A DNA stretch of 64,000 bases, taken from Nyssa sinensis. Taxonomy: Eukaryota > Streptophyta > Magnoliopsida > Cornales > Nyssaceae. This document shows positions 1 to 64,000 of this stretch, piece by piece. A model generated the notes under the pieces. The model saw only the letters and a program-made list of their open reading frames with translations. It was not told where the DNA came from and did no database searches. Location: the NCBI GenBank assembly GCA_008638375.1, contig CM018038.1:12347740-12411739 (forward strand), read 5' to 3'. The position numbers and the translations under genes were made by a program. Position 1 is the stretch's first letter. Every line of letters starts with the position of its first letter.

Positions 1-1298
1 GCTCAATGGGTGGCATGCTATGACAATTTATAATCAATTAAGCATATACAGAATCCATATTTGTCTTATTACGTTTTATGAGATTTACTTAAGTTCCACT
101 TGAATTCATTCAAACAACAACCAAATTTCTAAATCTCTAGGTTTTATTAAAAACCCAAAAAAAGAACAAAGTCCTAATTCATCACTCATCAAGTAATCAC
201 CTCGCCTCTGATATAGCGAAACATGGTTTCATAGGCTACCAACCTGTAGGCAACCATAACCTGTACCACCGTGCAGGACTCTCGACTCAACCGTCGAACC
301 TCGGATGTACATATTCACAATTCAATCCACACCGTAACATTTCGAGTACTCACATCATCTCATAAGCACACAAAACGCTTTCTAAACCAATACTCTTGGT
401 TCTTTTCATTCTCACTCATTATTTAATCCTTTCAAGGATTTTTCTTAATGTTTTTTCTATGAACAAAACAAATAATTAATTTTAATTTTTTTTATAATCT
501 CACTCCACACTCTTTACAAGTGTGAGTGGTTACAATATTATTTACTAAAAACACATGCTTAGGGTTCCAACAACCTTAATATAAACACAGATTTCAATTT
601 GAGAATGCATGGGCATGCTTCACATACATATTAATTGACAAAATTGAAATCTAACACACAACATGGCAATCCTAGCATACTTTTATGAATGAATGTCCTC
701 TAGCAACCTATTCATTCCTATTTCACAAGTTTTAGAAACCCTAACTCACTTTTGTACAATTTTAGTAAAGTTTTCTTTGATTTTTTTTTTTCCGATTAAA
801 TCGCCCAAAATCAAGAAGAAATGCAGTAGATTTCGACTGTCACAAAAGCCTGAGTGACTTGCCAAATTTTTTCCCTTTTTCTTATTCCTTTCTTCCTCTT
901 TTTTTTTTCTTCTTTTCTTCTCTTCTTCTCTCCTTCTGCACGCCGCTGTTTTCTGGAACATGAGTGTGTGTGTTTTGTGTGGCTGTGTGTTTTTAAAAGT
1001 AAACAGGGTGTGGTTGACTTTCAACCACACCTTTGCCCTTTTTTTTTTAATCCTCACATAAACCACCGCCACACACATTCACTCATTCTCTTTTTTTTTT
1101 TTTCTTTTCTTGTTTGTTTTTTTTTTTCAACCTATTTGCCTTGTACATTATTTTATTTCCTATCCATATACATTTACTCAGTTAAATTTTTGTTGGGCAG
1201 ATTTTATACCTCAATTAATTTAATTAGTTCATTAAATTTTAATTTATTCTAAAAAAATTGTTTATTCTTTTTAATAAAAAAAATTACGGATCTTTACA
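1..1298 (-). repeat. 3' LTR of the chromovirus (partial)
   Basis: Read on the minus strand it begins TGTAAAGATCCG directly after a purine tract. It is collinear with 31649-33018, the 5' LTR of the same element, with scattered substitutions and small indels. The window starts inside it, so its last few hundred bases, equivalent to 17618-17862 plus 31249-31648, are missing. It includes pyrimidine-rich and poly-T stretches. Short open frames here are low-complexity and not coding. Confidence 0.9.
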
Positions 1299-1313
1299 TT
1301 CTCCCCCCCTTAA
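1299..1313 (-). other. Polypurine tract of the chromovirus
   Basis: The minus strand reads AAGGGGGGAGAA immediately before the LTR start TGTAAAG. This is the expected plus-strand DNA priming site, and it fixes the LTR boundary at 1298. Confidence 0.85.
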
Positions 1314-1357
1314 AAAAATTTCATCCTTAAAATTTAGGATATACCTGAAATAATAAA

Positions 1358-4300
1358 TCAGTCGGGATATCTAGTGCGAAGCTCATTCTCTCGTTCCCAT
1401 GTAGCCTTTTCTACATCGTGATGTCTCCATAACACCTTGACTAGTGGAATAGTCTTGCCCCGCAAGACTTGTTCCTTAGTATCCAGGATACGAATTGGAT
1501 GCTCCTCATATGAAGCATTGCTCTCCATATCTAACTCTACCCATTCCAAAACATGTGAAGGATTTGGACATTATTTGCAAAACATCGAAACGTGAAAAAC
1601 ATCATGAACCCTAGAAAGCTTTGGTGGTAATGCCAACCGATATGCAACCTCCCCAATCCTATCAAGGATCTCGAAAGGACTTATATACCTTGGAGCTAAC
1701 TTCCCTCCTCGGCCAAATCGAGTCAGGCCCTTCTGTAGAGCAACTTTAAGAAAGACATGATCTCTCACATCGAATGATAGAGGTGAATGCCTCTTATCCG
1801 CACAGCTTTTCTGTTTGCTCTGTGCTGTGAGAAGTCGTTGTCGTATCACTTTGAACTTTTCCATCGTCTCTCGAACCAAGTCGGGTCCTAAGACTGTGGC
1901 CTCTCCCACCTCAGTCCAACAAATTGGTGACCTACAAGGTCTACCATACAATGCTTCAAACAACGCCATCTCGATACTTGCCTGATAGTTGTTGTTATAA
2001 GCAAACTCTATAAGTGGCAAGTGATCTTCCCAACTGCCTCGAAATCCATGACGCAAGCTCGTAGTATATCTTATAGTATCTGAATGATACGTTCGGACTA
2101 TCTGTCAGTTTGTGAATGAAAAGCTGTACTAAGTGACAACTCAGTACCCAAAGTTGCTTGAAGACTTTACCAAAATCGTGCTGTATATCGTGCATCCCGA
2201 TCTGAAATAATAGAAATTGAAACTCCATGTAAACGTACTATCTCTTGAATGTAAATGCGGCTTAAAGTCTCTATTGAATCCGTAGCCCTCATCAGTAAAA
2301 AGTGTGCAGACTTCGTTAGACGGTCCACTATAACCCATATTGCATCATGCCCTTGTGGTGACCTCAGAAACCCCGAGACAAAATCCATCGTGATATGTTC
2401 CCACTTCCACCTCGTTACCGGAAGAGGTTGTAACAACCCCGTTGGTCGCTAATGCTCAGCTTTGACTTTCTGGCAAGTCAAATATTTATTTACAAATCCT
2501 GCGACATCGGTTTGTATGCCCTTCCATCAATATTGTCAGCAAAGATTCTGGTACATCTTGGTACCACCCGGATGTAATGCAAGTCTAGAGTGGTGAAATT
2601 CTTGCATAACATCCTTGCAACAAGTATGCGGTAGATAGTAACGTCCCTAATAACGTAATCCATGATTAGTATGAAATAACCATCCAGCAATTAGATCACC
2701 ACTAGCAATACGAGAACGAAAACATTCTGCCTCTGAATCCTAGTGCTGTGCATCCAAAATGTGAGTGAAAAGGCTAGGATGTGCAATAATGAAAAATAAG
2801 AAAGCTAAATCGCCTGTCTCATCGAGACATAAATCGTACTCTGCCACTGCCTCTAGCATGTTTCACTCACGCATTAGAATTGTTGTTACACTCCCATGCG
2901 ATTTCCTACTTAACGCATTTGCAACCACGTTAGCCTTCCCCGGATGATACAGAAGATCGAAGTCGTAATCCTCTATATATTCCATCCAACGACGCTGCTT
3001 CAAGTTCAAGTCCTTTTATGAGAAAAGGTAACTTGAGACTCTTATGATTTGAATACACCTCAAACTTTTCCTCGTAGAGATAGTGTCTCTAACACTTCAA
3101 AGCAAAGACAACTGCTACTAACTCTAAGTCGTAGGTGGGGTAGTTTCTCTCATGCAATTTCAACTGTTGAGCTGTAAGCAATAACCTTCCCTCGTTGCGT
3201 CAAAACGTAACCCAGTCCCTCTCGTGAAGCATTGCAGTATACCGTGCAGCCAATTCCACTCTCGAGAATAGTTACGACAAGTGCAGAGGTAAAAAGAGTC
3301 TTCAGTGTCTGGAAAGCTCACTCACAATCCTCATTCCAAACGAATTGGACTCCTTTCCGAGTAAGTCTAGTCATAGGCATAGCCAAGCGTGAAAATCCCT
3401 CTACAAAACGACGATAATACCCGGCTAAGCCAAAAAAACTACGTATCTCGAACACTTTTTTCGGTCTTTCCCAAGTCGTAACTGAATCGATCTTTGTAGG
3501 ATCAATGGAAACTCCCTCCTGGGAAACTACATGCCCAAGAAATATGACCTTAGTCAACCAAAATCCGTTCTTCTCATATTTGGCGTACAGGTGGTGCTCA
3601 TGTAAAGTCTATAGAGCAATTCTCAAATGCTCCTCATGTTCCTCTCGTGAAGGTGAATAAATAAAAATATCATCAACAAACGCAATGATGAAGCAATCAA
3701 GATACTCTCAAAAAACCCAATTCATGAGATCCATGAATGTTTTTGGTGTGTTCATCAACCCAAATGGCATCACAAAATACTCATAATGTCCATATCGTGT
3801 ACAAAAAGATGTCTTCTGCACATCAGAATCCTTGATCCTCAATTAGTGATATCCTGACCTTAAATCAATCTTTGAGAAACACATTGAACCCTGAAGTTGA
3901 TCAAACAAATAATCTATCCGCGGCAATGGATATCGATTCTTAATTGTGACTCGATTAAGTTTTCGATAATCGATGCAAAGGCATAAAGAACCATCACCCT
4001 TTTTGGCAAACAACACTAGTGCTCCCCCAGGTAAAGTGCTGGGATGTATAAACCCCTTATGCAATAGATCCTCTATCTGAGTCTTTAGCTCACGTAATTC
4101 TGTCGGAGCCATCCGATATGGTGCTATAGTGATAGGTGTAGTACCCGGTAAAAGCTCATTAGAGAACTCAATCTCTTTAGGTGGCGGTAACTCATACAAA
4201 TCATTTGGAAAAACATCCTCAAAATCCCTCACTATCGATGGTAACTCCTCACGACTGTTATCCCTAACATCAATTACCCAACTAGCAAATATAAAACTAA

Positions 4301-4422
4301 GTTCACCTAAGCCACTTGAATCCCACGGTCTCGGAGTATTGAAATCACTCCGATCCCCCAAGAAATCCCTCGGGAGTGCAGATAGTAACTTTACTACGGA
4401 AACAATCAATGGTAGCTCGATG
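1358..4422 (-). pseudogene. Chromovirus pol, 3' part: RT, RNase H, integrase, chromodomain
   Basis: This is the downstream portion of the Tekay-like polyprotein, split over several frames. Reading on the minus strand: end of protease and RT start (4422-3843, with CIDYRKLN and [11 protein letters not shown]), RT active site FVDD at 3669-3680, RT thumb and connection (3557-3318, YYRRFVEGFSRL), a degraded RNase H (about 3300-2950), integrase core (2436-2167, MDFVSGF and IISDRDARY), integrase C-terminus (2056-1571, ending VFHVSM), and a chromodomain (1549-1358, VKVLWRHHDVEKATWERE). Stops and frameshifts separate every block. The chromodomain is the part thought to direct insertion to marked chromatin in this lineage. 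The frame at the 4422 edge continues exactly at 15444, beyond the Athila insertion. Confidence 0.9.
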
Positions 4423-6239
4423 TGATGAGTGCGCAAAAGTGCACTCTAAATACCCTATTATCGAAGAGAATTGCTAGAAAGTAAATAGGAATATTGAGAT
4501 ATATTTGATATTATTTATTTAATTTCTATTTACATTGAGATATATTTTAGCGGTATTTTATAAGATCTTAAGTCTCAAATATTGCATTATTTGTTGGCGA
4601 GCGCTAGTTTGCAATTGCGCTTTACATTTAATAGTTTTAGAATAATTTTTGGCTTTTTGGCAGATTCGACCATTGAGTTTCAATCGAGATTTGGATGACG
4701 TTAAAGTTTCAGAATGAGAAAGTGATCTTCATGAAATATTTAGAGGACGTCTTGAGCTTTTCAAAAAGGTCTGGTTTGCAAAAATCGGAGTACGTTTGGG
4801 CCTCCAAACATTATTTCAAAGACAGGCCTGGAAAGCTGCTATGAACCTCTCCGTCCAGCCAAATTGAAGTGGCCATAACTTGAGCTTCCGAAGTCCAAAT
4901 TAGGTGATTTTTATGTCTAAAATTATCTACTCATCCGGGGCTACAACTTCCGTGAAGAGATCGAGTCAAGATTCAGCCGTTATTCGATGAAAAATGGAGC
5001 GTGAAGATGGATGCTGCTGGCTGTATACGGCTGAAAACACAGCATTTTAAGAATAATAAATAATCAAAAGGAAAGAATGAAGTCAAGGGAAATTGGATGA
5101 CATGCGGCTGCCAATGGGCTTGTTGTGCGGCTGGGAGTGTTTAGTGAGGCCAAAAGAAAGAAAGAAAAATAAATAAATAGGAAGTAAAGCATGTGGGCCA
5201 GCAAGTGAAGTAATCCAGTTGTGCGGTGGGCTGAATGAAGGTGAGACGGCTGGGTTTTACAAGGCTTTAGGGCGTTGAACAGGGGCTGATTTAAAAGAGG
5301 AAGATTTTGATTTAAAAGGGGAGAAGAGGAGTTCGGCGAGGGGGGATGAACGGAAGGAGCTGCGGCTGTTTGAGGAAAAAGGGACGGCTGTGGCAGAAAC
5401 AAAAGGGGGAAGCTGCGACTGTGGGATATACAGAAAATACAGAAGCAGTTCTAGCGCAGGGAAGAAGCCGCAGATACTCCATGACAGATTATTTCTTCAT
5501 GAAATTTATGTTATTCATCCTGTACATGGGTAACTAAATTTTCAAGTGGGGTTAGGGATTACTTTGCACCATAGATGGTTATTTTAATTTATTTTGATTC
5601 CTGTACATGATTTTAATTTGTTAAATTCTTCGTTGATCATTCTAAATTTATTGTTAGATTTTATTGTCCGAATAATTAAAGGTTTTAGTCCGTTTATAGA
5701 TTCAGTCATGCTTTTTTTATTGAGTGGATTAATGTTTTGATTATTTTTGGAACAATTGAATATTTATATTGATTCAATTCTTTGCTGCGATATTGCTCGT
5801 TCGGTATATTGTCGTCGTTGAGTTTTTTCAATGTGAATATTAATTTGAGAGATTTAAAGATGATGAATGATTTTTCGAAGGGTTATTTTCAGTCTAATTT
5901 TAATGCATAATTTTAAATCTTCCGATTGAGATTTTTAGAATTTAATTTCTCAATTGAGTTATCTGTGAATTAAAAATAATTGAAATACCATATATGTGCA
6001 AGGGATTCCCGACACTCCACTGTTCGTTAATTTTGGATATTTTCTTCCATTAGTCAATTTGTTTAATTCTTAATTTTCATTCACAGATCATTTTTATATA
6101 TTTTTATTTTCTCGTTAACTGTTTAATACTTTCTGTAGTTTCAGAAATTCTATTTATTATTCTTTTAATTTAGTCTCCCTGTGGAATCGACACCCCAAAG
6201 CTACACTACAACTACCGCGTTATTCTTTGGGCGTAATCA
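4423..6239 (+). repeat. Athila 5' LTR
   Basis: It starts TGATGAGTGCGC and ends GGGCGTAATCA. The start is chosen because it leaves GATG as target duplication and preserves the host reading frame; starting two bases earlier would leave only 2 bp. A 112-residue frame on its minus strand is present in both LTRs but resembles no known protein. Confidence 0.95.
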
Positions 6240-6244
6240 AATTT

Positions 6245-6262
6245 TGGCGCCGTTGCCGGGGA
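6245..6262 (+). other. Primer binding site, tRNA-Asp(GTC) type
   Basis: TGGCGCCGTTGCCGGGGA is an 18-nt complement of the 3' end of plant tRNA-Asp(GTC), as is typical for Athila elements. It lies five bases after the 5' LTR. Confidence 0.95.
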
Positions 6263-6342
6263 GACGGTAGAAGAATCAGTAGATAGTTTTTCTTTTCAAC
6301 AGTTTGTAAAGGCGGTAACTTCGTTCCCTTCTTTTTACTTAC

Positions 6343-6344
6343 TG

Positions 6345-6404
<60 letters not shown>
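6343..6404 (+). repeat. (ATT)n microsatellite in the Athila leader
   Basis: About 20 uninterrupted ATT units lie between the primer site and gag, followed by a T-rich tract up to about 6490. Its purity fits the young age of the element. Confidence 0.95.
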
Positions 6405-6405
<1 letters not shown>

Positions 6406-6506
6406 TTTTATTATTTTTTTTATTTTATTTTTATTTCTAGTTATTTATTTATTCATTTTATTTTATTTCTTCTTTTTTTTTTTTTTTATTATTATTGTCA
6501 TCTTGC

Positions 6507-9500
6507 ATGCATAATAGATATAGGGACGCATTAGGCCGCTTTGCTTATAGGCCTGTGTTAGAGTCAGATTTAGAGTCTAATTTTTCTTGTTTTTCTAATT
6601 CTTTGTTTGATAATATTTCTAATTCTGCAAATATGAGTGAATATGAGGATCAACCCACTAGGACTCTTCAGGATTACCTTCACCCTACACGCACAGCTAC
6701 ACCATCATGCATCATGTTTCCACCCAATGCTCGTCCAATTGATGTTAAAACAGGGGTAATACAGTTACTCCCTACATTTCATGGTTTGGAAAATGAGAAT
6801 CCATATGTGCATATTAGGGAGTTTGAAGAGGTAGTTGCGACTTTTCATAGTCAGAATGCAACACAAGACATTGTGAGACTTAAGTTCTTTCCTTTCTCTT
6901 TGAAGGATCGAGCTAAGAGTTGGCTATACTCACTGAGACCACGGTCAATTGGATCGTGGAATGAGATGACCCAAATTTTCTTCACTAAATACTTTCCCCA
7001 ACACAAGACCAATGCTTTGAAAAGACAGATTTTCACCTTTGCACAAAAGGATAGTGAGACTTTGTATCAATCTTGGGAGAGGTTTAAGGAGTTACTGAGT
7101 ATATGCCCTCACCATGGGTATGAGAGTTGGCGTGTAGTGAGCTATTTCTATGAGGGACTTACACCTAGAGAGCGCCAATTTGTAGAGATGATGTGCAATG
7201 GTGAGTTCCTACAGAAAGATCCTGATGAGGCCATAGAGTATCTTAATGAGCTTGCTGAAAAAGCTCACACATGGACAGGACCTAGTGCTACTGAAAGCAC
7301 AAATAGGTCACGACCCATAGGGAACCAACAGAGTGGGGGAATTTACCATCTTAGGGAGGAGGATAATTTGAAAGTTAAGGTTGAGACTCTCACTAGAGAG
7401 TTAGAGATGCTAAAGGCTAAAGACGTAAAGCCAACACACTTGGCTAATCATGCAGAGCCTTTTAGACCATGTTCAGTGTGTGGCGGGGTAGATCACCTTG
7501 CCCAAGAGTGTCCCACATCAGCTGAGATGAAAGGGATGTATGAGGACCAATGTAATACCCTGGGTATGTACAAGAAGCCTTTCACACCCTACTCTGAGAC
7601 TTATAATCCAGGGTGGCGCAATCACCCCAATTTTAGCTGGAAATCTGAAAGCCAGCCACATGCACCACCACCTGCACAGCCTCCTAGATCATACCCTGCA
7701 CCATATCATGCACCATATCATGCATCTTCATCTTCTAGGAATTCTTTAGAAGATACTTTACAGGCATTTATTGAAGCACAAGGTAAGACTAACCAAAAAT
7801 TTGAATCTTTGATCACGCAGGTTGTCGAAGAAAACAAAGAGATAAAGAGCCAAATGTCTAAATTGATGAGCTCTTTGAGTGTGAATGAGAGAGGCCGATT
7901 CCCTTCCCAAGCTCAATCCACACCCCAAGGTCAACACATGGCACAAGAGAATCTGAAGGATGCAAACGCCATTGTGACTCGAAGTGGTAAGTCCTTACAC
8001 ATCCCAATCATGGACAAATCAGAGGATGTGGAAAAGGAACAGGATGGTAGCAATGCTGAAATGCCCAAGGAACCAGAAGTGATGAAGAGTTATGTTAAGG
8101 TACCATTCCCTCAGGCTTTAAAATCAACCAAGCGCACTCTGGATCCTAATAATGAAATCCTCGAAAATCTCAGGCAGGTAAAAATCAATCTTCCTCTTTT
8201 ACATGTAATTAAGCAAGTTCCTACTTATGCAAAGGTTCTTAAGGATTTATGTACAGTTAAGAGGAAGCACCATGTGAAGAAGACAGCATTTCTGACAGAG
8301 CAAGTTAGTGCTCTCATTGAGCAGAGGATCCCCCCCAAGTACAAGGATCCTGGTTGTCCAACCATTGCATGCAGTATTGGAAATCACGAGTTTGGACAAG
8401 CTTTACTTGATTTAGGAGCAAGTGTGAATTTAATGCCTTATTCTATTTACTTGCAGATGGGGTTGGGAGAGATCAAACCAACCTCTGTGGTATTGCAATT
8501 GGCTGACCGTTCAGTCAGAGCACCACGGGGTGTGGTAGAGGATGTTTTAATTCAAGTTGATAAATTTTATTATCCTGTTGATTTCATAATCCTTGACACT
8601 AACTCTACTGTTGATTCTACCTCTAAAATTCCTTTGATTTTAGGTAGGCCTTTCCTTGCCACAGCTAATGCTCTTATCAATTGCAGGAATGGCCTTATGA
8701 AGCTGTCTTTTGGGAACATGACTCTTGAGGTGAATATATTTCATGTTGCAAAACAGCTAGAAGAGGATGATGAGTGCCACCAGACATATATGATTGATTC
8801 ACTCGTTGATTCACTCATAGATAGGGGAGTTCCTCCAACTCATGATTCCGATCCCCTTGAACATTTTTTGGTTAATTCTGAGTTCGATTATATTGCTGAT
8901 CCATCTGATGTGGTCGATATTTGTGCTATTTTTGACAGGACTCAAGATTATGGAGCACGGGGGTGGCAACCAAAGTTTGAAGAGTTACCTACAAAAAGGG
9001 AAAAGCAGATTCCTTCAAGTGTGGTGCCCCCAAAAGTTGAATTGAAGCCTTTGCCTAAGGGTTTAAAGCATGCTTTCCTTGGTCCAGGTGACACTTTTCC
9101 TGTTATCATTTCATCTGAATTATCTGAGTCCCAAGGAAAGAAATTAATTCAGACCCTGAATAGGCATAGGCCGGCCATAGGTTGGAGCATAGCTGACATA
9201 AAAGGTGTTAGTCCCCTAGTTTGTTCGCATAAAATTAATTTGGAGGAAGGAACTAACCCTCGTAGAGACCCCCAGCGTAGGCTTAATCCCACTATGAAGG
9301 AAGTGGTGAAAAATGAGGTTTTGAAACTATTAGACGCAGGCATTATATATCCTATTGCTGATAGTAAATGGGTTAGTCCTACGCAGGTTGTCCCGAAAAA
9401 GTCAGGTGTCACTGTGATAAAAAATGACCTAGGAGAGTTAGTCCCTACAAGACTTGTGACTGGATGGCGGATGTGCATTGATTATAGAAAACTGAATGCC

Positions 9501-11936
9501 GCCACTCGAAAAGACCATTTTCCTCTCCCTTTTATTGATCAAATTCTTGAGCGTGTGGCTGGTCATCCTTATTATTGTTTCTTAGATGGTTATTCTGGTT
9601 ATTATCAAATTGAAATTGCATTAGAAGACCAGGAAAAAACCACTTTTACTTGTCCTTTTGGTACTTATGCTTTTCGTAGAATGCCGTTTGGATTGTGTAA
9701 TGCACCTGCTACTTTTCAACGTTGCATGATGAGTATTTTTAGTGATATGGTTGAAAATTTCATGGAAGTGTTTATGGATGATGTGACTGTGTTTGGATCT
9801 TCTTTTGATGCATGCTTAATGAATTTAGAGAAAGTGTTGACCCGTTGTGAGGAGAAGGACTTGGTTTTGAATTGGGAAAAATGTCATTTTATGGTCCCTT
9901 CAGGTATTGTCTTAGGGCATATTATTTCTTCTAGAGGGATAGAGGTTGATCAATCTAAGATTGAATTAATCTCTAAATTGCCCACACCTAAGACAGTCAA
10001 GGATGTGAGATCTTTTCTTGGTCATGCAGGCTTTTATAGGAGGTTTATACAGAATTTTTCTAGCATATCTAGACCACTATGTGACCTTCTAGCTAAAGAC
10101 GCCCCATTTGAGTGGACACAAGCATGTCAAGAGGCCTTTAAAACGCTAATTGGCAAGCTTACTTCAGCACCCATAATGCAGCCACCTGATTGGACTTTAC
10201 CTTTTGAGATTATGTGTGATGCTAGTGATTATGCTGTAGGTGCTGTTCTTGGACAGCGAAGGGAGAAGAAGCCATTCGTCATTTACTATGCTAGTAGAAC
10301 TCTAAATAGTGCTCAAATGAATTACTCTACTACTGAAAAAGAGTTGCTAGCTGTTGTGTTTGCTTTGGACAAATTTCGTGCTTATTTAATTGGTTCTCCT
10401 ATTCTTGTTTTCACAGATCATGCAGCCCTTAAGTACCTTCTCACAAAGAAGGATGCTAAGGCGCGATTAATACGGTGGATTTTACTTTTGCAGGAATTTG
10501 ATCTCACCATCAAAGATAAGAAAGGAGTGGAGAACGTAGTGGCTGACCATCTCTCGAGGCTCACATTTGAAGACACCTCTAACCACCTGCCAATTAGAGA
10601 TGATTTTCCTGATGAGCATTTACTTTCTATTACTACTTTACCATGGTTTGCTCATATTGTGAATTATTTGGTTACAGGTGAGATACCAGTGGATTGGAGC
10701 GCTCAAGACAAGAGGAAGTTCATGACTGAGGTACGTAATTTCTATTGGGATGACCCTTTTCTTTTCAAATACTGTCCTGACCAAATTTTAAGGCGATGCA
10801 TCCCTGATGAAGAGATTACTAGTGTTTTAGAATTTTGTCACACCCAAGCTTGTGGGGGCCACTTTTCAATGAAGAAAACCGCTGCAAAAATTTTGCAGTG
10901 TGGATTTTATTGGCCTACCTTGTTTAAGGATGCTAACATCTATTGTCGATCATGTGAACAGTGTCAACAGTTAGGAGCTATGACCCGTCGTAATATGATG
11001 CCTTTAAACCCAATTTTAGTGATTGAAATTTTTGATTGTTGGGGCATTGATTTCATGGGACCATTTCCTCCCTCTTTTGGATATCTCTATATTATTGTGG
11101 TAGTAGATTATGTCTCAAAATGGGTAGAGGCCGCAGCTTGCAGGTGTAATGATAATAAGACGGTGATTAAATTTCTTAAAGAGAATGTGTTGTCTCGATT
11201 TGGTACACCACGTGCTATCATTAGTGACCGAGGCACACACTTTTGTAACCGTTCTTTTGAGGCCTTGATGAAAAAATATGGGGTGGTACATAAAGTCTCT
11301 ACTGCTTATCATCCCCAGACCAGTGGACAGGTAGAACTTGCAAATAGGGAAATTAAGCAAATTTTAGAAAAAACGGTTAACCCGGATCGCAAAGATTGGT
11401 CTTTGAGATTAGTTGATGCACTTTGGGCCTACCGTACAGCTTTCAAAACTCCCTTAGGCATGTCACCTTATAGGCTTGTTTTTGGAAAGCCTTGTCACTT
11501 ACCTGTGGAGCTCGAGCATCGAGCTTATTGGGCCGTAAAGCATTTCAATTTTGACATAGGAGAAGCAGGTAAGTTGAGAAAATTGCAATTAACTGAGTTA
11601 GAAGAATTGAGAAATGATGCTTATGAGAATTCTAGAATCTATAAGGCTAAAATGAAAGCATTTCATGATAAAAATATTTTGAGAAAGACTTTTAAGCCTG
11701 ATGATCGAGTATTTTTATATGATTCTAGACTCCATAAGCATCCAGGAAAACTCAGGTCTAGATGGACAGGCCCCTTTATAGTGAAAAATGTTTTTGGACA
11801 TGGGGTAGTTGAAATAGAGGATCCTAACGATGGTCGGGTTTTTAAAGTAAATGGCCAGCGCCTTAAAGTTTTGTTTGATAGGCAAGTTCCAGAGGTGGAA
11901 GACATTCCACTTATGGACCCAGTTTATCACCCTTGA
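6507..11936 (+). CDS. gag-pol: Athila gag-pol polyprotein, single intact frame (1809 codons)
   Basis: It encodes the particle protein and the enzymes that copy and integrate the element. From the first ATG: gag core about residues 85-230, zinc knuckle CX2CX4HX4C near 322, aspartic protease with DLGAS at 635 and ILGRPF near 711, and RT from about 985 with the FMDD active site at 1089-1092. RNase H follows (acidic residues in IMCDAS at 1238 and FTDHA at 1304), then integrase with an HHCC domain from 1445 and catalytic D1515, D1574, E1610 (35 residues between the last two). DLGA rather than DSGA is usual for Athila proteases. An in-frame TTG at 6495 gives four more codons, but the first ATG at 6507 is the sensible plant start. 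A second ATG (MSEYED) lies about 42 codons in. No stop or frameshift was found, which is rare in this window. Confidence 0.95.
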
Positions 11937-11949
11937 TAGCGCCACGCAG

Positions 11950-12061
11950 GTATGTTTTTTATTTTATTTTATTTTATTTTATTTTATTTTATTTTTGTTT
12001 TATTTTAGTTTCGTTCTTTTTCTTTTTGTTTGCTGCTGTTTTTCTTTGTTTTTATTTGCAG
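11950..12061 (+). other. Putative spliceosomal intron just after the pol stop
   Basis: The sequence CAG|GTATGT starts 13 nt after the stop codon and ends in a long U-rich tract and TTTGCAG|GT, 112 bp in all. Both sites fit plant splice consensus and the body is about 70% T. This is a prediction from sequence only. Confidence 0.45.
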
Positions 12062-12201
12062 GTTAGTTTCATTTTGTCAAGTTTAGGATGCCATCTTGGG
12101 TGCTTAGCGAACTGCCCACGTCACAGTCAGGTGTATTCTCTCCTTTTTAGAACCCTCCATTCAATTTTGATTGCTTAAACATTGAGGACAATGTTTCATT
12201 T

Positions 12202-12214
12202 AAGTTGGGGGGTG
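12202..12214 (+). other. Internal polypurine-tract-like motif of Athila
   Basis: AAGTTGGGGGGTG here is identical over 13 bases to the tract next to the 3' LTR (13614-13626). It could act as an extra plus-strand primer or be an ancestral duplication. Confidence 0.6.
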
Positions 12215-13613
12215 GTGATTGCAAATTCATATTTTCATGTGTCAAAATTTTTAAAAAAAATTTGCATCACACGAGCGTCTTTTCACACGAGTACTCATTT
12301 TCATTCATAGCTATTTTTGTGAATTCACCAAATCCACCATAATCATTCTACTGCGGCATTCACAGAATTTTTAATGCACTTATCCAAACTTTGTGATAAG
12401 ATGGTGGTCGACACATGTAGCTAGAGAACTCTTTTGCTTAAGTATTCATGTGTGTTTTGGAGAGAATTGAGAGTCTACAAATTTAGTTTGTGATAAGCGT
12501 TCATTGATCTGTTGAATTGGGCACTTCTTTTGAGAATATCATTACATGGTTGGTGGCATGACGGCGGATATACTTGGGATATGACGAAGGTCAATTTAGG
12601 ATTAACATTTGAGCCTTTCAAGCTAACCCTTCTCATCATAGACCCTTAGTAGCCAAATTTGAGCCAACAAACACATTTAGTTTTTTTTCATGTGCCTGTA
12701 TCATCCATACCTCTCCACATTGGAGTATAGCCTATACTTTAATTTTTTCTACCCTTGTTGCTTCCAAGTGTGTACTAGGTGTGAAATTTGCGTTACTTGT
12801 CTTTTGTGTTGCATTGAAAAAAAAAAAAAAGCAGAAAAAAAAGGAAGAAAGTGCAAAAGTGTTCAGTTGGGTGAGCATTAAAGTCAATGAGCATCAATGT
12901 TTATTCTATTGAAAAAAAAAAAAAAAAAGAAGAAAAAAAAGTTGAAACAATTGAAAAAGGTGAAGAAAAAGAGAGAGAAAGAAGAAGAAGAATGAGATGT
13001 TTTGTTATTCAAAGATTTGAAAAGTTGAAGAGTACATCAAGTGGAAAGTTTGATTTGCTATGGTTCGTAATGAAATTCTCTTAGTATGTACTTGGAAGTT
13101 TTTGAATCCTTTTTACCCTTTTCTTCATATAGCCTTTAACCCAAGCCACGTTACAACCCTTTTATATTGATCGTTCTGATCCTGAGTAAGCCTGTGGAAA
13201 GAATGGTGGAAGTCTCATTGGTTAGTGCGCCTATCATAAGATCAATGTTTGCTTGTTGCTTGTGCGTAATTGCCTAATTTTTCGTTGAGCGTATACACCC
13301 CTTGTCAACTCCATAGAGAGAATCCCTACATGAAACACTTTTATTCCCGTGAGATATGGAGTTGAACCTTTTGCTTGAGATGTTCTTGATGTTGCATGTG
13401 TCATGATTTGTGGTTGGATGGATATGGTTTGGAACACACACACACTCTGTGAATTGCTATAAGTGGATTGATTGTTACAGGGTTATTGAATTCCTAAAAT
13501 TGCTTTGATTTATGAACCTGAAAAAAAAAAGTGTGACTAGATGCCTGCTGTGTGTGTTTTTCCTTGATTTCTTCGGCCAAATGCATGGAAATTGCTAGGG
13601 ACTAGCAATGAGT

Positions 13614-13626
13614 AAGTTGGGGGGTG
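13614..13626 (+). other. Polypurine tract of Athila
   Basis: AAGTTGGGGGGTG lies directly before the 3' LTR start TGATGAG. It primes plus-strand DNA synthesis in this family. Confidence 0.9.
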
Positions 13627-15443
13627 TGATGAGTGCGCAAAAGTGCACTCTAAATACCCTATTATCGAAGAGAATTGCTAGAAAGTAAATAGGAATATTG
13701 AGATATATTTGATATTATTTATTTAATTTCTATTTACATTGAGATATATTTTAGCGGTATTTTATAAGATCTTAAGTCTCAAATATTGCATTATTTGTTG
13801 GCGAGCGCTAGTTTGCAATTGCGCTTTACATTTAATAGTTTTAGAATAATTTTTGGCTTTTTGGCAGATTCGACCATTGAGTTTCAATCGAGATTTGGAT
13901 GACGTTAAAGTTTCAGAATGAGAAAGTGATCTTCATGAAATATTTAGAGGACGTCTTGAGCTTTTCAAAAAGGTCTGGTTTGCAAAAATCGGAGTACGTT
14001 TGGGCCTCCAAACATTATTTCAAAGACAGGCCTGGAAAGCTGCTATGAACCTCTCCGTCCAGCCAAATTGAAGTGGCCATAACTTGAGCTTCCGAAGTCC
14101 AAATTAGGTGATTTTTATGTCTAAAATTATCTACTCATCCGGGGCTACAACTTCCGTGAAGAGATCGAGTCAAGATTCAGCCGTTATTCGATGAAAAATG
14201 GAGCGTGAAGATGGATGCTGCTGGCTGTATACGGCTGAAAACACAGCATTTTAAGAATAATAAATAATCAAAAGGAAAGAATGAAGTCAAGGGAAATTGG
14301 ATGACATGCGGCTGCCAATGGGCTTGTTGTGCGGCTGGGAGTGTTTAGTGAGGCCAAAAGAAAGAAAGAAAAATAAATAAATAGGAAGTAAAGCATGTGG
14401 GCCAGCAAGTGAAGTAATCCAGTTGTGCGGTGGGCTGAATGAAGGTGAGACGGCTGGGTTTTACAAGGCTTTAGGGCGTTGAACAGGGGCTGATTTAAAA
14501 GAGGAAGATTTTGATTTAAAAGGGGAGAAGAGGAGTTCGGCGAGGGGGGATGAACGGAAGGAGCTGCGGCTGTTTGAGGAAAAAGGGACGGCTGTGGCAG
14601 AAACAAAAGGGGGAAGCTGCGACTGTGGGATATACAGAAAATACAGAAGCAGTTCTAGCGCAGGGAAGAAGCCGCAGATACTCCATGACAGATTATTTCT
14701 TCATGAAATTTATGTTATTCATCCTGTACATGGGTAACTAAATTTTCAAGTGGGGTTAGGGATTACTTTGCACCATAGATGGTTATTTTAATTTATTTTG
14801 ATTCCTGTACATGATTTTAATTTGTTAAATTCTTCGTTGATCATTCTAAATTTATTGTTAGATTTTATTGTCCGAATAATTAAAGGTTTTAGTCCGTTTA
14901 TAGATTCAGTCATGCTTTTTCTATTGAGTGGATTAATGTTTTGATTATTTTTGGAACAATTGAATATTTATATTGATTCAATTCTTTGCTGCGATATTGC
15001 TCGTTCGGTATATTGTCGTCGTTGAGTTTTTTCAATGTGAATATTAATTTGAGAGATTTAAAGATGATGAATGATTTTTCGAAGGGTTATTTTCAGTCTA
15101 ATTTTAATGCATAATTTTAAATCTTCCGATTGAGATTTTTAGAATTTAATTTCTCAATTGAGTTATCTGTGAATTAAAAATAATTGAAATACCATATATG
15201 TGCAAGGGATTCCCGACACTCCACTGTTCGTTAATTTTGGATATTTTCTTCCATTAGTCAATTTGTTTAATTCTTAATTTTCATTCACAGATCATTTTTA
15301 TATATTTTTATTTTCTCGTTAACTGTTTAATACTTTCTGTAGTTTCAGAAATTCTATTTATTATTCTTTTAATTTAGTCTCCCTGTGGAATCGACACCCC
15401 AAAGCTACACTACAACTACCGCGTTATTCTTTGGGCGTAATCA
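13627..15443 (+). repeat. Athila 3' LTR
   Basis: It matches 4423-6239 at a constant offset of 9204 bp with one substitution seen and no indels. It ends GTAATCA and is followed by GATG, the second copy of the target duplication. Confidence 0.95.
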
Positions 15444-17282
15444 GATGGGTAGACAACCAATCCATACCCAGAATCAAATCAAAGACATTCATATCAAGAA
15501 CAATGAAATCAAAGATAAAACGATGATCAGCCACCTCGATCTCACAAGAACGAGCCACTCGTCTAAGTGAAAGTCGACCCCCAATCGGAGTCTCAACATA
15601 AAGTGGAATGTCTAATAAAGATATCTCTAATCCCAAAGTAGATGCAAATGATGACGATATAAATAAATGTGAGGCACCCGTGTCAATCAATACATGTGCC
15701 CAAGAACTAAAAATCAAGATTGTACCTCGAACCACAGATGGTCCAGCTGAAGGATCTGTCGTAGTAGTAAGTGCATAAACCCTACCTTGAGTCTGAGATG
15801 GTGCTATGTCCTGACAACTAGTACCCTAGTGAGTAATGGGGGTTCTAGATGCTAAAGAAGAAGATGAACCTATAGAAGGTCTAGAACTTTGTGTAGAATA
15901 TGCCAAAACTGGAGGTAAAGAAGGATAACTCAGAAAAAACTGTAGAGGCTGTGGATAATAACCAGACTGATGAACTAAGGGAGCCCCTATCCCCACAAGT
16001 GCAGGACAATACCTCTGAATGTTTCCAGTGACACCACAATGAAAACACATGGGTGGCTTTCCCCTACCCTAAGATTGTCCCCTACTCTGTCCCCGTCCAT
16101 GGCTAACTTCTCTAGACTAACTCTGACTTAGTACAGAAATATGCCCACTACTAGTACTCTGAGACTGTCCCTGTCTCTGAAGTTGCTGCTGTCACAACTA
16201 TGGACACTCAGTCCTTATATGTCCAGGCTGTCGGCACTGGTAATAGATAATCTCTCCTTGAGCAGTCCTACCCGGTGTAGAGGAAGATGAAAAACTCAAC
16301 TGTTGTTGCTACGGAGTAAACCCCTGAGAATAGATGCCCCATATCTCGTTCTCTTCTTATTCTGTCTGTCGGGATAAGAACCTGTAACTGTACCCCTCAA
16401 TTGTTAATGAATCTCAACTGGTCTACTGACCCACTGGTCTGCCTCAATTAGCTGTGCCCTATCATACACCTCACTCATCGTATGGAGGTTCAATGGAACC
16501 ACCAAGGTTCTAATCGCTGGCCTAAGTCCCAACTCAAACAGTTGTGCCCTGTCAGTCTCATCAACAATGACCCCTGGTGCATACTGAGCTAGGAGAGAAA
16601 AATGTGACTCATACTGACCTACGGTCATGTCACCCTGACACAAGTGAAGGAACTCCGGACGTAATGATGCTCTAGCAACTGTCGGAAAGAACTTTCCTAG
16701 AAAAGCTGTGCAAAATACATCCCACTTTCTAACCATGGTGTTCCTCACTAACTCCCACCAAACTAGGGCCTCGCTCATAAGTAAGACAGATGCGAAGTCA
16801 ACTCGAAGATCATCCTTCGTGATATGCACTGTATCTAGTAGTCCAGACACATCTCTCAGCCAATGATATGTGGCGAAAGGATCTGTGCCCTCAGAAAATC
16901 TCGATAGCTGAAGTCGCTGGAACTCTCTCATCGTTGATGTTGCCCTACTCTCCCCTGTCGAGATACGTGCCTGAGTCTCAACCTGCTGACCCAATGGTAC
17001 CATACCAGGCATCTACTGGTAGTGATGTAAAAACTCAAGCATAGCTCGTGCTAACTCAGCCCCGTCCAACTGTACCCTCTGAATGCCTTGTGGAGGCATT
17101 TGTAAAGGTGCAAGTGGATCTACAAACTCAACTCTCTCACCCTGGTGCTCAATATGTGGAGGTAGTGGAAGGTCATTCTCTCCCTCGATGCTCTCACCTA
17201 CCTGCTCCTTACTACGTATAGGAAATAGAGGCTCAGATTCGACAGCTCTCCCTTTGCTCCGTCCACTATCTTTTGGCAGCAT
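15444..17282 (-). pseudogene. Chromovirus gag and protease (5' half of the polyprotein)
   Basis: Reading from 17282 on the minus strand: gag N-terminus (MLPKDSGRSK), a TAG just before 17012, then the gag core (RFSEGTDPFATYHWLRD, 17012-16404). Two zinc knuckles follow and both are damaged. Near 16240-16200 the first Cys reads Tyr, and near 16050-16010 the His reads Asn. A protease has LIDTGAS near 15690 and LILGMDWLSTH at the 15444 edge. The frame continues across the Athila insertion at 4422. Stops and frame changes make this non-functional. Confidence 0.9.
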
Positions 17283-17600
17283 TTTCTATACGATAGAAAA
17301 TAAATATTTCTATTAAGACTCATTTTCAAATGAAAAATTTAATCCCTTGCATGTTCCCAATGATGTGTCATATACTCCGCATGCATATAATCAGCTAACA
17401 TGTATTACATCAATGCAAGTAGCACATACTTTACACATTTCACCTAGTCATGCCAACACATAATCATGTCATCACATATACCACATCAACATACACATTC
17501 AACATCATGTACCACATATTCTAATCAAATCATGCTTCAAAAAAAAATTGCCTTTTTTTTTTTTGTACCCATTCTCGTCGCCCCTAGGTAGTCAGACCTT

Positions 17601-17612
17601 GGGCTCTGATAC
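17601..17612 (-). other. Chromovirus primer binding site, tRNA-Met type
   Basis: The minus strand reads GTATCAGAGCCC six bases inside the LTR end. It resembles the common TGGTATCAGAGC Met-tRNA primer site with its first bases altered. Confidence 0.75.
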
Positions 17613-17617
17613 GATTT

Positions 17618-17862
17618 TGTCACTCCCCTGGCCCCATAACCCGAAAGTATGATATTTAAACTAGGTTAAATTAAAATTATTAAATTAATTAAAATATTAC
17701 ACTAGATTTTAATAGTAAAAGATATATAAGTTTAAGTGTGGGAATCGATTAAGGATAACAAATATGAGAGTTTCTAAAAGCCAAGATTTTAAAAAAAAAA
17801 TTGAAAGGGTTCGCCCTAATTATTGGCTAGTTTTGCCTTTAATGCCAACCTGATAATCCATG
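17618..17862 (-). repeat. Chromovirus 5' LTR, primer-site-proximal piece
   Basis: On the plus strand it starts TGTCACTCCCC, the LTR end next to the primer site. It is cut at CCATG (17858-17862) by the Tat element and continues at 31249. Together the two pieces make an LTR of about 2015 bp. Confidence 0.88.
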
Positions 17863-18433
17863 TGATGGTGCACTTTTTGGCCGAAGCAAGGTCGGTAATG
17901 ATCTGAACTCCGCTGCCTGAGGAATACTAAAAAAAAAAAAGGATCAGAGGGCCACTGGATTGGCTCCGGCGGTAGCCGCTCCGATGTTTAAGTCAATAAA
18001 CTGAATTGAAAGACTGTAATGTAAGCCAAATAATGAGCATGAAAATAATAACGTACCTTAGGGTTTAATTTATAGGCAATGGCAATCCTAAGTTGATTAG
18101 GATTTGGAGCCGTGAATATAGGGATTTGATCATCAGAGAGCGGCAGTTACCAAATTAGATACTGCGCTTGAGAGATATCTGTGAATAGTAGTTTCCTTGT
18201 CGAAGACTAATTTTTTTATCCTCTGCTCGGTAGGGTACTTAAGGCGGTGATAAGCTCTGAACCTTGTTGAAGGCTCTGAAGGTCTATGCTCAGACCTGTA
18301 AGCTCTGGATCTATACTAGGACGAATGAGTTCTGAAGGCTACGTAGTTGACCAAGCTCGGGAGGATCGAGTTTTGGTAGGTCTGAACCTACACGTGTCTC
18401 ACGGAGATTGGCTGGTTGCTTTGTAGTATATTA
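17863..18433 (-). repeat. Tat copy 1, 3' LTR
   Basis: 571 bp, matching 30676-31243. On the minus strand its first bases read TAATATACTAC, where the other LTR has TGATATACCAC, so the terminal TG has decayed. The purine-rich stretch CTCGGGGAGGAGTAGC lies just upstream. Confidence 0.92.
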
Positions 18434-18640
18434 GCTACTCCTCCCCGAGCCCTAGTTGAAGTTTTAGCGCGTAATTAGGGTTACAATTTCATGAAAAGCC
18501 ACACGCCTTGTCTTTTCATTTTTCGAGACGACTGTTGATGGGTTATTTATTGCGCAGCCCGTTGTTTGGGCTTTCGAGGCTATCATTGCCTCCAACCGCC
18601 ACGACGGTTCGGCCTGGTGGGCCCGGGTTTTGAAATCACT

Positions 18641-18649
18641 TATAAAAAG
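18641..18649 (+). promoter_or_regulatory. TATA box candidate for the opposite-strand gene of Tat copy 1
   Basis: TATAAAAAG lies 225 bp upstream of the ATG at 18866, inside the element between its 3' LTR and the antisense gene. Its spacing would give a 5' leader of roughly 190 nt. This suggests the gene has its own promoter rather than relying on the LTR. Confidence 0.5.
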
Positions 18650-20183
18650 TGGGAAGGGCTTTTAATGACCTTTTTCTTTACTCGTTTTTACTGTATCAGA
18701 GATTTCTCCATTTTTGACCTTGCACAACCCGTTCGTCCAAAGATTCGAAAAGAGCATATTACCCGAAGCTCCCTTTTCCTTGTTCGAGTTCAGGTTCGAT
18801 TTCAGTTTCCCCTTGCTTTTCTCCATTCTTTATTTCCTTTTCTTCTGCTTTTCATTGCTCCAACAATGTCGTCCCCTAGCCTTAGCTTAGGGAGCACTTC
18901 GACCGTGTCATTTACTGTCCAAATCGTAGACAGTCAATGCACCGGTGATGCCGAAAATAGGTCTGTAGGATCCCTTTCTAGCCCAGAGGTTAGGATAGTT
19001 GATGCTTTTTCAAAGCCCAGGGATTGGGCTAGTGAGTCATCTGGTAGGTCTTTCTAAAGAGAAGAGGGTAAGAGTGCCATTACCCAGAGTATAATAAATG
19101 AGGCAAGGGAAAAATTTAATTTCCCTGCAAATGTTACCTGTAGGGTATCGAGCTCCTTAGATCGCCTGCATGATGTACATGAGGGCGAGATTTGTGTCTA
19201 TCTCGCTTGGTTCGAGATGGGATTGAGGTTGCCCCTTCCAGACCTTGTTATTCAATTTTTCAAATGGTTTAATATCTGCCCCGCAGACCTTAATCTCAAT
19301 AGTTGGAGGCATCTGTTAGGTTTCATAGTGTTAGGGTATTTGAACGATGTCAATGTGTCCTTTGAATTGATCCGTAGCAATATGGATCTGAAATTCATGA
19401 AGTCAGATGGCGTCGTTTATATGTCCTTTGACAAGAGGTTCAGACCCTTGTCCTCTGTACCCTCTTCCAATAAAACTTGGAAGAAGTGGTACTTCTTTGT
19501 AGGAGGAGGATGGGAGCGTGAAGACTTCCAAGAACATATTTCAACATTCCCCCGTATCACCGGGCATAAGGGTGTGACCCGAATTCCTTGTGTCTTGTTT
19601 CGTTCTGTTTTGTGCTCTGACTTTCGAGCTTCTTAACTAACACATTCTTCTGTGTTTTCTGTGCAGATAAGAATGTCTGGAGGAGATCTATCTTTACCAG
19701 TGACCTCCAGGACAAATACCATCAGCTTCTTCAGACTCCCAACCGAGCTCATTTGGTTATAGTCAACCTAGAGAATCTTGTCACGCCCCGAATTTCTACA
19801 ACCCGAGGCGCGACTGACGAGATAGAAAATAAAATAAATAAAAGGACAAAAGTAAATAAATCCACTAAGCAAGCATCCATTCCCATCAATACATACAATA
19901 ACATAAAATACATTGCACAACTGCATTATTCATAGGTCATTCGGGCTTAAGCCCTTACATTACAAAATACAAGTCCCATGGTCCAAAATATACACCACGT
20001 GCTTCACCCTATCAGGGTATCACAGAATCTCAAGTGGCTGGAGGGTCCTCATCTAAAAAATGTTGCCCACGAATAGGTCAGCTCAACTGCTGGTATGATG
20101 AAGTGCTAATGCAAGAAATAAAGCTAAGGCGTGGCATGTGCAATGTGTACATTTATATCTAAATGACATTCAAAGCATCGCAG

Positions 20184-20187
<4 letters not shown>

Positions 20188-20221
<34 letters not shown>
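20188..20221. repeat. (TA)n microsatellite
   Basis: About 17 TA units inside the solo LTR. Confidence 0.9.
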
Positions 20222-20224
<3 letters not shown>

Positions 20225-22744
20225 TGGTATGCGTGACGCACCCAAGCACAACTCTATACCACAACCCATGTCTCGTTTACGGGTACTCCCCGATGGCACG
20301 GAGTACCAATGCAATGGCCAATTTTGGGTTTTTCACCACAGGATCTACACCCTCATAATGCAAAGCACCACGTGCTTACCCAAGCCATGTTCTCAAAGAA
20401 TTCATCATATGCCAATATGCCAATGCAATCTCAATGAAACATGGTTTCCACAATATAACATGCTCGAGACAATAATACATAAATCACCAGCTGATTCCAC
20501 ATGCAAGCATATCTCATATAATCAACTTAAACACATATCATGATTCACGTTCATCATTCACTAAATTTTCATAAAGTACAAGTAACATGTAAGCATGTGA
20601 ACAAACAACTCTACATCATTAAGTAAAAACACATTCCACATAAACACATAAGTCATGCCAATCATTCACAGAACATTCTTAACTTAACTTCATTTCTAAC
20701 ATTAGCAAAACACCATACCTGTCGGGTAGTCTCAACCCTAGAAGATCGTGTACGACACGTAACTGAACTGGTCAATAAAAATGTAGGAGATCAGATCGTC
20801 CTCTCCTGTCCTGTCAGTGTTCCTAAAAGTATAAATTACAACTCAATCTATTGTCATTTGAATTTATGCTATTCATCAAATTTTATGTCTTTTAATTCAT
20901 AGGTTTCTATTCTGCTAAATTAAACTCTGCCATTGAGTCTAGGACGTCGAAGAAAATAAGTTTAGGTTTTCGTAGAACTCAATTCGGACATCGGGGTTCA
21001 AAAGGGCAAAACAGTCATTTTGCACTTTTCACGGGTCCTTACATTTCGTGACCTCTTTTCACAAATCAGACTCCATGGTTGAGTCCGGAATGTTCGAGAT
21101 AATAAGGTTTCACTATTTGTTTACCTAATTCGGAGTTCGTTTGACTGTACTTCAATTTAGGGGCATTTTGATAATTTTCAAGGTTACTACGGGTCTTTTA
21201 TTTTTTGGGACCCCGTCTCGAGAAACGGACCTCACCATTGGTCTCAGAATGGTCGAGATAGTCAAAATACACTAATGACTTGTCTCATTTGGACTCTGGA
21301 TTAATTTAGAATATTTAATTAATTAAATTAATTAAATTAACTAATTAATTAATTAATTTAATTAATATTTTATTCAGGAGGGTCAGATCATAATTTTTCT
21401 AAAGTTCAGGGATCAAAGTGAAATTTCAAAAAGTTTTGGGTCAAGGTTTAAATTTCCAAAAGTTCAAGGGTCAATTTGTAATTTCCAATTTCCTTATTCT
21501 CAATCCGGTTAACCAAACAGGGGCCAATCCGAGAACAGGGATAGGATATCCCTGTTTCAATTTAATTTCAAATTCTTAATTTCCTAAACCTGCAGCCAAA
21601 TAGTCTCAATTGGGTTTTTAATTTAAAACATGGGAGCGACACGTGGCAGGGGCGGTTCTGCCTCGCCCGAACCGGACCCGAAACCTGACCCACATAGTGC
21701 CTTCTTCCCCGTTTTTCTGGCGAACCTCCGGTAGGGTTCCGGCGCCTTCTCCGGCGCCGGTGACATTTTTCCGGTGAGATTTTTACAGTTTCTGAATGTG
21801 GTTTTCTTCAGTTTTTCATGTAGGTTCCATATCTAGGCTTGGTTTTGGATTCAACCCATTAGATTTTCACGAAATAGAGGGTCAACCCCTCGGTCAAAAC
21901 TCTGGCCGACTCATTCCCCTTCATTTTTGTGACAGTTCCGTCACGGTTTAACCCCCATTCTTATCCCTATGTATTTCTGCACCTCTTAGGGTTCATTCCC
22001 TACCATTTAAACTAAGTTTTTCACATAAAATGACAACACCCATCTCCCATAACCGAAACCTGCAACTTGTGTTTTCTATCTCATTTCTTAACCATTTTCT
22101 TTAATTCTTTTTGCAAAATAATCCTTACAACATGCTCTCTAAGATCCTATACATTAAATCAATTATCATGCTTTAAAAAAATTAAAACAGAAGCTAAGCT
22201 ACTTACCCAGTTTCGAATTTCTCTCTGTTGTAGCTCCTCCCCTCTTCCTTTCTCCTCTCGGATCACCTCTCTAGCTTCCTCTCTGTTCTCACTATCCCCT
22301 CTCAGCTTTTCCTTGCCCACGGTTCCTCATTTCTTTCTTTCCTTCCAACCGAGACACATATACTCTCACACACTTCCACTCTCTCACGTCACCCCTGCAC
22401 AGCCCCTTTTCTTGACTTCTTTCCCTCTACTCAGCCACCCAATTTTTTCTTACAAGGCAGCTTTGCATTGAATGCAAAGCTGCTCTACATCTACACCTAT
22501 ACATCCACTCATATACACACACCCTAGACACACACACCTATACGACACCACACACACACGGTCTGTCACACACACACACATACCAGACTTGTTGCACACA
22601 CACACAGTGCACACATGTACTATTATATGCACATATACATATACCTATATACATGTAATATCCCACACATGCATATATATATATATATATATATATATTA
22701 CATATACATAACACACATAACTCACATTTAAATTTTTTTCTAAG

Positions 22745-22756
22745 AATAATAATAAC

Positions 22757-22823
<67 letters not shown>
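22745..22823. repeat. (AAT)n microsatellite
   Basis: About 25 AAT units near the minus-strand start of the solo LTR. Just before it lie (TA)n and CA-rich repeats (22500-22700). Frames across it are simple repeats, not genes. Confidence 0.9.
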
Positions 22824-22825
<2 letters not shown>

Positions 22826-23921
22826 CATAACCTTATTAATTAAAAAAAAATAAATTTAATAACCAAGAAAATTTTATATATATAAAAAAAAATTTTCCGG
22901 GTTATTACAAATCTAATGGCCGCTAAGAAGCGAATTGAAGATCTAAAGAAAGGTCTGCAGGCAAAGTGGGCTATAGATCCACCCAAGGTAGTGGGGGAGT
23001 CTTCTGTTTAGGATGATCCTCCTCTACAAGTGAAGAGGAGGAGACTAATTTCTGGATCCCCTAAGCATACTCAATCAGGGGGCGAGGTGGAAGCCCCTGT
23101 CCCAATATCCACAATTGCTCCTGCCCCAACCAGCCGACCAAGCAGGGGGAAGTCGGCTGCCGGAGCCTCAAAGGTTTCGGATGACTTGGGCTATCACGCC
23201 GCCAAGAAGGTCTTGAAACAATTCTGGGATAAGGGCCTTCAACAGTTCAAGGGGCAAAAGCCTGAAAAGCTGATGGCTGATCTTCATGCCCTTCAGATCA
23301 AGGTAACTTTCACATTTTTTTTTCTTTTGCATATTACTGCTAACTTGTTTGTTTTATGCCCTATAGGCCATGCACACTTTGGCAGCTCTGACTGAAACTT
23401 CGCCAGATTCAAGAGAAGTTGAAAAACTTCAAACCGAACTGGACGAAGTGAGGCAGCAACTGGGGACTGCCCAGTCTGCAGCTCATGCTTCTGAGAAGAA
23501 GTTGAGGGAGGTAATAAATGATCTACAAGTGATGGAGTCTGAGAGGGACCTTCAGACCAGGATAATAGAAAGACTTCGGAGGGAGCTATGTGATCTTCGG
23601 AGTCAAACTGACCAGAAGATTCATGATGTGGTTGAACAGGCCAGGCTCGAGACTGAGGCAGAGATGAGGGCAGAAGTTGAATCAATGGGAGATGAGTTTA
23701 TTCAATTTGGATTCAAAAACTTCCGGTCCAAGTTTTTTCTTCAGTTTCTGGGCTTTGACTTGACTTCAATCGTGGCTCCTGGAGTTCCTCCCCCTTCCGA
23801 TGTTGCCGCTCCAAGCAGAGAAGCTGAAGCCATCCCCTCTGAACTCCCTCCAATAGAAGAACCTACCCCTGCCGATCTTCCTCCAGTAGAAGAACTTGCC
23901 CCTACAGACCCTGTAGCTTAA

Positions 23922-24480
23922 CCTTTTGTATTCTTATTTATTTTCCCCCAGATATTGATGTACTGATTCTATTTCAGTTTAATACAATTAACTCTTTTTG
24001 AAATTGTGAGTATCTTTGTCTTTCTGAGTTTCCATATTTGTCAATTTTTGTTGTGGATGCCAAGTAGATTCGATACATCCTTAGTTTATTAATGCTCTGT
24101 AGAATAAGTTTGGGCTCCAGTGCTTCAAACCTTTCTTAACATAAGCAAAAACGTTAAGAGCTAACTGTGCCCTGACTCAACTGGTTAGGATCAAAAAGCT
24201 GTCTTCAGATCTGAGCAACTCGTTATAACCTTGAGTAAAATGGGCCCAAAGCATCTGCTGATCTGAAGAACTCAGATAATAACCAGATATCAATCATTGG
24301 TAGCCAGACCCTCTATTTATATCTTCAATGGGCAACAAATCTCCAAGATCGGAACGTATGATAAGAATTTAAGCTCAAGATTTGTAATCAGAACTGGTAT
24401 TTGACTGTTCAATAATGCTTGTAATCCTATAGTTGAGCGGCTTGAATCAGATCGTATTTAGTTTCGGGAGGTAGCCTTTT
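23922..24480. other. Spacer between the antisense gene and tandem repeats of Tat copy 1
   Basis: No coding signal. It lies just downstream of the antisense gene's stop and includes AATACA-type poly(A)-like motifs near 23980. It corresponds to 58262-58848 of the other Tat copy in inverted orientation. Confidence 0.6.
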
Positions 24481-24481
24481 G

Positions 24482-24905
24482 GGCTTGCTGAAATAGACAA
24501 GACCCAAAGGTCTGTATAATAGATGGACCAGACCTGGAGGTCTGTGCATTAAATGGGCTAGACCCGAAGGTCTGTACATTAGATGGGCCAGACCCGAAGG
24601 TCTGTGCATTAGGATGGACCAGACCTGAGGTCTGTACATTAAGATGGACCAGACCTGAAATTTGTACATTAAGATGGACCAGACTTGAGATCTGTACATT
24701 AAGATGGACCAAACCTAACTTGAAGATGGACCAGACCTGAAGTCTGTGCATTAAGATGGATCAGACCTGAGGTCTGTACATTAAGATGGACCAGACCTGA
24801 GGTCTGTACATTAAGATGGACCAGACCTGAAGTCTGTGCGTTAAGATGGATCAGACCTAAAGTCTGTGCATTAAGATGGACCAGACCTGAGGTCTGTGCA
24901 TTAAG
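24482..24905. repeat. Tandem repeat block, about 30-bp unit, Tat copy 1
   Basis: About 13-14 imperfect copies of a unit like AGATGGACCAGACCTGAGG plus TCTGTACATTA. Each carries the dyad AGACC-GGTCT. The block lies between the integrase stop and the antisense gene. Frames across it are repeats of the same unit, not proteins. Confidence 0.9.
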
Positions 24906-24933
24906 AGAAAACACTTTATGGAAAAGAAATTCT

Positions 24934-26388
24934 TTATTGATAATACTTCCGTAAGTGTTCTATATTCCAAGGTCTGGGTACAGGTTTCCCAGCCAAATCT
25001 TCTAACCAGTAAGTAGTTGGTCTATTAACCTTTGTTACTCTATAAGGACCTTCCCAATTGGGTGACAGCTTTCCCATAGTGGGATCCTTAATGTTTGGAA
25101 ACACTCTTCTCAGGACGAGGTCTCCAATCTGAAAACTGATGGGTGTTAGCCTTAATTTGGAGTTGTTGACCATTTTGCACTGATATGCTTCTATTCTGAT
25201 CCTGGCTTGATCCCTCCTTTCCTCAAGCAAGTCTAAATTTTCTGCAAGTTGTTGATCGTTAGCCTCTTGGCTGAAAGCTTCAGTCTTTAGGGTAGGCATT
25301 CTGATCTAAACAGGGATTACAGCTTCAGTTCCATATGCAAGTGAGAAAGGTGTTTCGGAAGTAGGTGTTCTTTTGGTAGTTCTGTAGGCCCAGAGTATAC
25401 CAGGGAGTTCTTTAACCCATCTTCCCTTGGCTTCATCGAGCCTTTTCTTCAAGGCATCAAGGATTGTCCTGTTGGTGACCTCTGCTTGCCCGTTGGCTTG
25501 AGGATGGCTTGGAGAGGCAAAATACTGACGAATGTGCAGATCCTGGCAGAACTTCTTGAAAATCTTACCTGCGAACTGAGTTCCATTATCCGAGATGATA
25601 ACACGTGGTATGCCAAACCTGCAGACTATGTTCTTCCAAGTGAAGGTCTTGATTTCTTTCTCCGTGATGTGTGTTAGGGGCTCTGCTTCTGCCCATTTAG
25701 ATAAGTAATCAATGGCCACCAAAAGGTATTTCCTGTTTGGTGCGGCCTTTGGCAGAGGTCCAACAATGTCAATCCCCCACTGAGCAAATAGCCATGGGCT
25801 GGCAATAGGAATGAGCTCGTAGTGGGGCTGGTGTTGATATGGAGCAAACCTTTGGCATTTATCACACTTCTGGACGTACTCCTTAGCCTGCCTTAGCATG
25901 CTGGGCCAATAGTAACCCTGTGTTAAAGCTCGGTGTGCTATAGTTCTACCCCCATTATGGTTTTCACAAATTCCCTCGTGTATTTCAGCCAAGACATACT
26001 GAGATTCTTCTGGAGTCAAACATTGTAGTAGGGGTTGAGAGTAAGATCTTCTGTACAGCTTATTGTTCAAGATTAAGTATCGAGCTGCCCTGATACAGAT
26101 CCTTTTGGCCTTGCCTTTGTCTTCTGGGAGGATTCCTCCTTCCAAGTATTGAAAGATAGGAGTCATCCAGTTCTGAGGTTGTTCCGAAGCCTGGGCAATT
26201 CGGATTTCCTCTGTGCTCGACCTTTGTTGATGGGAGATTTTTATCGTAGAATCTCCTTCCGATTTTAAATGAGATGCCATGTTAGCCAAAGCATCAGCTC
26301 TGCAGTTCTGACCTCTTTCTATCTTTTGGATAGAGAATGTTTGGAAGGAACGTTTCAATGAGTTGACAATTTCTGAGTACCGAAGCAT
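24934..26388 (-). pseudogene. Tat copy 1 integrase and end of second RNase H
   Basis: From 26388 downward: the tail of the archaeal-type RNase H (NCRADALANMASHL), then integrase with the zinc domain (HNGG...CDKCQRF), catalytic Asp in WGIDIVGPLP, Asp in IISDNGTQF and Glu in [10 protein letters not shown]. It then runs to EAVIPV at 25306. A stop separates the C-terminal part (25299-24934), which ends in WNIEHLRKYYQ, usual for Tat integrases. All three catalytic residues survive, but the frame is broken. Confidence 0.9.
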
Positions 26389-28660
26389 TCTGTTAGCTTT
26401 GATGGCGAACTCCCCCAGAACCTAGCTTACCACCAATTGGGAATCAGAGAAGACTTCGAGGTTCCGAGCTTCGCATTCTAAAGCTAGTTTTATCCCCAGA
26501 ACAAGGGCTTCGTATTCTGCCTCATTGTCAGAGGCTCTGAACCCTAGGTTGACTGCTTTTTCTGCCACGAGCCTATCAAGTGATTGTAATACCAAGCCAA
26601 CACCAGAGCTGTGGTCTGTGGAAGATCCATCAGTGTAAAGCTGCCATGCTCCCGAGCTTTCACAAAGCTAGGCGTTGCTCTATAGTGCTGGTGTGAACTC
26701 AGCCACGAAATCGGCCAAGGCTTGCCCTTTGATAGAGATCCGTGGGACATAGGATATGTCGAATTCCCCTAATTCTACTGACCAGTCGTCCTGAGACTTC
26801 TGCCTTTCGAAGGATTGTCTTTAGTGGATAGGCTGTTGGTATTTCAATTGGGTGTGCTTGAAAATAGGGCCTGAGCTTCCGTGCTGAGGTTATTAGAGCG
26901 AAGGCCAGTTTTTCAATCTCTGGATACCTTTTTTCTGTGTCCAATAATGCCCTGCTAACATAAAATATGGGCTTCTGGACTCCCCTGTCCTGTTTGATTA
27001 GTGCAGAATTGACAGTGTTTTCGAAAACTACAAGATAAAGGAGTAGTTTTTCTCCTTGGATTGGCTTTGATAGAAGCTGGGGGGATGCCAGATACTTCTT
27101 TAATTCTTGAAAGGCCTTTTCACATTCTTTAGTCCATTGCAGAGTGCTGTTGCCTTTTAAAGCTTTGAAGAAGGGTAGGCAACGATCTGTGGATTTGGAA
27201 ATAAACCTACTCAGAGCTGCAATCCTGCCATTCAGAACTTGGATGTCCTTCTTGGTCTTCGGTGATCTCAGCTCAATCAAAGCCCTGATCTGTGTGGGGT
27301 CTGCTTCTATGCCTCTTTGAGAAACAATGTATCCCAAGAATTTTCCCTTTGTTACACCAAAGGTGCATTTTGAGAGATTAAGCTTCATCTTGTACTGCCC
27401 TAAAATATCGAATGTTTGAGCCAAGTGCTGGAGGTGGTTGCTTTTCCTTAGACTCTTGACCAACATGTCGTCAATATATACTTCCATGGTATTGCCAATC
27501 AGGGGGCTAAACATTCGATTAACTAGACGTTGATAAGTGGCCCCGGCATTTTTTAAGCCGAACGGCATCACTCTGTAACAATAGAGACCTCTTTCGGTTA
27601 TGAATGCTGTCTTCTCTTGGTCTGGAGGGTACATCTGGATTTGATTATATCCTGAATAGGCATCCATAAAACTTATGAGTTCATGCCCTGCAGTAGCATC
27701 GACTAGCTGATCTATTATCGGAAGTGGAAAACTATCTTTGGGACAAACTTTATTGAGGTCTGTATAGTCAACGTAGACTCTCCACTTGCCATTCTTTTTC
27801 TTGGCTAGAACGGTGTTGGCCAGCCACTCGGGGTAGAATACTTCTCGTATCATTTTGGCCTCAAGCAGCCTTTGGACTTCTTCGTTGATAACCTGATGCC
27901 GCTTTGGAGCGAGTGGCCTTCTTTTTTTTCTTACTAGTGGATGGTCGGGATCTACCATCAGTTTATGAGTAGTAAGGTCTGGATCTATGCCCTCCATATC
28001 CTTCGTCTCCCAAGCGAACACAGAGAGGTTGTTTTTCAAAAACTTGATCAACTCTTCCTGCTCAGCAAGTGTTAGGTCTGGACCTATCTGTAAGTAGCGC
28101 TCTTGTGGCTCCGGGCTGACCAATACTTTGATTGGGTCCCCAATGGATTTTGCTCTGCTGTCCCTCCCCCTAGGACTTAGTGGCTTATCAATTCTGGAAG
28201 AGCAGTCTTCTGGCTCGTGATGATGGGTGAGGACTGGATCCACGCATACACGAGCGTGCTGTAATTGCTATTTGGGAGTTTTTTCTTTGAGAGCAAGAGC
28301 ATGGCATTCTTTAGAGGTTGGTTGACACCCTCTGATGGAATAAACAGCCTGGTTGTGGACATACTTTAAGCACTGGTGGAGGGTCGAGGTGACTGCTCCT
28401 ATTTGGTGTAACCATGGTCGCCCAATTATGACGTTGTAGGGGGATTTGGCATTTAGGACCATGAACTCGGTTATTGTAGTTTTTTGCCCTTCTCCATCTC
28501 TTGCTGTAATAGGGAGGTCAATCCTCCCTAATGGGGAACTGAGATTCCCATCAAATCCGGCCATGATGACGACGGTAGGCTTGAGGTCATTGGGGTTGAG
28601 CTTCATCAGTTTGAGGGGCTCATAGAACAGAACGTTTGCAGAACTTCCAATATCGACCAG
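26389..28660 (-). pseudogene. Tat copy 1 protease, RT and RNase H domains
   Basis: The protease (about 28660-28268) has the active site as DIGSS instead of DTGSS, one base change from the other Tat copy, and lacks an open junction to gag. RT (28243 onward) has FMDAYSGYNQ and YIDD (27467-27478), followed by a Ty3-type RNase H. A frameshift near 26790 throws the frame off. The second, archaeal-type RNase H lies in another frame at about 26699-26389 (YTDGSS). Two RNase H domains in tandem are typical of the Tat lineage. Confidence 0.88.
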
Positions 28661-30595
28661 GACTCTTCAGATTTCGAAGTTTGCAATTTTAAGGGAAATG
28701 ACAAGGGCATCACTGTGTGGACAGTGTACCCCAACTAGGTCCTGTTCGGTGAATTGAATCTCAGGTACGGGCTTCAGTCTTTTTTCAATATTGGAGATTT
28801 GGAAAATACTGGGTGCAACTCTGACGTCCCGAGCATATCGTTTTCTTGCTTTGTTGGACGTTTTTGTTGCAGGAGTGTCTGCGTGAAGGACGAAGATAAC
28901 CTGGTTGTTGTGCTGATGTGGCTCGTTCCGTCCTTCTCTCTGTTTTGGCCTCTGATCCTGCCTCCTCTGTTGGGGTCCGTCTTCACTGGTGTTCGGCCTC
29001 CTGTCCAGCCTGACGAACTCCCGAAGACGTCCTCTTCTAATGAGCTGCTCCACTTCATGTCTCAGGGACCTACATGTGTTAGTTGTATGCCCGTGGTCCT
29101 TGTGAAAATTACAATACTTGCTCTGGTCCCGAAGGCTAGGATCTCCTTTTATCGATTCTGGCCATCTCAGGTTCTCTCGATCTCGGGCCTGCCGAAGTAT
29201 GTGACTTAGAGTGGCATTTAGGGGTGTAACTGTGGTGAATCCCCTTGGATTATTGCCGTTCGGAGCTCGGGAAGCCGTGCGTTTGTCAGGGCTTCTGACC
29301 CTCTTCTTGGTTGTATTGGGGTCCTTCCTCTGATCCTCCTTTTTATGGTCATCCTTCAAAGCTGGTTCCTTACCCTTCTGGGAGGTATTCTTTGCTTCCT
29401 TCAGATTAATATACTTCTTAACTTTGTCTATTAGGGCCGCCATGTTGACAGGGGGGCTCTTTGTGAGAGAATCCCTGAAGCCTCCTTGCGCAAGACCAGA
29501 AGTCAGAGTAGCTACTAGGAAACTAGGGCTGCAATCTGTAACTTCAGTGAGTTTGGCATTGAAGCGTACGATGTACTTTCTGAGGGTTTCCTCCTTGGTC
29601 TGCTTCACGTTCAACAAGAACTCGGGGCCCTTTCTCAACCTTTTATTCGTCATAAATCTGTCTAGGAAGCACCTGTCGAGCTCGTAGAAACTGGTGATTG
29701 AGTTCGGAGGGAGGTGGTGAAACCACTTCAGAGCCGTGCCTTTGAGGCTGGTTATGAAGGTACGACACATAAAAGCATCAGTGGCCCCGTGTAAGGCCAT
29801 GGTATGCTAATAATGGGACAGGTGGTCCCCAGGGTCCCCTGTCCTATCGTAAGGGGTGAATTTTGGGACAATAAATTTCTTTGGCCTCTCCTCTGCTATT
29901 ATGGCAGGAATAAACTGAGTGGCAGTTCTCCCGAGCAGCCTGGCTTGCTCGTCTTGCTGTGATGGGATTTGAACACCCCTCATTCCAACGGTGTGAGCCA
30001 TAGAGTCTGTTACTGCTTTGATTTTTCGTAGGTCCTCAGGTGGGATGCCTTGTGACTCTTGCCTTGATGCCGCAGCCCCTACATGGATGGGATGGGTGTG
30101 TCCCATAGATGGAGGAGGATTCTAATGTTCCTGAACTGAGGTACTGGAACCGCTTGTGGTTGAGACTCTTGAGGTGCTGGATGGCCTCCTGAAGCCCCCG
30201 GGGTTGGGACCCTGGTAGTGCTTCGATAATGGATATCTGGAACAAAGACTGGTACCCCTCTGCTCGGGATTGCTGACGGCTGGCGGTCTATCTGAGTGTG
30301 AGTAGCAGTAGGTGGCTGTGTCCTCTGATCAGCCGTGTTAATGGGTGGATTCAAAGGATTTGCTTCGTGATTCCGAGTAAGCCTCGCCAGAGTCCTGGAC
30401 ATGGCCAGAAGCTGTTCTTGTATCAACTGGTTTTGTCGTTTGACTATGTCGGGCTCTTCCCGCAGGGGATCAGTTGTTTGGTGTGCAAGACCGGTCGTTT
30501 GACCCCTTCCTCATCCGGTAGGCTGCCGGCCTTAGGGGTGTTGTAGGTTTGGAGCATTCCTTCTTAGACGGAGATTGGGAGCCATGATCATTTGG
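28661..30595 (-). pseudogene. Tat copy 1 gag
   Basis: It starts at the ATG at 30595-30593 (MAPNLRLRRN), then a Pro/Gln-rich stretch and the gag core. The core has KFTPYDRTGDPGDHLSHY around 29830, ALKWFHHLPPNSITSFYEL around 29720, and the Cys/His motif YCNFHKDHGHTTNTC around 29080. Stops and frame changes separate three blocks. The largest open part is 29800-28667. Confidence 0.85.
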
Positions 30596-30654
30596 TGAGA
30601 AGGGAGATGGATCTGCTTGTAAATAGAGCACTTGGTGGAAAGGACGATAGTCGT

Positions 30655-30672
30655 TTCCCACAGACGGCGCCA
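30655..30672 (-). other. Primer binding site of Tat copy 1
   Basis: The minus strand reads TGGCGCCGTCTGTGGGAA three bases after the 5' LTR. The first nine bases match the complement of the tRNA-Asp 3' end and the rest do not, so the primer is not certain. Confidence 0.8.
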
Positions 30673-30675
30673 AAC

Positions 30676-31243
30676 TGATGCTGTACTTTTTGGCCGAAGC
30701 AAGGTCGGTAATGATCCGTACTCCGCTGCCTGAGGAATACTCAAAGAAAAAGGATCAGAGGGCCACCGGATTTGCTCCGGCAGTAGCCGCTGTAATGCTT
30801 ACGTCAATAAACTGAATTGAAAGACTGTAGTGTAAGCCAAATAATGAGCATGAAAATAATAGCGTACCTTAGGGTTTAATTTATAGGCAATGGCAATCCT
30901 AAGTTGATTAGGATTTGGAGCCGTGAATATAAGGATTTGATCATCGGAGAGCGGCAGTTACCAAATTAGATACTGCGCTCGAGAGATATCTGTGAATAGT
31001 AGTTTCCTTGTCGAAGACTGATTCTTTATCCTCTGCTCGGTAGGGTACTTAAGGCGGTGATAAGCTCTGAACCCTGTTGAAGGCTCTGAAGGTCTATGCT
31101 CATACCTGTAAGCTCTGGATCTATGCCAAGATGAATGAGTTTTGGAGGCTACGTAGCTCATCAAGCTCGGAAGGATCGAGTTTTGGTAGGTCTGAACCTA
31201 CACGTGTCTCACGGAAATTGGCTGGTTGGTTTGTGGTATATCA
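30676..31243 (-). repeat. Tat copy 1, 5' LTR
   Basis: 568 bp, reading TGATATACCACAAACC to AGTACAGCATCA on the minus strand. It is followed on the plus-strand side by CCATG, the target duplication. A TATAAATTAAACCC core-promoter-like motif occurs in it, as in the other Tat copy. Confidence 0.93.
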
Positions 31244-32700
31244 CCATGTATAACAATTATTTCATTCAATACATACATCATTTCATCTCTTTCTCATCTT
31301 ACTTAGCATACATTATAATACATACATATCTATATATGAAATTCATTTCTACGTTACTACGTCATGTCCCAAAACACATATCAATCTCATTTACATATCC
31401 CAAGAAATATAAGAATTCCATACTACATGATTAACAAAAAAAAAAAACGGAAAACACTCCATGAACATCATAGTATGTCTTCGTATACATCAAGTAAGCC
31501 CAAAAGGAAGAGGCACATCAAGCCTATCAACATGTCCTCCTCAAAACGCGGGATCCGTCCCGGTACCTGCATCTGGTAGATGTCAAAACCCCAGTAAGAT
31601 AACTAAAACAAACAAAACGTGAACGTTGCGTAAAAGTGTATGCTTATACTCGGTGGGTGGCATGCTATGACAATTTATAATCAATTAAGCATACACAGAA
31701 TCCATATTTGTCTTATTACGTTTTATGATATTTACTTAAGTTCCACTTGAATTCATTCAAACAACAACCAAATTCCTAAATCTCTAGGTTTTATTAAAAT
31801 CCCCAAAAAACTACCAAAGTCCTAATTCATCACTCATCAAGTAATCACCTCGCCTCCGATATCGCGAAACATGGTTTCACAAGCTACTAACCTATAGGCA
31901 ACCATAACCTGTACCACAGCGCAGGACTCTCAACTCAACCGTCGAACCTCGGATGTACATATTCACAACTCAATCCACACCGCAACATTTCGAGTACTCA
32001 CATCATCTCATAAGCACACAAAACGCTTTCTAAACCAACACTCTTGGTTCTTTTCATTCTCACTCATTATTTAATGCTTTCGAGGATTTTTCTCAATATT
32101 TTTTCTATGTACAAAACAAATAATTAATTTTAATATTTTTTTTATAATCTCACTCCACACTCCTCACAAGTGTAAGTGGTAACAATATTATTTAATAAAA
32201 ACACATGCTTAGGGTTCCAACAACCCTAATATAAACACAAATTTCAATTTGAGAATGCATGGGCATGCTTCACATACATATTAATTAACAAAATTGAAAT
32301 CTAACACACAACATGGCAATCCTAGCATGCTTTTATAAATGAATGTCCTCTGGCAACCTATTCATTCCTATTTAATAAGTTTTAGAAACCCTACCTCACT
32401 TTTTTACAATTTGGTAAAGTTTTCTTTGGTTTTTTGTTTTTTTTCTATTAAATAGCCCAAAATCAAGAAAAAATGCAGTAGATCTCGACCCTCACGAAAA
32501 TCCGAGTGACTTGCCAAGTTTTTCCCCTTTTTCTTCTTCCTTTCTTCCTCTTTTTTTTTTTTTTTTTTATCTTCTTTTCTTCTCTTCTTCTCCACGCCGA
32601 TGTCTTCTGGAACGTGAGTGTGTGTGTTTTGTGTGAGCTGTGTGTTTTTAAAAGTAAATAGGGTGTGGTTGACTTTCAACCACACGTTTGCCCTTTCTCA

Positions 32701-32743
<43 letters not shown>

Positions 32744-33018
32744 CCTTACATAAACCACCGCCACACACATTCACTTCTTCTCTCTCTCTCTCTCTTTTTT
32801 TTTTTTTCCTTTTATTTTTTATTTTCTTGTTTGTTTTTTTTTTTTAACCTAATTGCCTTGTACATTTTCTTTATTTCCTACCCATATACATGTACTCACT
32901 TAAATTTTTGTTGGGCAGATTTTATACCTCAATTAATTTAATTAGTTAATTAAATTTTAATTTGTCCGAAAAAAATTATTTATTCTTTTTAATTAAAAAA
33001 AATTTACGGATCTTTACA
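31244..33018 (-). repeat. Chromovirus 5' LTR, distal piece
   Basis: It is the continuation of the LTR cut by Tat copy 1. From 31649 it is collinear with 1-1298; its right edge GGATCTTTACA is the LTR start on the minus strand. It carries long poly-T (about 32704-32742) and TC tracts. Divergence from the other LTR is clear by eye, so this is an old insertion. Confidence 0.9.
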
Positions 33019-33448
33019 GTGTGAGGGCGCGTGCGATGGTTTTCGGCGGCGGGGAAGGCGGTGTTCTACAGGTCTGGGAGAGTCGATCCGAGCCAAGGTG
33101 GTTGGCAGTTGTGGTGATGAGCGGAAAGCCTTGAACTGGTGATGGTGGTGGGCGGCGCCTGCGACCGTGGTGGTGAGCAGTGTTAAGTTATGGATGGCAG
33201 ACACTGGCTTTGATGCCATATTAGAATAGTAAAGAGAGAGAGTGAGAGAGAGAGAATGGGTTAAAACCCTTATATTCAATGTGAATAATACATGTACAAG
33301 AAAGCCTATATATAGGTATACAAGAGAGAATAATACTGGCATATTTTAGGAAATAATACCGGCATATTCCATGGATATGCTGTGAATATGCCAAGGTATA
33401 GCTGTACAATATGAATATGAATATCACGTTTGACAGTACACGGTAACA
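33019..33448 (-). mobile_element. Ty1/copia element fragment: 5' LTR, primer site, leader
   Basis: On the minus strand TGTTACCGTGTACTGTC (from 33448) begins a short LTR (to about 33220) with a palindromic TATA motif CCTATATATAGG. Next comes TGGCATCAAAGCC, a decayed Met-tRNA primer site (TGGTATCAGAGC in intact elements). About 190 bp of internal sequence follows before the chromovirus begins. The LTR matches 63457-63671. The short frame starting at the primer site (MASKPVSA) is not convincingly gag. Confidence 0.8.
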
Positions 33449-33982
33449 ACAGCAAAGGGATGTATATATTTTACAACAGCTTTCTTGTAAAATTGACCTT
33501 AAATCATGAGTGGTGTTTTATATTTCATGCATGTATTTTTAAAAACATTTTTTTAAAAATATCTTTTCAAAAAACACTTTTAAAAGTTTATTTTCAAGAA
33601 ATGTTTTGTGCGTATTCCTGAATTTTTTGAAAGTGTCTTTTCAAAAAATTATTTTTACAGAAAATTATTTTTCAAAATTTTCAAATCATCTTTTAAAAAT
33701 GATTTTATCATTAAAAATATTTTTTCAAAAAATACTTTTTAAACAATCATAAACTAATAAATAAATTAAAATTAATCATAATTAAAAAATAATTTTTTTC
33801 CATCATAATCTCCGATTTAAGTCCCTTCCTGGATGTTTCAAATGAAAATGTAAACATAAAAAGGCCAAAATTCCTATGTACATACTGAACTCCTTATCAG
33901 ATAAAGTATATAAAAATAAAATAATAAAATAGATAATTTTGTTATTTTAAAAAAAAAAATTGACGAAGGAGGGTATATATAT
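33449..33982. other. AT-rich spacer left of the pararetrovirus locus
   Basis: No gene seen. It has many runs of TTTTAAAAA and TTTTCAAAAA types and ends in GTATATATAT right at the viral junction. Confidence 0.7.
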
Positions 33983-34128
33983 CCCTCGGCCATTAAGGAT
34001 TGTGATAAGCCTATTGCCCTAAACGTTCTCATAGCTTGGCGGGACTTACAGCGGCTCCTATAATCTGTGGACTTCTGAGGTGGTGTGGGCTAGGTGCAGG
34101 ACCAGGTAAGAGAAAGAAATAATAAACA
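33983..34128 (-). other. Inverted piece of the pararetrovirus leader
   Basis: This segment is the reverse complement of the leader seen at about 42520-42645 and matches the inverted copy at about 47881-48010. It switches to the forward leader at a shared AATAATAAA. It is the left end of the viral locus. Confidence 0.85.
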
Positions 34129-34188
34129 GTACAGTTAGTCCAGAAAAAGAACAGTAAATTTTGAACAATGTAGACAATTACACCCAGA

Positions 34189-37100
34189 ATGAGTCGACTA
34201 TTCAGATCCAGCTCATCTGCTTCTTCTTCCTCTTCTCTTCCCTCAATCCCTGACACAGTTAACAGTGAAGACTACTAGGTTAGTCTCGACAGTCAGCCCC
34301 TTAGGTTCTGGAGAATCCCTAAGGTCCCAGTTAGTAAGATTTACCATACCACCTCTTGGTTAGGTACATCTGCCTTCTCTAGTAGCCTCAATGTTAAGAC
34401 TGTAGAAAAAACATATGTCATTGACAGAGAAAGAGTTCAATGTCAATTGTTTAACCAGTCTACCATACGTGACCATATCAGCAAAGGTTACAACTTCATC
34501 CACTTAGGCTTAGTCTAAGTAGGAATCAATCCCCTTGTTAGAAAAAGATTAGATGCCACAGTCCTTTTAGCCCTTAGAGATGCCCGTTATCTTAGATGGC
34601 ATGACTGCCTCTTAGGTCTAATGCAGTCTCCCATGCATCAAGGTCCAGTTCACTTTGATTGCTACCCAGACTTTTTAGTAAGCCTCCAAGACTCTCATAT
34701 CTTGGATATCCTCACCTTAGACATCCAAACCTCAGGCACCCTCATGAAAGGAGGAACTCGTGAGTTAGCCTTAGTTTACATAATATACTATAAGTGCTTC
34801 AAAACCAATTTGAATGTACTTGCAGTAAACAGAAGCCCTAAGGATAAAACCATCCTTATTCAGTCATATGCTGAAGGATCTGACATTCAGGTCCCTAAAG
34901 CCATCCAATGGTCCGAAGTAACCCCTCTTGCAGAATGGATCATTGAAAATGAAAACTATCAAATTCCCAAGCAATCTGCCAAACAAGTTGACAATATTCA
35001 GCAGCTCTAAGATGGAACTGTTAGGATTAGTTTCGACAACAGTAGGTTTCGACCTATTCTTCCTCCTTCCCCTCAAATTCCTCTCAGTCGAACCAGATCT
35101 GAACTCTTTACACCTAGATCTGAACAGTTAGCACCCAGCTCATCCCCCAGAAGAGATTTACATCTAGACCTCCAAGGTTTAAGGTTAAAATCTCAAGTTA
35201 GCACTCCTTGTTATAAAACCCAGTCACAAGTTGTAGAAGAAGATGAATCAATCACTTCTTCCAGTCCTACAGACTTTGACGCTCCAGTTGACCATGGACT
35301 CAATACACTAAGTAAAGAGTTCATCATAGATACGAGTAACCTCATTAAAGAATTCTTGTCCGACGCCAATACGGCAAAACTGGAACATTTTAAGGTTACC
35401 CACACCAGAGACCAAAAGTATGAAATACGAGAAAAGTGGAAAGCTTTCATGATAGATGAACAGCGCAACATTCTATTTTTTGAATATTTCCCAGCCATTT
35501 ATAACCAACCTACCATGGCACCAATCACTATGGTTAGATGGTTAAAAATAGATAAAACCACTGTCTCAGCTAGTCATCCTTTAGCAGACACTATAGTGGT
35601 ACAACACAACGGTAAGGAAGTAGTTGCCTCTCCATTTAAGATCTTTCCTCAGGAAGAAACCCCTAGGAAGATCGTTGAACAGAACAACTACACCAACCAG
35701 TGCCTCATCACTATAGGCAAACAGTTAGATAAAATTGAGAAATTTGTAGAGCCTAAACAGCCTTCAATTCCTCAAACTTCTTACTCTTCACAGTTAGAAA
35801 AGCCTTTGATTAAGTTACCAGATCTTAGTTTGTCCAAACCCGTCTATCCCAAAGATGCAACCACTAGGGATATAGTTAACCAAATGTTTAAGGAATTAGC
35901 CAACACAGTAAAGAAGGAAGAATCCAGTACTTCTTCCAAGATAGTCGAAACAATGGCCAAGCCAACTCCTTCAGACAAACCGGATACTTCAGAATCCTCA
36001 ACTGATGATGATGAAGAATGTCCTCAACTCCTCCCCATAGAAAGTCATCTTTAGGGTCTTTCTATCAGTCGTCTTCCCCGGCCTAGATCTTTCCATAGGT
36101 ATAGTAGACCTACTCCTCCAGATCTCCAGGTTGAGAACCACACCCAGTTTTCTGTTCAGTCAGATCATCTTTATGAATAACATAGATGGTCATTTAGAAC
36201 AGGAAATCCTCAACAAACTCAGCCACATGGTTATGATAGCCAACTTCTACATAGAGAAGAACAACACTTTTCAAGATAATATAGTCAAACTCCTCACTCT
36301 AGGTTTCACAGGAAAACTTCTCACTTGGTGGGAAAAACATCTCAGTCAAGAAACCAGAGAATCCATCATTCAGGCAATTAAACGTGATCCAGAAGGAAAC
36401 CTAGTTTTTGACGAAACCATAGGTAGAGCAGAACCTGATGGCGTCAATACCCTCATCTACACCATTACCAAACATTTCATCGGAACTCCTAGTCACGTAA
36501 CCGCTAGGATTCATGATCAGTTATCCAACCTTCGTTGTCCAACCCTTAGTGACTTTAAATGGTACCAGGAAGTCTTCTGTTCCAGAGTGATGTTACGAGA
36601 TGACAGTGACTCACCATTCTGGAAAGAAAAATTCATTAATGGCCTCCCTAGTCTTTTTGCCCATAAGATTAGAGACGTTCTCAGTAAAGACACCGGAGCC
36701 ATAGACTACCCTAGTCTCACTTACGGTGATATCATTTGCATTGTTCGCAAAGAAGGTATGTGGATGTGCATTGATATGAAAATCAGTAGCCAAGCCTCTA
36801 GGAACAAGAAACAAGCCAAGTATGAATTAGGCAATTTTTGTGTCCAGTACGGCTTACCTTCCATTGCTCCATCCAAACGAAGATCACACAGACATAAGTA
36901 GGATAGTCATCCTAGTTCCAGTCATAGATCTCGTCATCATTATCATCGCAAACACAGGAAGAATCACCACCAAGGTGAAACCAGCAAACCTTCCTGTTCT
37001 CGCGATTACCACAAGAACAATCGAAAAAAGAAAACTTCTACCAGTAAGAACATTTCCCGTAAAGCTACATCCACGGATGCATGCTTCAAATGCGGCAAGA

Positions 37101-39783
37101 AAGGTCATTTCCAGTCAGACTGTAAAGTCAAACAGCTAGTCAATGCCCTTCAAGGCACTTCAGATCAGAAACAGGAATTGCTTAGGATCCTTGAACTCAG
37201 AAACACAGATAGTGAACCCTCTGATTCTTCGTCCTATAGTTCTGATCATAGTGAAAATGAGATAGATCAGTTAGACCAGTCTTCTAATTTAGAAACCTCA
37301 TATCACACAGCCAATCCACCTGTTAAGATAAGATGTTCAAATAGTTGCAATCGCAGTTGTTGCAAAACAGTCAATGTCCTCACTAAACAGGAAGAACTCC
37401 TCATAGATCTAATCAACAAGTTGGAAGATCCAATCAGCAAATCTCAGTACCTAAGTCAGTTTCATAATTCTTTAGGCACTGAACCCAGTACATCTTCTCC
37501 AGTTATCCCCTCCAAACGTTCAATCCAAGTAAGCAAAATCTTCGATAAATTTACTGCACCCAGACTAGTAACTATTCAGGATTTACAATTTGAAGTTAGC
37601 CAAACCAAGAAAGAAATTTCTAGGTTAAATCAGTTAGTCCTCCATCTAGGAACCCGTTAGGATTCACTAGAACAGAAAGTTGACAGTCAACTTACTCCCC
37701 CATTAGAACCAGTACCATCTGATGATGATATCGGACCAACCGATGAAGTCAATCCTTTCTCTGACCTCCCTTCCTCTAGTCAGCCCAGTCCTTCCCAGGA
37801 TCCATATGATCAAGAAAAGGTTTTGGAAGCACTCACCAAGATTGATTTTTAGAAATGGCGACGTCCAGTTAAAATCATAGTATGTGATGAGTTTGAGTTT
37901 GAGGCAGTCGCTCTTATTGACTCAGGCGCAAATTTAAAATGCATCCAAGAAGGAATCATCCCTACCAAATACTTTGAGAAAACCAAAGAGCGTCTTACAT
38001 CCGCCAATGGTTCCAGCATGAACATTCAGTATAAATTATCCAATGCCCATGTGTGCCAGGATAAAGTTTGTTTCAAAACTCCCTTCGTCTTAGTCAAAAA
38101 CATGTTTGACAAGGTCATATTAGGGAACCCATTCATGTGTCTCTTATACCCTTTTACCACAGATAGCCAGGGTATAACAACCAGAACATTTGGTCAAACA
38201 GTCAGATTTTAGTTTGTTAGAAATCCTCAGTCTCGAGAAATCAACTCTCTTCAGGATGCCTTTATCAGACGATCAGTTAGTCTTCTTTCTAAGAAAAAAT
38301 CCCATGTCGATTTCCTCGTAGAAGAAATCCAGTTTAAAAAGGTAGAACAACAGCTTCTAAATCCTTCCCTTCAGTTACGGATTAGCCAGTTTGAGTCCCT
38401 CCTCAAACAAGAAGTTTGTTCTGACCTCCCCACAGCTTTTTGGCATAAGAAACAACACATTGTCCATCTTTCTTATGTCAAAGACTTCAGTGAAAGAAAC
38501 ATACCCACTAAAGCCAGACCTATCCAGATGAATCAAGCTTTAATGGAGTTATGTCGGTTAGAAATCAACCAGTTGCTTAGCAAATAGATCATCAGGCCTT
38601 CCAAGTCACCTTGGTCTTGTTCTGCTTTCTATGTCAACAAGAATGCCGAAATTGAGCACGGTGTTTCTCGGTTAGTCATCAATTATAAACCATTGAACAA
38701 AGTCTTAGAATGGATCAGGTACCCCATTCCCATTAAACGAGACTTAGTCAATAGGTTACACAAAGCAACCATTTTCAGTAAGTTTGACTTGAAGAGTGGA
38801 TTTTGGCAAATCCAAATTCATGAATTAGATAGATACAAAACAGCATTCACTACTCCCTTTGGTCATTACGAATGGAATGTAATGCCTTTCGGTCTCAAAA
38901 ATGAACCCGGTGAGTTTCAGAATGTCATGAACGACATCTTCAATCCATTCTCCAACCATATCATAGTTTACATTAATGATGTCCTCAACTATTCAGACTC
39001 CATTGATCAGCATTGGAAACATTTGCATTCGTTTCTTAATGTTATCAAAAGAAATAGTTTAGTCCTTTCTACCAGCAAGCTCAAGTTGTTTCAAAATTCA
39101 GTTAGATTCTTAGGCTTTGATATTTCATATGGTCAAATCAAGCCTATCCAACGGTCTATCCAGTTTGAAGATAAATTCCCAGATCAAATATTAGATAAAA
39201 CTCCGTTGCAACGGTTTTTAGGATCTTTGAATTATATTTCAGATTTCTATCCTAACCTCCGTTCTCATTGCAAGCTTTTATTTGATTGTCTTCGCAGTAA
39301 GCCCTCTCATTGGACTCCTGCTCATACAGCAATTGTCCAATCAGTTAAAAAATATGTCAAGACTCTTCCTTGTCTTAGTATCCCTTCCCCTTCAGCTTCT
39401 AAAACAGTCCAGACAGATGCCTCCGACGTTGGTTATGGTGGCATTCTTAGTCAATAGTTAGGTCCAGGTTCTCCTGAACAGATTATCTGTTTCCACTCTG
39501 GAATCTGGAATACCACCCAGTTAAATTATAGTACTATTAAAAAAGAGATTTTATCTTTCGTACTCTGCATCAGTAAGTTTCAATCAGATTTACTAAACCA
39601 AAAGTTTTTAGTAAAAATTGATTGTAAAACTGCAAAGCATATTTTAGAAAAAAAATATGTTAAAAACATTGCATCCAAACAGATTTTTGCACGTTGGCAG
39701 GCCATTCTCTCGGTATTTGATTTTGATTTCCAGTATATACCTGGCGAGAATAATAGTTTACCTGATTTCTTAACTCTGTGAAT
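34189..39783 (+). pseudogene. Copy A ORF1 polyprotein: movement, capsid-like, protease, RT, RNase H
   Basis: Starts at ATG 34189 (MSRLFRSNS). In order: movement-protein domain (to about 35200), a charged linker, a capsid or gag-like domain (about 36131-36900), zinc knuckle CX2CX4HX4C at 37082-37123, protease with DSGA at 37919-37930, RT from about 38640, then RNase H (QTDASD near 39412) ending in an IPGENN-type motif and a stop at 39781. Many in-frame stops interrupt it, for example at 34276, 36052 and 38585. The RT active site reads YIND instead of YIDD, so the second catalytic Asp is lost. The only RT and RNase H of the locus are in this copy. Confidence 0.82.
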
Positions 39784-39797
39784 TTTTGTAGCCCAAA

Positions 39798-41103
39798 AAT
39801 GAGCTGGAGGAGAGACAAGCAACAACAGTTAGCCCTTTCCTCCGGGAAGAAACCCACAGTTAGTTCGGTCTTAAGACCACCAGCTCCCAATCAGCCAACT
39901 CTTTCTCTATCCTAGGGCAGTCGATTTGCTATTCTTGGCAGCCTGATGCGTCCTAACTACAGTTTGCCTTCCCCAGTTAGTGGCTCTTTGAGCCTTCCCA
40001 ATTATCGGTCAGCCTTGGCCATAATTCCCCCTAGTCCATATGAGATCACAGACCCTTTTGATTCCTCCAAGGAACAGAAGATCGTCCCAATAAGACCTCC
40101 AGTTCGGACTCCTTCTTCCCCCTATCTTAAAAAGTCATACTCAGTGAACATCTTCTTCATTGAGCCTAGCCAGAGTTCAATCCAAGACCCATGGATTCTT
40201 GCTACCAGTCAATTCCCTCCAGGATGGCATTTCATTCCCCGTCATCCTTCCAAGTCAGTCAAATGGTATAAGGCCATTTTTCTTCATACCAATTCAGCAC
40301 GGTTTGAAGACATTCCCAGCAAGTAGGATCCCAGTCAGATCCTTTACCAAAAGTTTGTTATTGTTAAGTTCATTTCACAGAAATCATGGGGATCTCACCC
40401 TTACCAGCTACGAGATCTTCCAAACTCTTTAGTGCAGTATTCATACTTTGACTACATTGAAGCTTTCAGCAAGTCTCTGTATCAATCAGCCGATCATTCG
40501 TGGTTCCTCATGTTTGATCACAAATTCAAATGTCAGATTCCCAGTTGGTTCAGTGAATGGTGGAGAAAATTTGGTATTATTCCAGAGCTACTTCCATCAA
40601 CACTCCAGTCAGCCATGCAATACTTTGCATCAGTTTATCAACCAGATCAGCATGCAGCATAGTTCCCTATCATCCTTTTCATGGCCAGCAAATACAAAAT
40701 ACCATGGATAATGAAATGGAACTATGCAATTAATAATAATATTGTAACCAGAGAATTTTCAGTTAAGTGGTGGGATAAACTTAATTGTGACAAGTTTATT
40801 TCTTTCATCAATAAAGATTACCCCTTACCAACAACACAACAAGCAGCAAGCCAGCCCATTGCACATAGGACCTGATCCACTTCTAGTATGGATCCTACCC
40901 TTTTGCAACGACAATCCAGAGAAAAGCTAAAAGCATTAGCTCGACAGCTCATTATCCATGTCTCACAGATGGGAGATGATCCCGAGACCTAGTCAGACGC
41001 AGAATCCAACCATCCATTGCAAACAAGTGCAGTAGATGATGAATTCAGCCAAGATCCTTATGCTTTAGATGATGACTTCGATCCTTTTCGTATCATCCAG
41101 TAA
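39798..41103 (+). pseudogene. Copy A ORF2, unknown function, broken
   Basis: Begins with ATG 39798, 15 nt after the ORF1 stop, and runs to the stop at 41101-41103 (FRIIQ). A Pro/Ser-rich N-terminus is followed by a Trp/Phe-rich block (WFLMFDHKFKC, WFSEWWRKFGIIPELL) and an acidic C-terminus. In-frame stops occur, for example at 40660. All three copies keep the central block. I do not recognise a function. Its position after the polyprotein matches the extra ORF of some caulimovirids. Confidence 0.65.
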
Positions 41104-42337
41104 ACCAAGGCATCATTACATCAGCTTTTCAGCTAGCACTATTCATGAACAGTACTCTCGTGACAGACAAGATAGTATTCATGAACAGTAAAAAGTCAAC
41201 ACTATTCATGAACAGTACCCGCTCGATCATCATGATCACCAACATGCGGATACTTTTCACCTCAGTAAAAGCATTTCACTTTCCGGGATTCCCGCAGCAT
41301 ATCCAGCCAGCCAGCATCCAATGCTCTTCTTCCTCTATATATTGGACGCTCCTCTTCAGTTATCAGCAGGCTTCAGAAGCTTAGTACAACCACATTTCTG
41401 CAAGTTCATATACTTGAGAGAATTTCATATAGCATTCAGTTCAATGCCTTTAAATTCAATCCTGTATTCAGTTAGCCTTATTTTCTCAGTTAGCCAGGCT
41501 TTTTAAGCCTTCAATTTGTAACTGTATGTTGTATTTTCATTAATACAATTCAGTTTTCAGTTTGCAAATCTTATTTTTGCATTATTATCCCAGTTTCCAT
41601 ATGGAAGATTTTACCTCCTCTCCTAGCATGCATATAGTTAATTTTTATTTACTTCCCACATCTCTCTCCTTCTCCCCCTTCGGTAGAATTTATTTCTTCT
41701 TCCCTGCTTCCGCCCTCACTGGCTCGGTCAGTCCCCTTATATCCCGCAGCATATCCCGCCAGCCAGCTAGCATCCAATGCTCCTCTTCCTCTATATATTG
41801 GACGCTCCTCTTCAGTGATCAGCAGGCTTCAGAAGCTTAGTACAGCCACAGTTCTGCAAGTTCATATACTTGAGAGAATTTCATATAGCATTCAGTTCAA
41901 TGCCTTTAAATTCAATCATGTATTCAGTTAGCCTTATTTTCTCAGTTAGCCAGGATTTTTAAGCCTTCAGTTTGTAACTGTAAGTTGTATTTTCATTAAT
42001 ACAATTCAGTTTTCAGTTTACAAATCTTATTTTTGCATTATTAGCCTTTAAATTCAATCATGTATTCAGTTAGCCTTATTTTCTCAGTTATCCATGCTTT
42101 TTAAGCCTTCAGTTTGTAACTGTAAGTTGTATTCTCATTAATACAATTCAGTTTTCAGTTTGCAAATCTTATTTTTGCATTATTATCCCAGTTCCCATAT
42201 GGAAGGTTCTACCTCTTCTCCCAGCGTGCCTACAGTTAATTTTTATTTACTTCCCACATCTCTCTCTTTCTCCCCCTTCTGTAGAATTTATTTTTTCTTC
42301 CCTGCTTCCGCCCTCGCTGGCTCGATCAGTCCCCTTA
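41104..42337 (+). promoter_or_regulatory. Pararetrovirus intergenic region with duplicated promoter
   Basis: It contains three copies of TATTCATGAACAGTA (41138-41220), a TATA box CTATATATTGG at 41335, and AATACAATTCAG poly(A)-like motifs. A block of about 450 bp is present twice (41290-41740 and 41742-42337), so there is a second TATA at about 41791. The second block has a further 142-bp internal duplication (41902-42043 and 42044-42185). The inverted copy has a single, simple version. Confidence 0.8.
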
Positions 42338-42350
42338 TGGTATCAGAGCC
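42338..42350 (+). other. Pararetrovirus primer binding site (Met-tRNA type), copy B
   Basis: TGGTATCAGAGCC, the usual caulimovirid minus-strand primer site, lies at the end of the intergenic region, 413 bp upstream of ORF1. Confidence 0.9.
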
Positions 42351-42762
42351 ATTTGAGATCCATACTTGTTGAAACAATCTACACATCAGTAGTGATCAAC
42401 ACAACATGGTGAAATTGGCCATGAATACATCCATTCATTTCTTTTGCAATTCTTTAGATTGTACTCTGTTTACTCTTCTCTTTCTTCTCTCTCTGTACTT
42501 GTTTATTATTTCTTTCTCTTACTTGGTCCTGCACCTAGCCCACACTACCTCAGAAGTCCACAGACTATAGGAGCCGCCGTAAGTCCCGCCAAGCTAGGAG
42601 AGCGTTTAGGGCAATAGGCTTATCACAGTCCTTAATGGCCGATAGTAGGTATGTTGAAGAAGGTATGACAGACCCAACCAGGTTTGAGCAAGATAATAAA
42701 CAGTACAGTTAGTCCAGAAAAAGAACAGTAAATTTTGAACAATTTAGACAATTACACCAAGA
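42351..42762 (+). other. Pararetrovirus leader, copy B
   Basis: About 410 bp between primer site and ORF1 with several short upstream ATGs, as is usual for caulimovirid leaders. It has a C-rich, structured-looking centre (42520-42645), which is the segment found inverted at the left end of copy A. Confidence 0.7.
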
Positions 42763-45103
42763 ATGAGTCGACTATTCAGATCCAACTCATCTGCTTCTTC
42801 TTCCTCTTCTCTTCCCTCTATCCCTGACACAGTTAACAGTGAAGACTACCAGGTTAGTCTCGACAGTCAGCCCCTTAGGATCTGGAAGATCCCTAAGGTC
42901 CCAGTTAGTAAGATTTACCATACCACCTCTTGGTTAGGTACATCTGCCTTCTCCAGTAGCCTCAATGTTAAGACTGTAGAAAAAACATATGCCATTAACA
43001 AAGAAAGAGTTCAATGTCAATTGTTTAACCAGTCTACCATACGTGACCATATCAGCAAAGGTTACAACTTCATCCACTTAGGCTTAGTCCAAGTAGGAAT
43101 CAATCCCATTGTTAGAAAAGGATTAGATGCCACAGTCCTTTTAGCCCTTAGAGATGCCCGTCATCTTAGATGGCGTGACAGCCTCTTAGGTCTAATGCAG
43201 TCTCCTATGCATCAAGGTCCAGATCACTTTGATTGCTACCCAGACTTTTTAGTAAGCCTCCAAGCCCCTCATATCTTGGATATCCTCACCTTAGACATCC
43301 AAACCTCATGCACTCTCATGAAAGGAGGAACTCGTGAGTTAGCCTTAGTTTACAGAATATACTATAAGTGCTTCAAAACTAATTTGAATGTACTTGCAGT
43401 AAACATAAGCCCTAAAGATAAAACCATCCTTATTTAGTCATATGCCGAAGGATCTGACATTCAGGTCCCTAAAGCCATCCAATGGTCCGAAGTAACCCCT
43501 CCTGCGAAATGGATCATTGAAAATGAAAGCTATCAAATTCCCAAACAATCTGCCAAACAAGTTGACAATATTCAGTAGCTCCAAGATGGAACTGTTAGGA
43601 TTAGTTTCGATAACAGTAGGTTTCGACCTATTCCTCTTCCTTCCCCCCAAATTCCTCTCAGTCGAACCAGATCTGAACTCTCTACACCTAGATCTGAATA
43701 GTTAGCACCCAGTTTATCCCCTAGAAGAGATTTACATCTAGACCTCCAGGGTTTAAGGTTAAAATCTCAAGTTAGCACTCCTTGCTATGAAACCCAGTCA
43801 TAAGCTATAGAAGAAGATGAATCAGTCAGTTCTCCTAATCCTACAGACTTTGATGCTCCAGTTGACCATGGACTCAATACACTAAATAAAGAGTTCATCA
43901 TAGATAAGAGTAACCTCATTAAAGAATTGTTGTCCGACGCCAATACGGCAAAACGAGAACATTTTAAGGTTACCCACACCAGAGACCTGAAGTATGAAAT
44001 ACGAGAAAAGTAGAAAGCTTTCATGATAGATGAACAGCGCAACATTCCATTTTTTGAATATTTCGCAGCCATTTATAACCACCTGCCACGGCACCAATCA
44101 CCAAGGTTAGATGGTTAAAAATAGATAAAACCACTGTCTTAGCTAGTCATCCTTTAGCAGACACCATAGTGGTACAACACAACGGTAAGGAAGTAGTTGC
44201 CTCTCCATTTAAGATCCCTCCTCAGGAAGAAACCCCTAGGAAGATCGTTGAACAGAACAACTACACCAACCAGTGCCTTATCACCATAGGCAAACAGTTA
44301 GATAAAATTGAGAAATTTGTAGAGCCTAAACAACCTTCAATTCCACAAACTTCTTCCTCTTCACAATTAGAGAAACCTTTGATTAGGTTACCAGATCTTA
44401 GTTTGTCCAAACCTGTCTATCCCAAAGATGCAACCGCTAGGGCTATAGTTAACCAAATGTTTAAGGAATTAGCCAACACAGTAAAGAAGGAAGAATCCAG
44501 TACTTCTTCCAAGACAATCTAAACAATGGCCAAGCCAACTCCTTCAGACAAACCGGATACTTTAGAATCCTCAACTGATGATGATGAAGAATGTCCTTAA
44601 CTCCTCCCCATAGAAAGTCATCTTCAGGGTCTTTATATCAGTCGTCTTCCCCAGCCTAGATCTTTCCATAGGTATAACAGACCTACTCCTCCAGATCTCC
44701 AGGTTGACAACCACAGCCAGTTTTCTGTTCAGTCAGATCGTCTTTATGAATGGAACAAAGATGGTCATTTAGAACAGGAAATCCTCAACAAACTTAGCCA
44801 CATGGTTATGACAGCCAACTTCTACATAGAGAAGGACAGCACTTCTCAAGATAATGTAGTCAAACTCCTCACTCTAGGTTTCACAGGAAAACTTCTCACT
44901 TGGTGGGAAAAACATCTTAGTCAATAAACCAGAGAATCCATCATTCACGCAGTTAAACATGATCTAGAAGGAAACCCAGTTTTTGACGAAACCATAGGTA
45001 GAGCAGAACCTGATGGCGTCAATACCCTCATCTACACCATTACCAAATATTTCATAAGAAGTCCTAGTCACGTAACCGTTAGGATTCATGATCAGTTATC
45101 GAA
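42763..45103 (+). pseudogene. Copy B ORF1 remnant: movement protein and start of capsid-like region
   Basis: Starts MSRLFRSNS. It is open for 224 codons to a TAG at 43435, which is a glutamine codon in copies A and C, then is interrupted repeatedly (near 43576, 43699, 44013, 44599). It ends at the internal deletion in the capsid-like domain. It aligns with copy A throughout. Confidence 0.82.
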
Positions 45104-46060
45104 CCCATCTTCTTTATTGAGCCTAGTCAGAATTCAATCCAAAACCCATGGATTCTTCCTACCAGTAAATTCCCACCAGGATGGCATTTCATTCCCCATC
45201 ATCTTTCCAAGTTAGTCAAATGGTATAAGGCCATTCTTCTTCATACCAATTCAGCACGGTTTGAAGACATTCCCAGCAAGCAGGATCCCAGTCAGATCCT
45301 TTACCAAAAGTTTGTTATTGTTAAGTTCATTTCACAGAAATCATGGGGATCTCACCCTTACCAGCTACGAGATCTTCCAAACTCTTTAGTGCAGTATTCA
45401 TACTTTGACTACATTGAAGCTTTCAGCAAGTCTCTGTATCAGTCAGCCGATCATTCGTGGTTCCTCATGTTTGATCACATATTCAAATGTCAGATTCCCA
45501 GTTGGTTCAGTGAATGGTGGAGAAAATTTGGTATTATTCCAGAGCTACTTCCATCAACACTCCAGTCAGCTATGCAATACTTTGCATCAGTTTATCAGCC
45601 AGATTAGCATGCAGCACAGTTCCCTATCATCCATCTCATGGCCGGCAAATACAAAATACCATGAATAATGAAATGGAATTATGCAATTAATAATAATATT
45701 GTAACCAGAGAATTTTCAGTTAAGTGGTGGGATAAACTTAATTGTGACAAGTTTATTTCTTTCATCAATAAAGATTACCCTTCACCAATAGCACAACAAG
45801 CAGCAAGCCAGCCCATTGCACATAGGACCCGATCCACTTCCAGTATGGATCCTACCCGTTCGCAAGGACAATCCAGAGAAGAGCTAAAAGAACTAGCTCG
45901 ACAGCTCATGATCTATGTCTCACAGATGAGAGATGATCCCGAGACCCAGTCAAACGCAGAATCCAACCATCCATTGCAAACAGGTGCAGTAGATGATGAA
46001 TTCAGCAAAGATCCCTATGCTTTGGACGATGACTTCGATCCTTTTCGTATCATCCAGTAA
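45104..46060 (+). pseudogene. Copy B ORF2 remnant
   Basis: Enters ORF2 at the deletion junction and keeps the Trp-rich central block (45389-45607, stop at 45605). It then continues from 45668 to the stop at 46058-46060 as an open 130-codon C-terminal part (MKWNYAINNN to FRIIQ). Confidence 0.7.
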
Positions 46061-46132
46061 ACCAAGGCATCATTACATCAGCTTTTCAGCTAGCACTATT
46101 CATGAACAGTACTCTCGTGACAGACAAGATCT

Positions 46133-47763
46133 AGTAACCTAATCAAAGATTTTTCTAACTGTGAAGAGGAAGAAGTTTGAGGAATTGAAGGCTGTTTAGG
46201 CTCTACAAATTTCTCAATTTTATCTAACTGTTTGCCTATAATGATGGGGCACTGGTTGGTGTAGTTGTTCTGTTCAACGATCTTCCTAGGGGTTTCTTCT
46301 TGAGGAGGGATCTTGAATGAAGAGGCAACTACTTCCTTACCGTTGTGTTGTACCACTATGGTGTCTGCTAAAGGATGACTAGCTGAGACAGTGGTTTTAT
46401 CTGTTTTTAACCATCTAACCTTGGTGATTGGTGCCATGGTAAGTTGGTTATAAATGGCTGGGAAATACTCAAAAAATGGAATGTTGCGCTGTTCATCTTT
46501 CATGAAAGCTTTCCACTTTTCTCGTATTTCATACTTTTGGTCTCTGGTGTGGGTAACCTTAAAATGTTCTTGTTTTGCCGTATTAGCGTCGGACAAGAAT
46601 TCTTTAATGAGGTTACTCATATCTATGATGAACTCTTTACTTAGTGTATTGAGTCCATGGTCAACTGGAGCGTTAAAGTCTGTAGGACTGGGAAAAGTGA
46701 CTGATTCATCTTCTTCTACAGCTTGTGACTAGGTTTTATAGCAAGGAGTGCTAACTTGAGATTTTAACCTTAAACCTTGGAGGTCTAGATGTAAATCTCT
46801 TCTGGGGGATGAGCTGGGTGCTAACTGTTCAGATCTAGGTATAGAGAGTTCAGATCTGGCTCGACTGAGAGGAATTTGAGGGGAAGGAGGAGGAATAGGT
46901 CGAAACCTACTGTTGTCGAAACTAATCCTTACAGTTCCATCTTGGAGCTGCTGAATATTGTCAACTTGTTTGGCAGATTGCTTGGGAATTTGATAGTTTT
47001 CATTTTCAATGATCCATTCCACATGAGGGGTTAGTTCGGACCATTGGATGGCTTTAGGGACCTGAATGTCAGATCCTTCAGCATATGACTGAATAAGGAT
47101 GGTTTTATCCTTAGGGCTTCTGTTTACTGCAAGTACATTCAAATTGGTTTTGAAGCACTTATAGTATATTCTGTAAACTAAGGCTAACTCACGAGTTCCT
47201 CCTTTCATGAGGGTGCCTGAGGTTTGGATGTCTAAGGTGAGGATATCCAAGATATGAGGGTTTTGGAGGCTTACTGAAAAGTCTGGGTAGCAATCAAAGT
47301 GAACAGGACCTTGATGCATGGGAGACTGTATTAGACCTAAGAGGCTGTCATGCCATCTAAGATGACGGGCATCTCTAAGGGCTAAAAGGACTGTGGCATC
47401 TAATCCTTTTCTAACAAGGGGATTGATTCCTACTTGGACTAAGCCTAAGTGGATGAAGTTGTAACCTTTGCTGATATGGTCACGTATGGTAGACTGGTTA
47501 AACAATTGACATTGAACTCTTTCTTTGTCAATGGCATATGTTTTTTCTACAGTCTTAACATTGAGGCTACTGGAGAAAGCAGATGTACCTAACCAAGAGG
47601 TGGTATGGTAAATCTTACTAACTGGGACCTTAGGGATTTTCCAGATCCTAAGGGGCTGATTGTCGAGACTAACCTGGTAGTCTTCACTGTTAACTGTGTT
47701 AGGGATAGAGGGAAGAGAAGAGGAAGAAGAAGCAAATGAGTTGGATCTGAATAGTCGACTCAT
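46133..47763 (-). pseudogene. Copy C movement-protein region of ORF1
   Basis: The best preserved movement domain of the locus: open for 344 codons from ATG 47763 down to a TAG at 46731-46729, then in frame again to the junction. The Ser-rich N-terminus is followed by the region aligned to copies A and B. The family (30K-type movement proteins) helps virus spread through plasmodesmata. The TAG corresponds to a glutamine codon in A and B. As a truncated part of a polyprotein it is a relic. Confidence 0.8.
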
Positions 47764-48175
47764 TGTGGGTGTAATTGTCTAAATTGTTCAAAATTTACTG
47801 TTCTTTTTCTGGACTAACTGTACTGTTTATTATCTTGCTCAAACCTGGTTGGGTCTGTCATACCTTCTTTGACATACCTACCCTCGGCCATTAAGGACTG
47901 TGATAAGCCTATTGCCCTAAATGCTTTCCTAGCTTGGCGGGACTTACAGCAGCTCCTATAGTCTGTGGACTTTTGAGGTGGTGTGGGCTAGGTGCAGGAC
48001 CAGGTAAGAGAAAAAAATAATAAAGAAGTACAGAGAGAGAAGAAAGAGAAGAGTAAACAGAGTACAATCTAAAGAATTACAACCAAAATGAATGGATGTA
48101 TTCATGGCCAATTTCACCATGCTGTGTTGATCACTACTGATGCGTAGATTATTTCAACAAGTATGGATCTCAGAT
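47764..48175 (-). other. Pararetrovirus leader, copy C
   Basis: Same leader as 42351-42762 on the minus strand, uninterrupted. Confidence 0.8.
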
Positions 48176-48188
48176 GGCTCTGATACCA
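48176..48188 (-). other. Pararetrovirus primer binding site, copy C
   Basis: TGGTATCAGAGCC on the minus strand, at the end of the intergenic region. Confidence 0.9.
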
Positions 48189-48750
48189 TAAGGGGACTGA
48201 CCGAGCCAGTGAGGGCGGAAGCAGGGAAGAAGAAATAAATTTTACAGAAAGGGGAAAAGGAGAGAGATGTAGGAAGTAAATAAAAATTAACTGTATGCTT
48301 GCTGGGAGATGAGGTAAAACCTTCCATATGGGAACTGGGATAATAATGCAAAAATAAGATTTGCAAACTGAAAACTGAATTGTATTAATGAAAATACAAC
48401 TTATAGTTACAAACTGAATGCTATATGAAATTCTCTCAAGTATATGAACTTGCAGAAATGTGGCTGTACTAAGCTTCTGAAGCCTGCTGATAAATGAAGA
48501 GGAACGTCCAATATATAGAGGAAGAGGAGCATTGGATGATGGCTGGCTGGATATGCTGCGGGAATCCCGGAAAGGGAAATGCTTTTACTGAGGTGAAAAG
48601 TATCTGCATGTTGGTAATCATGATGATCGAGCGGGTACTGTTCATGAATAGTGCTGACTTTTTACTGTTCATGAATAGTATCTTGTCTGTCACGAGAGTA
48701 TGTTCATGAATAGTGCTAGCTGAAAAGCTGATGTAATGATGCCTTGGTTT
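48189..48750 (-). promoter_or_regulatory. Pararetrovirus intergenic region, copy C (single form)
   Basis: Contains the TATTCATGAACAGTA-type repeats, CTATATAT TATA box (48511-48518) and AATACAATTCAG motif in the same order as the region after copy A, but without its 450-bp duplication. Confidence 0.8.
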
Positions 48751-49845
48751 ACTGGATGATACGACAAGGATCGAAGTCATCGTCCAAAGCATAGGGATCT
48801 TGGCTAAATTCATCATCTACTGCACCTTTTTGCAATGGATGGTTGATTCTGCGTCTGACTGGGTCTTGGGATCATCTCCCATCTATGAGACATGGATCAT
48901 GAGCTGTCGAGCTAGTTCTTTTAGCTCTTCTCTGGATTGTCCTTGCAAAAGGGTAGGATCCATACTGGAAGTGGATCGGGTCCTATGTACAATGGGTTGG
49001 CTTGCTGCTTGTTGTGCTGTTGGTGGGGGGTAATCTTTATTGATGAAAGAAATAAACTTGTCACAATTAAGTTTATCCCACTATTTAACTAAAAATTCTC
49101 TGGTTACAATATTATTATTAATTGCATAGTTCCATTTCATTATCCATGGTATTTTGTATTTGCTGGCCATGAGAAGGATGATAGGGAACTGTGCTGCATA
49201 CTGATCTGGCTGATAAACTGATGCAAAGTATTGCATGACTGACTGGAGTGTTGATGGAAATAGCTCTGGAATAATACCAAATTTTCTCCACCATTCACTG
49301 AACCAACTGGGAATCTGACATTTGAATTTGTGATCAAACATGAGGAACCACGAATGATCGGCTGACTGATTCTGTAAATACAGAGACTTGCCAAAAGCTT
49401 CAATGTAGTCAAAGTATGAATACTGCACTGAAGAGTTTGGAAGATCTCGTAGCTGGTAAGGGTGAGATCCCCATGATTTCTGTGAAATGAACTTAACAAT
49501 AACAAACTTTTGGTAAAGGATCTGACTGGGATCCTGCTTGCTGGGAATGTCTTCAAACCGTGCTGAATTGGTATAAAGAAGAATGGCCTTGTACCATTTG
49601 ACTGACTTGGAAGGATGATGGGGAATGAAATGCCATCTTGGAGGGAATTGACTGGTAGCAAGAATCTATGGGTCTTGGATTGAACTCTGGCTAGGCTCAA
49701 TGAAGAAGATGTTCACTGAGTATGACTTTCTGAGATAGGGGGAAGAAGGAGTCCGAACTGGAGGTCTTACTGGGACGATCTTCTATTCCTTGGAGGAATC
49801 AAAAGGGTCTGTGATCTCATATGGACTAGGGGGAATTGTGGCCAT
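48751..49845 (-). pseudogene. Copy C ORF2 remnant
   Basis: Minus-strand ORF2 in two frames: 49700-49140 and 49428-49081, with the Trp-rich block and a small insertion (LYLQN) compared with copies A and B. The N-terminal part is lost at the deletion junction. Confidence 0.7.
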
Positions 49846-50360
49846 GGCTTATAATTGATGACTAACCGAGGAACACCGCGCTCAATTTCGGCATTCTTGT
49901 TGACATAGAAAGCAGAACAAGACCAAGGTGACTTAGAGGGCCTAATGATCTGTTTGCTAAGCAACTGGTTGATTTCTAACTGACATAACTCCATTAAAGC
50001 TTGATTCATCTGGATAGGTCTGGCTTTAGTGGGTATGTTTTTTTTACTGAAGTCTTTGACATAAGGAAGACGGACAATGTGTTGTTTCCTATGCCAAAAA
50101 GCTGTGGAGAGGTCAGAACAAACTTCTTGTTTGAGTAGGGGCTCAAACTGGCTAATCCGTAATTGAAGGGAAGGATTTAGAAGCTGTTGTTCTACCTTTT
50201 TAAATTGGATTTCTTCTAAGAGGAAATCGACATGGGATTTTTTCTTAGAAAGAAGACTAACTGATCGTCTGATAGAGGCATCTTGAAGAGAGTTGATTTC
50301 TCTAAACTGAGGATTTCTAACAAACTGAAATCTGACTGTTTGACCAAAAGGTCTGGTCGT
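49846..50360 (-). pseudogene. Copy C protease/RT boundary fragment of ORF1
   Basis: Aligns with about 38180-38690 of copy A. It includes the start of RT (LVINYKP) and ends at the internal deletion. The right edge at 50360 meets a (TA)n tract. Confidence 0.75.
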
Positions 50361-51392
50361 TATATATATATATATATATATTATCAGATAAAATAAAAAA
50401 TGTCGATATAATTTTAAAAAATTTTTAAAAAATAATCTAATTATTAAAAAATTTAAAAAAATTAATTTAATTTAATTTAAACTAACTTTTAAATACAACT
50501 GATACTTGGTTTTTTTGAAAATGCACATGCACATTGTGAATTTGTTAAATATTTATTCCTTCAGAAAGTCAAAGTTGTCAGGCTTGGATTATAAGTTCAC
50601 TTTGAAGGCAGATTTTCTAGGTCCGGCCGGGCCTAACATTTAAGTTTGGAAATGAAATATGAATTCCAACGGTATTATTTTCTTTGATAGGGAAAAGTTC
50701 GTGAAAAATTTGATTTAAAACAAGTGGTTGAAATTTTTTTAAAGCAGTTAAAATATAAATAACTTAAATTAAAATTAATTTTTGAGTGAAAATAGTTGTT
50801 TTATATATTATATTCAAAATCATCCTACTGTGATCTAAAATGACCAAACAAATTGTACTTGAGAACTCTCGAGCTTTTAGTATTTAAGCTAAATTTTTTA
50901 GGTAAGACATTTAGTTTGACGTAAATAGATTTGTTTCTAAATTTTCATAACAGCCCAATTTCTATTTATTCTGAATTTTTTTTATTTTTAAGATTTCTTA
51001 ATTTTTTAATTATAATAGGTTTAGTATAAAAAATTAATAAATTCTTATTTGGATTACTAATATCCTGAGATTATAAATATGATGTAAACAATCTTTATTA
51101 TTAATTTTTTCAATAATATTTTAATTTTAAAATTTGAGAATTTCTCCTTTTAGGTGAAGAGTCTGGCTCTTTTGTTTTTGATTTATAAGAAATTAAACGT
51201 ATTTAATTCTTCTTCATGTTTTTCGTATTATGTAAAAATCGTTTTCCAAAATAAGGCCAAACTACCACTTTCAAATTCTTTGACTGTGAGGCAATGAAGG
51301 ATGAGACGTCCCTCAATTTTTTTATTAAAAACATTTCTTATGCTTTTTGAAAATTCTTTTTAAATATATCTCTTAATTTTTATTTTTGCATC
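50361..51392. other. AT-rich spacer with (TA)n at its left edge
   Basis: No gene seen. (TA)n at about 50361-50382 directly borders the viral locus. The rest is AT-rich with no ORF or recognisable repeat. Confidence 0.7.
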
Positions 51393-51944
51393 TGATATAC
51401 CACAAAGTAACAGACTAGTCTTCATGTGACACGTGTAACTACTGATCAAATATAGCTTTGCCATCCAGAGCAGACTCAGCCATTCAAATCAGGCTTGGGC
51501 ACTAATCCTTCAGAACTCACAGTTCCTAGCACAGGGCCTTCAGAGCCTCCATTAGGGTTCAGAGCTCATCACCGCCCTGAATATCCTACCGAGCTGAGAA
51601 AAAGGAAACAGTCTTTAACAAGAAAACTGCCACTCACGGATATCTCTGAAGCGCAGTGTCCAACAAGGCAACTGCCATTCTCCGATGATCAAATCCCTAT
51701 ATTCAAGGCTCCAAATCCTAATCAACTTAGGAAAGCCAAAGCCTATAAATTAAACCCTAAGGTGCGCCTTTTATTTTCATGCTCATTCTTTGGTTTACAT
51801 TACAGTCTTTTAATTCAGTTTATTGACTTAAGCATCGGAGCGGCTACCGCCGGAGCCAATCCGGTAGCCCTCTGATCCCCTTTTGAGTGTTTCTCAGGCA
51901 GCGGAGTTTGAACCCCCCACTGAAAACTGAAAAGTGCAGCATCA
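51393..51944 (+). repeat. Tat copy 2, 5' LTR
   Basis: 552 bp, TGATATACCACAAAG to AGTGCAGCATCA. The second half, including TATAAATTAAACCC at 51744, matches the LTRs of copy 1 closely. The first third (U3) is diverged. The same family but a different subfamily is likely. Confidence 0.88.
51744..51751 (+). promoter_or_regulatory. TATA box in Tat copy 2 LTR
   Basis: TATAAATT within a stretch conserved between both Tat copies, about 200 bp before the LTR end. This is the likely core promoter. Confidence 0.55.
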
Positions 51945-51947
51945 GTT

Positions 51948-51965
51948 TGGCGCTATCTGTGGGAA
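51948..51965 (+). other. Primer binding site of Tat copy 2
   Basis: TGGCGCTATCTGTGGGAA, three bases after the LTR. It differs from copy 1 only where CCG became CTA, both changes expected from decay of a methylated CG. Confidence 0.85.
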
Positions 51966-52034
51966 ACGACAGTCGTTCTTTCCACCAAGTGCTCTACTTA
52001 CCAACGAATGCATCCTCCTTCTTACCGGAAGACC

Positions 52035-53798
52035 ATGGCTCCTAATCTCCGACCAAGAAAGAATGCTCAAAATCCTCAAAACTCTCAACCCTGGCCGCCT
52101 GCCGGACAAAGAATGGGACGAACAACTAATCCCATGCAACAAGAGCTTGACTTAGTCAAGCGACAAAACCAGTTGATGTAAGAGCAGCTTCTAGCCATGT
52201 TTAGAACTTTGGGGACGCTCACCCGGAATCAGGGAACCAATCCTTCGAATCCACCCGTCAACACGGCTGATTAAGGGGCACAACCTCCTACAGCCGCCCC
52301 GGACGGAAGACTCCATGAAGAGGCTCCCAATAGTCAACCGGTGCACCCCCAAGGCGCCACCCACGTTGGCAAAGACCTCCAACCATCAGCAGCTGCAAGC
52401 AGGGGCGTACCAACCTTTATTCCAGCCATCCACTATCGAAGCACCACCAGGGCCCCAACCCCGAGGGCTTCAGGAGCAAATCCCTCACCGCAAGAATCTC
52501 AACCGCAAACGGTTCCAACTCCTCCAACTCAAGAGCCTCAAGATACTATTCCGGCTGTAGGACCTGCCCATCCCACTCATATAAGAGCCGAAACTGCAAA
52601 GCAAGACTCGCAAGTCCCCCTCAAGGACCCCCGAAGAGCCGAAGAGGTTGTTGATTCTATGGACCGCACTGTTGGGATGAGAGGTATTCAAATTCCTCTA
52701 GAGCAGGACGAGCTAGCTAGGATGCTTGGAAGGCTTGCTACGCCGTTCACTCCTGCTATCATGGTTGAGGAAAGGCCGAGGAAGTTCATTGTTCCAAAGT
52801 TCACCCCTTATGATGGGACTGGGGACTCAGGGGACCATCTTTCTCATTACCAGCATACCATGGGATTACACGGGGCTTCTGACGCCTTCATGTGCCAAAC
52901 ATTCATTACTAGCCTCAAAGGCACAGCATTAAAATGGTTCCACCATCTCCCACTGAATTCAATCACCAGCTTCTATGAGCTCAGTAGACGCTTTCTAGAT
53001 AGGTTCATGACCAGCAGAAGGTTGAGGAAGTGCCCAGAATTCTTGTTTAAAGTAAAACAATCCAAAGAGGAGCCCCTCCGAAAGTACATTGCACGATTTA
53101 ACGCCGAGCTCACAGAGATTACAGACTGCAGTCCAAGCTTTTTAGTAGCTGCCATGACCTCTGGACTCGCGTAAGGAGGCTTCAAGGATTCTCTAACAAA
53201 AAGCCCTCCTACCAACATGGCTGCCCTCATGGATCGGGCAAGGAAATACATAAATCTGGAAGAAGCAAAGAGCCCTTCTTAGAAGACTAAAGAACAAACT
53301 CAACAGGATGACCAGAAGAAGGACTCCAGTACAAACAGAAAGAGGGACAGAAGCCCGGACAAAAGAACAGCCTCCAAAACCCCCAGCAACACTACTCTAA
53401 GGGGATTCACTACCTTCACTCCTCTAAATGCCTCCCTAACCCATATACTTCGGCAAGTCCGATCACATGAAAACCTTAGATGGCCAGAGCCGTTAAGAAG
53501 CGATCCCAACTACCGGGATATAAGCAAGTACTGTGATTTTCACAAAGACCATGGGCACGCAACTGACACATGCAAGACCCTTAAGCATGAAATCGAGCAG
53601 CTCATAAGAAGTGGACGACTGCGGGAGTTTGTCAGGCAGGACAGAAGGCAGAACCCCCGCAATGACAGACCCCAACAGAGAAGGCCAGACCCGAGGCCAG
53701 ACCAGAGGCTGGATCAAAGGCCAGACCAAAGGCCGGAGCAAAGGGAAGGACGGAATGGGCCCCAATAGCAGAACAATCAAGTCATCTTCGTCCTCCAT
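52035..53798 (+). pseudogene. Tat copy 2 gag
   Basis: Starts with ATG 52035 (MAPNLRPRKN). The open core is 52341-53174 (KFTPYDGTGDSGDHLSHY, ALKWFHHLPLNSITSFYEL), with a stop at 53172-53174. The Cys/His motif YCDFHKDHGHATDTC is near 53530. Several stops are CAG or CAA changes. It aligns with gag of copy 1. Confidence 0.85.
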
Positions 53799-56420
53799 GT
53801 AGATACTCCAACAACAAGGACGTCGAACAGAGTAAGAAAATGGTATGCTCGGGAGGCCAGAATTACTCCCAGCATTCTACAGATCTCTAATGTTGAGAAA
53901 AGATTGAGGCCAGTACCTGAGATCCAGTTCACAGATCAAGATCTTACAAGAGTACACTGTCCTCACGGTGATGCCCTTGTTATCTCCCTCAAGATTGCTA
54001 ACTTTGAAATTCGAAGAATCTTGGTAGATACTGGAAGTTCGACGAATGTATTGTTCTACGAACCCCTCAAACAGATGAAGCTCAGTCCCAATGATATCAA
54101 ACCTATCGTTACTATCATGACAGGATTTGATGGGAACCTCAGTACCCCATTGGCGTTGGGGAGAATTGACCTCCCAACCACAGCAAGAGAGGGTGACGGA
54201 CAAAAGACCATGATATCAGAATACATGGTTCTGAATGCCAAGTCACCATACAATGTCATAATTAGAAGGCCTTGGCTACACCAGATGGAAGCGGTCACCT
54301 CGACTCTCCACTAATGCCTAAAGTATGTTCACAATCAAGCTGTCTACTCTCTATCAGAGGATGTCAACCAACCTTTAGAGAGTGTCATGCTCTTGCACTC
54401 AAGGAAAAGGCTTTCAAATAGCAATTACTGCACGCCCGTGAATGCGTAGATCCAGATCTCTCCCACCGTCACGAGGCAGAAGACTACCCTTCCAGAATTG
54501 ATGAACCTCTAAATCCATGAGGAAGGGACAGTAGGGCCAAGCCCGTAAGAGATCCCATGAAAGTATTGGTCAGCTCGGAAGAGAAAGGGCGCTATTTACA
54601 GATCGGTCCAAACCTGACACCTGCCGAGCAGGATAAGATGATAAGTTTTTTGAAAAACAACCTCTCTGTGTTTGCTTGGGAAACAAAGGATATGAAGGGC
54701 ATAGATCCAAACCTCATCACTCACAAGTTAATGGTAGATCCCGACCATCCACTAATGAGACAAAAGAGAAGGCCACTCGCTCAAGAGCGGCATCAAATCA
54801 TCAATGAGGAGGTCCAGAAGTTGTTTGAAGCCAAGATGATACGAGAGGTATTTTACCTCGATTGGCCAGCCAACACCGTTTTGGTCAAGAAGAAAAATGG
54901 CAAGTGGAGAGTCTGTGTCAACTATACAAACCTCAATAAAGCTTGCCCCAAAGATAGCTTCCCTCTACCGAGGATAGATCAGCTAGTCGATGCTATTGCA
55001 GGGCACGAACTCATGACCTTCATAGATGCTTACTCTAGGTATAACCAGATCCAAATGTACCCTCCAAATCAGGACAAGACAACATTCATAACCGAACGAG
55101 GTCTCTATTGCTATAAAGTGATGCCGTTCGAACTAAAGAATGCTAGGGTAACATATCAGCGTCTGATCAACAAGATGTTCAGCCCTTTGATCGGCAGTAC
55201 TATGGAAGTTTACATTGACGACATACTGGTCAAAAGGTTACAAAAGGCAGCAACATCCAGCACTTATCTCAGACATTCAACATCCTGAAGTAACATAAGA
55301 TGAAACTTAACCCCTCGAAATGCACTTTTGGTGTAACGAAAGGAAAATTCTTGGGGTACATCGTCTCTCAAAGAGGTATTGAAGCAGACTCCACTCAGAT
55401 CAGGGCTTTGATTGAGCTCGAATCACCAAAAACCAAGAAAGACATTCAGGCTCTAAACGACAGAATTGCAGCCCTAGCCAAGTTTATTTTCAAATCCACC
55501 TATCACTGCTTACCGTTCTTCAAAGCTTTGAAGGGTAACAGAGCTTTACAGTGGACGAAGGAGTGTGAAAAAGCCTTTCAAGAGCTGAAGGAATACCTAG
55601 CTTCGCCTGAACTCTTATCAAAGCCAGTCCAAAAAGAAAAGCTATTTCTCTATCTTGTAGTCTCCGAAAACGCTGTCAATTCAGTACTGATTAGGCAGGA
55701 CAAGGGAATCTAGAAGCCCATATTCTATGTCAGCAGGGCCTTACTGGACACGAAAAAAAGATACCCAGAGATTGAGAAATTGGCTTTTGCCCTGATAATT
55801 TCGGCACGGAAGCTCAGACCCTACTTCCAAGCTCATCCTATTGAGATCCCAACAGCCTACCCATTGAAATCAGTCCTTCGGAAGCTAGAAGTCTCAGGAC
55901 GACTAGTCAAGTGGTCAGTAGAGTTGGGGGAGTTTGACATATCTTATGTTCCACGAACCTCCATCAAAGGCCAAGCATTAGTAGATTTTGTCGCTGAATT
56001 TACCCCAGCACTGCATGATAAAGTACAGCTTAGTGAGAAGTCAGCCCCATGGCAGCTCTATACCGATGGGTCTTCTACAGACCACGGTTCTAGAGTAGGT
56101 TTGGTGTTGCGATCCCCAGAGGGACTGGTAGCAGAAAAGGCAATAAGCTTGGGTTCAAGGCTTCAAACAACAAAGCTGAATATGAAGCCCTTATCCTTGG
56201 ATTGAAATTAGCTTTGGAATACAAGACTCGGAACCTCGAAGTCTTCTCTGACTCACAACTGGTGGTAAGCCAAGTTTTGGGAGAATTTTCCATCAAAGAT
56301 GACAAAATGCTTCGGTATTCAGAACTGGTGAAATTACTGAAGCAGACCTTCCAAAATTTTGCAATCTAGAAAATTGAAAGAGATCAGAACTCCAGGGCTG
56401 ACGCACTGACAAATATGGCC
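53799..56420 (+). pseudogene. Tat copy 2 protease, RT and two RNase H domains
   Basis: Protease 53904-54314 keeps LVDTGSS. RT 54557-55288 keeps YIDD (55211-55222) but has changes in conserved sites (FIDAYSRYNQ, MPFELKNA). A frameshift at about 55290 moves to 55300-55713 (RT end and Ty3-type RNase H), and a stop at 55711 follows. The second, archaeal-type RNase H (WQLYTDGSS near 56050) runs to about 56420. Confidence 0.87.
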
Positions 56421-57760
56421 TCCCACCTCAAGGCCGAAGAAGAATCCACACTAAAAATCTCTTATCAGTCAGAACCAAGCATAAAGGAGGTCCAAATTGC
56501 TCAAGCTACAGATCAAACCCAGAGTTGGATGACCCCATCCTTCAATACTTGGAAGGAGGGCTCCTCTCAGAAGATAAGAACAAGGCTAGAAGGATCCGAA
56601 TCAGGGCAGCTCGATACCTTGTTATAAATGGGAAGCTTTATCGTAGATCTTATTCTCAACCCTTGCTGAGATGTCTGTCACCGGAGGAGTCTCAATATGT
56701 TATAGCAGAAATACATGAAGGAATATGTGAAAACTATAATGGGGGCAGAACTATAGCTCACCGAGCTCTAACACAAGGCTACTATTGGCCTAGTATGCTA
56801 AGGCAGGCAAAGGAGTACGTTCAAAAATGTGACAAATGCCAACGATTCGCTCCCTATCAACATTAGCCCTACCATGAGCTCATTCCTATTGCCATCCCAT
56901 AACCCTTTGCTCAATGGGGTATGGACATTATAGGTCCATTACCAAAAGCCATACCAAACAGGAAATATCTCCTAATGGCCATTGACTATTTCTCTAAATG
57001 GGAAGAAGCAGAACCTCTAACACACATTACGGAGAAAGAAGTTAAGAATTTCACTTGGAAGAACATAGTCTGCAGGTTCGGCATACCGCAAGTAATCATT
57101 TCAGATAATGGTACGCAGTTCGCTGGTAAAGTTTTTAAGAAATTCTGTCAAGATCTGCACATCAGTCAACATTTTGCCTCTCTAGGCCATCCTTAAGCCA
57201 ATGGGCAAGCAGAGGTCACCAACCGAACAATCCTTGATGCTCTTAAGAAGAGGTTGGAAGAGGACAAGGGAAGATGGGTTGAAGAACACCCAGGAGTCCT
57301 TTGGGCCTACAGAACAACTAGAAGAACACCTACCTCTGAAACTCCCTTCTCACTTGCCTATGGTACCGAGGCAGTGATCCGTGTTGAGATCAGTATACCT
57401 ACCCTGAGGACTGAAGCTTTTGACTAAGAGAGTAATAATCAGCAGCTTTCAAAAAATCTGGACTTATTGGAAGAAAAACGAGATCGAGCCAGGCTCAGAA
57501 TGGAAGCATATCAACACGGAATAGCCAACAGCTCTAAATAGGGGCTAAAACCCTTCAGCTTTCAGATTGGAGATCTTGTCCTGAGAAGAGTATTTTCGAA
57601 CACTAAGGATCCTACAATAGAAAAATTATCACCTAATTGGGAGGGCCCCTACAGGGTGACAAAGACTATTAGGCCTACCACCTACTAGTTAGGGGACATG
57701 TCTGGGAGACCTATACCCAGACCTTGGAATGTAGAACACTTGCAGAAGTATTATCAATGA
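56421..57760 (+). pseudogene. Tat copy 2 integrase
   Basis: Zinc domain (YNGGRTIAHRA, CDKCQRF) at 56525-56866, catalytic Asp in GMDIIGPLP (near 56925), Asp in IISDNGTQF (near 57105) and Glu in [10 protein letters not shown] (near 57210). The C-terminus ends WNVEHLQKYYQ at 57760. Stops at 56864, 57194 and further on break it. Confidence 0.87.
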
Positions 57761-57806
57761 AAATGCTTTCTTTCTCAAAATCTCTCCATCAAGTATTTTC
57801 AACTTA

Positions 57807-58262
57807 ATGTACAGACCTCCAGGTCTAGACCAGCGTATTGACTCCTAAAGCCTTGTATTCGTTACAAGTCTTTTAGGCCTGGTCCTCTCAAATGTATAGA
57901 CCCCCAGGTCTAGTCCAGCGTATTGACCCCTAAAGTCTTGTATTCGTTACAAGTCCTTTAGGCCTGGTCCTCTCAAATGTACAGACCTCCAGGTCTGGTC
58001 CAGCGTATTGACCCTTAAAGCCTTGTATTCGTTACAAGTCCTTTAGGCCTGGTCCTCTCAAATGCACAGACCCCCAGGTCTGGTCCAACGTATTAACCCC
58101 TAAAGCCTTGTATTCGTTACAAGTCCTTTGGGCCTGGTCCTCTCAAATGCACAGACCTCCAAGTTTGGTCTAGCGTATTGACCCCTAGAGCCTTGTATTC
58201 ATTACAAGTCCTTTAGGCCTGGTCCTCTAAATGCACAAACCTCTTGGTCTGGTCCATCGTAA
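57807..58262. repeat. Tandem repeat block, 85-bp unit, Tat copy 2
   Basis: Five full units and part of a sixth start at 57807, 57892, 57977, 58062, 58147 and 58231. Each begins ATGTACAGACCTCCAGGTCT or a variant with the AGACC-GGTCT dyad. It occupies the same place after integrase as the 30-bp block in copy 1, but the unit length differs. Confidence 0.92.
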
Positions 58263-58848
58263 GGTACAGACCTCTGAAAGCCTCCTACGTTACAAGGATG
58301 AACTTGCTCAACAGAATATATAACCTCAATGTGTGAAAAACCAATTCTGGTTCAGTTATTACTTATTCTTCCAGTATTACGAGCAAAGGTTTTGATCAAT
58401 TCAATTTCTTTAAGTCCTATTGGACACAAATTCTTATTATGAACGGTCGGTTATCATAAGTCATCTCACAGATCATAATCCTCACAAGTCCCACTGTTCA
58501 AAGCTACTTAGAACAAGTTCTGATTCACCTACTCAAAATGCTCTGCCCGAAAGACAGCCTTTAATCATAATCAGTTAAAAGGACTGTTCTGCAATACACT
58601 CAACTCATGAACATTTCTCCTACAAGCTTCAAAGACTGGAGCCCAAGTTTAGATTGCTAAGCTACAATGACTTAAAACAGTACTGGTCTTGCCTGGCATC
58701 CACAACATTCCACAGAGTTTACAAGTGTTTTAGTTTGGAAGGGTAAAGACATTCAAGTTTTGAAGAAATTTAAATTCATTGGTGGAAGTATTCAAGTACA
58801 TCAGTCTTCCAAAAAAAAAAAATGGAGCAAAATACATATAAAGAGAGT
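58263..58848. other. Spacer between tandem repeats and antisense gene, Tat copy 2
   Basis: No coding signal. It corresponds to 23922-24480 of copy 1 in inverted orientation. Confidence 0.6.
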
Positions 58849-60712
58849 TTAGTCCACAGCTTCAGAATCAGCAGGGTCAGCTTCTTTTTGGAGGGGGAGT
58901 TCTGAAGTAGTTGCTTTGTCACTCGGTGCCTCAGCCTCGGTAGGAGGGGCAGTGGTACCTTCGATGGCTGATAGATCGAAGTCCAAAAATTTTGCAAGGA
59001 GCTTAGATCTGAGGGTATTGTAACCATGCTGAATCAGCTCCCGACCCATTTCACGGACCTCGTCCCTCATCTCTATCTCAGTCTCAACTTTGGCAGCCGC
59101 TACTATGTCCTGAAGCTTCTGATCATAGGCATGCCGGAGATCATACAACTCCTTCTGAAATGTTTCCTCCTTCCGAGCGTGAAGATCCCTCTCAGATTCC
59201 ATGACAGGCAGAGAATTGGAAACCTCTTTCAGCTTCTCCTCAGCAGCATGAGCTGCAGACTAAGCCGTTTCGTGCTGCAGTCTAACTTCGTCCAGTTCAG
59301 CCTGAAGTTTGTCAACTTCTTCTAAAGTTGGAGAAGTCTCTGTCAGATCTGCAAGAGTGTGCATGGTTTGTAGAATGCAAAACAAGCAAGTCAGTACTTA
59401 AAAAGAGGGAAATAGAGGAGAACTCAAGGGGTTACCTTGATTTGAAGGGACATTAGCTCGGTCACCAGCTTCTCTGGCTTCTGCCCCTTGTACTTCTGAG
59501 GGCCTTTAGCCAAAAATTCCTTCAAGGCCTTTTTTGCGGCCTGGTAGGCGGAGTCGTCCGGGGCTTGAGGGACTTTAGCACCCGATTTCCCCTTGCTTAT
59601 TCTCTTAATCGGGGCAGGAAAAACTACGGATATTGGAGTAGGGGCTTCTCTCTGATCCTTGGAATGGGTCCGATCAGGAGAGCTTGAAATCAACCTCCTC
59701 CTCTTTACTTGGAGGGGTTGCTCAGCAAGAGAAGAGGTCTCTTCCGATCTTTGGACTGACTGCTCTGGAACCTAGTCTACAAATAGAGACTTCTTGAATT
59801 CTTCGGCACATTTGATAGCTGCCATTAGATTCTCCGAGGTAACGATGACCGAATGAGCTGGATTTGAGGTCTAAAGGAGCTGACGATACTGGGCCTGGAG
59901 CTCGGTTGTAAAAATAGACCTCTTCCAGGCACCCTTATCTACGCGGAAAGCATGGAAACAGTGGTCAGAGGAGTAACAAGGTAAGATATACAAAAATAAG
60001 ACCAAGAGCAATCACAAGAAAAGGGGGTCTCACCCTTGAACCCCTTACTTTGGGGGAATGTTGAGATATGGCCTTGAAAGTCCTTGAGCTCCCATCCTCC
60101 TCCTATAAAGAAGTACCACTTCTTCCAAGTCTTGTTGGAAGTGGGTACAGAGGAAAGGGGTCTAAACCCTTTATCAAAAGACATGTAAAAAAGGCCTTCC
60201 GACCTCATAGATTTCAGATCCATATTGCTACGGATCAACTCAAGGGACATATCAACATTATTCTGGTGCCCTAGCACTATAAACCCTAGAAGATGCTTCC
60301 ATCTATTAAGGTTAAGATCGGTTGGGAAAATATTGAACCAACAGAAAAACTGCCTAACTAAATCAGGAAGGGGAAGTCTCAACCCCATCTCAAACTAGGC
60401 TAGATAGACACAGTTCTCGCCCTCTTGAACGTCACTTGGGCGGTCTAAGGCATCCGGTATTCTTCAAGTAACATTTGAAAGGAAGTCATACTTTTCTATT
60501 AATTCATCTATCATATCCTTTGTTATGGCACTCTCACCTTCCTCTCTTTGGGAAGCCCTACCAGAAGCCTCCCTAGCCCTATTCTTGAGCTCTATGAAGG
60601 CATCCACTATCTTGACCTCTGAACTAAAGGAGGATCCTACCGACCAATTTTCGGTATCACCGGCAGAATGACTACCTACATTTTTTATATGAGACGGCAC
60701 AATCGTCTCCAA
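58849..60712 (-). pseudogene. Opposite-strand gene of Tat copy 2: PF04195-like domain plus coiled coil
   Basis: Minus-strand counterpart of the gene at 18866-23921. The N-terminal part (60712-60464) is truncated upstream. The conserved block (60388-59990, FEMGLRLPLPDL, WKHLLGF, NKTWKKWYFFIGGGW) is preceded by a TAG in place of the Trp seen in copy 1. A middle part (59693-59424) ends at a conserved GTAAC donor. The last part (59202-58849) is a coiled coil with an acidic tail. The acceptor before the last exon has lost its AG. There is no solo LTR here, so this copy shows the uninterrupted exon 2. Confidence 0.72.
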
Positions 60713-60725
60713 AGAGCTTCTTGAC

Positions 60726-61711
60726 TTTACATGATAATATAAGGATATATCACTCCAGTGTTTTGAAATACTTAAGCGGAGATTGAACTATTCTAGTGTT
60801 TTGAAATTTTTTTTTTTATTAGCGGCAAAAAAAATTTCGCGAGGGGATAAATGTTCTAGTTTTATACGAGGAGGTTATGTGCACACCACATGTGGGTTCT
60901 GAGTAATTTCCCCGGTTGATTTTTTAAAATGGTCATGATGAAATAGCTTTTCATCAAAATGTTACAATTCAAATACCAACACTGGTTCTCATCATTCATC
61001 TTCTCCAGTAACAGCTCTGCATTTGCATTTGGTTGTTATGAGGGAGAAAAAGATATTTTTACTTAAAAAAGAAAAACAAACAGCATCGTCAAGTATCACC
61101 TTATCAACACAAAAATATCAAACCTACACCATCAGAGGATCTTTGCAATTATAAATGCCAATCTTATAAACAAAATACTCCTACAAACATAGCCCACCAC
61201 TCGTCCATGAAACATATTAACTATAGCAGACTACAAACTGGGGAAAAAAATCTACATGTATCCACACACGTTTGATGGATTATATAACAAACCCACAATA
61301 CCTGACCACCGCAAATTGCCGCCTGCTTCTGACTCAGCAACCAAGCTTTACCACATCAAACTAACATCTTAGATGAACCACAATGCTGGTAGACATAAAA
61401 CAAGGCTCCACCCCCAAGAATTCAATTCAAACGATCTATCCAAACCAAGAGCAGCAAATGCTTCACTTTTTAGAAATTCTCGATCTTTGAATGAAATAAG
61501 TCTCCAAATTTAAGCTAAATATAGGTAAAGAACAATAGAATTTGATCTTTTTTTTTAGCAAATTTGATAACACAGTCACTTTTCCCTTATTATAACAACC
61601 ATCAAAACAGTCACCTAAATCTAAAACCAAAAAGATATAGCTTTAAACAAAAAACAGAGAAATAGAGATTCATTTATCTCAAGCAATCTTAACCTCAATG
61701 CCATGGATTGC
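60726..61711. other. AT-rich non-coding DNA
   Basis: No gene or known element seen. A short phrase, CAGTGTTTTGAAAT or close to it, occurs at about 60752 and 60796. Confidence 0.6.
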
Positions 61712-61990
61712 CTAAAGAGTACATAAACCCCAAGAGTCCCCATCCCATTTCAACATAAACACATCAATACTGTATACATAAATACACATACAGACAGGAA
61801 ACTCCTGTAATAGCTTGATCTCATTCTCATCGGTCCAAAGCTGTTGAAACAACGTCTGAGACTTGTCCAACGCCAACGACTTCTTCTCCTCGACAACGGT
61901 CGCGATTGAGACCTCCTCGATGCGTTGACGCTTCAGATCTAGAAGCAAATCGACGATGCCCTGAGTTGGATCGCTATTGGGGACGCTCAT
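61712..61990 (-). pseudogene. Gene fragment resembling the start of a GeBP-type (DUF573) transcription factor
   Basis: A 92-codon frame starting MSVPNSDPTQG. Residues around 48-62 (LFQQLWTDENEIKLLQ) resemble the LWT-DE-EI-LL start of the DUF573 DNA-binding domain of plant GeBP/GPL proteins. After that the sequence becomes low-complexity (VCMCIYVYS) and stops, so most of the domain is missing. Either an exon with an unrecognised intron or a captured fragment. The GC and codon use of the first 60 codons look genic, unlike the surrounding AT-rich DNA. Confidence 0.4.
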
Positions 61991-62199
61991 TACAGCTACG
62001 GTTACTTCATTAGAAGCTTGATCTCATTCTCATCGGTCCAAAGCAAATCGTGATTTTCTTCAGAACCGTACACAAACAAGATGTATACTCATCACACGAA
62101 AAAGCTTTTTATATATTTTAAGTCAATTGATAATAAAATCATTTTATTCCATTTGTTAACGATATTACGAGACAAACTCTAATTAAAAAAAAATAAAAA

Positions 62200-62340
62200 A
62201 AAATTCAGTATAACTTTTAAAAAGTTAAGAATCTGTATATAATAATGATAAATTTTATAAGAAATTATTGTAATTTGAATTTAATTTATAAAAGTTTAAA
62301 GATCTGTGTGTAATAATGATAAATTTAAAAAAAAATTAAT
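62200..62340. repeat. Two imperfect copies of an AT-rich unit of about 70 bp
   Basis: AATAATGATAAATTT with similar flanks (AGAATCTGTATAT and AGATCTGTGTGT) occurs near 62240 and 62310. A G-rich phrase follows at 62462-62510 that resembles the ends of decayed plant transposons. Family not recognised. Confidence 0.35.
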
Positions 62341-63261
62341 ATAATTTATTCAAAATAAAAAATTATGAAAAAATCTTATAAAAAAACTTGATAAGATTAA
62401 TTTCTAATTATTTTAAAAAATTTAACAAAATTAAATATATAAAAATTGAATTTCTCAAATTCTGGGGGCTTAACATACCCTTGGCTCCAGCACTGCCTGG
62501 GACAGAAGCTTCAAGGTGAATCCTTGATTTAAAAATGAACAAAATGAAACATGATTACGAGCTCCCACAGTAAATTTAAGTGAGATTTAAATTTAAATTT
62601 GAGTCAAAATTTATTTAAAAAAAAAAAACTTTATTAACATTAGATTTAAACTTATAACAAATTTAGTTTTACTTAAACTTAAACTCAAATCTAAAAAATA
62701 CTATTTATAAATTCAAATTTATAATGATTAAATAATATTAATGAATTATTGGATAACATCAAATTTAAATGAGATATTTACTCAAATTTAAGTAAAATTT
62801 TGAGTTATTATTGAAGATGGAAATACTTCTCTGAAAGTTATTCACATAAATTTTATTTCTGATTTAACTCCGAAATTACAGACCCGCGATGGGAACTGTC
62901 ATTTGGCTTACATATATAAACAAAGTCATACCACAATTAATTCATTACAATAAGATAGAGAAACTTATTATGAACATAATACACCCTAGCTGTTACCAAA
63001 CACCCCTAGAGAGTGCACCGAGCCATGCAGCTGCCATGCTTTATTTCATGTCACATCCATGGTTGTGGGTTCAGTCCTCTGTTTATCACCCGATGAGGGA
63101 TTCCTGGTCTGGGTGTTTTACTTCCAACTGGATCGACTGTGTTATGTGGAGGGAGAAAGACAGAAATATTAATAAAAATTGCTTAAATGCTCCATTATGT
63201 GGTATGTGCGTGGTGTGTGTGTGTCTATCTCTCTGTCTCTGTCTCTGTCTCTGTCTCTCTA

Positions 63262-63302
<41 letters not shown>

Positions 63303-63456
63303 TCTTTAACACAAAGTGACAAATTGGACTTACTAGATCGTTCAGCTATGGCTAGTGAAATGAACAGGATGAAGATGAAGAAGCAAAGAGTGATTAAAAA
63401 CGTAGGAGAAACAGATGACTCGTTCAACATTTTGCTACTATATATATATATATATA
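62341..63456. other. AT-rich spacer with microsatellites
   Basis: Holds (TCTG)n/(TC)n at 63221-63280, (TA)n at 63281-63302 and (TA)n at 63440-63456. A frame near 63349 (MASEMNRMKMKK) is too short to call. No known gene. Confidence 0.6.
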
Positions 63457-63671
63457 TGTTGATGAGAGAAAGATGCATGGTTATTCCAATGTGAATGATA
63501 CATGGGTTAAAACCCTTATATTCAATGTGAATAATACATGTACAAGAGGGCTTATATATAGGTATACAAGAGGGAATAATATTGGCATATTCCAAGGATC
63601 TGCTGAGAATATGCCAAGGTATAACTGTACAATATGGATATGGATACTACGTTTGACAGTACACGGTAACA
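63457..63671 (-). repeat. 3' LTR of a second copia copy
   Basis: On the minus strand it starts TGTTACCGTGTACTGTC and ends about at CATCAACA, 215 bp, bordered by (TA)n. Most of it matches 33220-33448. The end next to 63457 differs from the other LTR and is uncertain. Confidence 0.75.
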
Positions 63672-63682
63672 CCCCCACTCTT
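63672..63682 (-). other. Copia polypurine tract
   Basis: AAGAGTGGGGG on the minus strand, directly before the LTR start. Confidence 0.8.
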
Positions 63683-63686
63683 AAAC

Positions 63687-64000
63687 TCAAGTAGAGGTAG
63701 TAGAGACCAACTGGGGTTTGGATACTAAATCATGATAGCATCTTGGTGGATGTGCTTTGGTGAAGAGGTCGGCCGGTTGATCAGTAGAGGAGACATGAAG
63801 GAGTCGAACAGTACCACTCGTAATGTGTTGACGCACAAAGTGACAATTAATTTCGATATGTTTAGTACGTTCATGAAAAACATCATTGTGGGCAATCTGA
63901 ATAGCACTGCGATTATCACAGTAGAGGACAGTAGCAGTGGGAAGGGGGACTCCCAAGGTAGCAAGAAGCCATCGGACCCAAAGAAGCTCCTGGGTAGTAT
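63687..64000 (-). CDS. pol: Ty1/copia pol, C-terminal RNase H (partial, runs off the right edge)
   Basis: The frame from the window edge to the stop at 63687 encodes the end of a copia RNase H: ELLWVRWLLATLGV, then YCDNRSAIQIAHNDVFHERT, then CHFVRQHI and QPADLFTKA. These are standard copia motifs, and the Asp of YCDN is a catalytic position. No stop is seen in about 104 codons, so this copy may be better preserved than the one at 33 kb. The 5' part lies beyond the window. Confidence 0.88.
   Translation of the reverse strand, partial: TTQELLWVRWLLATLGVPLPTATVLYCDNRSAIQIAHNDVFHERTKHIEINCHFVRQHITSGTVRLLHVSSTDQPADLFTKAHPPRCYHDLVSKPQLVSTTST

What the first reader, a model, noticed from the sequence alone, without database searches (positions are those of the whole stretch)
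33983..50360. Rearranged endogenous pararetrovirus locus with three partial copies
Two copies head to tail and one inverted, with a movement-protein domain, no integrase, and circular permutation in copy C. This matches integration of circular or concatenated viral DNA. No copy is complete and RT is present only in copy A, with a mutated active site.
Basis: partly seen in the sequence, partly recalled or inferred. Interest (0 to 1): 0.75.

Follow-up and report, generated by a model that had tools for sequence, protein, structure and literature searches.

The report
Rearranged fossil florendovirus-like plant DNA
A stretch of plant chromosome holds three broken, joined-up pieces of an old plant DNA virus wedged into a TA-repeat; this is a well-known kind of viral fossil, with an unusually readable record of how the pieces were opened and stitched together.

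Summary
Window 33983-50364 is an endogenous caulimovirid: partial copies A (+), B (+) and C (-), about 95-96% alike, with MP-CP-zinc finger-protease-RT-RNase H domains, a second ORF in another frame and two tRNA-Met primer sites. No integrase or LTR was found. Corrections: C keeps an N-terminal RT stub, and A, B and C are each opened at a different point of a roughly 7,977-nt circle. Copy A ends at the base before the primer site, where minus-strand DNA starts, so the A/B join is not seamless. Both ends abut TA repeats. ORF2 homology fits the proposed genus Florendovirus; an RT tree against reference genera could not be made. The copies mostly diverged after integration, perhaps 1.5-3.7 My ago with recalled rates. 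Best reading: several reverse-transcribed molecules, at least one linear at the minus-strand discontinuity, end-joined into a broken TA repeat. It is a new member of a known kind. B and C form a 2.3-kb inverted repeat that might feed siRNA; this was not tested.

The parts
33974..33982 (.). TA repeat, left host flank abutting viral DNA
   Evidence: read directly; junction
33983..34126 (-). inverted 144-nt piece of viral leader; joins copy A with 10 nt of microhomology
34101..41740 (+). copy A: leader to the base before the primer site, about 95.5% of the unit; broken by stops and frame changes
34519..35010 (+). copy A movement protein fragment (PF01107)
   Evidence: E 4e-9
36041..36901 (+). copy A coat region (DUF7746, Caulimovir_coat_dom)
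36902..37660 (+). copy A CCHC zinc knuckle region
37853..38212 (+). copy A aspartic protease (RVP, Peptidase_A3)
38588..39457 (+). copy A reverse transcriptase, YIND at the active site where most relatives have YIDD
39458..39781 (+). copy A RNase H fragment
39916..40662 (+). copy A ORF2 region, in a different frame from RT
   Evidence: matches the C and B ORF2 pieces
41290..42338 (+). A/B intergenic region with partial duplication (about 450 nt) and a 142-nt tandem repeat; TATA motifs at 41336 and 41792
42338..42349 (+). tRNA-Met primer-binding site TGGTATCAGAGC
41742..46130 (+). copy B: intergenic, leader, MP, part of CP, 3618-nt deletion at 45105/45106, ORF2
42748..43437 (+). copy B movement protein fragment
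45092..46060 (+). copy B ORF2 pieces
46119..46130 (.). head-to-head B/C junction, about 5 nt of microhomology
46119..50364 (-). copy C: RT N-terminal stub, 1317-nt deletion at 49844-49849, ORF2, intergenic, primer site, leader, MP, CP start
48177..48188 (-). tRNA-Met primer-binding site in copy C
46729..47778 (-). copy C movement protein, longest open MP frame (349 aa)
49081..49665 (-). copy C ORF2 piece, homologous to Prunus and Lonicera proteins
50361..50381 (.). (TA)10.5 repeat, right host flank abutting viral DNA

Best explanation
The locus is a single, old germline capture of several caulimovirid DNA molecules, most likely of the proposed genus Florendovirus. Shown: each of the three segments is a different opening of the same roughly 7,977-nt circle (A from position 356 to 7977; B from about 7527 through 1 to 7403; C from 4410 through 1 to 2071); B and C have internal deletions; at the internal joins no more than about 1 base fits neither parent (read by eye); both outer ends touch TA repeats; copy A stops at the base before the tRNA-Met primer site. 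Inferred: a break in a TA microsatellite was filled by end-joined viral molecules. At least one of them was linear at the minus-strand discontinuity, because tRNA-primed minus-strand DNA begins at that base. The others were circles broken elsewhere. Joining used microhomology at some junctions. Afterwards the block behaved as non-coding DNA and decayed. The confidence below is for capture of caulimovirid DNA into a TA repeat by end joining; for the further step, several separate molecules with one linear at the primer site, I would say about 0.65.
For: Domains in caulimovirid order and no integrase domain in the 19 ORFs scanned; RT closest among solved structures to one recorded as 'Enzymatic polyprotein' (8r0s, which I recall as cauliflower mosaic virus), ahead of Ty3; primer sites; copy map and opening points; A ends at the base before the primer site while C runs through it, and by rough post hoc arithmetic the chance that 1 or more of 16 endpoints falls within 1 nt is 0.006; TA at both ends; microhomology of 10 nt and about 5 nt at two junctions. 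Differences per codon position are 54, 67, 56 pooled over the three (non-independent) pairs, dN/dS lies inside the shuffled neutral range for 3 of 3 pairs, and 85 of 134 polarised changes are C>T or G>A: decay after capture. Precedents: TA repeats beside florendoviruses (PMC4241990, passages), endogenous caulimovirids (PMC10377300, passages) and rice RTBV-like loci, whose ends also cluster in the intergenic region and at strand discontinuities (PMC526188, passages).
Against: The primer-site coincidence rests on one endpoint and was noticed after the fact. A seamless A-B concatemer with a later tandem duplication whose edge happens to fall there gives the same structure. Microhomology is absent or about 1 nt at the left end, at the 142-nt repeat and at the A/B join, and patchy at the two deletion joins. 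In the largest block the CG context has no raised C>T rate (2 of 94, against 15 of 291 for CHG and 33 of 1214 for CHH), which weakens a methylation reading of the decay. B has somewhat more private changes (A 44, B 56, C 34; chi-square p 0.066). In grass pararetroviruses discontinuity positions did not correspond well to recombination patterns between viruses (PMC5491270, passages). No empty site, no reads and no genus-level RT tree were available.
Confidence: 0.85

Rival explanations
1. A seamless head-to-tail concatemer integrated, and the intergenic duplication, the deletions and the inversion arose later by recombination in the chromosome. (This rival concerns only the assembly step of the best explanation, so the two odds overlap.)
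For: A and B are in tandem and C shares the same content; tandem arrays are known (PMC10377300 and PMC4241990, passages). All pairs differ by similar amounts (3.9-5.0%).
Against: The A/B join breaks at the base before the primer site and repeats about 450 nt. The duplicated intergenic units differ by about 4-6.5%, as much as whole copies, so that duplication is about as old as the capture. Later inversion does not by itself explain three different opening points.
Confidence: 0.25
2. The copies B and C are integrated defective or bipartite genome components (as described for some florendoviruses) rather than randomly deleted genomes.
For: B lacks the RT region and keeps MP, part of CP and ORF2, which recalls component B of the bipartite florendoviruses (PMC4241990, passages).
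Against: In B as it stands the coat frame and the ORF2 frame do not match across the deletion (coordinates), protease is also gone, and the deletions in B and C have different ends, so neither looks like a selected component.
Confidence: 0.08
3. An LTR retrotransposon that carries a movement-protein domain.
For: RT and RNase H are related to Ty3, and Ty3-type elements lie on both sides.
Against: No integrase domain in the 19 ORFs scanned, no flanking LTRs in the self-comparison, and the apparent 11-12-nt flank repeat is matched in 330 of 1000 shuffles. The primer site sits in an internal intergenic region of a tandem unit.
Confidence: 0.02

Closest known systems
Endogenous florendoviruses (proposed genus Florendovirus, Caulimoviridae; PMC4241990, passages)
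   Same: ORF1 order MP-CP-AP-RT-RH1, second ORF in another frame with homologues in Prunus and Lonicera, tRNA-Met primer site, TA repeats at the ends, greater-than-unit loci known
   Different: All three copies here are broken; genus placement by RT tree not possible; no protein listed or 27 bears the label florendovirus
Petuvirus (petunia vein clearing virus) and its endogenous copies
   Same: Large polyprotein with the same domains (PMC4241990, passages); tandem head-to-tail copies (PMC10377300, passages)
   Different: Petuviruses have one ORF (PMC7660458, whole text); here a second ORF in another frame is present
Endogenous RTBV-like sequences of rice (PMC526188, passages)
   Same: Rearranged, AT-repeat flanks, ends clustering in the intergenic region and at strand discontinuities
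   Different: Related to a different virus; here the end beside the primer site is a joint between viral pieces, not with host DNA
Inverted-repeat endogenous caulimovirids of tomato that make 22-nt siRNA (Valli et al. 2023, as described in PMC10377300, passages; the paper itself not held)
   Same: Rearranged copies in inverted-repeat form, able to form a long hairpin transcript
   Different: No expression or small-RNA data here

Membership tests
Caulimoviridae (endogenous) | Polyprotein domains MP, CP with zinc finger, AP, RT, RH in that order | tested here: met
   frames broken in copy A
Caulimoviridae (endogenous) | tRNA-Met primer-binding site in the intergenic region | tested here: met
   at 42338 (+) and 48177 (-); pattern recalled, same letters in PMC13308828 (passage)
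Caulimoviridae (endogenous) | Unit of 7.1-9.8 kb, no integrase | tested here: met
   about 7,977 nt; no integrase domain in the 19 ORFs scanned; size range from PMC7660458 (whole text)
Florendovirus (proposed genus) | ORF2 of about 45-58 kDa, genus-specific, in a different frame from ORF1 | tested here: inconclusive
   ORF2 present in another frame and homologous (41-42%) to 403- and 466-aa proteins of Prunus dulcis and Lonicera; intact length not measurable in these broken copies; the relatives are not labelled florendovirus; a second ORF alone is not diagnostic, since Wollendovirus 1 also has one (PMC13308828, passage)
Florendovirus (proposed genus) | RT groups with Florendovirus in a tree with reference genera | not testable with these tools
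   no relatives confirmed in viral contigs or genome contigs; the tree holds only database relatives, nearest named ones Prunus brigantina and P. armeniaca
Florendovirus (proposed genus) | Association with TA dinucleotide repeats (a bias, not a strict criterion; also seen in other endogenous caulimovirids) | tested here: met
Petuvirus | One ORF only | tested here: not met
   ORF2 in a different frame
LTR retrotransposon (Metaviridae) | Flanking LTRs, integrase, target-site duplication | tested here: not met

The most novel reading that the evidence does not exclude
The head-to-head B/C arrangement is a working natural hairpin. Transcription from the viral promoter of B (TATA motif at 41792) or of C (TATA motif at 48517, minus strand) would give RNA with a 2.3-kb stem (2184 of 2305 aligned positions paired, 41 of 113 perfect runs of 21 nt or more), a heritable source of antiviral siRNA. 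Separately, the end of copy A at the minus-strand start would make linear, unsealed reverse-transcription products a direct substrate for capture.
Probability: 0.15. Interest if true: 0.5.

Novelty: new member of a known kind. Interest (0 to 1): 0.27.

Why it matters
How caulimovirids, which lack an integrase, enter plant chromosomes is still described as speculative (PMC10377300, passages). This locus gives base-level breakpoints: three differently opened segments in what looks like one capture event, TA repeats at both ends, and one end at the minus-strand start. It is a useful data point for the view that unsealed replication products are captured as filler DNA, and a candidate siRNA-producing inverted repeat.

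Tried and rejected
A 12-base word that I saw in both host flanks looked like a target duplication; the longest common exact word counted by the script in the slices it took was 11, and 330 of 1000 shuffles reach it; local alignment of the flanks was matched in 109 of 500 shuffles, and beyond the TA repeats in 144 of 500, so it is dropped. Polypurine runs of 12 or more on the + strand of the copy A stretch (3 found) do not explain the copy breakpoints: the one at 34108 lies in the inverted leader piece beside the left join, the other two (35910, 37023) fall on none. Scans for relatives in viral contigs with the single RT protein and with the RT alignment, and in genome contigs with the alignment, gave pattern matches (2, 64 and 114 stretches) but no confirmed relative. 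tRNA genes: none found. The genome search was never reached, so the window's own genome was not searched for other copies.

Literature: five searches. I did not find a base-resolved endogenous florendovirus ending at the primer site in what I read, but apart from PMC7660458 (whole text) I read only passages, and most subscription journals are not held, so I make no claim that it is new.
Full report
What is there. Window 33983-50364 carries three related segments. Self-comparison gives: A 34101-36530 = B 42677-45105 (94.7%); A 40149-41173 = B 45106-46130 (95.6%); A 34101-35834 = C 47849-46119 (95.8%); A 38173-38693 = C 50364-49844 (94.8%); A 40011-41441 = C 49849-48412 (95.2%); B 45106-46130 = C 49711-48680 (94.6%); 42104-44407 (A/B intergenic and B) = C 48422-46119 (94.8%). 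The left end, 33983-34126, is a leader piece in the opposite orientation to copy A. Of 26 stop-to-stop ORFs of at least 100 aa in the block, 19 were scanned with Pfam: movement protein in all three copies, DUF7588 in A and C, DUF7746 in A and B, and coat domain, zinc knuckle, aspartic protease, RT and RNase H in A; no integrase domain in any of the 19. Eight of the 19 had no convincing family, among them the five ORF2 pieces and the C frame that holds the RT stub. The primer site TGGTATCAGAGC (recalled as the tRNA-Met complement; the same letters are given for a caulimovirid in PMC13308828, passage) occurs at 42338 (+) and 48177 (-).

RT state. In copy A the motif reads YIND. Among 119 other rows of the alignment 117 have D and 2 have N at that position. 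The best solved relative is 8r0s, 'Enzymatic polyprotein', E 3.7e-67, ahead of Ty3 chains. Copy C keeps an RT N-terminal stub without the catalytic motif (C 49844-50364 = A 38173-38693).

Which virus. The ORF1 domains run in one order and ORF2 lies in another frame. The C ORF2 piece found 2 relatives directly. A search from one of them found 29 proteins including itself, among them a Prunus dulcis and a Lonicera protein that match the window piece at 41% over 196 and 42% over 185 aligned positions. One Prunus armeniaca gene model joins RT with the start of an ORF2-like stretch (30% over 61 aa). PMC4241990 (passages) states that most florendoviruses have this two-ORF layout, that their ORF2 appears specific to them, that Prunus persica has such loci, and that TA repeats often flank them. 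A second ORF alone is not diagnostic, because Wollendovirus 1 of another clade has one too (PMC13308828, passage). RT relatives reach 73-74% over the full piece (1096 proteins with E up to 0.001 of 1524 candidates, 120 listed); the nearest named ones in the tree are Prunus brigantina and P. armeniaca. I therefore file it as an endogenous caulimovirid, probably Florendovirus, with the RT tree against reference genera not done.

How it was put together. Numbering from the primer site, the unit is about 7,977 nt. Copy A runs from 356 to 7977, B from about 7527 through 1 to 7403 with 3618 nt deleted, C from 4410 through 1 to 2071 with 1317 nt deleted. Each is the same circle opened at another place. 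Copy A's last base is the one before the primer site; the next segment restarts about 450 nt upstream, after about one base that fits neither parent. Copy C and the A/B region downstream run straight through the primer site, so the break is particular to A. Because tRNA-primed minus-strand synthesis starts there and the genome's discontinuities lie at the priming sites (PMC7660458, whole text; the exact base is my inference from base pairing), A looks like a linear replication product. By rough arithmetic the chance of such a coincidence is 0.006 for 16 endpoints, or 0.015 if only about five intergenic endpoints in about 1 kb are counted; it was noticed post hoc. Junction overlaps, read by eye: 10 nt at the left inverted joint, about 5 nt at B/C, about 4-5 nt of TATA at the right end, short and patchy at the two large deletions, about 0-1 nt at the left host joint, the A/B join and the 142-nt repeat. 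Against a role of the discontinuities, PMC5491270 (passages) reports that in grass pararetroviruses their positions did not correspond well to recombination patterns.

Host side. TA repeats touch both ends (33974-33982 and 50361-50381). The surroundings hold several Ty3-type elements, as described for florendoviruses in TE-rich regions (PMC4241990, passages). A plant snoRNA match and the named relatives fit a plant genome; the species is not known to me.

Age and fate. Over 2063 sites the pairs differ by 103 (AB), 81 (AC) and 93 (BC). Differences in the MP/CP block fall about evenly on codon positions: AB 21, 25, 22; AC 16, 20, 11; BC 17, 22, 23. dN/dS is 0.53, 0.88 and 0.49, each inside the 95% range of shuffles. 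In-frame stops in that block: A 3, B 5, C 1 of 440 codons. Of 134 polarised changes 85 are C>T or G>A. By context the C>T-type rate is, for CG, CHG, CHH: 2.1, 5.2, 2.7% in the large block; 5.7, 7.4, 4.2% in the second; 7.1, 6.9, 1.6% in the third, on 1 and 2 and 2 changes. The excess of C>T fits silenced non-coding plant DNA, but the low CG rate in the large block does not fit simple methylation decay. With recalled rates of 7e-9 and 1.3e-8 per site per year the divergence is 1.5-3.7 My. The similar distances fit one capture event, though B has somewhat more changes (p 0.066).

What it may do. Nothing needs to be assumed beyond inert fossil DNA. B and C are head to head; about 2.3 kb of each pair at 94.8%, with viral TATA motifs on both sides reading towards the join. 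Such inverted repeats in tomato and soybean give 22-nt siRNA (PMC10377300, passages). No RNA data were available, so this stays a hypothesis.

Verdict. Observation confirmed with corrections; interpretation supported and refined; a new member of a known kind.

Noticed in passing
window 6441-11936 (+): A single open frame of 1831 aa with gag, RT, RNase H and integrase domains and a weak protease match: a Ty3-type element that looks coding-intact.
   Followed up: no
window 7013-7120 (-): A full-length match to the plant snoRNA family snoR71 (47.3 bits) lies antisense inside that Ty3-type open frame; unexplained.
   Followed up: no
window 33969-33987: The left end reads GAGGG, TA repeat, CCCTC: a short palindrome spanning the host/virus joint, possibly from fold-back repair.
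   Followed up: partly
window 30025-31117 and 51511-52635: Two related stretches of Ty3-type elements in inverted orientation (72-78% alike) frame the viral block at some distance.
   Followed up: no
window 24508-24906 and 57806-58261: Tandem arrays of 30-nt (13.6 copies) and 85-nt (5.4 copies) units near the flanking Ty3-type elements.
   Followed up: no
P0010, P0096, P0118, P0121: Plant-virus-like proteins filed under archaeal and bacterial names in public databases, probably plant contamination of assembled genomes.
   Followed up: no
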